This document shows positions 1-64,000 of a stretch of DNA of 64,000 nucleotides, piece by piece (positions within the stretch are counted from its first letter, which is position 1; every line of letters starts with the position of its first letter). The position numbers and the translations under genes are program-made. Under the pieces are notes generated by a model. It saw nothing but the letters and a program-made list of their open reading frames with translations, did no database searches and had not been told where the DNA came from. This stretch comes from Antedon mediterranea (Eukaryota > Echinodermata > Crinoidea > Comatulida > Antedonidae), in assembly GCF_964355755.1 (NCBI RefSeq), contig NC_092670.1:4923001-4987000 (forward strand). Direction: 5' to 3'.

Positions 1-660
1 GAAAACATCAATACGAACCGAATGTAATCTACTCCTCATTAAAATGTGACTGGAAAATATATAGCCTCTTTAAAAGTTGATAAATGTTGTGTTTTATTGC
101 AGCTATTTATTTCATAACTGAATAATATAAATTGAACAGGTCGTCACATTGTTAATAACATGCTTAACATTGGTCAATAATCTGAATTCGGGTTTTAGAT
201 TTAATGAAAAATATATTGATTGATTCATCTGGGAATAAAATCTAGATATAATAGTGTCGTAGTATGTACGTAGGCATAGCATGCCGCTAAACCATTACAG
301 CCTGGCTACCTTCAGGTTATGAAACAACCGGAAGTGAATAAAAACAGGATTGCATTTTGTCGTCTGCTTTTAAGATGATTTTGTGACGAACACACTAATA
401 GATAGGATAAGATAGATTGATGGGAGTGAATGACGAATGGATATTATATGATATCTGGATTGATCTTCAGGATAAATGGATGACACTGATTGTCCGACAA
501 AATAGATTATGTTTTTTTTATAGGACATACAATAAAGAAACGTCTGATCGTTTTACGTATTCGCTCGTTGTCATTGGATGTATTTTTTCCGAGAGTCAAT
601 GCCATGATATTCAGATGTTTAACCACGTATGACGCAAAATTGTCCTAAATTCTTGGTACT
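1..660. other. AT-rich stretch, no gene seen
   Basis: Only short open frames without recognisable protein character occur here, and the longest (417-632) opens with TTG rather than ATG. I see no repeat or RNA signal. Confidence 0.5.
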
Positions 661-671
661 ATAGAAATTAT

Positions 672-735
672 TAACAATTTGGACTCGAACCCGCGATCTT
701 GGTGTTTAAAACTCTATACGTTGTTGCTTAGGGTT
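672..735 (-). repeat. tRNA-like B-box remnant (SINE head?)
   Basis: Read on the minus strand, 681-692 gives GGGTTCGAGTCC, an excellent internal Pol III B box. There is no complete tRNA cloverleaf around it, so a decayed tRNA-derived SINE head is the simplest reading. Confidence 0.35.
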
Positions 736-939
736 TACAATGATATGTTGTTCAATGTTTTATCTCGTTAAATATCATGTTTATGGAACCTGGAAATTAA
801 ATGCAATCACTGATGGGAATAACGTATAAAACAAAATCCAGTTTTCAGTTTGATTGAAAAAGCCGAAAACTGTATACCTGGAAATACTAAGTTATCATTA
901 TCGTGGTGCTTTATCCACTCGTCCTCTATCATCTAACCC

Positions 940-1010
940 ATATTCATTGGAGGTCTAGAAGTATGAGCGTTGCTGTTAACTGTAAGGTTCGAGTCCCACC
1001 CCAAAATTAA
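940..1010 (+). repeat. tRNA-like B-box remnant (SINE head?)
   Basis: The plus strand carries GGTTCGAGTCC at 986-996, a B-box consensus. No acceptor stem pairs around it. It is probably a tRNA-derived SINE fragment and not a functional tRNA gene. Confidence 0.35.
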
Positions 1011-2069
1011 TTGCGATTGTTTTTGTTCACAAAGTTTACCGTGACTTCACCGTACGCAAACCATTGAACTTATTTGATGCAAGAAGCTGCGTATTAATGT
1101 TGTACAATATTAATGGAGACATCCACCCTAGAGATCATAGTGGTTTGTTTGTGTCGCGAGGTATTAATAAGAACCTCTACTTAAATAAACCGGATAGCAA
1201 ATTCTTCGAATGCGATCTATGATTTAAACCCAATAAATGACAATCACCGCGGTGAAATCATTAGGTTTAGGATGAATGAAAACATAGTTACATTAATAAT
1301 AAAAATAAAAAAGGGATAAACTGACTAAATTAATGTATTCTGACGGTTTACAAAACAGCACCAAAAAGCTGAAGATATTACAGAAAACTATAAATACGAT
1401 ATTATATAGAAATACAGTCACCAATTTCCACATTTTAATTATCGGATACGTTACCGGATTTCCATAAAATACAACAATACAAACATTCCAATATATATAT
1501 ATATAATATATTTTAACTAATAAGCTATATATATAATAATTAAGAATAATTTTTTTTAAATAAGAAAAAAAAAATTTAACCAACAACATATTGACTTCCA
1601 GTCAATTATTCAGGTAAATAACTTTTTTATAAAGTTTTTAGTCAAATTGAAGAGCTTTTATGTAACATTAAATAAAGATAAAAGGTTAAATTCAACCAAA
1701 AACAAATTGACTTCCAGTCTATTATTCAGTATAACTTTAAAAAAAAAAAATTCTTTCAGTGTTTGGTTGGTTGTGGGTTGTGGGAGTTGTGGGGTTAGGA
1801 ACAATATATTACTTTTCTCTGGATACAAATTAAGAATTAATTATGAATTTTAAAAAATGTATGTGAGTTTTATTATGTTTGTATTAAAGTTATTATATTT
1901 TTTAATGGTTTATTTATTAGATCTTATTGATTGATAGATTACATGAACATGATGTTTTACAGAATTGTCAACAACAATGATAATACATAAACATAATAAA
2001 CCTACTTAAATGTATGAACGAATATTGGAAGACCGGTTGTTGTTTAATTATTAATAGATACATCAATAG
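1011..2069. other. AT-rich intergenic stretch
   Basis: A short AT dinucleotide run lies near 1491-1510, with poly-A and poly-T runs around 1550-1570 and 1739-1750. The sequence near 1595 (CTTCCAGTC-ATTATTCAG) recurs near 1710, a small local duplication. I see no gene. Confidence 0.4.
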
Positions 2070-2254
2070 TAAAGCGTGGTTCCCACTAGCGACGCAACGC
2101 AAGGACGTAACGCAACGCAAGTGAATTGACCAATCACAAGCGATGGCTTATTCGCTTGTGATTGCTAACTGTCTATAACTTCGCTTGTCATTGGTTAAAA
2201 CGCTTGAGTTGCGTTTACGTCCTTGCGTTACGTTCTAGTGGGAACCAAGCTTTA
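2070..2254. mobile_element. foldback MITE with TIRs TAAAGCxTGGTTCCCACTAG
   Basis: The two ends are inverted copies about 20 bp long with one mismatch: TAAAGCGTGGTTCCCACTAG on the left and TAAAGCTTGGTTCCCACTAG as the reverse complement of the right. The interior also folds, with ACGCAAGGACGTAACGCAA pairing near-perfectly with the right part. There is no coding capacity. The TA at each end may be the target duplication, which would suggest a Tc1/mariner-like mobiliser, but TAA/TTA is also possible. Confidence 0.75.
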
Positions 2255-3100
2255 GATGGATGAAAGGTGATTAAAATTAATACTTTGAAAGAAGCTAAAT
2301 GAATGAATGACTGAATATTACAAATAAAAAAACAAGTTTGCGAATCATGAGCATAACAGTACGCCAATATTAATGGGTGTACATTTAATTTGATATTTTC
2401 TGCTTCTAAATTAGTATTATTGGTCCCATTTGGAAGGACTAGAGGTGCTTTATTATGTTCTCCACCTGCTGTTATATATTAAATAATAAGAAGCGTCACA
2501 CATTTTGTTTCCCGTAATACTCTAGGGATACGCAATGACAGATATACCAACTGCCTATTTAACTAAATACAGCGTATAACGTGTAATTATTACATATTTC
2601 GTCACCAACGTATTTCATCAGTCTTGTTGTTTGTTAGATGTGTTTGTTACGTCAAATGTTATTTACGACCTATTCTAATGCAAGTATTTTTCATTGTTGA
2701 CTGCTGTTATGATTTTATACTTTAATCGCTGTTATATGCATATCATTGAAAGATAGCAGAATTATGACCACGCAGAACCAACCGACCAACGGAAGACAGA
2801 TGCTGTAACCAATGGAACACATATCATTCATAAAGACAATTATCTTTTCTGAATTTGCCACATAGCATAGCATGGCAAAATATCATTCTTCTATTGACTA
2901 TATAAAGTGAAAGTAAAAAAGAAAAGCCAAAAAGACCAAAGGGCCACAGAAGTGGTATTGAAATGTAGGCCCAACTAAATAGTCTTCACGGGTCGGCGCG
3001 GAATTGGTGCTATAGAAATAGCCTCCAGATTGCTATACTTTCTACTGGAAAATATCCAACAATTGCTGAGAAGCTGCTAACTGTAGCTGCTATGCTATGG
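2255..3100. other. intergenic stretch, nothing recognised
   Basis: The sequence is AT-rich with no open frame of protein character. I recognise no repeat or RNA gene. Confidence 0.4.
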
Positions 3101-3455
3101 TAAGCTTGGTTCACACAAAAACGTAACACAAGGACGTAGCGAGTTGATCAATCACACGCGACTGTTCGAATAATCCATCGCTTGAGATTGTTTTTTGTTG
3201 TTGTTTTTTTTAAAACCATATTTAATGAGGGTGATCCATCCAGCTATTGCTGATCATTAGGGACCCTCAGAGGTTCACAAGACAAACATATACACAAGAT
3301 GCTCTACATAAACAAAGTCTTATTACAAGTCTTTGGGAGTGGAGTAATTTGGTCGTTAGAAAAAATCCTGACATGTGACGGGACTTGAACCCAGGACCCT
3401 TGGAGTGGTAGCCAAGCATCATAACAAATCACTTTGCGTTGCGTTACGTCCAATG
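3101..3455. mobile_element. second foldback MITE copy, split by a SINE
   Basis: The left part (TAAGCTTGGTTCACACAAAAACG at 3101 onward, then GGACGTAGCG) and the right part (GCGTTGCGTTACGTCC, 3435-3452) match the two halves of the MITE at 2070-2254. Between them sits unrelated sequence with SINE features. The right terminus is missing or diverged. Confidence 0.6.
3191..3425 (-). mobile_element. tRNA-derived SINE inserted in MITE
   Basis: On the minus strand the element begins near 3425 with a tRNA-like head containing the B-box-like string GGGTTCAAGTCCCG (complement of 3380-3395). It runs through a body ending in CTCTGAGGGTCCCTAATG and finishes in an A-rich (AAC)n tail, seen as the T-rich run at 3191-3215. 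Order and tail fit a minus-strand tRNA-derived SINE. The family is not assigned. Confidence 0.6.
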
Positions 3456-6256
3456 AATTACGGTATCTCACTGTATAAGTTATTTATAAACGTATTAGTG
3501 AAGAGAAAATATATACATGTGCATTGCAAACTAGTAAGAATATTTCGTGATGAGTAGGGGTTACCCCGGTTTCAACAAATTTATAGATGCTTGATCCGTA
3601 AGGAGAGCAGATTATTAATCAAAGTGCATATATAGCCTATTTGCGCTATTTACACAACAACCTATTCTTATTATCGAGGAGAATATGTAGGTGTAAAAAG
3701 ACATCATCTTACAACTATTACTATTAGAGATTGAACCAGAAACAACTACTTCAATAAACATAATAAGAATTATTACTAGCAATACACTTTATTGATATTT
3801 ACTAATAAATTGTGTTTAACGTATTATCAGTAGAAACATTGTACTACTGAAATATAAATTATAAGTGTCCTAAATACTTCAATACTGCATCATAGTGTTT
3901 TGTGAGGATGGGATGAGTCGAATCTTATCGCCTTTTCAAGAAAGAAAAATAGCATACATTTCGCCGAAATTATTAAGTACATAAAAGCTTTTTTTTTACC
4001 AAGTTATACAGTAAATTACAACAATTTTTAGGAGTTTATTGGAACCCCGGCGATCTTAATTAAGGGGATTCGGCCAAACCCTGACACGATCAACCACGAT
4101 CATTTTAGCCACCGGCCAGCGGCTGCTGTAAATGAGATCTAATGTCTAAACAAGTATTTAGCATATACAGTTGGAATTCATAGGTTATTTTCAAACGTAA
4201 AAACCGCTGGTTAACATTGTTACAACAGCAGTAAGTAAAGGACCTTTTTTTATTTATCTTTTTTTTTCCTACGCATCCAAAACTCGCCAATTATAATTAA
4301 CATATCTGCGAACAAATTGTTACATAATAATACAAAAAAATAAACTGAATACATATGTAGAGAATTCAATTTCTATTATAAATTGATAAATTTATACTCA
4401 TTTATTTACAGCTAAAATTAGTCAATTTAAGAATCTAAGTTACACACCAATTAAGTATAATATAATTAAATATAGAGACCGCAAACCTAATTGTTAAATC
4501 ATTTAAATTAATTTTTTAATGGCAAATTTATGACGTTTCACCTAGTTTTATGCTGAAAGTGTGTCGTCGCACTAACCTTATTTACTAGTTTAAATATTTT
4601 ATCCATCATGATCTGAACGAGTCTAATACACACACATATATTTTGTCGCCATTGTTCTATCCAATGTTTTATCAAATACACGTGTGTTGTTATCATTCAT
4701 ACAAACTGATATAACTTTAGATTAATGAAAGAGAAAATATTGTGTGTGATTAATTAAAAACAGATAAAAGGTTCAATTTTAAATCAATGACTTACCACGC
4801 TTACATCACTACAAAAAACGACTGTATAGGCATATGTTATTGGAAGACATGGTGTTAAATCAAACCTAATAAAGCAATTTCATAATGAATTAAAACATTT
4901 TATGGAGAAAAAGTTTAAATACAGAGAACGGCATTTAGGAAATTATACAGAAAAGACAATTATATGGTACAAGACAATTGGCAAGAAGCATACGTATATT
5001 TAAATTATACAGTACCGGTAACCCATGTGAGAGAAAGGTTGTATCCAGCAGCAGAAAGAAACCTCAGCTGCTGTGTATTGCCGTTAGAAGAATACCGTAT
5101 CAGGTAACATTTTAACGCATTATATTTGTAATAATTTAGACATTTGTTGTTTTAACAATAATGGTAAATTTTTATTTTCATAGGAAAGAGTCTCAATCCC
5201 TTCATCCCTGGTGATTGTTCTACAGTAAAATCCCTTTAATGTTAATGGACGATTATAAACTAAGACAATTATACTCGAATTAAAACTATCACTATCAAAA
5301 ATGCCGAGAGCATGCACAACTTCTTGCCAGTGAAGAAATGAATATTGATGCTTCGACCAAGTAAATTATTATTATTTTTCGTGAAACATCAAACTGACCT
5401 ACTAATTACTGACTGTCTCCAAAACGTCAAAGTGCCCTATCACGGACTAGACATTTGGCTTCCACAAACATAACAATGTTGCTGCTTAAATACGATTGAT
5501 ATTTATCAAACAAACATGTACAGTGATATATTTCAATATTGGTAAAACGTTCCCACGTATCTTACACTGTTAAATAACCATATTCTGCTTAGCGTAATGG
5601 TTGAAGTATCGAATCCGCGTCTTGACAGAGAAGAGTTAATCAAACGAAAAGTAAAATTATAATATATGATAAAGCCTATACCATACGTGAATCTGTTGCA
5701 GACACATTGCATAATATACAAAATAGGAAATCTAAAGTACAGTTTAACAAACGGAGAAATTAAATAAATAAGTAAATTAATGGATTTATAAACGAGTAAG
5801 TATATCAATGAATAAAAATATATTGATATTGCAAGGTTTACGAAAATGGGTCGCATGGTATTATTACCAACTGATGGTTGAAATCAATTTTGTTTATACT
5901 AGTGTTTTGCGCATGTCCACGTACGTCCACACATCAGCATTTCTCTTTCGGCAAAACTGTTATTCGGTTTAGTAAAGTAGCGTAAATGTTATGTTATTAT
6001 AAAGTCATTTGACATCAAATGGCATAAAGATTAAAGAAGCGAACTAAGAACAGATACATTAACGCCGTCGTTATTATTGTGGCCGTTGCCGTATAGCTAA
6101 ATTTCTTTCTTAGAATTTGAAAATGCGTAAACAAGCCAATGTATATTCCTTTAAAAAAACACCTGAATAAAGTCAAATTAAAGTCAAGTTAGTTAAATTT
6201 TTTAAAACATTTTTTGTAACATTTTAAAAACATATATAAACATATATTTTTGATAA
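3456..6256. other. long AT-rich intergenic stretch
   Basis: No protein-like open frame or transposon terminus was recognised. Weak tRNA-like strings occur near 4040 (GGAACCCCGGCGATCTT) and near 5610 (TCGAATCCGCGTC), probably old SINE heads. The open frames at 5120-5317 and 5533-5856 on the minus strand are low-complexity and look like chance. Confidence 0.35.
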
Positions 6257-6385
6257 TTGTGTATAAAACAAGGCCATATACATGGCTGCAGTCGCGTGCT
6301 TACCGACCAACCGACCGACCAACCGACAGACCAACCATCGACCAACCGACCGACATAGTGAGCTATAGAGTCGCGTTTTGTTAAA
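6257..6385 (-). mobile_element. short copy of the CGGT-minisatellite TIR-like element
   Basis: Read on the minus strand this starts with CGCGACTCTATAGCTCACTATG, passes through a (GTCGGTTG)n tract and ends AAGCACGCGACTGCAGCCATG...GGCCTTGTTTT. Both ends match those of the longer element at 32577-33395, whose 620-bp interior is absent here. It therefore looks like an internally deleted copy of the same family. It has no coding content. Confidence 0.6.
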
Positions 6386-6565
6386 GTTTTTAATTTTATA
6401 ACGCTCATTTCTTCTATTAATTTGTTTTGTCGTCTTTAACAGTATATTATTGTGATTTTTATCAAAAATAAATGAATGAATAAAAAGAGCTAGTGGTGTC
6501 GATGCTTGAGTGTGGTGCTTATTCGACTGCATCGCTTACCAGATATATTTCGTTCGGCGTATATA

Positions 6566-6722
6566 AAGCTCGGTCTACACTATCAAACTTTATGTGACAA
6601 ACAAATATGATGGACAAAAGATGATGTCATATCACTACCATATTCAACCATATCACTACCATTATTTGGGCACATCATACTTTTCTTTTTCAAACTAGTT
6701 TGATAGTGTAGATAGAGCTATA
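6566..6722. mobile_element. MITE, family with TIR GTCTACACTATCAAAC
   Basis: The ends are AAGCTCGGTCTACACTATCA and the inverted form TGATAGTGTAGATAGAGCT. Related copies lie at 15475-15569 and 26400-26527. The interior is noncoding. The duplication at this copy is unclear (TAT or TATA), whereas the 15475 copy shows TTA. Confidence 0.7.
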
Positions 6723-8257
6723 ATATTATTTTGGCAAAAGATGACCTCCCAATCCATGACATTAAGATACATCTATATTGATATTTTCATTATACCCTCC
6801 CGGCGCTCTATTCGATTGGTTATTCACAGAAACCTGAACATTGTTGTTGGCAAAACATTAACTGAAAGTTGCTTAATATGGAGAACTTCAAAGCAATGAT
6901 GACGTAAACATTCGCTCAACGATCCAACAAAATGTGACGTCATAACTAGTATGCCATTCATACATTGAACGGAAGATCTAAAAATAGGTCATTATGATAT
7001 TGACATTAGGTTATTCCGAAAACAATCGAAATAATTAATACGTGATATTGAATTAAGTTGCATAATGAAAATGGCGTCATTATACCAGTGGGATAAGTAA
7101 TCTAATTTACCTTTAAGTTAATTGGGGCTTATGTTAAACCGTCGGCTGCTCTTTGGAACCACGTAGCAATTTAAATAAGACAAGCAAATTGATCAACAAC
7201 TGTATACTCAAAATATTATCTGCATACTTAAAGGAATAGTTTTATTGTAGGCTGATTTATTGTCAAGGACCAAACAGCGTCTATTGGATTCCAAAATAAG
7301 CAGATAAATATATTTCCCCACTTACATACTAATCTAATTTCACTCATGAAATTTAACATTAAATACATATGCAAGATACATAGATCAATAACAAACTATA
7401 ATTCACTGTTATGGAAAAAGTGAGTGCCCAAATGGCTTTCAAACCGCACGATTGAATTTGAATGAATATCTACCATTCCCATGTTTTGTATTATAAAGTG
7501 TACCTCATAAATATTGGTTTGCAAATTAAGTTCAAAGGGCAGCTGCAGAAATGTAATATTAGTAATTTTGACGATAGGTCATCGAGTAGGCCTACTATTG
7601 AGTGTTATGTTAACAACCCCAGCGAAAAACTACACATGTGTGCATTAAATCGAACTATTATTTATTTTAATAGTACATTTAGTTGGATAGCGTTTGCAAA
7701 TATAAATTCAGATCTATCACAACAAAAATACCTTATCCTTTGACGAACGGGTCGCTCGCCAAATCAGTTGTGATTTTAAACAAAACGTGTAGCTATGTAG
7801 TTAACCAATGTGTTGAAAAAATTATTTATCAACGCCAAAAAAAATTGAATTATAGCCGTACAAATATTTAAGATTAGGTTAGCATGACTATGTTATGGTT
7901 TAGGACTCTGCTCATTAATTGTGTGGTGACACTTTCTTGAAACGATTTTAACAACCATGATTGGATAAAATCGTTATGACGTTATCGCGTCAGACCTATC
8001 ATGATCCATAATGACCGATTACCATGGAAACGTCTGCAAAATGCCAAAGTACACCAATACATTAATAATATAGCAGTAGAGTGACGATATGACTAGCTTT
8101 AGAAAAAAGTCCTCTACACACACCCATTCAAGATAGTACTTATATAGACCTAACAAGTTAATTCTCAATATTCATTTGAGATCCGCCTGGAAAAACCTTT
8201 CTGTTTTTTTAATTCTACCGTTGAAGTTTTTAAATAATAACCGGACTTGTGATTGCG
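6723..8257. other. intergenic stretch, no gene recognised
   Basis: An open frame on the plus strand at 7462-7743 starts with ATG and is 93 codons long, but it has no signal peptide, domain or splice context that I recognise. It is treated as chance. The rest is AT-rich and unremarkable. Confidence 0.35.
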
Positions 8258-8317
8258 TTTAAATAATACATAGCGGATCTTTCACTTAGGCTCATTGCTG
8301 CTTTTAAACTAAAATGG
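8258..8317 (+). promoter_or_regulatory. candidate promoter and first exon of the upstream peptide gene
   Basis: A TTAAATAATA box near 8259-8268 is followed about 50 bp later by a strong donor, ATGG|GTAAGT, at 8317/8318. Joining this donor to the acceptor at 15108/15109 would place the ATG at 8314 in frame with the peptide precursor start at 15117 (Met-Asp-Ile-Thr-Met). Chance in-frame joining is one in three and the intron would be 6.8 kb, so this is suggestive only. The downstream peptide gene has a comparable box (CTTAAATA) before its own GTAAGT donor. Confidence 0.25.
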
Positions 8318-10590
8318 GTAAGTTGTATTTATTTTATTCTCAATAACAAACGACGAAGACATTCAGTAAATTCGACTACTGATTTATTGAGGCTTTTTTA
8401 TGGAGAATATTTCTATATAAATTGACGACATTTACGAATTATGATTATTATTTATAATATTTACCCGGTTAAGGTTTCAATGTTATCAACATTCAATATT
8501 CTTTGAAGATCTAAAATCCTTGGGACCCTAAATAATTAATTTTAAATTTGGTTTGGTAAGTTTTTCTCGAGACTATTTTGGGCGCCACTTGGATTTCAAA
8601 ATTGTGACTAATTTGGAAAGTAACACTGAGAAAGAACCTCAAATTTATTTATACATTTGAGGTTCCGTGACTGTTATGTTATTGTATTATAACATGAACC
8701 TAATTTAGATAGAAAAATCTGACATCAAATGGATCCGATGGTACAATATAGTTTGCCAGAAAAATAGTATTAAATCACTGAAATGTATTTTAATGGAATC
8801 TGGACTGATATAAAACGTGGTTTAATATAGATGTGGTTACAAATAGACAAGAATACAATAGGATAAACACTGTGTTCTTTCACACTAACAAGTAATATAT
8901 TTCTGTTAGTATGTGTAGGCTTATGTGGAATAGAATAGCAACCATTCTGTTGATTTAAGCTTCAGTAGACATTTTGCTTTATTACCTAAACGTGTATTTT
9001 AAATTATGTTTAAAAAATGCAAAGTTCCAAGATTCAAAATGTCTGTTACCACACGCAAATTTCCTCCTTTCTTTTAAAGAGAATTACGAGGGCGGTATTT
9101 TGAATGAAGAAGACTTCACCTATCAATTCCGAAATTCCCGGTTATTAAATAATAACGTAAAGGCATTTTTCCAATGTATTTAGCTTGGCAGTGCAAAAAA
9201 AAAAACAAAAAACCTTTAAATGCGCACTTATAGCACGCGCAGTGCCATTTTAGTTGATTCTACAAACCATCCATAATTCCAATTTAAATCTTGGTTTGTA
9301 TGTTTGCTTTTAACGTATCCAATTTCTAATGCTTACCACCTACTCAAACTCTTTGATTCATTCTACTGGCGTTGTACTTATTTTGTATCTATCATTATTG
9401 TTAGCTTATAACTAATTCATTTATGTTTCATCTACGACATACGTCTCTCATCTTGAAGAACAATATCCAAGGTCAATTAGCTCTGAAGTCACTAAACTAT
9501 TAGTAACATGATACGAAGCCCAACAACCAGTGTTTAATTATCGCTAATATTTTTAAATTCAAACAAATTCGAAATGATTAAAGGTTAAGTGAAATTATTA
9601 AATCATAAAGGTCAACCTTGGGGTAATATATTAATATAAAAAAACATATACTGTAAATGTAGAATAAGAAGGATTACCGAATCTATTAGAAGTTTAGAAT
9701 GAAGAAATGTAAATAATTCCATTAAACCTTTCATAATTGTACAAAATAAGTACATTTCATTGTATTCAATTTTTCAATCAATACATTGATTGTACAGTAC
9801 AGTACAGTGCTACAGTAGTAGGCCTCTTTCGATCACACATTATCATCAATGTAGTGATATAACAAGAACTATCTGTACCGGAGAGTTCAGTAACATACGT
9901 TGTGGACATTTATAACTCGATAAAACCCTTAAAATAACAACTGCAGGTGACGAATTACTCATAATTTATCACGTTTTAATGTTTTAAGCTGTAAATATAT
10001 TATTAATACACCTACTGTGTCTACAGTAGTAATTGAAATAAGTAGTACCTTTAGGTTTAAAATGTATAAAATATTAATAAATCATATCTAAGCACGTGTT
10101 ACCGCCTTTATGATAACACCTTATACTTTCTGAATGCATGGACACAGACCCGACGTCGTGAAATGAGGCATTTGTTTGTTGTCACAAACACTCCGGAGTT
10201 GCCCCTTTAAACGTCTCATTAGAAAAGATAATTATGGTATCATGTATCAGCTAATAATTTACATCTTTTAGTACTTAAAATGTTTATATTTTATGTTCAA
10301 TGATTTACGAGAAGTGTACCATAAGAAAAGTTAAACATATAAAGGAAATCCTCACTCATCCGTTACATTACTGTTACAGTTTTAATATATCTGGTATTAG
10401 ACTACAACCACCAAAAGCCAATATATGTATAACTAGAAGTCATTTGTTGTATTGTTTTAGCATGTTGTATAATTTATTAATTTAAAATGTTCGACGATAA
10501 CTCTACACTGTCATTTTTGTTTTAATAATACTCATTTTTAATCGTTTTAACATTGGTCTATTGCGTTTTTGCAATCTTTTTTGCGTTTTT
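8318..10590. other. AT-rich stretch, possible first intron
   Basis: No gene or element is recognised. If the candidate first exon at 8258-8317 is real, this is intron. A short ACAGT tandem (TACAGTACAGTACAGTGCTACAGT) lies near 9795-9820. The open frame at 8974-9183 has no recognisable features. Confidence 0.35.
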
Positions 10591-11197
10591 TAACAGTATG
10601 TTTACAGTATATTTAACATTGGCCTAACAATATTTTAACATTAGCCTAACAGTATTTTAACATTAGCCTAACAGTATTTTAACATTAGCCTAACAGTATT
10701 TTAACATTAGCCTAACAGTATTTTAACATTGGCCTAACAATATTTTAACATTAGCCTAACAGTATTTTAACATTAGCCTAACAGTATTTTAACATTGGCC
10801 TAACAATATTTTAACATTGGCCTAACAGTATTTTAACATTAGCCTAACAGTATTTTAACATTAGCCTAACAGTATTTTAACATTAGCCTAACAGTATTTT
10901 AACATTGGCCTAACAGTATTGTAACATTGGCCTAACAGTATTTTAACATTAGCCTAACAGAATTTTAACATTCGCCTAACAGTATTTTAACATTGGCCTA
11001 ACAATATATTAACATGGGTCTAACAGTATTTTAACATTCGCCTAACAGTATTTTAACATTCGCCTAACAGTATTTTAACATTCGCCTAACAGTATTTTAA
11101 CATTGGCCTAACAGTATTTTAACACTGGTCTAACAGTATTTTAACATTGGCCTAACTGTATTTTAACATTGGTCTAACAGTATTTTAACATTGGCAT
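10591..11197. repeat. 22-bp minisatellite, about 27 copies
   Basis: The tandem unit is AACAGTATTTTAACATTAGCCT (22 bp, given here as two halves: AACAGTATTTT and AACATTAGCCT). It is repeated head to tail with a few recurring variants (TTGGCCT, TTCGCCT, AACAATATT). The same variants reappear in blocks, as expected of replication slippage or unequal exchange. There are no unique spacers, so it is not a CRISPR array. Confidence 0.95.
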
Positions 11198-13269
11198 ATA
11201 GCGTTTTTGCAAGTTGATGTGTGGCCTAGGCATATTTCTTTCTTTTTCTAGTTGTATTGTCTTAATTATGCGAAGCAAAATTAATTTACATTTTAAGTAC
11301 ACCAAGAGTTCTTGAATCTTATATATTATGAACTAGTAGATAAATACATCTTAAGATGTCCGTGGTTTGCCCTTTAAACAACATTAGAAGATAATGATAG
11401 GCTTGTGCATTGTTGATCCATGGTAATGATTCATTTACTTATGTCTCTGAAAGTTAAGATTTATACGAACCACGATATTTAAAAAGTCATTTCCATAATT
11501 ACCATAAGTTTTGTTTTGATAGGCCTAATAATGTTATTTATTACCGTATGTATAGACATTACCTATGTACTACTTCAAACATATTTGTTTATTTTCGCGA
11601 CATTAAACAATCGTGAAAATTAATGACATCGAAAATATTTCAATTTAAACATTTTAGGTCGCAAACATTATTTGAAGTTATTCTGCTATATTTGTAGGCC
11701 TATACTAGCATCGAATGTTCGTATCAGAAATAAGCAATAGCCATAATATAAATAGCAAACGTAAAGTCTCTTCCTTTTTGTCAAAAGGTTTAAATGAAAA
11801 TGTGAATTTATCATATTCTAATTACTATTAGGCCTACAACAATTTTGTCATTTATTTTTATTCATTTTAATATACTAGCATTATGCCTATGTATTACAAC
11901 TTTCAATATGATAAAGGAACCAACAAAATGCATTGAACAAACAGCTTTACTAACAAGACTTCAGATGCTATAAATTCGATATATTGGCCTGTGTACCGAT
12001 TATCGATAACGTTTTAAAATTGTCTCCAACATTGTATACAAAGTATAGCCGTAAAAGGTATAGTTTACAGGATAGTTACGATTGTATAAATAATCAGTCC
12101 GCATAATTAAGAAAATCCAATCGTATATCTGCACAACCAATGTGGACAACATATTGATTAATGTTTAAGCCAACTTTCAGTTGGGAATAATTTAGATTTA
12201 TTTATAATTAATACTAATTAACCGTTCGGTCTATAGGGCATTGTTGTGTCGCGCAATTGTTGGCGGGCAGTGACACAGTTATTATACTGCAGTAATTATG
12301 TTTAGAGTCAATCTGAACGTGGCCGGATGTGTTGAAGCATTTTCTTTGGGCGAAGTAGGCCTACTCTATGCGTGGTAATATGAGTGCTGATTTTAGCATC
12401 TAAACTATACTTCTAACCAATCAATATTATCACCTATAGAAAATAGATAATAAGCTTCCTAAAATTTGCATTACGGAACCGTTGAAAAGAAATCAATTAA
12501 GCCGTTTAGATAAATATATCTAATTCAAACAAGAAAAAAGTAAGGCTACCTATTACAGAGAATTTTTGCCAATGGCGAAAAGTAAAGCATTTACTTTGCC
12601 CAAACAAAATAAGTTGAAGGTGCTTTCTGGCCAAATTTCTCTTTCTGAATACAATGCAATACAATTTGGATCTCTATGTTTGCAAAGGTTCGCACCGTGC
12701 AATGTATTTAAATATAAAAAGACAGCTCTGTAATAAAGTCGCAAATCTTAAAATAAACGTATGTAATTAAAATATACAAAAAAAACTTGTAAACGTTTTG
12801 TTGTTGAATTTTACACTTTGCGTTTATTTCGCGATTTGCGGCTCTAACACAGAGCTATCCAATAGGGGTCGAATAGGCACACTCGCAATATTACGGTCTA
12901 CAGTATATATTGCGTTCGTGTTTTTTTTTTCATGCTCATGTTTCCACAATATATAGTTTCTCGTGTTGCCTTTGAAGTTTATAAAAAGCATCAATAAGTA
13001 CATTTCCTCAAATTAAGGCAGAGACAAGCAATGTGATTTATTGTACAATTTGTAAGAGGACTAACAGAAACACACTTCCGTTATAAACTGTTTCATTTAG
13101 GTAATATCGTTTTGGCTTTTCATTCACTAATTCACCCAGAAATGCGACTTTCGTATATTTCTCTAATTCCTGTATTCCTTCTCTTACCCCGTTATATTAA
13201 GTCCATTCGATTGATCTATTCAAAAATTACTCGATAATCAAATACTAATGTGTAATTCGGTCATGTGCA
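11198..13269. other. intergenic stretch, nothing recognised
   Basis: The sequence is AT-rich, with several TAGGCCTA palindromes (near 11520, 11695 and 11830). No open frame of protein character and no transposon end was recognised. Confidence 0.35.
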
Positions 13270-13545
13270 GTACGTACGATTTATTTCTTGCGTAGTATGA
13301 TTTAAACTACCGTCGTCGTCGTCTTCAAAGCAAACACTGATCGTAGCTTCTCTAACAGTATTCTGAAACCATCTCCTGTCTTCTGACATCCTACTTGTTT
13401 GCTCCATAGAGCCAAACACATATGTTATAGTCTTTTCCCATTTGCATCTTAGTCTTACTCTTCTGCAGTTCCCTGAAATATAAGCCTCCAACACTCTCTT
13501 CTCCATTCCATCTTGCCGCTTAATGTGACCAAACTAGCACAATTT
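13270..13545 (-). pseudogene. non-LTR retrotransposon RT, C-terminal remnant
   Basis: On the minus strand the frame reads HIKRQDGMEKRVLEAYISGN and then a basic stretch (RRVRLRCKWEK), followed by a segment containing EDRRWFQNTVREAT. This order, H-x-x-R-x-D, then a Gly/Arg-rich turn, then E-D-R-x-x-(W/F), is the familiar C-terminal tail of ORF2 proteins of several non-LTR families, downstream of the RT domain. The RT core itself is absent here, so this is an isolated decayed fragment. Confidence 0.65.
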
Positions 13546-13794
13546 CTGCTTTTTAACATACTGCTTTTAAACTACCGTGCCCTATATCAAAACATGAATC
13601 TGAAGGAGTCTGCATATAAACAATCACATACTATTCGTCCTGTGTCTGTGGACTATGTTATATACCTACAGAACATTAATTTATCAATAAATTGTTAAGT
13701 CATTCATTCGATTGTTAATTCCTTTCCATTTATTCGATTATAGTAGTTTGTATCGTTGATAAATCGTCAGAGCTTATAAGATAAATGTGAAATA

Positions 13795-13990
13795 TCTTAA
13801 TATCTTTTATAATCCAACCTACATCAGTGTTGGTGCAAATTGGTATTTTAGGATATTGTAGGTTGGTTTTGTGGAAGTTGCTTATCTTGTTAATTTCCTG
13901 TTGAAATTGTTGCTCTTTTTGGTTTTTTTTTGTATGATTTGTATATGGATGTTCTAGCGAATTAAAGAAAATGAATGAATGAATATAAGC
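13795..13990 (+). mobile_element. retroposon 3' end with (GAAT)n tail
   Basis: About 190 bp ending in a GAATGAATGAAT tail at 13972-13983. The segment from TAGGATATTGTAGGTTGGTTTTGTGGAAG onward reappears on the opposite strand at 26150-26310 with the same tail. A shared 3' end plus a short tandem tail is typical of non-LTR elements or SINEs that borrow their 3' end. Confidence 0.65.
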
Positions 13991-15108
13991 ATCAGAATAA
14001 AAAAATTAATGTTTAATTTACTATATGATTTTGGATCTATACTGTATCATACCATGGCAATCAAACAACAGTATCTTGTAGATATTAAAAGCCTTCAAAC
14101 AAAATTAGGATGCAACTGGAAAAAATTAATAAGTCGCAAATCGTGAAAAATTGTTCTAATAATAATTGTCATTGACACTGCATGATTATATAATTACGTG
14201 TATGAAATATAATATGAAATTGATTATACCATCACATCATGTTATAAATAAACTACTTTTTGGTACTAGTTAACGATGTGTATTAGTTGTTGATGCATAA
14301 ACATTGTGTGCTGTACTGATCATAAGACTGAATTCACATCTTATCGTCACGAAAGAAACACAAAATTGACGCGCGTGTCGAAACCGTGCTATTTTCATCG
14401 CGCTTTGTGCAGTGTGTTTAAGCTGATATTTCAAATAGTCGAAGATGTTTGGCGTAAAGAAGATTATTTTGATTTTGATTGAGAAAATATAATGTCCACC
14501 AAGAAACAACGCCTTTTTTTCAGAAAGGTCGCCCTATCAAAATAATGAGTTTCCCCATCGGGGCAGTACAAGGAGCGGTAATTTAACAGTGCGTAATAAC
14601 AATGGTCAGTAAAGCGTACTATTATGGTCAGCTTCTTTCTGGACATTGTTGCAAACCAAAAGTGGGCTTGGTGGGCGTGACGAGAACTTTCTGCCTTAGC
14701 CAGGTCTTAAATTAAAGTACACTTAACAAAAACCTTAAAGGGGTTACCAGTATATAGGAATCAGAATCGAAGTGAATTTAGGCCTACAGTCAACACAATG
14801 CCTACTATGATATTTTAGTTAAACTTCGGCCTATACATGCATTCACATCGTATCAGTATTAGTAATTTGTAATTGATCCAGTATACTAGTTAAGTTGTTT
14901 TAGAAAATTAGTAATTGAAGATTAAGTCGGAATGCGGGTCAACGTGTTTATATTAAGGCCAATTCACAAAGACCAGCAGTAACGGTAATACAAAATAGAA
15001 TCTATGTTATTCTTTATGACCATTTACACACAACCCGGAGCGGACGAGCTGTTTCCGAGTTACTAGTTTCTATATCATCCTTAAAAAGTCTTACTCTGTT
15101 TCTTGTAG
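13991..15108. other. sequence upstream of the first peptide exon
   Basis: No element is recognised. The stretch ends in a pyrimidine-rich splice acceptor (CTCTGTTTCTTGTAG, ending 15108) immediately before the coding exon. Confidence 0.4.
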
Positions 15109-15116
15109 ATATTACA

Positions 15117-17182
15117 ATGACAACAAGAAATACTTTGAAAATAATCACCTTCCTACTTATCGGGTGCTGTTGCTTAACTCAAAGTGTTCCCGTTCTTAAA
15201 TTTTCTGGTCAAATTTCATTGGAAGGTGATGAAGAGTCAGGTTTGGCGTTACCATGGATACTCATGTCTAAAATGATAGATTCAGACAGACCAATGAACA
15301 TAGATACAGATAACTCATCAGAATATTATTCAGGAGAACAGAATGATGTTGGTGAGTACAAGCATTTTTTTCCTTATTTTGATTCATGTATTTTTATTTC
15401 CTAACTACTCGAAAAACTGTATGGCAAATATAAAAGTGTGTGCGTCACATGTTTCTCGTGTATAATTATTGTTAAATTCTGTCTACACTATCAAACTAGT
15501 TTGACAAAAAAAGTTTGATGTCCCCAAATATGGTAGTGATAAATACAGTTTGATAGTGTAGACAGAGCGTTAAGTTCTGTCACACATTCTATCATAATAT
15601 TAATTACGTGTGACACATGAAACTTACAACAAATAGGCCAAACTCCATACATGGTAAACAACCGACCGACACTGGGTGATGAATAATCTTAAACCAAGCT
15701 GAAAACACCCGCATTTTTGTAACAATTCAACTAAACATTTTCACCAACCGAATTAGTTGTTGCAAACATTAATACATTCGGCATATTTGAGTCAATTATA
15801 GGAAAATTAGTAATGATATACTAAGAAGAAAGTAGTCTGGAAAACTAAAAGACTCCAACTAACCTAATGTAAAGCACTATACAATGATAAACAACCGACC
15901 GACACCGTCTGACAGATGAATAACCCGAAAAACAAGCCGAAAACACCCGAATGTCATCATTTTAACACCAATTCAACTAAAACTTTCCACCAACTAAAGA
16001 AAACGGGAAAAAAACAATAATTAATCACTATTATATTTGTATAGGAAGTAATAAAACTGAAATGTGTCAGTCACCAAGTGATTACTTTGAAGAAATCTCT
16101 ATTATTTGTAATAAATTGCAAATAAAACAACAAACAAAGTGGTTGGATTAACTTGATGGTTGTAATTCATCAAAGACAACAATAAAAGTCTTGGTTCATT
16201 TAAGGCTAAACAAAGTATTATGAATTTTCAATAGATTATTTTTTAAGAGCAATGATTATTCATATTATGAGTATTTAAATGGGCAATTTAGCCTGAAAGT
16301 CGTGACGCAGTAAATGTCGATGAGCGTTTGTACGCCCGACAACATTTGTTAGGTTTCACAAATTAACACTCTGTAGCCTAAATCGTAACCAGAGTTTTTC
16401 GGAATTACAGATAGATGCCATGTGTTGTTGTTTTTGGCTCAGATATATACTGTTTCGTATGTTTTTCAGCGTTTCCAACCCTCTTGAAACCATTCTAAGG
16501 CGTACCATGCGATACAATATCAAAATGTTGGCTACAACATACATATATGAAGCAGTTTAGGTCATTACCAGGTATTTTAATACTAAAAGAATTAGAGTGT
16601 TCCGTTAAAGCCCTAGACGTCTTCTGCGCCACCTACCGGTGGTTTCGGGAACATTGCGTGTGTCCATCCAGTGTCTGTGCGCGCGCATCGCTTCTTTATC
16701 TCAACTTTAAATATCAATGACGCAGATACATTTAGCACGCAATTTTACTTATAATATACGCTAAACCATTAACCACAGCCGTGAAAGGCACCGACAAAAA
16801 AATGCTTTTGCAAACGTAGTAGACGTATTAAATAAAACCTGAAGTCGGGTTCAAACATACACAGGATCATTCTCTACACAGCACGTTACTATATAAAGAT
16901 CACATCGCTAATTCATGCACAAATAATAATTATAAAATATTGTTTAATGTATTCAATATATTTCAATAAGAGCGAGTCGGTTAAAAACTTATTTGTGTGT
17001 TAATTTATCTAAAATAATGTCGTGGTTTATTCAATTGATTTCTAATAAGAATTAATATATTGTATATTTCAGGAGATATCGCAAAACGTGGAAACGGCAG
17101 GAGTGATCTAATGCGCTATCTTTACAGCGGTAAGATAGGTAAGGCTGCATCAACTATGGGACGCCAACCTGGCAGACGTTAA
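15117..17182 (+). CDS. secreted neuropeptide precursor, PDF-like (gene 1)
   Basis: Two coding exons: 15109-15351 (ATG at 15117) and 17073-17182 (stop TAA at 17180), joined by a phase-1 GT-AG intron (GTTG|GTGAGT ... TATTTCAG|GAGAT). The predicted 114-residue precursor has a signal peptide (residues 1 to about 22, core IITFLLIGCCCL). An acidic spacer to residue 80 follows (GDEESG, DSDRP, DTDNSSE), then the dibasic site K83-R84. Next is a 27-residue peptide (85-111, GNGRSDLMRYLYSG...ASTMGRQP) and a terminal Gly-Arg-Arg that predicts cleavage and C-terminal amidation. The core pattern, acidic-L-M-x-x-L then hydrophobic-G-K, resembles PDF-type peptides such as nematode and arthropod PDFs, ligands of a class B GPCR. 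Precursor status is well supported. PDF assignment is my inference; CRH- or other secretin-class ligands are alternatives. The ATG follows the acceptor by 8 bases. Confidence 0.8.
15475..15569. mobile_element. MITE in gene 1 intron, TSD TTA
   Basis: The ends AATTCTGTCTACACTATCAA and TTGATAGTGTAGACAGAGCG are inverted, flanked by TTA at 15472-15474 and 15570-15572. A 3-bp TTA/TAA duplication is characteristic of PIF/Harbinger-mobilised elements. Same family as 6566-6722 and 26400-26527. Confidence 0.75.
15640..15995. repeat. tandem duplication (about 245-bp period) in gene 1 intron
   Basis: 15640-15745 and 15885-15995 share the strings AAACAACCGACCGACAC, GATGAATAA, GCTGAAAACACCCG/GCCGAAAACACCCG and CAATTCAACTAAA in the same order. 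The offset is about 245 bp, so this is a diverged direct duplication. Confidence 0.7.
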
Positions 17183-18907
17183 CGTTTGATATGCACATTG
17201 TGTTGAGGAGACGGTAATTTATCGGAGTTTCGTAGTTTTGTTTGGAAACCAAGCCTACTCTATCGACTGACCAGGAAACCGAGTTGTTTTGGCGCCAATA
17301 ATTGGGCAATAGCATGGTCAAAATAAGAAACGATAAGAGTTGATTGGATTAAATCTACAAAGATAAATCGGTAGAGTAAAGAGCAATCATTCTGGACGTA
17401 ATCAGGGGATTAATAATTATTTGTTCGTTCACCCCGCCTCTCCAGTGGCAGTTCGGAGACATTTTGTTGCCACAGACTCAATCAAACTTGGTTTAAGCAT
17501 AATAAGAGATATTATTTTTAACTAAAAACTGTAAATAAATAAATAAATGATCGTATAAACAAATAAATATGAACAGATGAAAATCAGTAATTTACATATT
17601 ATTATGATTTAAGTATCCACATGATTCTAGACGGCGATTCGATTTAGTATCGGTAAAAAGATAAATATTTTGGCCTAAATGGCGTTTCATAATTTATTTC
17701 GGTTATGGCTGGCTGGCGTACAGATAGAAAGAGGAAAATCTATGGAACGCCAGCCGCGCTAAAAACTGATTGGTGGATCCTATCGGTTGATATTTCAATT
17801 GCTAAATGTTGGTACTTAAGCTGAATTAAAAACATCGAGAAACAAACTGGTGGACAAGAACATCAAAATGACAATAACTAGAAACTTGGAACAAGTTTAC
17901 CAAACGGAACATGGAATGGAACACTCGGCGATGTAACGAAACGTGACCTAATCAATCTATTTGTTTCAGTTTCGCTTAATCACGTAAGCATGGTTGCCAT
18001 ACTTTCAAAATAATAATTAAAATGGTTGCGTAATTAATGCAATATGCATAGTGGTTGCACATCATCATTCAGTGTAGGTCAATCAATAAATAAATTATGG
18101 AATAATAATGTATTAACTTCCATTATTTAAATCATATTTAATAATCAACAATGATAAATGACGTAATTTCTCACCAAGTTTGATAGCAGATTAATCGTGT
18201 TGGACCGCCTAAACTTCTAAAACTCTCTAAATTATAGAATCGTGTTGAGACTTGATATTGCTTTGTTTTGATCTACAAGACTCCTTTCTGTTTTAATTTT
18301 GTGTGTGTTTAATAAAACAAATGCTTAAATATACAATGTCTTTGAGTGTTCTAACATCTAAATATAGCATTACACTAATGGCATCCAAATAAGGACACGC
18401 TATGAATTATGTAATAGTTTGTCGGTTACTCAGTGCTGATTTAGCACTAACGACAAGGGTAGTCTAATAACTGGAGCGGAATTTTCAAACGTTTCTACAA
18501 CAAGTCGTATTACTGCATCTCGAAACTCGATCATATTAATGCCAATTCTCATTTCTGTGTAATATGAAATAGATACAACAATTGCAGTTCATTATTTATT
18601 CACCATTAGCGACCATCGCTTACAGTCCTAACGAAGGACTAACCCATATTATTGTAGGTTGAGTTTTGATAGGTATGTGCTTATTTATTTTCTGTAGGCC
18701 TGACAATACAGAAATACACATACCAACATACACAGTTTATAGCACCGGAAGATATATTAATCCCATACACATTGTGTATTATAATGGATATTGTCCTATT
18801 AGTTAACCTCTACCTAATTCTTGTCTGGCACTATTGCTAACATTGCTGCTTCTTATTCTTATTATTATATCCACCACATAGCTCGTACTCTCTTAACTGA
18901 TTAATAA
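17183..18907. other. 3' region of gene 1 and intergenic sequence
   Basis: Overlapping AATAAA signals at 17533-17545 (AAATAAATAAATAAATG) are the best candidate polyadenylation site for gene 1, about 350 bp after its stop codon. A GCTGGCGT...ACGCCAGC inverted pair occurs near 17710-17752. Beyond this nothing is recognised. Confidence 0.4.
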
Positions 18908-18925
18908 CCCCCCCCCCCCCCCCCC
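18908..18925. repeat. poly-C tract, 18 bases
   Basis: An uninterrupted run of 18 C residues, unusual in AT-rich DNA. A shorter C-rich run lies at 25555-25573, and G-runs at 22306. Length may be unreliable in the assembly. Confidence 0.9.
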
Positions 18926-19509
18926 GCCCTCCTCTGCTAGACATCAACAAATCCACATTTCAGACACCTCACAAACATAACCCACTTACTAAGAGCATCA
19001 CAACAAGTTTACAATCAGTCACATTATAAACTAATTTATTTATAGCATACTTCCAACATGGCACGACAATACTGCTAAACACAAACACAATCATACATAA
19101 TTCGGTTTAAATATTTAATATAATATGCCTAAAACAAAAATATAGTTCAATAATTTATTCGGACAATTCAATCAATATTTCCACGTTAAATGCCCACTGC
19201 GGCGTAGCATTCTCAACAGTGTCTCAACGTTCACTTGGTCCAATGTCCGCTATATGTTCACTGTTTTCTATTACACTGGACTTAAGCTCCTCTGACCATC
19301 AATGTAACACAACATGATATGCATTTTCTAGAGTAAGGTTTAAGGTTTAGCGTGAGAGTACATGATCAAATACACAGTAGTATACAAATAAATAGTATAC
19401 TGTACTTTTGTAGTAATCAGAAACTCTCGTCACTGTCTTAACTCTTACATTTCTCCATCAGTCAAAAACACAATCCTTCTTTCCATTTTCCCTGCAACAA
19501 TACTCTGCT

Positions 19510-20140
19510 TCACTCTGAGTTGAATCGCTTTAGTATAGATATAGCGGCAATAAGTGAGACAAGAATACCTGACGAATGATCCCTAAATGAGCAATCATAT
19601 GGACATTTTTGATAAAGGTAAATCTAAAGATGATGTTAGAAATCACGGAATAAGATTTGCAATCAAGAACTGCCTCCTATGTAAACTCCCAGATGTCCAA
19701 AATTCTATCAATGAAAGCCTCTTAAAACTTTCTTTAAGCCACAATCGACATACAAAGATCATTGTTCATATGCCCCAAACATGTTGAGCTTAGATGAGAG
19801 AAAGGAACAGTTCTATGATAAACTTGACTCAGTACTACAACATATGTCAACTAATGACAAGATAATTCTTCTGGGGGAAAAAATATTTGGAAGACATGGT
19901 GTCGGAAAGATGACTGACAATGGCATATTAATACAGTAACTGTGTGCAAAGCACGAACTTATTGACTAAACACGGTATGCAGGTAAGCAAACATAAGTAT
20001 AAACTCCATAGATGAATGAACTCTCGGTCGAGGCATCGGCATGATTAGTTGTGTCCGGCATAGTACGGAAATTCAGCATTAATGATGTTCTTATTAGAGA
20101 GTGTGTGGTGCTGAGTTGGGTGGACCACTAAATGTCTTGT
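19510..20140 (+). pseudogene. non-LTR retrotransposon endonuclease domain, decayed
   Basis: Pieces in different plus-strand frames align in order to an APE-type endonuclease of a retrotransposon ORF2. They are I-A-A-I-S-E-T-R-I-P-D-E near 19540, GKSKDDVRNHGIRFAIKNC near 19617, the segment with NSINESLLKLSL at 19702 onward, then EQFYDKLDSVLQH near 19807, NDKIILLG near 19855 and VRKFSINDVLIRE near 20070, followed by W-x-D-H. The ETR and (I/V)N-x-R-L/S-LLKL signatures belong to the craniofacial-development-protein-2-like endonuclease family of annotated TE proteins. In-frame stops, frameshifts and a deletion after ILLG show it is dead. Confidence 0.7.
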
Positions 20141-20141
20141 T

Positions 20142-21974
20142 AATTGCTCAACCCTCTACTTAAAGATTCACCCAAATTATTGTCTTTGTTTATTTGTAAG
20201 GATGATCAAATTCTCATTATTTTAACATTTTCTTTTTAATAATAAGAAAGTAAAAATAACTAGAGATAATATGTTCAAAAGAACATAAACCCAGTCAGTG
20301 GAATGTGTGACCTTTGACCCCTACGCTTTAACAACTCCGTGAATTTAATTACTGATCATTCGAGTTAAAATAACTATAGTGAGACATTTAATGAACAGGC
20401 AAACTGCCTTAAAATGTGACATGTTTCGAGAAACTATTCTCATCATCGGTATAGAAAACAACGCCTAAAGTACTTATATTACCAATAGGACAGGTTGTAT
20501 GTAAATGAAGAAGTAATTCGCATGATAAAACAACAAGGAACGGAAAGGAATTACTGATCAAGTTTGAATATGCGAATATACTTCTGTATGCCAGAAGCAG
20601 ATAGATGGCGGTGTTCATGATTTTCATATTATACACCGTATGGTTGTCAAAAGTTAAACATCAACATGAAAATAGTAAAGTTGTTGATGGTATTAAGATA
20701 TTATGTCAATACAACAATTTTTTTTTTATTTATTCGGTGTATAAAAATATATTAAAAACCGAAAGTCAAGGACTGAAATGAATTAGTTAAAATTGCTATA
20801 AAAATAGAAACATCTAATTTAACATTTAATTAAAATTAAATATCGTACCATGAAATTAGAAAACATACATGAATAAAAAACCTCAAAACATTCACTTATT
20901 AGATATCTAAAAAATACTGGGGTACCAAATTACAACAAGGAACCAAACAAGGCCCATAGATTAACGGGAAAAAAGAGCTAGTGGTGCCTATTAATTATAT
21001 CCACCATGATCTCTTTTCCTAACTTTCCTTTATTTGGATATGCAACATGCACAACAGATATGCGAATATAGCCTACTGCGAAATGGCCTATTCAAAGTCA
21101 TCAAGAGCAATACCAAGTAGTATTAAAGCAAAACTCATCAATACCAGCTTCGTGGGACTGGAAACATTATTCGTATGGATAATTCTAAAATACCAAGTGT
21201 TATATTGAGCTGAAACAAGGCAAACAAAATAGAGAAAGACCACGAAAATGATATAAAGATACATTAAGATGATCCATCAATATGATTTAGCATCACCTCA
21301 ATCAACGTTTATCTAGTAAATAATAATAAAGAAATAATAAACCAATTAGTTAAAAAAGTTATATTCCTAATAATGAAGATTGAATAGTGCAATATCCGCA
21401 ATAGCGCTCATGGCGCTGTTGACTTAGATGTTGGACACCTTTCCAACAGTATTCTTCTCCCCTTAGGGCCACGCCATGTCGTCGGCTGCCAACTACGGCG
21501 CCATCACGTCTGTCCACGACAGTGGCTGCATTTGCTAGTAATCCCCTACTTTTCGAAGAAGGTTCTTTAAAGTGCATTATTGTGTACACTAGACCTGCGA
21601 ATTATATTCTTTATCCGGGAACCAGAACCATCGAGAGTCTCGAACCCTCTAAGATAGAAACATATACGACGGTTTATTTTTACAAATATACACGAATTTC
21701 GTATCTATTTTACAAATACAGATTTTCTATAATATCTTTATACAATTTCCCAAAGCATTGAATACTAATTATAGGGTAGCCGATCTGCGAACATTGGCCG
21801 AAACGTCCCATTGATCGAAACGTCCTTCTACAATCTACGATGCTCAAGTTTACCCTAATTATGATTCCGGGAGTAATCGTCTACACTTACTATAATCATA
21901 TTTCAACTTTAAAGTTAATGCTGATTATTCTGTCAGGAGCTGACATCGCCATCTACCGGCGTTGACGTATGAAT
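20142..21974. other. intergenic stretch between two direct repeats
   Basis: The direct-repeat copy at 20584-20641 lies in this stretch. A relatively GC-rich patch at 21395-21550 (AGCGCTCATGGCGCT palindrome, then a 76-codon minus-strand frame rich in Arg and Gly) is compositionally unlike its neighbours and may be transposon-derived. I do not recognise the frame. Confidence 0.3.
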
Positions 21975-22032
21975 GCCAGCTGCAGATAGATGGCGGTGTT
22001 CATGATTTTCATAGTATACGCCGTATACAATT
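20584..22032. repeat. direct repeat pair of about 50 bp, 1.39 kb apart
   Basis: 20589-20641 and 21983-22030 share GCAGATAGATGGCGGTGTTC and ATGATTTTCATA, then TATACxCCGTAT, nearly identical and in the same orientation. They could be the ends of an element of about 1.4 kb or two solo copies of a short repeat. The sequence between them is not recognisable as LTR-type coding sequence. Confidence 0.6.
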
Positions 22033-22305
22033 GAAATAATATAATATTACCACGACAAACGTATTATTGTTTATGTTCTGTTTAAAAAATACTTCTAGGT
22101 ATATATGGAAGGTTGCAATTAAATTTAAAGGTCTAATGTAATTCTAAAAAACCAAAAAGATTGTGTAGTCTAAGAAATTGGAGACGGAAGAGGCTAAAGA
22201 TAATACTGCCATCTATAAATTTGTTTTAAAAGGAAATACTTATAGAGGGCAGTATTATTTTATCACCAAACTTGCTTTGCAAATTTCAAACCGACATTTT
22301 TTTTT

Positions 22306-22383
22306 GGGGGGGGGGGGGGGGATTAAAATATTCAATAAAATAGTATGCACTGGTCAATTATTATTATTATTATTATTATTATT
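22306..22383. repeat. poly-G run followed by (TTA)n microsatellite
   Basis: A 16-base G run at 22306-22321 is followed by (TTA)n at about 22357-22383. Confidence 0.9.
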
Positions 22384-25300
22384 TTTAAAATAAAAAATAA
22401 AAAAACAGTCAATGTTTTGTAGATCTAAGAGCATGAAGTGAAATGTAAATTATGTATAAAATATAATGTATTTACATGTACAGTATCCAAATAATGGTTT
22501 ATTATTAGTGACGAATTAGCAAATTACACTTGTTTTATGTGCTTTTACAGGCAACATCAGGAAGATTTAAAATTTGAAGGGTAATTTCGAAAATGTAATG
22601 AATCAACTAATCTAAACGTATAAGTAACCAGCATATTACAATTTACCTAATGTTAATCAACCATCATTATATAAAAATTAGTCTATTATTGTGCATTACA
22701 ACAATAAGGTAATTTTAGTAAAAGAATGATCTAAAATCAGTTAATGTTTGCAAATGTACTTTTACAAGTCGTTAACGCCAATATAAGTCTGATTTAACGT
22801 AAAGCTCAGGTACAGGCCTAGCTGAATTTTAAATATAATATTTGGTTAATTGTACATAAATAAAATATTTGTAACAGAAATCAAGACAAAAAAACATGAA
22901 TTTCCCTTAATATGGTCAAATACAAAATTTGGCAAAATTCTGCCATAAAAACCAGGAAGACTTTTTTCAGTAGTTAGGTAGTTTAACCTAATGTCTAACA
23001 TCTCTGGTGACTCCATAGAAGGTGAAAAAATTTAGATAATTTTGGCTATAGCATGAAAATAAAAATCTGAAGTTGAATAAAAATACCAGAAATGTAAAAT
23101 TCAAGTTATATTACCTATATTTAGTCATCTGACCACACCGTTTACTTTTCATAGCTTTTTTAAAATGCCTCTCTATTTACAAAACTTGTGTACAAAAGAA
23201 TAGAGATTTTACTGTGTAATTTGAACTATTCCCCAACTGATAAGAAAGTCCTTATTTTAAACAAGCTCGTGTAACACAAAAATAAAATCCCAAAAATTAT
23301 GAAACAGAGGGGAAACTATAGATCGATAATTATTGGAATGTATGATCAATAGAAGTTTTTTGTCCGCACCTGGCCTTTTAAGGGACTTAGGATTCAGAAG
23401 TTAAACGGTTTGGTTGGCTGTGTGTTTTTTAAAACTTTTTTCGATAAATAAAAGATAGTGTCAGACCAGGGAGGAATAAAATTATACCTCCTTCCCTGGT
23501 CAGAAGTTACAAAAACGGATATATTAACTTATGAAAATTGTTTAAAGAAGGATCTCTTGTTATTGTAAAATAATTGAAAAATAAGAAAAAAAAACAATAA
23601 AAAGGCAATTTAAGAAAAGAAAGTAAAACAAACGGGTATTTACGAGTGGAGGTGTTTTTTGTCATGATATTTGATATAAACACAGATCCCTGGTATTGGT
23701 AGTCAAGCAATCTTAACCCCAAATCTACAATGCTTATAACCGACGACAACATTAATTTGCAGAGCAGGCTTAGTAAATTTCACATTCAATTATGCTTTGC
23801 ATCAATCACATGACTTTTGGATAAGTGACATATTCATTTAATCATTTACAGACTGTAGTTTAGGAGTTCACAGTAACTTATTCTTTTTTTTATCAGTCAC
23901 ATAACCGTTTTAGAAAAATAAGTAACCGATAGTTTAGGACACAATATAAATAAGGCACATTTGGCATACCATAGACGCGACCGATTCGAAACGCGACCGA
24001 TTTCAAACGCGACCGAAATGATCTTTAACCCAATCATCTGAAACTTAAATACTTTTTCTGGATCTATGTTTGCCTTGTTGAATAGTAGTGGCTTACCACA
24101 TTACTTTTCATTACATTCACTGATAATACATGCAATTTACTTATCTTAAATCTAAATGTATTTTAATGATAAGTTAATAGCCTATATCTTTAGGAAACTC
24201 CGATTGAATACCAATATCACTAGTTCTTAAAACTCACAAGAGAACAGTGTTAATGAATAGATAATTCTGATGAATAAATTGGCGCCTTTTCGACGCATGC
24301 TATTATGTCGTCTAATTTCACGCCTGAATCACAGCAGCTTCAATTGTAATCATATTAAACAAACTGGTATGTTTTAATATAGGAAATCACTGTTTCAAAT
24401 TGTTTCAGCGTTGGTTTTAAAGTTTATTATAGGTTAACATTCATTATTGGTTAATTTGAAGAAAAAAACTAATTAAAACGATTGCTTTAGCATAGGATAA
24501 GATACCGGATAATCCAGAGATTAAATAGTATTTGAGATGAATTATTTAATCATGGTATATAACATATCTCTTAAGCTTCTTCCAATATCTGCTGTTTTCC
24601 TCATCATCAACATAACAAAAATGTAATGATTGTCCATGGAATAAGGTATTTGATGTGACGTTGACGATATCGTAAGCTATATTAACATCAACTATTATTA
24701 TATTGAAAAGAAACGTCAAATAAATCTCCTGTTTCTTTGTCTACGAAAGATGTACCCTGAATGCAAGAGAAAACTTGAAGCTACGTGGCGTTAACATGGG
24801 AGATGGAAATAACTACTAACATTATGACAATAATGGTTTAGAGATTACATGGGAACAATAAATATCAGTTCTTAATATAAGTTTTAATTACAAATTAGTA
24901 AGATAACCTACTTTTGCTAAAATAGATTCTTCAAACTCGACGTCAGTTTCTTATTGTGTGTGGTTAATCACGCGTCCAGCGTACACATCCAATTAATTGT
25001 CTCTGTTATTGTAGACCTAGGCCTCCTTTCTTATACTAAGACGTCGTACGTACATGTCCATTATTTAGGGTGAAATGATAATATATAGAAAGAAAAATGT
25101 AGAAAATGGATTTTCCACAAAAACTAATAAATACTGTGATTAGGCCTACCACGTTACGATATGGAGTTTTGTTTGATTCTGTTTTCTTTTAAATTTTGTA
25201 TACAGAATAATACATCAAGAAGTTGGAATTGGAAACAACACTGATTTTATTTAAATGTATGTTTTACTGCATACTTTTTATAAAGACAGTGAGAAATATC

Positions 25301-26149
25301 TGTTTTGTAATGAAATTTCACTACAAATCACGTTTCCTTACAGTATATGGGATATTACAAGACACATGCTAGGACGTTGATTGGTAATTACGCATCGCGT
25401 GCAGTTGAACGAATTTTTGTAAACGTGTTGATACTTTTCTGTTACGCGAGGCCTGTGTATAACACGAGGCCTGTAAATAAATGTTCTATACTTCTAATTC
25501 TAGTCTAAGAAGGATAGATGGCAATTTGTCCCCTTTCGGGTTGTGATAACTCAACCCCCCCCCCCCCACCCCCGCCTTCTGCTACCGGACTATTCCTGTT
25601 GTCCAAAATAGGAGCGCTGCCTATGAATGGAATGCTTACTTGCAAGTATACTATAACAACATCTTTACAATGTTATAAAATATGGAGAAGTATGAAATGA
25701 TGAACGGATGCTTCTATTTAAAATATTGTTTCAATTAAAATCAGATAATTAGTAAAACATTCTTATTAACAATATTATCCTTGAGAATAAGTAAGGTAAA
25801 TACTCGTTGATTAACAATCAGCTTACAATCTATGGTTTGCTGAACACAATTATAAAGTGCGTAGCTCAGGGACGGCAAGTTTACGTTTTCTGCGCATTCA
25901 AAGTAATCTTTTATCATCTGAATACGGATATCCGTTTTGCTGTAAACAAGTACTCACGACTCTTATAGATAAACATTTCCTATCTACACAACAAATAATA
26001 TTACCTTATTATTTGTACATGAAATAATTAGGCCTACATCGATAAATCATGCTTATCATTCACAATAATAATCAAATGAAGGTATTGAACTTTATTATGC
26101 AATATGTACCAAGATAAGAAATATAATTATGCAACCATTTGAAGATGAT
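22384..26149. other. long intergenic stretch
   Basis: Apart from the imperfect hairpin at 23464-23501 and the C-rich run at 25555-25573 I recognise nothing. Base composition is uniformly AT-rich, and no open frame has ATG start, length and protein-like composition together. Confidence 0.35.
23464..23501. repeat. short imperfect hairpin GACCAGGGA...TCCCTGGTC
   Basis: GACCAGGGAGGAATA pairs with TACCTCCTTCCCTGGTC across a short AT loop, with a small offset. It could be a MITE centre or a chance hairpin. Confidence 0.5.
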
Positions 26150-26310
26150 ATTCATTCATTCATTTCCTCGGATAGTAATTCCATACAAAAATCATACAAA
26201 AAACAAAAACAAAAAGAGCAAAAATGTCACCAAGAAATTAACAATATAAACAACTTCCACAAAACCAACCCTACAATATCCTAAAAATATTAATTTGCAT
26301 CAGCGATGAT
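26150..26310 (-). mobile_element. retroposon 3' end with (GAAT)n tail, minus strand
   Basis: The reverse complement matches 13795-13990, including AGGATATTGTAGG, TTGGTTTTGTGGAAG and the terminal GAATGAATGAA tail (seen as TTCATTCATTC at 26152). It is a second copy of the same 3' end in opposite orientation. Confidence 0.65.
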
Positions 26311-26399
26311 GTATCTGTTGGTGAAAATGTTACCCATTTTTATCACAACTGGAAAATGCAACCATAAACAGGAACGGCATTAGTAAATGTTTATAACAA

Positions 26400-26527
26400 T
26401 CGGTCTACACTATCAAGTTTGACAAAAACAAATGTGTTGTGCCCAAATATACGGTACCGTAGTAATATGACGTCATCAAGTCAATTTATGGGCACATTCT
26501 TTGTCATATAAAGTTTGATAGTGAGAA
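26400..26527. mobile_element. MITE, third copy of GTCTACACTATCAA family
   Basis: The left end is CGGTCTACACTATCAAG and the right end TTGATAGTGAGAAC, the right being eroded. The interior motif GTGCCCAAATA is shared with the copy at 6566-6722 (as its complement). Confidence 0.6.
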
Positions 26528-27469
26528 CTAACCAACTCTATTGCGCATGCGTGCAACTAAAGGGTAGTTACGCCGTAAAATGCCTAGGGTTTTAATTAAA
26601 AAGTCGCTATCCAATATTATTTGAAAATTACCATGAAAATCTTAATGATGGTAGGACGTCTGTCTAATTATTAATCAGAGGGTTCCTGGTTAGAATCTTG
26701 GTCTGGACGATTAATGATTTTCAAATACTGATTTACGACAATCAACAAATTTATTGCAAATGAACATAACCTTTAACTAGTAAATTGTTTATAACTAATA
26801 AAATGGAAATGTATACAGTAATTTCCTGCCATAAATATGTTTTCAGGTAAGAAGGTTAATTGTGCAAATACTGTTAAGTTACCGTATTAATTATGTTTTG
26901 ATATAAAATATAGGCCTATGTATAAAAAATACATAATAACAAATGTTTCTTCACATGACAATGAGAGACAAGACATTTGTCCTATAAATATCACTATAAT
27001 CAGATTTTAATGTTATGTGTAACAACATTTATAAATGTAATGTATGAATCTGGGAAATACAAAGTTTTCGTTTAGTGCTCATTGAAAATTTTACCATTTT
27101 AAACAAACGATCCGATCCTATACACCCAACCTGCCCATTTCGCCAAACTAACCAGAATAAATCACGGTTAATCTCTCTGTATATAATTACTATAAAAACG
27201 TTTCTTTTCTCTGAATTGCAGAGAACTTGAAGATGTTCCCGTCAAATTACTGTCAACCTCTCACTACTGTAGTTATAATAATGACCTGTCGTCAAAAAGA
27301 TGCCCATAAACATCTGAATAACTGATTTATCATTACTAAACGTCATGTGCACATCTACAGATATCCATCTGCTTACCAAGATTGGTAGAAATTCTGTAGA
27401 AGGATATTAATGACATTCATAGGGCGGATCACACAATCAGTATTTAATATTATGTATTATGAATCTGAC
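26528..27469. other. intergenic stretch
   Basis: Possible old tRNA-like SINE head around 26655-26710 (GGTAGGACGTCTGTC ... GGTTCCTGGTTAGAATC). Otherwise nothing is recognised. Confidence 0.3.
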
Positions 27470-27640
27470 GTGTGACACCAAGGATAACCCACTAAGTTCT
27501 TCGGTAATTGTTTACGATGGGGTTCTTCTGGTGTTTAATTGGGTAGTACACCAGGAGGCTGAGAGTGTACGGCTCGTTGGAGCACACGAAGAGGAACCGA
27601 TGAGATTCGAACCCTGGACCACCAAAGGAAACTATAATAT
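27470..27640 (-). mobile_element. tRNA-derived SINE, minus strand
   Basis: The minus strand has the B box GGTTCGAATCTCATC (complement of 27601-27615), preceded by TGGTGGTCCAG. It is followed by CGTACACTCTCAGCCTCCTG and a body running to about 27480. This is a typical SINE head-to-body order. The A box is weak. Confidence 0.5.
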
Positions 27641-28511
27641 TTCACGGATAAACGTACAACATAGTAGCTACATACCAAATGGAAACATTTAAAAATAAAA
27701 TTCGTATTAAGATTAAAAATCAATCGATGGAGAAATCGATGGAGAAGAAGAAAAAAGAACAAAAATATACGAGCAAATTAAGAAGGAAGATTAAAAGGGG
27801 TAATGAGTAGAGTCAAGCGATCAAACAAAGACTAGAAGAAGGAAAAGGTGAATAAGTAGAATAAAATAATAATAACAGACATGAGATACTTTAGTAGACA
27901 AAATGATGAGAAGCAAAATGTGAAAAAACAAACAGAAAATATAGACTTAATAGAAGCGGAAAAAAATTATGTAGAAGAAACAATAAGACGAACATCAGAA
28001 ATATAGTAACACTAAAACTAAATAGCAAGGAATACACTAACATGATATTAACATGCATAATGTAAGTAGTTAATGTGTGACATAAACAAAACGGCTGAAT
28101 AAAATATATATCTTAAAATAATCACTCTCGAAGTGAAATTTTCTTTTTGACTGATGTTATTTGGAAAACTTTTAAAGAGTCTAATCAAGGCATTCTATCC
28201 CGGAATTATCATTTAAAAAAACGTTTTTATATGTAATTCGCAATTTATTTATTGCATTATCGATAAGGCATACAATCTTCCCAAGGCAGTGATTCATTTT
28301 TATTATTTTTGCTAATAAAGTCGAATTTTGATTAGATTGGTTTTGGTGTGGATTAATCTATTACACGTGTTATTTTTTTAATCGAATACAATATATTTAA
28401 TATAAACTAAGATCGTCGGCTTTGTACATTTCACAACTAATTTCATATGGTAATGGCATGTAGATGAGCCCCATTAGTTATCGTGTCTTAGAAGTGATCT
28501 GGGGATTGCAT

Positions 28512-28727
28512 TTAATTTGAAAACCATAAGTCAACAAAGATTGTGATGAATATTGCTATCAGCAAGTATATGAAACGATGCCAACGATTTGTTACTGGAT
28601 ATGTGTCTGCTAAGAAGTTTTTTTGATACGCAGCATCTGATTGGTCACTATCAGCAATAGTTATCATCCAATGGGGATTTGTTTCTAGCGTTGGTGTTGA
28701 TGGTAGTGGATAACTCCCACGGGTTTT
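28512..28727 (-). CDS. possible terminal exon of an unrecognised membrane protein
   Basis: A 72-74 codon open stretch ends in TAA at 28512. Composition is protein-like: Pro/Thr-rich start (YPLPSTPTLETNP), acidic middle, then a 17-18 residue hydrophobic segment (FIYLLIAIFITIFVDLWF) right before the C terminus, as in tail-anchored proteins. There is no ATG at its head (the frame opens at TTG). Read as an exon it could start after the weak acceptor TTACTTTGAG. I do not recognise a family and chance is quite possible. Confidence 0.2.
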   Translation of the reverse strand, partial: KTRGSYPLPSTPTLETNPHWMITIADSDQSDAAYQKNFLADTYPVTNRWHRFIYLLIAIFITIFVDLWFSN

Positions 28728-28840
28728 TCGTCTCAAAGTAATTAGTCTTCACATACAGTCGTCTCAGAAGGATTACAATGACGTGTCCCGATGATAATTA
28801 ACGCAAGGGTCAGAGAATACTCAGGGGATTGGCTGAATTC

Positions 28841-28950
28841 GCTTAAATACAGCACCAGTTGATGTGTTAGGCAATCAATAGAGTTCTAGTCAACAAGCGA
28901 AACAGACGAAAAGTCAGCCCAAGGAAATAACAAGTAAATCAACAAAAAAG
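28841..28950 (+). promoter_or_regulatory. candidate promoter and 5'UTR exon of gene 2
   Basis: A TATA-like CTTAAATA at 28843-28850 lies about 100 bp before a consensus donor, AAAAG|GTAAGT, at 28950/28951. The next good acceptor, TTTCATTACAG, ends at 29718, eight bases before the gene 2 ATG. A noncoding first exon of roughly 28870-28950 spliced to 29719 is therefore a coherent model. Confidence 0.45.
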
Positions 28951-29726
28951 GTAAGTGGCATAACTGTTTGTTTAAAGTGGCATCTTTCAAACGTAGATTA
29001 ACACCCTAGCATTTCTTGAATTACAGAAAAACTATTAGCATACGGTAAAAATTAAAAAATAAGCCTACAGTATAAAATTCAGGGCTTTTTCAAAACAAAG
29101 TCTAGTTATAGTATAGTGCTTTATGTTAACTCATAATAATAAACCGCTTTCTTGTGTTGCTTTCATTTTTAAAAGGATCCTCATCCGATTAACTATAAGC
29201 TTACGGAGCAACAGAAATATCTTAGATATCTAAAATATTAATTACTTCATAAAAGCGCGGTTGTAAAAAGAATTTTTATTGACTATTCTAGTGACTTCTT
29301 AAAACTAATTGAATTCGGTCTTAATTTATAGGCCTTCATTTGATCATTTATAGTATCCTTCTTAATAACTTTGCTTCAAGTAATTTATTAATGCAATATT
29401 AATTTAGAAACGTGAGATAAGTAGTATAGAATAGGAAAAAATAAATGCTCTGAATTGCATACAGGCGATATTACAACAAGTAGGTTTCAGTCACTAACCT
29501 CGTGTTACTCTTCTTTTTTTTACAAAAACCTGAACGTGTAATAAAATCATGAGATTTAAATCTTTTGCAGTTTAACTAATATTTAACGATGTCTGATAAT
29601 AATAAATAATAATAACCAATCAATTGGCAAGAAAACTCAGACGTGTATAGTGCTTTTTATTGAATGAATGATACAAATTTATTTAATAATTCCAGCAATA
29701 TTCTGGGTTTCATTACAGAAAAGAAA

Positions 29727-32626
29727 ATGAAGAACATTGTTGCGTCATGCGTAGCTGTCGTGCTAGTACTAGCTGTAGTAATGCCTGTACCATCAAAAGC
29801 ACAAACCACAGAAGATGTGACAGTAGATGAAATCTTCGCACGTATAGAAGACGATCTTTCAACGCTCTACTGCATCTATTACGGAGGATGCGGAAACGAC
29901 GGTAAACATTTTTTTTTTTATAAACATAATTTTTCTTTCTTAATATTTACACACACGCATCGTATAATAGCACAATTGTGAGAAGGGTTTGAACGCGTTC
30001 CACGCGCGCGTCTGTCTCGTGATACCAACGAGGCAGGAACTAGATCAACACAAACAGGAAACAAAATAGATAGTATAGGTTTATAGGCCTAACCAATATT
30101 ACATTAGCAATTATTATTATTACCGATAGGTCATTAATAGTACGCAGTGACCGCTATTATCCCTTTTTTAGCATAAACTTAGTACATGAGATCAGCAAGG
30201 CATGTTCCCGATAATTAGCTTTCGAAATGCATGACATGTATTTCTGTAGAAATTCACATTATTAGCTTAGTTTTATTGGCCTATTATCGACATAATTACG
30301 GATATTTTAGACTATGATCTTTATCCTCATTTGCTTTACGTCAATATTGACATTCGTTAAATGTTTACAAAAATATAAATAGGCCAAGTAGTTTGGAAAA
30401 AACAATATAGTGTATTCACTGAATGCTGTTGTGTTGAGTTGAGAGGTATGGGTTGGGGCGGTATATGAATTTTAAAGTCACTCCTCAATTTACCACAGAA
30501 CTTTCAAAAGATTGGAATACAGATATACTGTACAATTGTGGTAATGTACCTATTGTTACTCAATTCTTCCCTATGCTCATCTGCATTGCTGATAATATAA
30601 AAATATCTGTTCTAACTAATAGCCATATTATTAGTAGCCATCTACTATCAATAGCTAATAGCAAACTACCTACCAATGCGTCATTTACAAAATACATAAA
30701 TAACAATAATGTATAGTACATTATTACAAAAAAAAAGATTATATAAATTGGCTAAGTCGATACTAGGCAGAATATCATTTATTAATATATTAAAAAAAAA
30801 AAAATCAACTTACCTTAACCTTCCATTAGATTTAGTTAAGTTTCTTCTAGTTTAAATTGAATTGAATTTCGTCAGTCCATGGTAATGTTATACCATGGAG
30901 AAATAAACAAATTCTACATGGTTATACGCACAAGTAATGATTATCTTGTATTTACCAACCTTCAAAATAATTGCACATTCGGTGTATTTTCTGAAATTAA
31001 ATTAAGGACCAAAGTCGAATTATAAACTAATTAGTACGGTTCAGATATGAATACTATTGTTGGATTACTTTAATACGATTATCTATCTATTTAGTCTTCT
31101 CCACGTCTTTTGAATAATTACAGGTCACGAAAATAAATTATTCGACTCATTCATTATTGAAACATTAATTTTGATAAAATGTTTCATCAAATCAAGGACA
31201 GTAAATAACTAAAGTTCACAATGCAAACGATAGAATATTTTGTTTATAATATAATTACTATACATTAAATATCATGATGCCCTAAAGAAATTTAAAACAA
31301 AACTGTATACTGTTCTTTATTTGCCGTGAAACGATGTTTTAAAATGTTCTCTAAGACTTTGGATAAAACCAAATTTGAACAGATTTTGCATCCATATTTT
31401 TGCATCCATATTTTTGAATACCATATTATGGTATTCATTAATATAGGCCTACTGTAGGTGTGCTTTGAGACATTACAAAATGACGTAACAATATTATATT
31501 TTAAAAGCACGGTGTATCTCACATGGCCAATGATTTCACCCCTCATTTTTTTAAATCAGTTACATTTAAACGTGTTTTTTCTGTAAACGTAAACGGTTCA
31601 ATGAAATTAAATGAATAAGAGGAGGGTATTATGAATACATCTAACCATGACTCTTTCTGGAAGTTTCGAGTTAATTTACATTATCGCAATAAAAAGGAAA
31701 TTACAGGATAAATACGAATATTGATTACCGTTATTAACGAAAAACCCCGATGCAAAATCTGTTCAAATTTGGTTTTATCCAAAGTCTTAGAGAACATTTT
31801 AAAACATCGTTTCACGGCAAATAAAGAACAGTATACAGTTTTGTTTTAAATTTCTTTAGGGCATCATGATATTTAATGTATAGTAATTAGTCGGTAATGC
31901 ACTCAATTCAGAATACATGTATTAATTAAATGGTAGTGATTTATTAAGGTCTTGGCACGGTAATATTAAGGTAGTAGGAATTGTATTCATGCTTTGATAA
32001 TTATCTAGCAATCTACCGTTATAGGATTATGCCTATTTTTTTAATTAAAAATTAATCTCTTTAGCATTTTGTTTTTCTTTTTTTGTTGTGATAGATTTAC
32101 AATCATGGTCTAACTATATAGAATTGCATTTGTTTTAGTCAAGCATATTTCGTTTAACAATGTAGGCCTATATTATCTCTTCTTATACTTTTTGTTTATA
32201 CAAATATTATCATTTCTTTACACCATTTTGTATACTGTTTTAATTTGAAGAAAATAAATGTTACTTTGAATTGAATTGAATTAAATTTAACCAAATTTGT
32301 GTTTATTACTCTATCAATTTTTTTTTTATAAAATGCAAATTTGTCTGGCTGTTTTACTTCATCATTTTGCAATTATCCATTCATTTATTACCTCAATTAG
32401 TACTTTAATACTCACAGCATTGACATTTTTCTACATTTGGATTTATACACAACTCTACAACACACAACAGACACAGAAACTTTAAATTATGAACGGTTCT
32501 GTGTATATGTATGGACCTATATATTAGATAATTACAGGTCCATGTTATTTGTAGTCGCTTACTTTCTTAACGTTTTTTAGTCGCGTGGAAGCGACTCTAT
32601 AGTTCACTATGTCGGTCGGTTGGTCG

Positions 32627-32657
<31 letters not shown>

Positions 32658-34042
32658 GGTCTGTCTGTCGGTCTATCTGTCTGTCGGTCTGTCGGTCCGG
32701 TATCACTATGCGTTTTATCGCTTTCTGACCTTATCTTGATATCAGTTTAATCTAGCTAGGTCAATTTTTCACAGTATATTCCTTATGGCCAGGAATCAAT
32801 GTGGTTATGTTTTCACGGTGCGCAATAAAAAATTACGCGGTCTACGCACGATTTAACGAAATCACGTTTGTAATCATATCTTCACAACCATGAATCACAA
32901 TTAAATCAAATTTGGTACTCATAAATTTCAGGGCATAAATCATATGGCAATACAATTACGTGCGTAGCGCATGTAACGCATGCGTACGCGCGCTTAAAAT
33001 TTTCAAAATTTATTTTCGATGAAATAAGAGTACGTTTCAGGCAATTTAAAGCGTTTACAAAATTGCCATGAGTGCGCATATTTTTGCGCGCGCACTGCGC
33101 GTTAAATGTTTTTGCGCACTCTTTTTGCCCGATTTCTGTTTTCTTGACTTACTTTTCAACTCGAAATTACGTTATACGAGCACGTCAAAAGTGACAGGCT
33201 ACGCACGTGTAAATTAAAAAAATATAAATGTTTTTAAACATTTCAACATTTTTAAACATGTTCAGTAATTTCGGTCAGTATAGTTCACTATGTCGGTCGG
33301 TCGTTCTGTCTGTCTGTCGGTCTGTCTGTCGGTCCGGTATCACTATGCATTGTAGCACGCGACTTAATGGCTGTTGGCCTTGTTTTATATAATGTACCGT
33401 AGCTACTGTATTACCATTATCATTTATCAAATGCTTTTTGTGATAATAATTAAGAAAAACTATCAACTATCTTATCCTTCATCATTGTTTTTTATCATCA
33501 ATCTATAAAAAACTTTTCACATCTTGCCTTTTTTCTCCTTCCCCCCCCCCCTCAAATCATCTAGTTATAATACATATTATTATGTCTATTATTACTTACT
33601 ATGTTCAATTCAGTGTTCCCTTTTATAAACGGCTGTGCTAACAACAACAAAAATATTTCTGCAGCAATTAAATAATTAGATTAATGTACCTAGATTTAGG
33701 CCTATATCGTATTTAAACGAACCATCTCTAGATAAAGACTGTTTTCCGCCTTTCTATACTACTAGTAGGAAGGAGTACCGCTAATACATAATCTTCTATA
33801 GGATGTTCTTTTTGTTCTATACTTAAACCTTTATTATCCAATCCTAAATAAATGATCTGTTTTAAGAAATGTTAGATATTTTTCTGAATGAAAAATGAAT
33901 TTAGATAATGTTTTTGATTGTTCTTACAGATTCAATGGCAAAGAGAGCACGTATGGGAATTGCATCACTTGATAACCTTCGTAGCAGACAGAGTTTCAAA
34001 GGATTGAAAAATAAAATTCTAGGAAGCGCTGGCAAACACTGA
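29727..34042 (+). CDS. secreted neuropeptide precursor, sister of gene 1 (gene 2)
   Basis: Coding exons 29727-29901 and 33930-34042 (stop TGA at 34040), phase-1 intron (ACG|GTAAAC ... TTCTTACAG|ATTC). The predicted 95-residue precursor has a signal peptide (1 to about 25, core VVLVLAVVMPV) and an acidic spacer (TTEDVTVDE, IEDD) with two cysteines (C49, C55). Then come NDD-SMA-K-R (KR at 63-64) and the C-terminal peptide ARMGIASLDNLRSR...LGSA followed by G-K-H-stop. Gene architecture, intron phase and the N-D-x(2,4)-A-K-R junction match gene 1, so I read them as tandem paralogues 12.5 kb apart. Core alignment to gene 1 is weak (L-x-x-L ... K-G-L-K). No canonical GKR/GRR amidation site is present; amidation via Gly-Lys is possible. 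PDF-type assignment is weaker here than for gene 1. Confidence 0.75.
31252..31889. repeat. perfect 141-bp inverted repeat, 356-bp spacer
   Basis: 31252-31392 is the exact reverse complement of 31749-31889 as far as I can compare base by base; outer ends TAATTACTATACATT and inner ends GATTTTGCATC. It lies inside the gene 2 intron and would form a long stem in the pre-mRNA. It has no obvious target duplication, so inverted duplication is as likely as a transposon. Confidence 0.9.
32577..33395. mobile_element. TIR-like element with (GTCTGTCG)n subterminal minisatellites
   Basis: The left end (AGTCGCGTGGAAGCGACTC, then CTATAGTTCACTATGTCGGT) and right end (GTAGCACGCGACT) are inverted through AGTCGCGTG/CACGCGACT. 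A GTCTGTCTGTCGGT minisatellite lies just inside each end (32625-32700 and 33290-33340), with CTATAGTTCACTATGTCGGT repeated directly before both. The GC-richer interior 32824-33262 recurs at 50611-51008. No open frame is seen. Transposon class is not assigned. Confidence 0.7.
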
Positions 34043-35185
34043 AAAATAACTCAATACACTTCGGTAAGTACCGAATTGAGGCCGTACATTTAAAGAAAGT
34101 AAATGCCTTAAACAATGTTTATCTGTCATTTTAAATATGAACGTAATGGCCACTTCATGATCACACCATTATCAAATAAAGTTAGGTAAAATGATGGGTA
34201 AATAGGGTCTTGTAATTTTGTTCTGGTATACAAACATAGTTTTGTTGACGGAACTTACGGATTGACAAGAGTCAGCTGCCAAAGATGATTCCCATTACGT
34301 TCTGTGTTTAAGATAGAGCGGATTACAAAAACTAGAATGAATGCATTAGGCCTAGATATTAGTGTTTCAAGTCTTAAGAAATCTGACATAAACAAACATT
34401 AACGTTTAATCAAGTCAAACTTGGGGCATCTGTAAACGGAAATTCCCTGATTCCTAAAAGATTCTTCCAAAATAACAAGTTACTATACCGTATAAGACGT
34501 CTTAATACACATTACATTTACACCACACACCATAATTAGTACCTTGTTTTTAAACGGAAAGCAAAATTGCTCCGTCAACTGATTTTATAACAAAATATAT
34601 CAATCAAATCTGATATCCTCTGAAAACAGTAGACTAAAATGTTTAAAATAATAGGCCTAACATAACCATGGTATTTATGAAAACTAGGTCTCCCGTATGA
34701 CATCATCATCATCATCATACAACTTGCATCATCATCATACAACTTTCTATAATATACCGTGCATTTGTGTTTTATTTGCCATTGCTATTTACAAAAGGAT
34801 AAATGAAGAAACCAGACGAAGATCCTTTATCTAATTATCATTTCTTGTAAAGTGTTAATTTTCTTTCCTATGTAGATGAAAAACTATGGCGACCACGATC
34901 ACATTAGGAAAGAAGAAATGACAATTAAGATACAAATTAGTCATTAATTAGTCATCCATCATTAATATGCCAAACAAAAAGAGAACATAGGGATTATGAG
35001 TCACGATATTAATAACAACCATGACAATATTATTGCAAATTAATTAGGTATTTATTTAGTTTCTGAAGAAATACAAAGTAAACAGACATAAAGGTAAGAC
35101 CGACTGTAAAGACACCACTACGCGCAGTATTTTTGACGGAATTCCAGAACCGTTTGTAGCCTACCAATAAAATAAACAAAATGAA
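34043..35185 (+). other. gene 2 3'UTR, possibly spliced
   Basis: Twenty-one bases after the stop lies a consensus donor, TCG|GTAAGTA (34063/34064). An acceptor, TTTCTTTCCTATGTAG, ends at 34875, and overlapping AATAAA signals are at 35166-35176. A 3'UTR intron of about 0.8 kb containing a (CAT)n microsatellite (34702-34719) is plausible. The donor is close enough to the stop (under 55 nt) that nonsense-mediated decay would not be expected. Confidence 0.4.
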
Positions 35186-38029
35186 TTATCATTATAATGT
35201 TGTTCTTTTTTAGGTTTTTACAAGCATCTATATGTCATCATTAACATTATGGATCATCCGACTGTCTAATTACACACAAGCTTCAATCTGGCCGTTTTAC
35301 TTATCTTTGCCTTTATAAATGTGTATCTCTATTCGGGTTGTCAAAACTAACAAATCAACGCAAAATTGAACACTTATTCGCCAAACAGAACAATACGAGC
35401 ATAAAGAAGAGTTAAAATATAATACCGATGACGTCATAAAAACCTCCATTTTTGTTATGGACCAAAGAAAAATAATTATAGATGTGCAGACGATACAGAT
35501 TTTGCCACCCGTAATGTTGTATTTTGCATCGCTTGTAGCCTATCTCTAATTTCTCCCGCTGAATTTGTTGCAAACCCTTTAAGTTGTCTTAATTAAACGC
35601 TACTTAAATGTAAACATATCCCTTGCTTTATCGAAGTAGATTTTAGTAGTAGAAACCATATTATCCCATGATAGCGAAAAAAGAGTTAATTATTGTAGAA
35701 TGTAATACACATTGTATGCACAGTAAGAACAATCCTTCAGATAGATAAAAAGAACCATGATTCTAGAAAGGTAGATCAGATTTATAACTATTGTGTTTAT
35801 CATAAGTGTCCTTGTTATACTAAGACCTAATTCACTGTTTGTATCATGTTAAAATTTGTATATGAATTTATGGCCAGGCATTCAGATATAGTAAACGTGT
35901 GTATCCAAAAGATCGCATGCCGGCTTATTTATTATACGTTCTTTGTGCCTTCGGATGCAGCCCATAAAGATTTTATTTAGTAGTCCAATTAAATTGCATA
36001 ATGTAAAAGTAATTGTAATAAACACATGAAAATAACATTTTCTTTGTATCATGTTACTGTTTTTAGTAGTTATTGTTATCAATGTTTACGGGGGAGGATT
36101 GAGAATACAATTTAATAGTGTCGTAAGATACAGATTAAAAATATAGGCTTATAATTATAAACAATCGAAAGGAAATCTTTGCTTCTTTTAGTATCATTTC
36201 ACGACAGTAGGTTTGTGACGACCGAGGACTGACGACCAACCGAAGTCGACGTATTGCTGTAAACTCTTCACCAGAATGGGACAATGACTACGTTCTCTGG
36301 GTATAAATAAAGATTTTATCCATGAACTTGGTCGTGTGTGTCACTGTATAACTATAGCATACGTGACGTAATGTTACTTCTGTTTATTCAAATTGTTCAA
36401 ACATAACACAGACAAATGTAAGTGAAAAAGTGAAAGATTCGTTTCAGCAATAACGTTTAAAAATGTAAAATAAATATGCAGAGTAAGCAAATAATTTGTA
36501 ACAATTTGAGCCAAAACAAAATGATTTGAAATGATTTAAAGATCACTAAATTTTAAACATTGTGCGTAGATGGCGTTGATCGGTTTGTGGGCTTTTATTC
36601 TAGACGAAGATGAATGATAGTTAGAATGTATTAGCTTAATTGGCAATATTGATATTATCCCACACTGTAGTGTTGAACTGGAAATGGGAACTATTCTCTT
36701 TAGATTTGTATGTTGGATGCATATGTACATGAGGCACACGGCTATTTGCCATTATTATATAATGACACATGACTTGATTAAAATAAAGCTTCCTTATCAT
36801 TAACCTGTACGTTAAAATTCGTTAGCAGAACCTAACATTAACGTAGACTTGAATGGAGCGCGTGCCCCACACGTACTCCCTTCTGTCAACCCGGACCTAT
36901 ATTATGGAACTTTATCCTAAATACCATAATATAATAAATTGTTTTAAAACGTAATTTTCCATTCCATTCTTTTTTGGCAATTTTTGCGTTCTATACATAA
37001 TGGCGGCCGAAATAAACACGATTCTTGTTTTGGCATGCTATTGGGTGTTCTATTCCCGGCGGCATAAATAAACGACAGACAGTAGTACAAGGCACCCGTG
37101 ACTGGCTTAGTACCGTACCTAAGCCCATGTTTTATAACCCTAATAAACGAAGGCATATCAAAATGTTCGGCAGTTGAGCTCACCTCATAAACGTACTGGC
37201 GCTAGTTTCCGTTTCGCACCTGTTTTTATTTTCGACTTTCATTCGACTCCAAACTTGTTAAGTAAGTTATCGTGAATACCACACCTTAGAATTGGGCCTC
37301 ATAAGTACTTTATAAAGAAGAATCACATACAAATCACAAATAAATCCTTTATATTGATGATTTTACAGACGTGTTTCTCGCATACTGTTCGCGAATTTTG
37401 CATACTCGAATCAATATTTTCTCTTCTATGGAGTGCCAAAAGAGCAATAATAGTAAATGGTTAAAAACTGAGTGGAATGCGTCTAATTTTAATGCGTCTA
37501 TTATTGAAATATAAATCTAACACAGCATTTAACACAACATATTATTTTTCCAGGATTACCCAGATAAAAGAAAAACTTGTTTTACAATAATAAGAGTTGG
37601 AGAATTTAGGTTGTAGTTGAAAGTAGTATTCGTACTTGCATTTAGATACAATGACATAAGTATTGTTATTATACTTTATAAACAAATAGTAAGAAGGAAA
37701 ATAACTGACGTTACAATAACCCTGCAACAACCCATGGTTAAATACAGTATTATCGGTACCTAGAACAAGGAACAGACCACAGCAGTCTTTCTTGTATATA
37801 ATTTCACTATTGTAAACTAAATCATGTTTATAGTTTAGAAGCAATTAATAGAAAAGGTCAATAGTATTTGAATAGATGTGTATTTGAATATATCATGCAA
37901 CCACTTTATAATAAATAAAGCAATTTCCTTTTCTGCTGAAAACCAAACCAAACCTATACTTTCAATTACTATACAAACAATTTTCTTATTCTGAATACCG
38001 TAATTCAATAATTTAACATTTTTATTTAA
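35186..38029. other. intergenic stretch
   Basis: No gene is recognised. The open frames at 35882-36082, 36536-36739, 36944-37183 and 37542-37844 on the minus strand lack domains, signal peptides or splice context and are taken as chance. Confidence 0.35.
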
Positions 38030-38950
38030 ACCACCTTCTTATCCTGAATACTTATACAAACAGCCTTCTTAATCTGAATACGTATACAAACAATTTTATT
38101 TTTCTGAATACTTATACAAACCACCTTCTTATTCTAAATACTAAGGCTTATAAGCAACTTTCTTATTCTGAATACTTATACAAACCTCCTTCTTATTCTG
38201 AATGCTTATACAAACAATTTCTTGTTATGAATACGTATCCAAACCATCTTCTTATTCTGAATACGTATACAAACCACCTTCTTATTCTGAATATTTATAA
38301 CTTTCTTATTCTGAATATGTATACAAACCACCTTCCTAGTCTAAATACTTGCAAACCATCTTCTTATTCTGAATACTTATACAAACCACCTACTTATTCT
38401 GAATACTTTAGGCCTTTCAAAACCATCTTCTTATTCTGAATACGTACAAACAACCTTCTTATTCTGAATACGTATACAAACCACCTTCTTATTCCGAATA
38501 CGTATACAAACTACCTTCTTCTTCTGAATATTTATACAAACCACCTTTTTATTCTGAATACGTATACAAACCACCTTCTTATTCTGAATACGTATACAAA
38601 CCACCTTCTTATTCTGAATACTTATACAAACCACCTTCTTCTTCTGAATACTTATACAAACCACCTTCTTCTTCTGAATACTTATACAAACCACCTTCTT
38701 CTTCTGAATACTTATATAAACCACCTTCTTTTTCTGAATACTTATACAAACCACCTTCTTCTTCTGAATACTTATACAAACCACCTTTTTATTCTGAATA
38801 CGTATACAAACCACCTTTTTATTCTGAATACGTATACAAACCACCTTCTTATTCTGAATACGTATACAAACCACCTTCTTATTCTGAATACTTATACAAA
38901 CCACCTTCTTCTTCTGAGTACTTATACAAACCACCTTCTTATTCTGAATA
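38030..38950. repeat. 30-bp minisatellite, about 30 copies
   Basis: The tandem unit is TTCTTATTCTGAATAC + TTATACAAACCACC (30 bp). The part from about 38440 to 38940 is regular; 38030-38430 is degenerate with units of 26-31 bp. The two alternating variants (TTATTC/TTCTTC and CGTATAC/CTTATAC) are arranged in blocks. Because 30 is a multiple of three the minus strand stays open for 167 codons of a 10-residue repeat (KKVVCISIQ or KKVVCIRIQN). I take that as a by-product. Confidence 0.95.
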
Positions 38951-41950
38951 GAACGTCTGTTATATTATTGTTTAATACCTGTCTTTTATAATACAGCATT
39001 AGGCCTATACTTGTTATTTGAACTTTTGATCCACTTAATTTTAAAATAAAAAGCATGTATTAACAACAAAAATGTTTGATTATAGCCTTTAACACATTTC
39101 ATTGTATAGTTTTTTTAGATCTAATAATAAGTTTTTCTATCGCTTATCCCTTTCAATATTATTTTGTTTTTGTCTTATGTAGGTTCGACCCACTTTTATT
39201 TCCTCATCAGTAAAAATGTTCATTTACATTGCATTGCACTTGATATTAATGTAATAGTATAATGTCAATACAACTGACATTATAATAACTTTCAATAAAT
39301 ATTAATAATCATCATTATTCTCTCCTAACGCTCCAACTATTCCATTTTTAAATAGGCCTACAATAGTAAGAAATTGAAAAAGTAATGTAAATAATTTCAA
39401 TATTATTATCAAAGCGCTTGGGTAACGAATACAACTTTAATTAACGACCATTGATAACATATACAAACAACTTATTTTTTCCTTGAATATATATATATAT
39501 ATAATATATACATACAAATTAACCATCTTCTTATCGTATTTCATTATAATTATATAAATTCAGTTTTATATTACACGAGGATTGTATTTCTTCTTAACAA
39601 CTATTACTCTTTATAGAATAAATGCATATAAAACTATCTTATTGAAAATTATATTTCAAGAAATGTGGGTTGCTTAATGTTCAAGCTAATTTACATGGGG
39701 GAATCATTGAATTACGCCTCTGGGATTGGAATATTGCGTAAGACGCCAATATGTACTTACATTAAAATTGTAATATGTTTTATTAAAAAGTTAATTGATT
39801 GCAAACTGTTGTCTATAGAGACTGTAGGCCTAACGTAAAACATAGAATTTGAGATAATTTTTAATGCATGTTGATATAAACTGTGAGGTAAAAAGTAACT
39901 CGCTGAGACGTGGGCTTTCATTGAAATAAATATAAGAAAACGATTCATTAAGTATCTATATATAAAATCATAGATTGCTATTATTCCAATAAATATCTTG
40001 TACGTAAGTTTGTGATTATAATTATGTATGACGTCGATTCCATATCAAATGTCTTTGATCGTTACTGTAAGCACTATGTTAAAAGAGCATGGGCACACAG
40101 ATGTGTTGTTCTAGGCGAGTAATGTTCATATCAATCAAACTAAATGATTGATATCTATCTCACTAAATGATTGATATCTATCTCATTATAGTGTTAGGTC
40201 TACATTGTTGTTGCCCAATTCATTTGTATTGTACAGTGAAATGTAAACGCTGCGAAGATAAATTCCAGTCAAAGTATATTGTGTGAGTACACACAGCCAA
40301 TTAGTGTATGAGGATAAAAGGGGATTGGTAAACTGTAAAAGTTAAAATTATTTTACTGGCGTGGTAATCTGTTGACAGCGTGAATTGAAAAGGATGAGGT
40401 GCTCACATTGTCTTAAAAGATGATTGCGAGGGTATTCTTAGGTGTCAGTGGGTTTCCTGCTGCTGTTGTGATTATTATCAATGATATTGTACAGTAGTTA
40501 CTGTAGTTGAATTGTTTTGACATGTTGACCTACGTCGACTTTTTATTGTAATTGTTATTTTCTATATCATGTTTTTTTTTTTTGTATATTTCTTTTGGAT
40601 GCACCTTCCATTTTGGTCGAGTGCCACTGTTGTAAAAGTGTAATCTCCAAATAAATTATTATTACCCAAAATAAACGAGAAATAGGCTGGTTGACTAAAA
40701 TAGGAATTTATAAGAGGATAGAAATACAAGGAACAGTATTCGACTTTATTATTTTTTCCTCTAAATGTGTTAAAGCAGAAACATGAATATGCAACATTAT
40801 ACATGAGTATAATGTCATTATTATGTGGCTCGTGGGCCTCTCTTAGCCATGTGGTTGTATTGTGGATTATTTTGGCATTCATGAAATCTCCATTCCTGAT
40901 GCAGTTTTCATATTTCGAACACAAGCCAATGAGATTCTTTCGAGATTATCTTTCAAACAAAACAGGTTCTAACCTATGTGGGCCTAAATGACAAGCAACG
41001 AATTCATAATTATAAAGATAGGCATACTGGATATTTCCATGATTATGTCAAATCAACAATAAGAGTAATGTATAGGTCTATTAACGTATTTGATTTCTGC
41101 TTATGGCCAGATTTTAGAGAAAAGCCTCACGCCAAAATATTCTAGTCACGTAGGCCTACATGCAATGCGAAAGATATTATCAGGATTATCAGAAACAATC
41201 CCGGAAAAGACATTGATCCGGTTTATTATTAACTGTAGGTCATGACAGTAAAATGTAGGCCTAAAATAACTTTTGCCCTCGAATATTCGCTGAATATACA
41301 CAAACACACTTTCTCACCAAAGGATACTCAGATCGTTCGTTTAAATTGGTCAGTCCTAGCCGTTTGAAAAGTAGTGAAAACATCACGATTGCACAGTCAA
41401 TCTAATGAGTCTGTAAGAAATATCGAAAGTAAATTACCGTAAAACGAAAAGGGAGATAAAATCAGGATGTTTATATTTTGAATTCAATTCAAGACACAGT
41501 CTGTAATTACCTTTAACCTGTACTGATTGTATACACCGTCGATAATAAAGATATAATTTGCAGAACAACATTGAACGTAATATCTTCAATTGTCTTAGAA
41601 TAGCATGACATTATGTGTCTATATGTAACACACGACCCCTGATGATGAGCTGATTAATACTCAACGCATCAGGTCACTTGAAACTCGTTTTCTATAAACG
41701 AACTTGGTAACATTGACGCCAAATTTATTACTTTTGTTTTGTCAGGTAATACAATATACTGAAAAGCAATCGAGAATGTCCGTAATCTACATGAATGTAA
41801 GACAACAAAATCATGGCTACTTCTTAATGAAAGCTAACCACTATGACATTACAGGAGCTAGGGTTCGTCTTAATTAATTTAAACTAATCCAGTTTTTTCG
41901 AAGACGCTAAAGTAATTTTCTAAATATATAATATTGTATTGGAAATAAAG
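38951..41950. other. intergenic stretch
   Basis: There is an (AT)n run at about 39488-39505 and a 26-bp tandem duplication at about 40138-40185 (AAATGATTGATATCTATCTCACT twice). A 120-codon minus-strand frame at 40562-40924 overlaps a plus-strand frame; neither is recognised with confidence. Confidence 0.35.
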
Positions 41951-41954
41951 CATA

Positions 41955-42180
41955 ATTTTTCAATTCAATTCAATTCAAGTTAACATTTATTGCTTCCAAA
42001 ACAAAATAATAAAAAAAGAACAGTTTTTTTAATTTACATTTTTTGTTACGGCGTAAAAGAAAAAAAAAAACACATTTTATTCCACTATAAATTGGAAAAG
42101 GAGATGGACAGCTTCAGCAAAAAGAGGGGAAACTATGCCATGGGCTAGAATACGAGTCAACAAAATAGCGCTTTGAAAGT
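41955..42180 (-). mobile_element. possible retroposon 3' end with (GAATT)n tail
   Basis: TTCAATTCAATTCAATTCAA at 41959-41978 is followed by AAGTTAACATTTATTGC. Read on the minus strand this ends in (TTGAA)n, a common non-LTR tail. Similar GAATTGAATT tails occur near 30855 and 32270. Evidence is limited to the tail. Confidence 0.35.
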
Positions 42181-42183
42181 TAA

Positions 42184-42245
42184 CAAGGCCACAAACATGG
42201 CTGCAGTTGCGTGCTCAAGTTAGTGTTTACCGACCGACGATATGT
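42184..42245. mobile_element. end fragment of the CGCGTGC/CGACCGAC element
   Basis: ACAAGGCCACAAACATGGCTG, then CAGTTGCGTGCT and ACCGACCGACG, match one terminus of the family seen at 6257-6385, 32577-33395 and 51010-51065. The remainder is missing. Confidence 0.5.
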
Positions 42246-45005
42246 CAACGATTTCATCAATATGTTTAAAAGTTGTGTATCTTCGTTAAATGACATACAT
42301 ACCGGAGTATTAATATGATTGTGGAAATATATATAAAATGTTTCAGAACAGAAATTAATTTCGTAATAAAATTCTAAATTAATATGTAGTTCTCCAATAC
42401 GGTTCTTTAGAAAATTGATGTAAGCCGAGAGAAACTACCCGTCATTTATAATAATGATCAATCAATTCAAAATAAATGAAATGAATTCCCATTTGATTTC
42501 GCTAATATACCGATAGATCCACGTTTCACGAAGCTATTCTCACATACAGAGAGTAATTAACAGCGGTTTAGATATGATTTGAATAATAATATCGTTCGCA
42601 ATATGATAAAAATGACCATCTTAGTGAGTGCCATGAGACTGTATGGTTTTTATACTTAAACAAATTGTCTTGACAGAATGAAAAATTATTTAAGATATTC
42701 AATATAATAATACGTATTTTAGTGAAACGAAAAGAACGTAGGCTTATTAGAGACATGTGCGGGGAGATTGTGATGTCAATAAAATATAATACTTCTGTCG
42801 ATATATCGTGATGTAGACATATTGTGTTGAAAGTTGTTCGTGGTGGATCTAGGGCAGACGAATTATAAGTTATTTGCAGTAATGATCTTGGCTTGAACCA
42901 AAACATTAAAATGAAAGCGTTTTAGCAATGCATGTTCTGTGTTAAATCCTTTCTTACTTATTGACAGAACATTAGTTACGTGATTTGATGTACGACTTCC
43001 AACATTTTAGAAAAATACAAAATAATGTTATTTGTGTATTTACTGTTTACTTTACTAATTTTCTATACTAATGATTTTATTTTATGATTTTCAGAATTAA
43101 AAAAAAATAATTAAATAAAAAGGTTATAGGTTTTTCAATGTTTATTTTTAGTTTACAAAATGTAATCAGACAGTTAGACTCAATTTTCTAGCGGTTCTGA
43201 TTATTTATTCTAACCTTTAGTTTCACCTTCTCGTGACGTGTACCTCACATCATCATTTATCAACATTATTTAAAAGGGATAAACAAAATACATACAACAA
43301 TGTCTAGAATTTTAGCAATAAGGAAAGATGCGACCAAGAAGTTAGGCCTACTTACTCAAATTAGTGTTATCGGTGGGAGTAGTACAAAACGTTTTATGTA
43401 GGCGTTAATCAGACGATCGTTTAGAGGTCGTTGTAGCCTAGCAGACGTTTAGAGGTCGTTGTAGCCTAGCAGACGATAGACAAAATGTGGCGCCACGCAT
43501 TACTCTTTACCTCACCTTAGTTTTTCTTTATTAATTTATTTATTGAATTTATTTAAAAACCTTTCATTATGTTATTGGATAAATATGTACATGCTGGTTA
43601 CTTTACGAACAATTTATAAATACTGCAGCTTCTAATACTGTGAAAATCCGAAAGAAATAATACTAGGTCTAAATAAACAATTTCATTTAAGTACACTTAT
43701 AACAAATAGGTAATTGATTGATTTACAAACAATTGCTTCCTCGCATCCTGAACATAAATAAATCACGTGCGGAGTAAATCTAATTGATATGCGCATTTGC
43801 AGGATAATTACCACGGAAAAATCATTATTTTTAACTTGATAAACTTGTAAACTTTAGAATATAGAAATGATCAATGGACATCATTCAAAATGCTAGTCAT
43901 AACTACTGTACTTAATAAGATGTATGCTGAAATAATAAATCAAAGTTTCTTAGAATTTGCATAACTGGTTATGCATCAACTTAAATCCCTTGGTATAACA
44001 CAGAGTATTATCACTAATTCTGTTTTACGTTAGTAATTTTCAGAACAGTTTGGTAACTATTATTGGAATTGTGAAAATATCGTTAAGTAACTTCGTGTAT
44101 ATAACAAGAGCTTTGCCGCCATATGCAGTCGTTAAGTATTTAAGCTTACCAATTCCAAAAAACGCTTTTCTTAATTTCTGCGACACAAGTCACTCGGGTA
44201 TGTGTGACGTCATCGATAATAATGGAAGACCAATTAATTCACTTGAGCTTCTTCCTTTAATGATCAGTTGATAATTTTCTATCGAACATGTTGTCAAAGT
44301 TAATAAACGATTTTCCATAAACAGTATTCAGTATTTTTAGAATAAAAAAAATAATTGTAGGTACACAAAGCATTATACACTCAAGTACCTTTATGGTAAC
44401 TGTGTAATCACGTAAAAAATTAAGTATTAATGTGTTTGAGTATTTTGAAATAGTACTTGCTTTAAATTGCCGACCAAGCGTCATGTGTTTTAAAGTTTGT
44501 ATTTAAAATAAGATAAATCGATTTTATATTACACATTCCATTACTCTGCCAGTTTCTAAAGCTTAAATTGTCTACAAATATAGCTTTTCTCATATGTGTA
44601 TGTCCCGGTGTGTTCATATCTCAGTATACGTATAATAAACCATGACACCAGAATATAATTCATTAAAATTATCATCACTCACCAGAGGGTAGAACTGGTT
44701 ATCGTCAGAACGTTCCGTCATTAATGATGAAGTGTTTACCTGTTGTGTAGTTGTTCTTATCTCATCGATTTCCTAATGCATGTAATATAACAATGCTTAC
44801 GTATGTTAGTTGTTATATTTTAATATTATTCGCGATATCTAATAGATAAGAGTGTAAATATTTCACTCTTTGCTGAGTAAGGCTCCGAAAGGATTAAGTG
44901 TAGTGTGTCCACGATATGAACCAGATAGCCAGCTAGAACAACACATGCATCGCGTAATAACGGGTGTTATGCAAAAATGCAAACGAGAAATACATACTGC
45001 ACAAA
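42246..45005. other. intergenic stretch
   Basis: A tandem duplication of about 29 bp lies at 43414-43472 (GTTTAGAGGTCGTTGTAGCC twice). Open frames at 42568-42906 (minus) and 44050-44271 (plus, no ATG) are unrecognised and lack supporting context. Confidence 0.35.
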
Positions 45006-45307
45006 TAAAGATGTATTGTCCCCCTGAAAAAAGATGTTGTTATTGAATATGCTATTGTCACATAATAGTTATACACTTTGAAGGAGAATTGAATCGAAAA
45101 AAATATATTTATATTTAAGTGAAAAAACTGTAATTTAAAGCAAAAAATGGCCTGCCAGCCAATTGGTTTTTGGTTGAATTTGACGATTTATTTGTTTTAT
45201 GTGAAAACATTATTTGTTTTCGTTTTTTTACGGAAGGGATTAACTTTATTAAAACAAAAAAATATTAATATTAATTTTTCATGTTTTTGGGGGACAATAC
45301 ATCTTTA
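45006..45307. mobile_element. 302-bp MITE, TIR TAAAGATGTATTGTCCCCC
   Basis: The 19-bp termini TAAAGATGTATTGTCCCCC and GGGGGACAATACATCTTTA are perfect inverted copies. A TA duplication is likely if the terminal TA is counted as target. A diverged relative, AAAGATGTATTGTCCC, occurs at 55866 inside the Harbinger-type element, and interior fragments (TTATTGTCACATAATAGTTAT) recur near 45871-45895. Confidence 0.8.
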
Positions 45308-46523
45308 AAGTAAACCCCTTTACCTTGGGAAACCCCTATTAAGAGGAGACTTTGTTGGGTCTATAATGTTATATGTACTATTCACGGTACAGAAGATTGT
45401 AATGATGATGTGTGGTTTTAAAATATTCTATTCATCGTCAGCAGGTTTTTAGTAGTTTGAGTAAAGTTCTACGTGTACTTTGCCAAGAAACTATTGTTCA
45501 AAATACACTAAATACTAAATAGAGTGTTTAGATCTGGCTTTTCGCTTGACGGTTTGTGTCATGAGCGGAATTATGCTGCTTCTTTCTTTAAAATGATACC
45601 CCTCTACGGACGACAACTGTAGAATAATTGACGACAACTCAACAGACCGGGCAACAATCAGAGCAAAATATACATTAACACTATAATAGTGTCACAATGA
45701 AAAGTTCATTCTCGTATAGCGAATCAGTGACTATATTTTTCTATTTATAAGTAAATAAATAGTACTGTTAGAGGTATAGTAAATTAAACAAGAAATATTT
45801 CTTACAAAAAACGATGCTCGCTTATTGAAAAATATTTTTTATTTCAAATGTTTTTGAATGTGTCATCATTTTATTGTCACATAATAGTTATTTTACCTGA
45901 AAAAATGTAATTTAAAGCAACAAATACTTAAATTGTCTGTAAGACAATGATTTTTGGGTTTCTTTTCTCTTTTTATATGTGAATAAATATTGTTTTTTTG
46001 TTACAGAAGTGAATACTCAATTTCTGTCACTTTAGTTAATTTTATTGCTAAGTCTGGGGGTCACTTCATCACCCTAGATATTTCAAGTGTGAAGTATCCT
46101 ATTACAAACACAAACTTTAATGGACTGTTTCGATAATAATTCAATGAATATCTGACAGTGAATATACCAGAAATGCTTTGGGATTTGTAATTTTAGCATG
46201 CCATGTCCTAATAGACTCTTTTCCCTATGTTTTTTTAGTCTACTGTAGCAGCGGAATCAATAAATTATAGTGGAGTTTCCATTTTCGCAAAACTGTCGTC
46301 CTTAGAACTATAACTGCTGCTTGCTTTAGCTTCTGATTGAGTAGTCCTAATGGGACGTAGCGGGTTAGAGCAGCAGCGTGAAAAATCTAAGATACAACAG
46401 ATAACTTTCGGTTATTATTATCATTAATCTCATAATTAGCACAAATCTCTACTGCTGTTAAAAAGCAAGATTTAATACAAAAGTCAATCTTAATTATTTT
46501 GAAAGTTAGAAATGAAACTTGAT
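45308..46523. other. intergenic stretch with MITE-interior fragments
   Basis: Around 45870-46000 short strings shared with the 45006-45307 MITE interior appear (TCACATAATAGTTAT, GTAATTTAAAGCAA), probably a decayed copy without clear ends. No gene is seen. Confidence 0.35.
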
Positions 46524-46527
46524 AAAA
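46524..46527 (-). terminator. Pol III T4 terminator of tRNA-Sec
   Basis: The minus strand reads TTTT beginning 13 bases after the tRNA 3' end, which is sufficient as a Pol III stop in animals. Confidence 0.5.
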
Positions 46528-46539
46528 TGACTCAAAGTA

Positions 46540-46626
46540 CGCCCGAAAGGTGGAATTGAACCACTCCGACGTTAATCGGCTACAGGTTTGAAGCCTGCAC
46601 CTTAGACCACTAAGGTTCATCCGGGC
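46540..46626 (-). tRNA. selenocysteine tRNA, anticodon UCA
   Basis: The 87-nt minus-strand gene starts GCCCGGATGAACC and ends CCACCTTTCGGGCG. The 5' GCCCGGA pairs with the 3' TTTCGGGC in the long acceptor stem typical of tRNA-Sec. The anticodon arm is GCAGGCTTCAAACCTGT with anticodon TCA at 46589-46591. The long variable arm GCCGATTAACGTCGG and the T arm GAGTGGTTCAATTCCACC follow. Length and layout match eukaryotic tRNA[Ser]Sec exactly, and all stems that I can check pair. It decodes in-frame UGA during selenoprotein synthesis after serylation and conversion to selenocysteine. Confidence 0.95.
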
Positions 46627-46649
46627 AATTTTGAAAGCAACACATATTT

Positions 46650-46656
46650 CTTTATA
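46650..46656 (-). promoter_or_regulatory. TATA box of tRNA-Sec
   Basis: TATAAAG on the minus strand at -30 to -24 relative to the tRNA 5' end. Animal tRNA-Sec genes use a gene-external Pol III promoter with TATA and an upstream proximal sequence element. The TATA position fits; I cannot identify the proximal element with certainty. Confidence 0.65.
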
Positions 46657-48849
46657 TTCCTTGCGAAATGTATTAGTAGCCGAATATAGGTGTCAAAAGG
46701 GTTTTGATTTAAAACGAAGCCGTGTATTAGTACCATGATATGGGCCTAATAGGCTACTATACCATTAATTGACCTATACTAAAAATCACAAAAACATGAT
46801 GTATCGATTGATGGATAATTGTAGGTCAAACTAATATTTTTTGGTAAGAAGTAATTGAATTGTTTAGCAAACCAATATTATTAAAATATTCACACAAAAA
46901 AAAAACACACGCAAACAAAAAACGAGTAGGGTTTAATGCTTGATACGCCTACGTGATGTTTTTAAATCAGATTGATCAGAAAGAGACACGATGTAAACAT
47001 TATTTCCGATAATTAGGATCTGTAGACTCTAGAGAATAGATGCAATTTAATATTGGTTTTGGACCAGTGAGTAACCTAACAGGAATCAAACCATGGAGGT
47101 AATATGGTCGTGATTAGGCGAATAACATTTACTGTGATGACAAGAAAACGCCCGGGAAAACGCCCCACTTCAGAAACCGCCCTCTAACGTATTGTTTATG
47201 ACAAAACTTTTAATAGCAGGCTAAACACAAAAGCGAGGAAATAGGTCCAGTGCTCACTACTGTTAGAATTGTTTATTCCTTGCTATAGGGAAATTATACG
47301 TGTTCAAAGGCACGTACGTACATGATGAGGTGTATTCATTTAGCTTCATATGTTCCTACACAACTGTGTCTCCAGACAGAATAAAGGTCTTCGCCAATTC
47401 AGGCCCACCTACTCACACGGTGAGCTGATTGGGTTAAGTTTTTATGTAGCAAAATCTTCTTAGATTCAGTCGTTAGCTATAGTATTACGTCTGTGACTGT
47501 GTTGTTTGTGGTTTAAGTTTTTCACCCTACATACAGAGACGATGCGAAAGTATGGATAATATGAATTGGGAGCGATCTATACATTTGTGGATTTCCTGTA
47601 CGTCACATAAGTTTATACATTATTGAACACACTGTCTATAGAAGTATCCCAATTGGCTAACATACAATCTGGCACTTCGACACGCATTGCTGACATAACT
47701 AATACACGATTATAATTTAATAGATTATTCAGGGATTTGTTTTGAGAGTGATTATTAATAATAAATCAGCACACCCATATGATAGATCAAACACTATTGT
47801 CAATCCAACGGGGATTACATGTAAGTTGTCGTGACAAAGTTCAAACTCAATATTAATCCGCAATTGTATTTTGTGTGCATTTTTTTTGTGCTAAAGTACA
47901 TCTTTCTCTTCGTACTAAATACTAAAATCAATATTTAAAGTTTGCGCTTTAATAAACAATTAACTAAAATGGTAAGTACAATTGTGTAATTGATAATACG
48001 CGTTGGAATGACCGAATGGCACCTTTATTATAAACAATTCTAAGACAGTCGTTTACATTGACTAAATTCATATTATTGGCTAATGTGTCAAGAAACTCAA
48101 GAGGGCGTTGGTTACTGAAGATACTCATTACGTGTACAGCCCCATTAGAGAATGTGTTCATTTTTACCCGAAGTTTTTCAAAACTTCGGGTAAATGTCAC
48201 TTAACCTCCTACTGTGACATGTGTTTATATAAGTCCAACTTACTAATTGTAAGCATACCGTATCTTCCAAGTCTGCAATTTTAATTTTTCCACTAACACA
48301 ATTAGGCCTATATCGTAATTTCTAAGATAGATTACAAAATAATGGATATTAGTTCAGTTACATCCGAACGTAGGTTAGCTACCAAACAAAAAATAAAATA
48401 GATACACATTTTGTACTTATTTCAAGAACCATGGGAAATATATCTTCTGGAAACGAAGAAATTTAAAGTGAGTAACCACCAGATGACCCACTCATTATGG
48501 AAGGTACAATTGTCATAGTTTGGGGTGTTATGACAATGTTAGGTGTTGGCTTTTTTTTATATCAATCTCTACAACAGAATGAGGTTAAATTTGTTACTTT
48601 ATATATTAAATTATATATTTGCTAATTCATATAATAGTTTACTTCAAATGTTTCCTTATATAGATATGTTTAGTTGTACAGTAATACTTCTTCTTTTATT
48701 GTCATTTTTAATAATACTGTATATAAATATGTTTATTCCTTGTTCCTTTTTATGTAAATCAAATGTATATTTTATGGCGATCCTGTTTTCGTGTTTTTTT
48801 CTTTACACTGTTGGACCTTGAATAAATAAATATTATACGCCTTTGAATT
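46657..48849. other. intergenic stretch
   Basis: No gene is recognised. An open frame at 47964-48200 (minus) has fairly protein-like composition (VNVNDCLRIVYNKG) but opens at GTG, includes half of the hairpin at 48163-48194, and has no known domain. The hydrophobic frame at 48543-48821 is AT-driven. Confidence 0.35.
48163..48194. repeat. perfect 15-bp hairpin with 2-nt loop
   Basis: TTTACCCGAAGTTTT, TC, AAAACTTCGGGTAAA: the two 15-bp arms are exact reverse complements. This is too tight for a transposon pair; it may be the centre of a larger palindrome or a structured RNA. Confidence 0.85.
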
Positions 48850-49176
48850 CTTTGGAAATTTAATACAATAGGGTGTTTGCACTATAAGTTAATTGTTTTC
48901 GTTAACATCTTTCTTTCAAGCATTACATAAAGAGCCCAAAATCATTTACCAGTAAATACAACATTACTATTATACAATTTGTTATCAACGGCAAACTTAT
49001 TATTTTATTGAATACAATACATGCTTTGAGACTTAAATTTATTTGAAAAGCCACGTTATCGGTATATCATAATAGTATTATAATATTCACGTTTATACAA
49101 AATATACCATCAATCAGATCTAGTAGGCCTACTAATACACCAAAAATATAGAATAAAATTCCAATACACACAGTTC

Positions 49177-50205
49177 TCAATTATGGTGTTTTCCGGCAAT
49201 ATGTGTTTTCAAATGACTACTTTGCTTAAATTTCTTTCCACAATGTTCACATTTATATGGTGTTTCTCCTGTGTGTACTCTTAAATGTGTCTTTAAATCT
49301 CCATTTCGTTTAAATTTATTTCCACAATGTTCACATTCATATGGTGTCTCTCCTGTGTGTATTCTGAAATGTATGTTTAATGCCCCCCTTCCTTTGAATT
49401 TCTTCCCACAATGTTCACATTCATATGGTGTCTCTCCTGTGTGTATTCTAAGATGTGCTTTTAAGTTTCCATTCTGTGCAAATTTCTTCCCACAATGTTC
49501 ACATTCATATGGTGTCTCTCCTGTGTGTATTCTAAGATGTGTTTTTAAGTGTCCATTCTGTGAAAATTTCTTCCCACAGTGTTCACATTCATATGGTGTT
49601 TCTCCTGAGTGTATTCTAAGATGTACTTTTAATCCCCCATTTCCTTTGAATTTCTTCCCACAGTGTTCACATTCATATGGTGTTTCTCCTGTGTGCACTC
49701 TCAAATGTGTCTTCAAATCTCCATTTCGTTTAAATTTCTTTCCACAATGTTCACATTCATATGGTGTCTCTCCTGTGTGCACGTTCAGATGTGTCTTCAA
49801 CTCTCCATTTCGTTTAAATTTCTTTCCACAGTGTTCACATTCATATGGTGTTTCTCCTGTGTGCACTCTCAAATGTGTCTTCAACTCTCCATTTCGTTTA
49901 AATTTCTTCCCACAATGTTCACATTCATATGGTGTCTCTCCTGTATGTATTCTAAGATGTTCTGTTAAGTGTCCATTCCGTTGAAATTTCTTCCCACAGT
50001 GTTCACATGTGTTCTGTTTACTTTCTTTTACTAAATGCGTTTTAAAATCATCTTCGAATAGTATTCTCTCTTGACTGTGGTGTTCATATTTCAACTCCTC
50101 TGTTCCTGTATGTATTCCTAAGTGGATTTTTAAATCACTGAACTCAAATTTATCTCCACAGTATTCACATTTGTATTCCATATTTAGGATTTTAATATCG
50201 TACAC
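49177..50205 (-). CDS. C2H2 zinc-finger protein, 11 fingers
   Basis: Single open exon of 342 residues, ATG at 50205 (second in-frame ATG at residue 9), stop TGA at 49177. Finger 1 (CEYCGDKFEFSDLKIHLGIH) is followed by a Cys-less degenerate finger and then ten near-identical fingers of pattern CEHCGKKF-x(5)-L-x-x-H-x(3)-H joined by TGETPYE linkers, the last ending HIAGKHH. Differences between fingers concentrate at helix positions -1, 3 and 6, while the frame is nearly constant, which suggests recent internal amplification. It is probably a sequence-specific DNA-binding nuclear protein; the target is unknown. There is no KRAB, SCAN, BTB or ZAD segment in this exon. An upstream exon cannot be excluded (TCTCAG acceptor-like string upstream). 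Confidence 0.85.
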   Translation of the reverse strand: MYDIKILNMEYKCEYCGDKFEFSDLKIHLGIHTGTEELKYEHHSQERILFEDDFKTHLVKESKQNTCEHCGKKFQRNGHLTEHLRIHTGETPYECEHCGKKFKRNGELKTHLRVHTGETPYECEHCGKKFKRNGELKTHLNVHTGETPYECEHCGKKFKRNGDLKTHLRVHTGETPYECEHCGKKFKGNGGLKVHLRIHSGETPYECEHCGKKFSQNGHLKTHLRIHTGETPYECEHCGKKFAQNGNLKAHLRIHTGETPYECEHCGKKFKGRGALNIHFRIHTGETPYECEHCGNKFKRNGDLKTHLRVHTGETPYKCEHCGKKFKQSSHLKTHIAGKHHN

Positions 50206-50214
50206 TTTGATAAA

Positions 50215-50260
50215 CGATAACTGAGACCCGACAAATCAATGATATAATATATATCTTTCT
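50215..50260 (-). promoter_or_regulatory. conserved AT-box upstream of zinc-finger ORFs
   Basis: A TATAATATATAT run at 50242-50254 lies about 40 bp upstream of the unit A ATG. The same block, including the string CTGAGACCCGACAAATCAATG, is kept at the same spacing upstream of the unit C frame (about 60675-60710). It is a candidate core promoter. Confidence 0.35.
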
Positions 50261-50610
50261 TCTTTTGGCAACCTGTTTGTAAGAGCGGAAATCCTCTCTG
50301 GTCCGCACAAATTTAGCAGTGCGGACGTGTGTGAGTGCCGCTTTTATTTAATTAGGGAGGGGCACACTTTTGAACATGCTCAAGTAGCCGTTTTTGTTAT
50401 GTTAAATAGCTGATGTTAAATATTGAAGACTATGTACTATTATTATATTTGGGGTTTTTTTTGGTTAAATAAATAATACGAAACGGTTTGGCAACTCGGT
50501 TTGACTCATAATATCTATGCTGTTAAATGCCCTTCCCAAAGCAACATTGTCGAGTACGGAGCGCCAATACCACCTTCATACAAACAAATACACAAAAGGG
50601 AATAATAGAT

Positions 50611-51065
50611 ACAATAAAAAATTACGCGGTCTACGCACGATTTAACGAAATCACGTTTGTAATCATATCTTCACAACCATGAATCACAATTAAATAAAAT
50701 TTGGTACTCATAAATTTCAGGGCATAAATCATCATATGGCAATACAATTACGTGCGTAGCGCATGTAACGCATGCGTACGCGTTTTTAAAATTTATTTTC
50801 GATGAAATAAGAGTACGTTTCAGGCAATTTTAAGCGTTTTGCGCACTCTTTTTGCCCGATTTCTGTTTTCTTGACTTACTTTTCAACTCGAAATTATGTT
50901 ATACGAGCACGTCAAAAGTGACAGGCTACGCACGTGTAAATTAAAAAAATGTAACTGTTTTTAAACATTTCAACATTTTTAAACATGTTCAGTAATTTCG
51001 GTCAGTTGGTAGGTTGGTCGGTGGGTAAACACTAAGCACGCGATTGCAGCCATCTATATGGCCTT
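50611..51065. mobile_element. partial copy of the 32577-33395 element
   Basis: 50611-51008 is highly similar to 32824-33262 in the same orientation (AATTACGCGGTCTACGCACG, then the ACGTGCGTAGCGCATGTAACG and GTACGTTTCAGGCAATTT segments). It lacks about 40 bp around 50815-50840 relative to that copy. It ends with GGTTGGTCGGTGGGTAAACAC and the terminus AAGCACGCGATTGCAGCCAT. The left terminus is absent. Confidence 0.8.
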
Positions 51066-53001
51066 GTTTTTTGCGGCGTACGTTTTGTTGAGGAAAATAT
51101 TTAAGCGTGCATACCTTACTATTTTATGACGGAAAATCGTTGTCATAATTAAATTTGGTATGTTTTTGGAGCATTGGAAAATAAGAAGTATTTTCGTTTA
51201 CATCCTTTTAGCAGGCATTATACTCTAGTAGCTAGATCAACTTTCGTATGCACTTTGAGGTCCAGGGAATTTGACTTCATAAATTGGTTTAGGATGGTCA
51301 AACAATCATTATTGGCTTGGTTACACATTTTGAAAATGTGGCGAAAGGTCAAAAGGTCAGGGTGAAAGGTTATCAAACTAAATACCAATAGGTCCTTAAA
51401 TCTCGACAACCACTGGTCACAGCGAGGTAATCTTGGTCTCAAATTGATCAGAAGGTATACATTTATATTCAGTCTAATGGGACATTTTAGTCAAAAATGA
51501 CCGGAAATGCCATTTCTGACCTTTGACCCACACCCCAGGGCATGTATGTATCTCCGTAACTACTGATCGTAGACACTTGAATTTGGTCTTAAATTGTTTG
51601 AAATAAACATTTTGTTATTTGTAGCACATTTTTAAACATGTTACAGAAGGTCAAAGGGTCAAGGTCAAAGGTTATATGAACAAATGTAAATAGATACTTG
51701 TATCTCGGCAACCACTCGTCGCAGCAAGTCGATTTTAGTCTCAAAATGTTCCGAAGGCATGCTTTCATATTCAATCTAATGGGACATTTTAGTCAAAAAT
51801 TATCAGAAATGCCATTTCTGACCTTTGACCCACATTATCATGGCATCTTCATATCTCTGTAAGTACTGGTCGTAGAAACTTAAATTTGGTATCAAATTGT
51901 TCGAAATATACATATTTACATTCATTGTAATAGAAAATGTGGTTAAAAGATGAACAGAAATACTATTACTAATGTTTCAAACAAAAAACATATCTCTACA
52001 TAACTTATCCTTAGACAGTAATGTTATGCAATAACTGATACTTTAAATTGTTTCAATTTCAAGTACTAGTTATTGCTGTCCCCAAGAAAATTTTGATAGA
52101 AACGTCAAGCTCAACAGTTCTTTTCAGAATGCTAGAAGTAACTTGCCATGTGTATCCGATTAAACTCCACAGGCATTTATTGTTCAAATGGGTTTTTAGG
52201 GGGAGGGGAGGCATCTTTATTTGGGGTATAATATGGTAATATGTATAATCAAATAAATACCACCTAGATGTAAAAAAAAATACAGCACAATTAATATCAA
52301 AAAGTGAAAAAAATGCTTGGTAAATTGTAGATTATGGTAGTTAATGTAATGTGTTGTGATACAATTATTTTGTAAATGCATTAGGCGGAGCGTTATTCCA
52401 CATGATGTTCTATTGGAGGGAATGGTGGTGTTTATTTGAGGGAGGCTTTTATTCAAAGCGGGTGTTAATTCGAATAAATAGTCTAATTTTAATAATTATA
52501 ATTCGTTTCCCAACTGATAAAAGGTACTTTACATGATTCGCTTTCTTCTTTATGCTTTTTAACGAAATGTTTCTGTCTTTTAGAATAAAAGTGACACTGT
52601 CATAGATAACATTAAATGGATCTTCTCCTCCAGGTGCCAGTATAATGATATAAAACAATGACATATCATTATCCTGACACGATTGCACTCATAATGGATC
52701 TTCATTCTATCATCTGTTTGTTTGTGACTACAATTTGACAACAATCTTTTGCATATTTTTAAATGCCAATACCTAGTTTCATTACTATTGTACAATATGT
52801 CCAGCTTTCCTGAAAACACCCTTGTGAACTGTAGTACAGTGTTGTTGTATGATTTTATCATGATAACTTCTGATGCTTTTATTGTCAATGAATTCAGTAC
52901 CTAAAACATGTCAAAGTTTCTAGTGGTATTGATAATAAATCTCCAGAAACATATATTGTTTTATTATCTACACTGTGAACAGACGTGTATAATATACACC
53001 A

Positions 53002-53034
53002 ACAAAACTTATACATATTATGTATAAGTTTTGT
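53002..53034. repeat. 33-bp palindrome in foldback spacer
   Basis: ACAAAACTTATACATA, T, TATGTATAAGTTTTGT: two exact 16-bp arms around one base. Confidence 0.85.
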
Positions 53035-53194
53035 CGGTAACACTCACAAATATTATGCAACAGTGTTACGGAATAATGACAATGAATTGGTCTATTATAG
53101 TTGTCTGTGATACCTTTTATTACATGATTGTACTTGCAACAGGATAGAATGAGGTTTAATCCAGTTATTATTCTTATTATATTAATTTTTTTTT

Positions 53195-53710
53195 TATCTG
53201 GGGTGTATTTATTTGATTGTATTGTTACCATTATTACACTCAAACAAAATAAACGCCTTCCCTGAATAATTAAATGCCCGGACCTTTTATTCGGGTAACT
53301 ATGGTAAGTTACTTCTAGCATTCTTAACTGTTGAGCTCGAGTATTTATTCGAATTAACATCCGCTTTGAATAAAAGCTTCCATTCCCTCCAATAGAACAT
53401 CATGTGGAATAAACACTCCGCCACATGCATTTAGAAAATAATTGTATCACAACACATTTCATTAACTACCATAATCTACAATTTACCAAGCATTTTGACA
53501 TAATTTTATCATTTTTTGATATTAATTGTGCTGTATTTTTTTACATCTAGGTGGTATTTATTTGATTATACATGTTACCATATTATACCCCAAATAAGGA
53601 TGCCTCCCCTCCCCCTAAAAACCCTTTTGAACAATAAATGCCCGGGGCGTTTAATCGGATACACATGGCAAGTTACTTCTAGCATTCTGAAAAGAACTGT
53701 TGAGCTTGAC
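53195..53710. repeat. diverged direct duplication at the inner edge of the right arm
   Basis: 53195-53341 (GGTGTATTTATTTGATT ... AAATGCCCGGACC ... TTACTTCTAGCATTCT) matches 53548-53710 in the same orientation at lower identity, so the arm's inner portion was duplicated before or during formation of the inverted structure. Confidence 0.7.
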
Positions 53711-54607
53711 GTTTATATCAAAATGTTCTCGTGGACAGCAATAACTAGTAGGCCTACTTGAAATTGAAACAATTTAAAGTATCATATTGCATAACATTAC
53801 TGTCTAAGGCAGTATAAGTTGTGTAGAGATATTTTTGATAGTTTTTTGTTTGAAACATTAGTAATAGTATTTTCTGTTCATCTTTTAACCACATTTTCTA
53901 TTACAATGAATGTAAATATGTATATTTCGAACAATTTGATACCAAATTTAAGTTTCTACGACCAGTACTTACAGAGATATGAAGATGCCCTGGTATGTGG
54001 GTCAAAGGTCAGAAATGGCATTTCTGATAATTTTTTACTAAAATTCCCCATTAAACGGAATATAAATGCATGCCTTCTGAACATTTTGAGACCAAAATTG
54101 ACTTGCTGCGACCAGTGGTTGCCGAGATACAAGTACCTTTATTTATTTGTTTATATAACCCTTGACCCTGACCCTTTGACCTTTTGTAACATTTTTCAAA
54201 ATGTATAACAAATAACAAAATATATATTTCGAACAATTTAAAACCAAATTCAAGTGTCTACGACAAGTAGTTACGGAGATAAATACATGCCCTGGGTTGT
54301 GGGTCAAAGGTCAGAAATGGCATTTCCGGTCATTTTAAACTAAAATGTCCCATTAGACTGAATATAAATGTATACCTTCTGATCAATTTGAGACCAAAAT
54401 TACTTCGCTGTGACCAGTGGTTGTTGAGATTTAAGGACATATTGGTGTTTTGTCTTATGACCTTTCACCTGACCTTTTGACCTTTCGCCACATTTTCAAA
54501 ATGTGTAACCAAGCCAAAAATGATTGTTTGACCATCCTAAACCAATTTCTGAAGTCAAATTCTCTGGACCTCAAAGTGCATACGAAAGTTGATCTAGCTA
54601 CTAGAGT

Positions 54608-54885
54608 ATTATATAAAGAGCCACAATCACCAGTAAATACAACATTACTCTATACAATTTATTATATTTATTAAAAAAAAACATTTTTGTGAGATGTGAA
54701 TCCATCTGGAAAACCATTTTACCCGTACAAAGTCATCATTGTGGTAATTATAGAAGATATATATATTATAATAGTATAAATATATGTTGTAATGTTACCT
54801 TTATGAAAGTATACCATTAGTCAGACCTAGTACCAATACACCAACAATATTAAAAAAAATTCCAATACATAGCCTACAATTCTAA
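54608..54885. repeat. unit B 3' flank, continued
   Basis: It matches 59097-59378 of unit C almost base for base, from ATTATATAAAGAGCCACAAT to CATAGCCTACAATTCTAA. It is the piece of unit B between the foldback and the Harbinger-type insertions. Confidence 0.85.
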
Positions 54886-56095
54886 AGGCCGGTGCACACC
54901 AAACGCGTCACGTCATTCGACGGATCGCTTTGAAAGTTGAATTGTCATGCGTCTATTAGTTTTTCTTGTCGGTTCCCACTAAACGCGTCACGATGTGCTG
55001 ATTCGTCGCGATTGCTAGGCCTAGGAGATAGTGTGTTGGCCAATACAATGCTACATTTAAAATAATCAGAGAAGATGACTCTGAAGTATTTCCTATGTAA
55101 GTTTAACCAGAGAAGAGTTAAATTAAAATCACAGTGTTTGGTTTTGGTGGGAAAATGTTATCCTTTTCCAAAGCCTGAAATGTGCATGATTGTATGTATA
55201 TATCACAAGGACAGAAGAAGATGTATCCAATATCAATACAGTTACAAGAATTAAAGCATTTATTGCATGTTGATTACACGTACATGTGATCTGCTGACTG
55301 TATTTATTAGTGGTGTTACAAATATCTTTCAACAGAGGTTATTATAACCATATAAAACATTTCATATAAACACGAACTGGAAATCTTCCTGGGTTTGTCA
55401 CTTTCAAATATAAACTATAGGCCTAATATTAATGTAAAGTTTTCACATTCATTTTCTAATTATTATTAAATATTATATTATTCATGACAAAACATACAGT
55501 TTTTTTCTCATTAGATTAAATGTAATAAATATCCCAAACTCATATTTACACTGTATATTATCTTATGACTTTTTCACATAAATACACTTATTGAAATAGT
55601 GAATCATTGTTTTTAAAGGTATCATTAAATATCAACCAGATTTTCTTTTTTACTACTCCTGAATACTTTCGCAAAATAATATCAAAATAATAAATTTAAA
55701 ATGTATCATCCCAAAAAAAATGAAAATTGAAGAAATATTATTATTGTTAAAAGTGAATAACTAACCCTAAAGTGTTATACTGTATTACACACAATGAAAA
55801 TGTTTTAAATTATATTTTCAGGAAGACAATATAACAATCTTTTCCAAAAAATGACACTAAACTTAAAGATGTATTGTCCCATAGAATCATGAAAAATGAA
55901 GATGATTAAAATCAAATTTGAATAGGAGATTTTGTAGTTTTAACAAAGTTAATCACTTACATAGAAAAAAACCCCAAAAAAATTGTATCACTTATAAAAT
56001 GAAAAAAATTCCATTAGCTGGCAGCCAATTTGACTATTTGTTTAGTATTGGAGTATAACAAAACATATACATATATTTCCATGTGTTCTCTATTG

Positions 56096-56435
56096 CTAAA
56101 AAAAGACATTCAGTTCAGCTTTCCTTCTATAACCACTTAATAAATACCAGTTACAGTCCAACTCCTCCTTAATCTCTTCCATTTTCTATAAAAAAAAAAT
56201 GAAACAAGTATTAAAAAATTGCTATAGTAAGGCATATTGCTCAAATCATTTTTTCTGGCCAATGTATGTCACCAACTGACATACAAATTTGAAAAAAGTC
56301 TATACAAACCTGTGTCAGCCTCATAATTGCCAGTCCACGTTTTTGAGGAGCAATTGCTCTTAATTCCATGGCAATATACTGGCCGCTTAAACTACTAGCT
56401 TGGTCATTGGTGGAGTTTGTAACGCTGGTAATAGC
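56096..56435 (-). pseudogene. Harbinger accessory MADF/BESS-like protein, last two exons
   Basis: On the minus strand an acceptor (GATCCTTCAG) opens exon 56435-56310 (42 codons), which ends CAG|GTTTGT. A second acceptor (TTTTTTTTATAG) opens exon 56185-56096 (29 codons, then TAG), and the two join in frame. The first exon contains GQYIAMELRAIAPQKRGLAI. The pattern G-x-x-(I/V)-A-x-x-L-R-x(3)-P-x(4)-A resembles the C-terminal BESS-like motif of MADF/Myb-SANT-like proteins, the DNA-binding partner encoded by many Harbinger elements. The upstream MADF/Myb exons are not recognisable, so the gene is incomplete here. Confidence 0.5.
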
Positions 56436-56524
56436 CTGAAGGATCCAATTTATCAATGTTCATCTAATTGACCTAAAAGAAACAAAAACAACAGTATTTA
56501 TGTATTAATTAATATTATTACTAC

Positions 56525-56795
56525 TAGGCCCTAGGCCTAGGCCTATCCTAGCCTTACAACACTAGGCCTAGGCCTAAATCAACTAAATATTAGGCCTATA
56601 AATATTAATTAATAATAATAAGTAGCCTAGGCCTAGGCTAAACCTAGCCTAGCCTAGTACTGTACTCATTTATTTGTAGGCTTAACCTAGGCTTGGCCTA
56701 GCCTACTAGGGTATATGTAGCCTAGGCTAGGTAGGCCTAGCTACTAGGCCCTAGTATGGCCTAAACCTAGGCCTAGGTAGGCTAGAAATAGAAGG
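56525..56795. repeat. AGGCCT/CCTAGG-rich simple tract
   Basis: About 270 bp dominated by overlapping TAGGCCTAGGC words and their shuffles on both strands, interrupted by AT-rich gaps. It lies in the putative intron of the Harbinger accessory gene. Confidence 0.85.
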
Positions 56796-57273
56796 CTTGC
56801 CAACTCACTTTACAAATTGATCTTTGACGCGTTTTAGGCCTAGTTTTTCTGGCATTCTTCTACACAGATGTTTGTCTGAAATTATTGTCTTCATGCATTA
56901 ATCCTTATGTTTCTGTCTGTGTATGACTTACTTCCCTTATCGTAAAGACAAGAAGAAGGGTAATGACAAATTATTTCCATAAAGACCTCGCTCGTCAGCC
57001 ACCATTTTTTTGCCGTCGGTGTCGTCGATGAGAGATATTCCTGACTTCTGATTGGTTGACGAACGCGAACCGCGCTCGCGACGCCTCAAAAAGTTTTTTG
57101 AAAATTCGCGTGCGAAGCCTTCGCTGCTGTCGTTTTCAACGCGTTGAAGTTGAAATTCGACTATCGTACACTGTTCGCTTGTATGTTCACACTGGAAGCG
57201 TCCGTTGCCTGCCACGTGCGTCACTTTTTAACGCGAAATTCGCGGCTTCGCGTTTGGTGTGCACCGGCCTTAA

Positions 57274-57760
<487 letters not shown>

Positions 57761-58943
57761 GAAATAACGCGCGATTTACGGAATTTTGCCCTTACGTAAA
57801 TTTATATATAGATTCTAAATAACTTCATATTATTGACTGGGTACGGTATGCGATACAGTACCTACCTATTATTTTAACTATTTATACTATGGACTATTTA
57901 TGTATGTTTTTTTGGTTGAATAATTATTACGAGGCGAAACGGTTTGATCTCGGAGCAACTTTTTTCATTCTCAACATTTTCCTCATTTTTATCGTTTATA
58001 CATCGTTATATAGTTCACACTTGAAGTTGGCATAGAAGGCGGTGTTATGGTTATAGAGATCAGACACTCGTAGAACAGAAGTCGTATTAACATTATACCG
58101 ATGTTTGTGTACGTAATTTAATCTTTTTCGGAGGTTGACATTATGTAACCCAAGATCGGAAAACTCTTTAGCACCAATGTGAAATCTCGAACCAAAATTT
58201 AAAAATAAAGCGTGCCATCTTGTTTTGGCCAGTTTGTAATTTATGTTTAAGATTCTGTTGACACTGCCACATACAATCCTGATGCAGAATAGTCAAATGT
58301 ACATTGTATTAAAGAAGTTGACTTTTTTTTTCAAGCACAAACTTTGCCTTTGTAGAAACTTCAGTCTTGTCTTACGTTCACTGACAACACTAGTTATTTT
58401 TTTAATAATTTTGATATTGAAAATGTGTGTAGTAGGTCGCTTTCTTGTAGATGCTATGTAGAATGTAATTTTTGTTTTGGTTTATTTCTGTACTCTGTTC
58501 TGGGTTGATCAACTATCATTTCTTTGCCTTTCATATTTGTTTTGTCTTCTTTGTATTGTATAAGGCAGAAAACTAAATGAATAAATAGTTGCAATTATAA
58601 TAATAATAATAAATGAAAACTTATATAGCGCCGGTATCCTCCACCCATGTGGCGCTCATGGCGCTTAAATTATATCACATAACCTATATTGGTCAGTATT
58701 GTATATACCCAAGTATGTAACTTGCGTAGTGCTTTAATTCCACCGTAAACACTTTTTTAAGCCTCACTCAGTTTCCTAAGGTAATACTTTTGGTTTTTCC
58801 AACGTGTAAAGATTGTGTGTGAGAGCCAAGGCATCGGTGAAATCAAAATTTTAGAAAAATTTCCATCGTGTGGAGGGCCATTAGCTTGGTCTTCTGTAGT
58901 TCCACATAACTCGGTCGATAGTTAAATAAATTAATAGACCCGG
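57761..58943. other. remnant upstream of unit B and spacer to unit C
   Basis: 57815-57885 (TAACTTCATATTATTGACTGG, GGTACGGTATGCGATACAG, TACCTACCTATTATTTTAACT) is related to 61112-61180 inside the retrotransposon insertion. 57925-57965 (AATTATTACGAGGCGAAACGG) resembles the zinc-finger upstream flank. A probable retroposon 3' end with AATGAATAAATAG lies near 58570-58590. Confidence 0.5.
58595..58690. repeat. (TAA)n plus TTATATAGCGCC repeat head
   Basis: (AAT)n at 58598-58612 is followed by GAAAACTTATATAGCGCCGG and GTGGCGCTCATGGCGCTTAA. I recall the word TTATATAGCGC as a frequent dispersed-repeat start in marine invertebrate genomes. The boundaries are uncertain. Confidence 0.4.
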
Positions 58944-59101
58944 TTTTTTGCGGCGTGCATTTTGTTGAGGAAAATATTTAAGCGTGCATACCTTACTATT
59001 TTATGACGGAAAATATGGTTGTCATAATTATATTTGGTATGTTTTTGGAGCATTGGAAAATAAGAAGTATTTTCGATTACATCCTTTTAGCAGGCATTAT
59101 A
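58944..59101. repeat. unit C 3' flank, copy of 51066-51221
   Basis: Near-identical to 51066-51221 through GTGCATACCTTACTATTTTA and TTTTTGGAGCATTGGAAAAT up to GGCATTAT. Here the sequence continues uninterrupted into ATAAAGAGCC, giving the empty site for the foldback insertion. Confidence 0.9.
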
Positions 59102-59382
59102 TAAAGAGCCACAATCACCAGTAAATACAACATTACTATATACAATTTATTATATTTATTTAAAAAAAAAGATTTTTGTGAGATGTGAATCTATCTGGAA
59201 AACCATTTTACCCGTGCAAAGTCATCATTGTGGTAATTATAGAAGATATATATTATAATAGTATAAATATATGTTGTAATGTTACCTTTATGAAAGTATA
59301 CCATTAGTCAGACCTAGTACCAATACACCAACAATATTGAAAAAAATTCCAATACATAGCCTACAATTCTAAATTATGGTGT

Positions 59383-60659
59383 TTTCTGAAAATATGCATT
59401 TTCAAATGAAGACTTTGTTTAAATTTCTTCCCACAATGTTCACATTCAAATAATGTCTCTCTCCTGTGTGTATTCTGTAATGAATGTTTAACGATCCGCT
59501 TTGTCTAAACTTCTTTCCACAAAGTTCACATTCAAATGGTGTCTCTCCTGTGTGTGTTCTCAAATGTACTTTTAATTTCCACATGTCTTTGAATTTCGTG
59601 CCACAATATTCACATTCAAATGTTTCTCTTGTGTGCACTCTGTAATGTATTTTCAACTTACCGCCTTTGGTGAACTTCCTTCCACAATGTTCACATTCAT
59701 GGTGTTTCTGTGTGTATTCTGAAATGTATTTTAAGGCCTCTTTTTCTTTGAATTTCTTTCCAAAATGTTCACATTCATATGGTGTCTCTCCTGTGTGTTT
59801 TCTAAGATGTGCTTTTAAGTGTCCATTCCGTCGAAATTTCTTTCCACAGTGTTCACATTCATATGGTGTCTCTCCTGTGTGCACTCTCAAATGTGTCTTC
59901 AACTCTCCATTTCGTTTAAATTTCGTCCCACAATGTCCACATTCATAATGGTGTTTCTTCTGTGTGCACTCTCAAATGTGTTTTTAACCCTCCACTGTGT
60001 GTAAATTTCTTCCCACAATGTTCACATTCATATGGTGTCTCTCCTGTGTGTATTCTAATATGTACTTTTAAGTGTCCATTTCGTTTAAATTTCTTCCCAC
60101 AATGTTCACATTCATATGGTGTCTCTCCTGTGTGTATTCTAAGATGTGTCTTCAAATCTCCATTTCGTTTAAATTTCTTTCCACAATGTTCACATTCATA
60201 TGGTGTTTCTCCTGTGTGCACTCTCAAATGTGTTTTCAACTCTCCCCTTTGTTTAAATTTCTTCCCACAATGTTCACATTCATATGGTGTCTCTCCTGTG
60301 TGTATTCTAAGATGTACTTTTAAGTGTCCATTTCGTTTAAATTTCTTCCCACAATGTTCACATTCATATGGTGTCTCTCCTGTGTGTATTCTAAGATGTG
60401 CTTTTAAGTGTCCATTCCGTTGAAATTTCTTCCCACAGTGTTCACATTCATGTGGTGTTGTGTTCTTTTTACTTTCTTTCACTAAATGTGTTTTAAAATC
60501 ATCTTCGAATAATATTCTCTCTTGACTGTGGTGTTCATATTTCAACTCCTCTGTTCTTGTATGTATTCCTAAATGGATCTTCAAATCACTGAAGTCAAAT
60601 TTATTTCCACAGTGTTCACATTTGTATTCCATATCTTGGATTTCGTTAATGTCGTACAC
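59383..60659 (-). pseudogene. C2H2 zinc-finger unit C, interrupted by frameshifts
   Basis: From the ATG at 60659 a 238-codon frame encodes finger 1 (CEHCGNKFDFSDLKIHLGIH), the Cys-less degenerate finger and six regular fingers. It fails at about 59945-59949, where one extra T (CCATTATGAATG against CCATATGAATG) shifts the frame. The continuing frame (59902-59402) has further regular fingers. One finger has Cys to Phe (CEHFGKKF), the next linker is compressed (ISEYTQKHHECEHC), and a third frame change occurs near 59457 before the terminal finger. Start, N-terminus and upstream flank match unit A. Either a recently dead paralogue or, less likely, accumulated sequencing errors; a shortened protein ending after six fingers is conceivable. 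Confidence 0.8.
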
Positions 60660-60966
60660 TTTGAAATACGATAACTGAGACCCGACAAATCAATGATATA
60701 ATATATATCTTTCTTTTTTGTTAACGTGGTTGTAAAAGTGGTAATCCTCTCTGGTCCGCAAAATATCAGCTGTACGGACGTGTGCCGCTTTTATTTAATT
60801 AGGGAGGGGCACACTTTTAAACATGCTCAAGTAGCCGTTTTTGTTATGTTAAATAGCTGATGTTAAATATTGAAGACTATGTACTATTATTATATTTGGG
60901 AGGTTTTTTTTGTTAAATAAATAATACAAAACGGTTTGGCAACTCGGTTTGATTCATAATATCTAT

Positions 60967-63903
60967 TAATTATTAATAAACAGACGCTTATTAAGAACTA
61001 TTAAACCGCAAAATATTTTACGAATAAGCGAGAGGCTTCAATGAGACAAAACAGTTTAATCAATCTTATATATAGCTGGATAATCTAAACACTATTTAAT
61101 AAATTTAAATAATTGTAAATAGCTTCATATTGGTTGACTTGGTACGGTATGCTATACAGTACCTACCTATTATTTTAACTAGGGCATACACTAACAAAAA
61201 CATTAGACAGATCATTGGCAAATTACAGGACACGAACACATTTACTCAAAATGGTACTGGTACTGGTTCAAATAACCGTCTCACAGAGACATCTGGTAGC
61301 CATTGACTTGAAGTTGGCATTTGGATGTGTTACTTTTAAATGTAAGCCTACAGTATGAGAGTGACTACTACCAAATTACACAGTCACAAAACAACTTATA
61401 AAACAGTTCATATATACAGTTAAAACATTGCTGGGAATTATAAATTTCTGTTGAAGCAGGCTCTAATGAAGTTGCATCTAGTAAGTTGACTTTGTTGTAC
61501 AACTCTATCAAGTACTGATGGTATCTTCCGACCTCTTCGTTTACTTTGTGTTGTGTGAAAAGTAAGAATTTTTGTAGGATCTTCATTTTCTTTTCTAATT
61601 ACATGTCCGATCCAGTTGAATTGTTGCTTGTAGACATATTCTTCTAGCGGTTGACAGCCAGTAATTTTGTAGAGATCGTCATTATCAATTACGTAACGCC
61701 AGTCTATATAGTTTTCATCTGTTTCTTCATCTGAGGATATGTCTACATGGTTTGGTGGGCAGACTCTTTGAAAGCCATTCACTAGCATTCTTCTTAGGAA
61801 GGTTTTGTATGTTGTGCTAAGTTTGGACATTTCACTTCCTGTTGCCCTCCAAGCATGGCAACCATAGGTGAGTCTACTCCTAACTAGACCATTAAGAAAC
61901 ATCATTCTTGTTTGTAGGTGGATCGTTCTGTTGGTAAGCAATGCCCTATTCTCTGCAAATGCTCCTTTGGCTGAATTGATTCTGTATTTTACTTCTTGAT
62001 CTCCAATATGAACATCATTGTAGGTAGCCCATACACCAAGGTATCTAAAGTGTGTTACGTTGTTAATGTGTACGCCGCCAATTTGTATGATGCATCTTGG
62101 GTATTCTTCAACTTCCTCTTTCCAGTTCCATATAATGGTTTCTGTTTTGGGGGCACTAATTCTTAGACCAAATTCCAGACAAACTTTATTCAAGATGTTC
62201 ACAATGGTTTGCAGTTCTTCTTGTGACCAGGAGCTTACAGCAAAGTCGTCAGCATAGCCACTTTCAAAGTCGTCATAGATGCCCCTTGATGGTGCTTTAC
62301 ATCTTTGAGCACGATTTGTAGCTTCAATAGGAATTAGGTATTGTATCATTAGGCCATCCAAACTAGCATCTTTACAGCGTTGTTTGAACACTCTAATAAC
62401 GTAATCAAAATATTGGTTAAACATGCTGGTACTCTCAATACCACCCTGTCGCACCCCAGAAGATGTTTCGAACTTATCATCACTCGGATCGTCGTCAGCA
62501 AGGTATGCTTTCGTTGAGCTGTACAGTGATTGTATAATGTCAATCATAGTAGTAGACTGGTTTAAGTGAAACCTATTACGAACGCTTAGGAAAAGAAGAT
62601 TACGATTCACATGGTCGAATGCTGCTGTTAAATCAATGAAGCATGTATAGAGTTTGCGATTTGAGCGATACGCAATTTCCTGGATCTGCTTGATTACATA
62701 TATAGCATCATTGCACCCTCTGTTGGACCTGAATCCAAACTGTGTGCGTAGAAGTTGACTTTCATAAAAGATGGAAAAACGTGAAAGAATGATAACCATA
62801 AGTATCTTTGAAAATGTAGACCCAATCGATATTCCTCTATACATTGATGGATCAAGTGGACTGCCTTTTTTTTCCAAATGGTTGTTAATTTGGACAGTCC
62901 CCAATCACTTGGTACTTCTTTCGTTCTCCAAATTTCCTCAAACAGTCTATGTACATGGTCGACGAATACTGGGTTCTCTGTGGCAACATTTCAGAAGCGA
63001 CATCTAGGGTAGCTTTGCGACCTTTTAGATGTCCGATTGCATCAATAATTTCTTTCTTGGACGGAGGTTCATTGTCTATCTCAAATTCTGGTTGTCTCAG
63101 GTTGATAATATATTCTGGAGGTGTGCTAATTTCATCTGGGATTTTAAGGCTAGATTGGTCTGGATTAAAGTGATCTTTAAAGTGTTCACGTAATCCAGGA
63201 CATTTTATAGGCTTTGGTGCTTTTCTTATAACATCACCGTGCTCCTTAGCTTTTCTCCATAAATCAAATATTTTTCTATTTTGGTGGGCTTCATTTAACT
63301 TGCTTGCTTCTTCATACAAATATTCATTCCGTAGTTCCTTCACCCTTATCTTAATTGCTTTCTGCATAGCCTTGATCTCCTCTTCTTTGTAGGTAACTGT
63401 GCTTTTGTTAATATTCTTTCTTTCTTTTATAAGCTGTTGTAGTCTTTCATCACCATCCCAGGGATGAGCATTTTGGTTTCTTGTTTTCTTCGGGACTTCT
63501 TCAACTGCCTTATTTAGCACTGTCATAAGTGTTGTATAGCGCTCATTTGATAATGGTTTGACCTCAAAACGTAAAGAGAAATTCTGAATACGACTATTTT
63601 TTGTTTGAAGGAATTGTATGGGAAGCAGCAACCCTTAAACCACAAGTACTTAATCATTTCTACTTAACACACAAGAAAACTCTTTGGAATGAAGCAGGTA
63701 TATAGATTTTGTTGGAAAAGTAACAATTCACACACACACCTATTGGATATATGCAACTTAAATACGTAATAAGGCCTTCATAATTCCAACAATGCTAAGA
63801 ATACGTATACATTGCTGCCAACAGCAAGATGTCACCACTGTCAACAAGACGTTTACACTGTCGTCAAAAGACGTTTACAGTGTCGTTATAGCATTAGCTA
63901 ATG
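60967..63903 (-). mobile_element. non-LTR retrotransposon, 2,937 bp, lacking endonuclease
   Basis: Minus-strand insertion defined by a 36-bp target duplication. From its 5' side (right) it has about 270 bp of noncoding sequence with a repeated GTAAACGTCTT motif, then the coding region (63631-61438) and a 3' region of about 470 bp. The endonuclease part expected before the linker is absent, as in 5'-truncated or internally deleted copies. No poly-A tail is visible at the 3' end (AATAATTAAT). Confidence 0.85.
61438..63631 (-). pseudogene. retrotransposon ORF2: linker, reverse transcriptase, C-terminal tail
   Basis: The largest piece (to 61438) carries RT motifs in order: QFGFRSNRGC, FIDLTAAFD (catalytic Asp), SSGVRQGG, GYADD (catalytic Asp pair) and GLRISAPKTE. 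The RT region ends in YGCHAW and the downstream tail includes WIGHVIRKENEDP. The upstream piece (63631 to about 63000) is a charged linker ending LKGRKATLDVASEML. Two frame changes separate them: one near 63000, before ENPVFVDHVH, and one at the T8 run 62866-62873 (A8 on the coding strand) just before GSPLDPSMYRGIS. The homopolymer shift may be a sequencing error. Family is RTE-, CR1- or Proto2-like; I cannot place it further. Confidence 0.85.
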
Positions 63904-64000
63904 ACGGTTTGGCAACTCGGTTTGATTCATAATATCTATGCTGTTAAATGCCCTTCCCAAAGCAACATTGTTGAGTACGGAGCGCCAATACCACCTTCAT

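Follow-up and report, generated by a model that had tools for sequence, protein, structure and literature searches.

The window (the whole 64-kb stretch of Antedon mediterranea DNA that was analysed) probably carries a feather-star neuropeptide precursor gene (gene 1), most likely that of PCNP11, and a separate small secreted precursor gene (gene 2) 12.5 kb downstream. A sequence-only reading had proposed two small secreted-peptide genes on the plus strand at this distance, and both models spliced and translated as it had claimed. The common design that it described, a signal peptide with an acidic spacer, a phase-1 intron, AKR and one C-terminal peptide, is present in both. Reading frames, splice signals and processing motifs of genes 1 and 2 were read directly from the DNA.

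Structure of the two genes

Splicing and translation of 15117–15351 joined to 17073–17182 gave a gene 1 precursor of 114 aa, laid out as signal peptide, acidic spacer (12 D/E against 3 K/R across 59 residues), AKR, a 27-residue peptide, Gly-Arg-Arg and stop. Its features are listed below.

15107–15108, plus strand: putative acceptor AG of a possible 5′-UTR intron, 8 nt before the ATG (TTTCTTGTAG/ATATTACA-ATG, acceptor score 4.29)
15117–15351, plus strand: coding exon 1, signal peptide (residues 1–23) and acidic spacer, from translation
15352–17072, plus strand: phase-1 intron of 1721 nt, donor GTGAGT and acceptor TTTCAG, from sequence and splice scores
17073–17182, plus strand: coding exon 2, DIAKR, peptide, GRR and stop, from translation
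17090–17170, plus strand: predicted mature peptide GNGRSDLMRYLYSGKIGKAASTMGRQP-amide, 27 residues, assuming cleavage at KR and GRR

The splice scores of gene 1 were modest (donor 4.9, acceptor 1.05). The peptide occupied precursor residues 85–111 and was followed by G-R-R and the stop codon TAA (17180–17182), which bore out the amidation tail claimed for this 27-mer. With a signal peptide, a convertase site, an amidation signal and a short single peptide, gene 1 has the sequence features of a neuropeptide precursor, and on these grounds it makes a convincing one, bearing an amidation tail.

Gene 2 encoded 95 aa, obtained in the same way from 29727–29901 joined to 33930–34042.

29717–29718, plus strand: putative acceptor AG of a possible 5′-UTR intron, 8 nt before the ATG (TTTCATTACAG/AAAAGAAA-ATG, score 1.42)
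29727–29901, plus strand: coding exon 1, signal peptide (residues 1–25) and acidic spacer containing two Cys, from translation and signal-peptide strength
29902–33929, plus strand: phase-1 intron of 4028 nt, from sequence
33930–34042, plus strand: coding exon 2, SMAKR, a 31-residue tail and stop TGA, from translation
33947–34039, plus strand: predicted peptide ARMGIASLDNLRSRQSFKGLKNKILGSAGKH, 31 residues, without conventional amidation, assuming cleavage at AKR

A 5′-UTR intron is plausible in both genes because an acceptor-like AG sits exactly 8 nt before each ATG. The donor of gene 2 was weak (1.6), its acceptor fair (2.7), and an AATAAA lay at 34175, 133 nt past the stop. The long intron also held a 150-nt inverted repeat. 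Gene 2 has a signal peptide and a dibasic site ahead of a short C-terminal peptide (residues 65–95), and the sequence KRAR would allow an alternative cut two residues further on. Inspection of its C-terminal residues revealed no amidation signal; the peptide ends S-A-G-K-H-stop and is thus without a standard amidation tail. Such a signal is frequent but not obligatory among neuropeptides. Gene 2 is accordingly carried here as an unplaced candidate precursor.

For either gene, genome-wide protein searches with the precursor or with exon 2 matched the gene itself only, in a first pass insensitive enough that distant copies could escape. The precursor and peptide of gene 1 gave nothing in Pfam up to E 10, with filters that drop most matches above about 0.1; the sole Pfam match among the precursors and peptides of both genes, that of the gene 2 peptide to DUF6964 (E 0.22), was at chance level. 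Single-sequence AlphaFold models of gene 1 (mean pLDDT 56.3, pTM 0.23) and gene 2 (56.1 and 0.32) showed each peptide partly as helix, at a low confidence that carries no weight.

Chance controls for the gene models

Splice sites were scored with matrices of which some may be inexact, and the cut-offs were relaxed until genes 1 and 2 both passed. Identical values were applied to the random strands, so window and controls were treated alike, though the cut-offs were post hoc. At these relaxed values, a scan of both strands of the window returned just two signal-peptide exons ending in a phase-1 donor, those of genes 1 and 2. With stricter cut-offs exon 1 of gene 1 was recovered; exon 1 of gene 2 and both second exons were missed.

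Across 300 Markov-1 strands of 64 kb, amidated exon-2 candidates arose 0.047 times per strand and were paired with a signal-peptide exon in none of the 300. Signal-peptide hydrophobicity was assessed in ATG frames of at least 58 codons on 150 random strands: the value of gene 2 (3.64) was equalled in 0/150, and that of gene 1 (2.78) 0.35 times per strand. Phase-1 exons with an early dibasic site, the type of gene 2 exon 2, numbered about 10 per random 64-kb strand. The case for gene 1 therefore rests on its exon 2 and that for gene 2 on its exon 1. In the 30-kb flanks on either side of the window no amidated exon-2 candidate was detected, other exon-2 candidates being listed only if KR fell within the first 12 residues; one weak signal-peptide candidate (hydrophobicity 2.28) was present on the minus strand of the downstream flank.

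Since second-exon frames in phase 1 that contain a dibasic site are so abundant by chance, gene 1 might be real and gene 2 a chance assembly, e.g. an exon of a secreted or membrane protein joined to an unrelated downstream frame, and the weak donor, the missing amidation tail and the failure to find a relative in Pfam or genome searches point the same way. We consider this unlikely, given a signal peptide far above chance, a fair acceptor, AKR where expected and the AATAAA past the stop.

Gene 1 and the published peptides of Antedon

Crinoids are the sister group to the remaining living echinoderms. The first comprehensive survey of crinoid neuropeptides (PMC9793003) describes AmedPCNP11 as a C-terminally amidated 27-residue neuropeptide from the C-terminal region of its precursor, and gene 1 fits this description, with exactly 27 residues ahead of GRR-stop. 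By length, amidation and position, gene 1 is probably this orphan neuropeptide, PCNP11, already listed for crinoids without a known family. Gene 2 matches no PCNP description, and no PDF- or CRH-type precursor is named, in the available portions of that survey.

Two peptides published for A. mediterranea were located exactly in the genome, which marks it as that of a feather star, Antedon or a very close relative. AmedPCNP4 was encoded at C3:159182–159211, inside DKRGLFPTGGMDPLGASYFTGKR, and AmKP1.1 with its amidation glycine at C7:8165062 (17/17 letters), preceded by LRIKKKPK in agreement with the published description. Both matches were counted as support for gene 1 being the Antedon gene of PCNP11. 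Counted against this reading were PCNP15 of A. mediterranea (20-residue query) and the AmCT tail pattern, neither found by genome search, and a neurophysin match with no vasopressin-type peptide within its 3-kb locus; introns or species differences could be the cause. Since the A. mediterranea sequences in PMC9793003 derive from a transcriptome, expression of gene 1 would follow from its identity with PCNP11.

From the processing motifs we infer that the gene 1 precursor would enter the secretory pathway and be cleaved by a prohormone convertase both after AKR and at the RR site. The arginines would then be removed by a carboxypeptidase, and PAM would convert the exposed glycine to a C-terminal amide, yielding a 27-residue peptide that may act on a G-protein-coupled receptor. 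Gene 2 would probably yield one unamidated C-terminal peptide. The genomic locus of an orphan amidated 27-mer, with an adjoining second candidate precursor, offers concrete peptides for feather-star receptor tests.

Comparison with known peptide families

Insect DH31 has a C-terminal proline amide and no cysteine, and on this model gene 1 might encode a peptide of the calcitonin/DH31 type that lacks cysteine and ends in an amidated proline. The last 12 residues of its peptide scored 17 against reference DH31/calcitonin peptides, some possibly inexact (shuffle p 0.007, natural-sequence p 0.002), but p rose to 0.059 once shuffles kept the terminal proline, and window lengths of 6, 8, 10, 14 and 16 gave p 0.08–0.90. 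Local gapped alignment gave p 0.13, comparison with vertebrate calcitonin alone p 0.59, and comparison with the crinoid calcitonin tail FGSSGP a score of −1. The idea arose post hoc, once the peptide sequence was known, and a two-Cys crinoid calcitonin precursor is already known; we regard it as very unlikely. In a sea cucumber, calcitonin-type peptide activates receptors of both the calcitonin and the PDF type (PMC12638048). Compared with reference peptides, in part possibly inexact, of the CRH, VIP/glucagon, PTH and NPY families and with mixed controls, neither the gene 1 nor the gene 2 peptide gave a p under 0.08.

It is likewise highly improbable that genes 1 and 2 together encode the missing crinoid class B ligands (PDF- or DH31-like), diverged past recognition, an ancestral two-peptide precursor having become, or having been assembled from, two linked one-peptide genes.

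Also very unlikely is the proposal of the sequence-only reading that the pair are linked paralogous PDF-type ligands of a class B receptor. On such a view they might correspond in crinoids to the PDF precursor with two peptides known from other echinoderms. The layouts are alike, down to the AG 8 nt before the ATG, and exons of class B receptors exist in the genome (six HRM-bearing places). The PDF precursors of echinoderms each release two peptides, 29–35 residues long, with an amidation glycine described for one only (PMC4772807, PMC6586643); an amidated 27-mer beside a 31-mer that lacks amidation comes fairly near to this pattern. The shared layout is, however, not peculiar to the pair, and calling it unusual was an overstatement. 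The mature peptides did not align (p 0.62; exon 2 with junction residues 0.46; whole precursors 0.079), leaving the claimed paralogy unproven.

Seven protostome PDF peptides, in part possibly inexact, served as reference. Gene 1 aligned to them no better than shuffles did (p 0.49 gapped, 0.64 ungapped, 0.24 with a PDF-core profile), and its p against natural background was 0.17–0.37. Gene 2 gave p 0.23 in the gapped alignment; its core was slightly reminiscent of PDF (p 0.03 against natural background, 0.09–0.13 against shuffles), a signal that was lost once the number of tests was considered. The ungapped and profile tests used 1000 shuffles and 1000 natural 31-mers. In the ungapped test six of the seven true PDFs reached p ≤0.02 (cerebrin 0.18), with arthropod PDFs omitted against each other, as were the two C. 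elegans PDF-1 peptides, and C. elegans PDF-2 against PDF-1 included. The Pfam PDH model matched neither the precursors nor the peptides of genes 1 and 2; searched against the whole genome it gave no match, which is uninformative because every control genome was blank too. Membership of either gene in the PDF family is thus not supported by comparison with protostome PDF sequences, and PMC7235175 counsels caution on deuterostome PDFs as such. If the two genes did encode PDF ligands, they would help to decide the reality of deuterostome PDF signalling.

Among known systems, insect DH31/calcitonin-type peptides share with gene 1 the C-terminal proline amide and, in DH31, the lack of cysteine; the similarity in sequence is marginal and mostly goes when the terminal proline is discounted. 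The echinoderm PDF-type precursors ArPDFP and AjPDFP1a/b (PMC4772807, PMC6586643), compared by description, are likewise small (104, 133 and 111 residues against 114 and 95 here), and their dibasic sites set free peptides about as long as those predicted here, but they carry two peptides in one precursor, whereas genes 1 and 2 carry one each. Deposited echinoderm PDF sequences include ArPDFP (KT601709), OvPDF (MF155248), AjPDF (MF401990) and an S. purpuratus precursor (GI 115899431). Gene 1 and AmedPCNP11 (PMC9793003), likened by description, each specify one amidated 27-residue C-terminal peptide.

Two predicted peptide-precursor genes in the window

The genome comprised 18 contigs (354 Mb), with the window at C1:4923001-4987000. 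The sequence-only reading had described two plus-strand genes, and this observation was confirmed by reproducing their splicing and translation from the sequence. Features of the window were as follows.

Features of the window (position, strand, description)
15117-15351 + 17073-17182, plus strand: gene 1, phase-1 GT..AG intron, 114 residues
29727-29901 + 33930-34042, plus strand: gene 2, phase-1 GT..AG intron, 95 residues
49180-50235, 59405-59971 and 59946-60689, minus strand: arrays of C2H2 zinc fingers containing ECEHCGKKF units (49180-50235 confirmed by Pfam)
61441-62904, minus strand: retroelement reverse-transcriptase frame (RVT_1, E 1.9e-26)

In gene 1, AKR was followed by 27 residues, G-R-R and a stop, the amidation tail that had been claimed. 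In gene 2, AKR was followed by 31 residues, the final five S-A-G-K-H, and the standard amidation tail was absent. By established processing rules, the signal peptide would be removed from the precursor, a convertase would cut at AKR and RR, and a carboxypeptidase would trim the product before amidation by PAM. Residues 48-55 of gene 2 (YCIYYGGC, exon 29727-29901) placed Cys 49 and Cys 55 in the spacer just 5′ of the intron; a small disulphide loop between them is possible in the propeptide.

Both strands were scanned for signal-peptide exons with a phase-1 donor and for phase-1 second exons carrying a dibasic site early in the exon; cut-offs were relaxed until gene 1 and gene 2 both passed. 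The window then contained two distinct signal-peptide ATGs, those of the two genes; two or more occurred in 6% of 300 Markov-1 64-kb strands. Among 24 exon-2 candidates (13 on the plus and 11 on the minus strand) only that of gene 1 was amidated. The 300 Markov-1 strands had a mean of 0.047 amidated candidates per strand, none paired with a signal-peptide exon. Control pieces of the same genome (12 × 10 kb, both strands) yielded three signal-peptide ATGs, two sharing one frame, and 46 exon-2 candidates, one of them amidated and from a piece that had no signal-peptide exon. No signal peptide in 150 random strands matched the hydrophobicity of gene 2's, and ones as good as gene 1's arose at 0.35 per strand. 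Gene 1 and gene 2 are probably both real, on different grounds; the weakest part of the two models is exon 2 of gene 2.

The gene 2 intron contained an inverted repeat of 150 nt (31252-31401 and 31740-31889; arms 338 nt apart, 97% complementary), which looks like a non-autonomous DNA transposon. Visual inspection of the gene 1 intron showed a hairpin-like palindrome (15479-15565); 31 nt that overlap the left arm of this palindrome recurred at 26386 (77% identity). At 38017-38988 lay a repeat array with several frames open on both strands, SEYLYKPPSS occurring in one; its Extensin_1 match, under the cut-off, is probably compositional.

Relationship between gene 1 and gene 2

The two genes had been read as a paralogous pair of unusual common design. 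Judged by sequence, paralogy is unproven: alignment gave p 0.62 for the mature peptides, 0.46 for exon 2 with junction residues and 0.079 for whole precursors. Nor was the layout special to the pair. Echinoderm SALMFamide genes, as described in the available text of PMC9793003, have introns 5′ of the start codon and, in phase 0, after the signal-peptide exon. The kisspeptin exon of the same genome, on inspection of its letters, had an apparent phase-1 acceptor (ACAG|AT) like that of gene 2, so the shared phase-1 junction is weak evidence of paralogy; the PCNP4 exon start was apparently phase 0. An acceptor-like AG stood exactly 8 nt 5′ of the ATG in both genes. Among 1274 plus-strand ATGs of the window, 58 had an acceptor at least as strong as the weaker of the pair 3-15 nt upstream, and four, including both genes, had it at exactly 8 nt, a small point favouring paralogy. 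No amidated exon-2 candidate was found in 30 kb flanking the window on each side, and a genome search, insensitive to distant copies, found no relatives of either gene elsewhere.

Comparison with class B receptor ligands

Both peptides had been proposed to be PDF-type. Against seven protostome PDFs the gene 1 peptide scored at shuffle level: p 0.49 gapped, 0.64 ungapped (0.37 against natural 31-mers) and 0.24 with a PDF core profile (0.17). For gene 2, shuffle p was 0.23 gapped, 0.13 ungapped and 0.09 with the profile, and natural 31-mers gave 0.03 in both of the latter; the best ungapped stretch was GLKNKILG versus GMINSILG. This slight likeness is lost once the number of tests is counted. 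As a positive control, each PDF was compared ungapped with the others after excluding most of its close relatives; six of seven gave p ≤ 0.02 and cerebrin 0.18, so a diverged PDF can fail this test. Pfam listed no match for gene 1. Echinoderm PDF precursors, in the portions available of PMC4772807 and PMC6586643, have two peptides of 29-35 residues with an amidation glycine described for one only, so length and amidation do not exclude PDF for either gene. A brittle-star PDF-type precursor is listed (PMC5627052, in part), and PMC7235175, likewise in part, advises caution over the PDFs of deuterostomes as such. The main text of PMC9793003 uses 'PDF' once and contains no 'pigment', 'corticotropin' or 'CRH'. 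Assignment to the PDF family is thus not supported by these sequence comparisons. The genome had at least six exons for the class B receptor domain HRM, five of which lie on C1. Matches to 7tm_2, other receptor kinds included, numbered at least 160. Neither set carries information on the ligand.

A DH31-like reading of gene 1, whose appeal is the predicted proline amide, was not accepted: its last 12 residues matched DH31/calcitonin peptides (p 0.007 shuffles, 0.002 natural), but the signal faded under controls (0.059 with the terminal proline fixed, 0.08-0.90 at other window lengths, 0.59 against vertebrate calcitonin alone; score -1 against the echinoderm tails FGASGP and FGSSGP).

Published crinoid peptides and gene 1

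The A. mediterranea peptide of PCNP4 (a predicted crinoid neuropeptide precursor; PMC9793003) was encoded letter for letter (30-base pattern, one genome match; reversed pattern, none). Its locus, C3:157682-160711 (minus strand), carried the published peptide once, then 16 copies of [AGS]FPGSGGMDTLGxxYFxG-KR, whereas AmedPCNP4 is described as a single peptide in the text available of PMC9793003. Kisspeptin AmKP1.1 and its glycine (PMC9793003) were encoded at 17/17 letters, preceded by LRIKKKPK, which the same paper, as far as available, places ahead of AmKP1.1, and followed by a second PF-amide peptide. Genome searches for PCNP15, also published for A. mediterranea, and with a calcitonin-tail pattern gave no match. 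The two exact peptide matches point to Antedon, or a feather star very close to it, as the source of the genome.

The authors reported no sign that PCNP2-20 are homologous to any precursor from another echinoderm or another phylum (PMC9793003, in part); a literature search for the name PCNP11 returned this paper only. Gene 1 is most likely an already known orphan crinoid neuropeptide, matched by description, because it fits the account of AmedPCNP11, one amidated peptide of 27 residues at the C-terminal end of its precursor, and no such homology is reported for PCNP2-20. The addition for gene 1 would then be its genomic locus and intron, and the main value lies in gene 2, together with a locus for an orphan peptide. 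Gene 1 and AmedPCNP11, the latter known by description only from the available part of PMC9793003, agree in length, amidation and place of the peptide.
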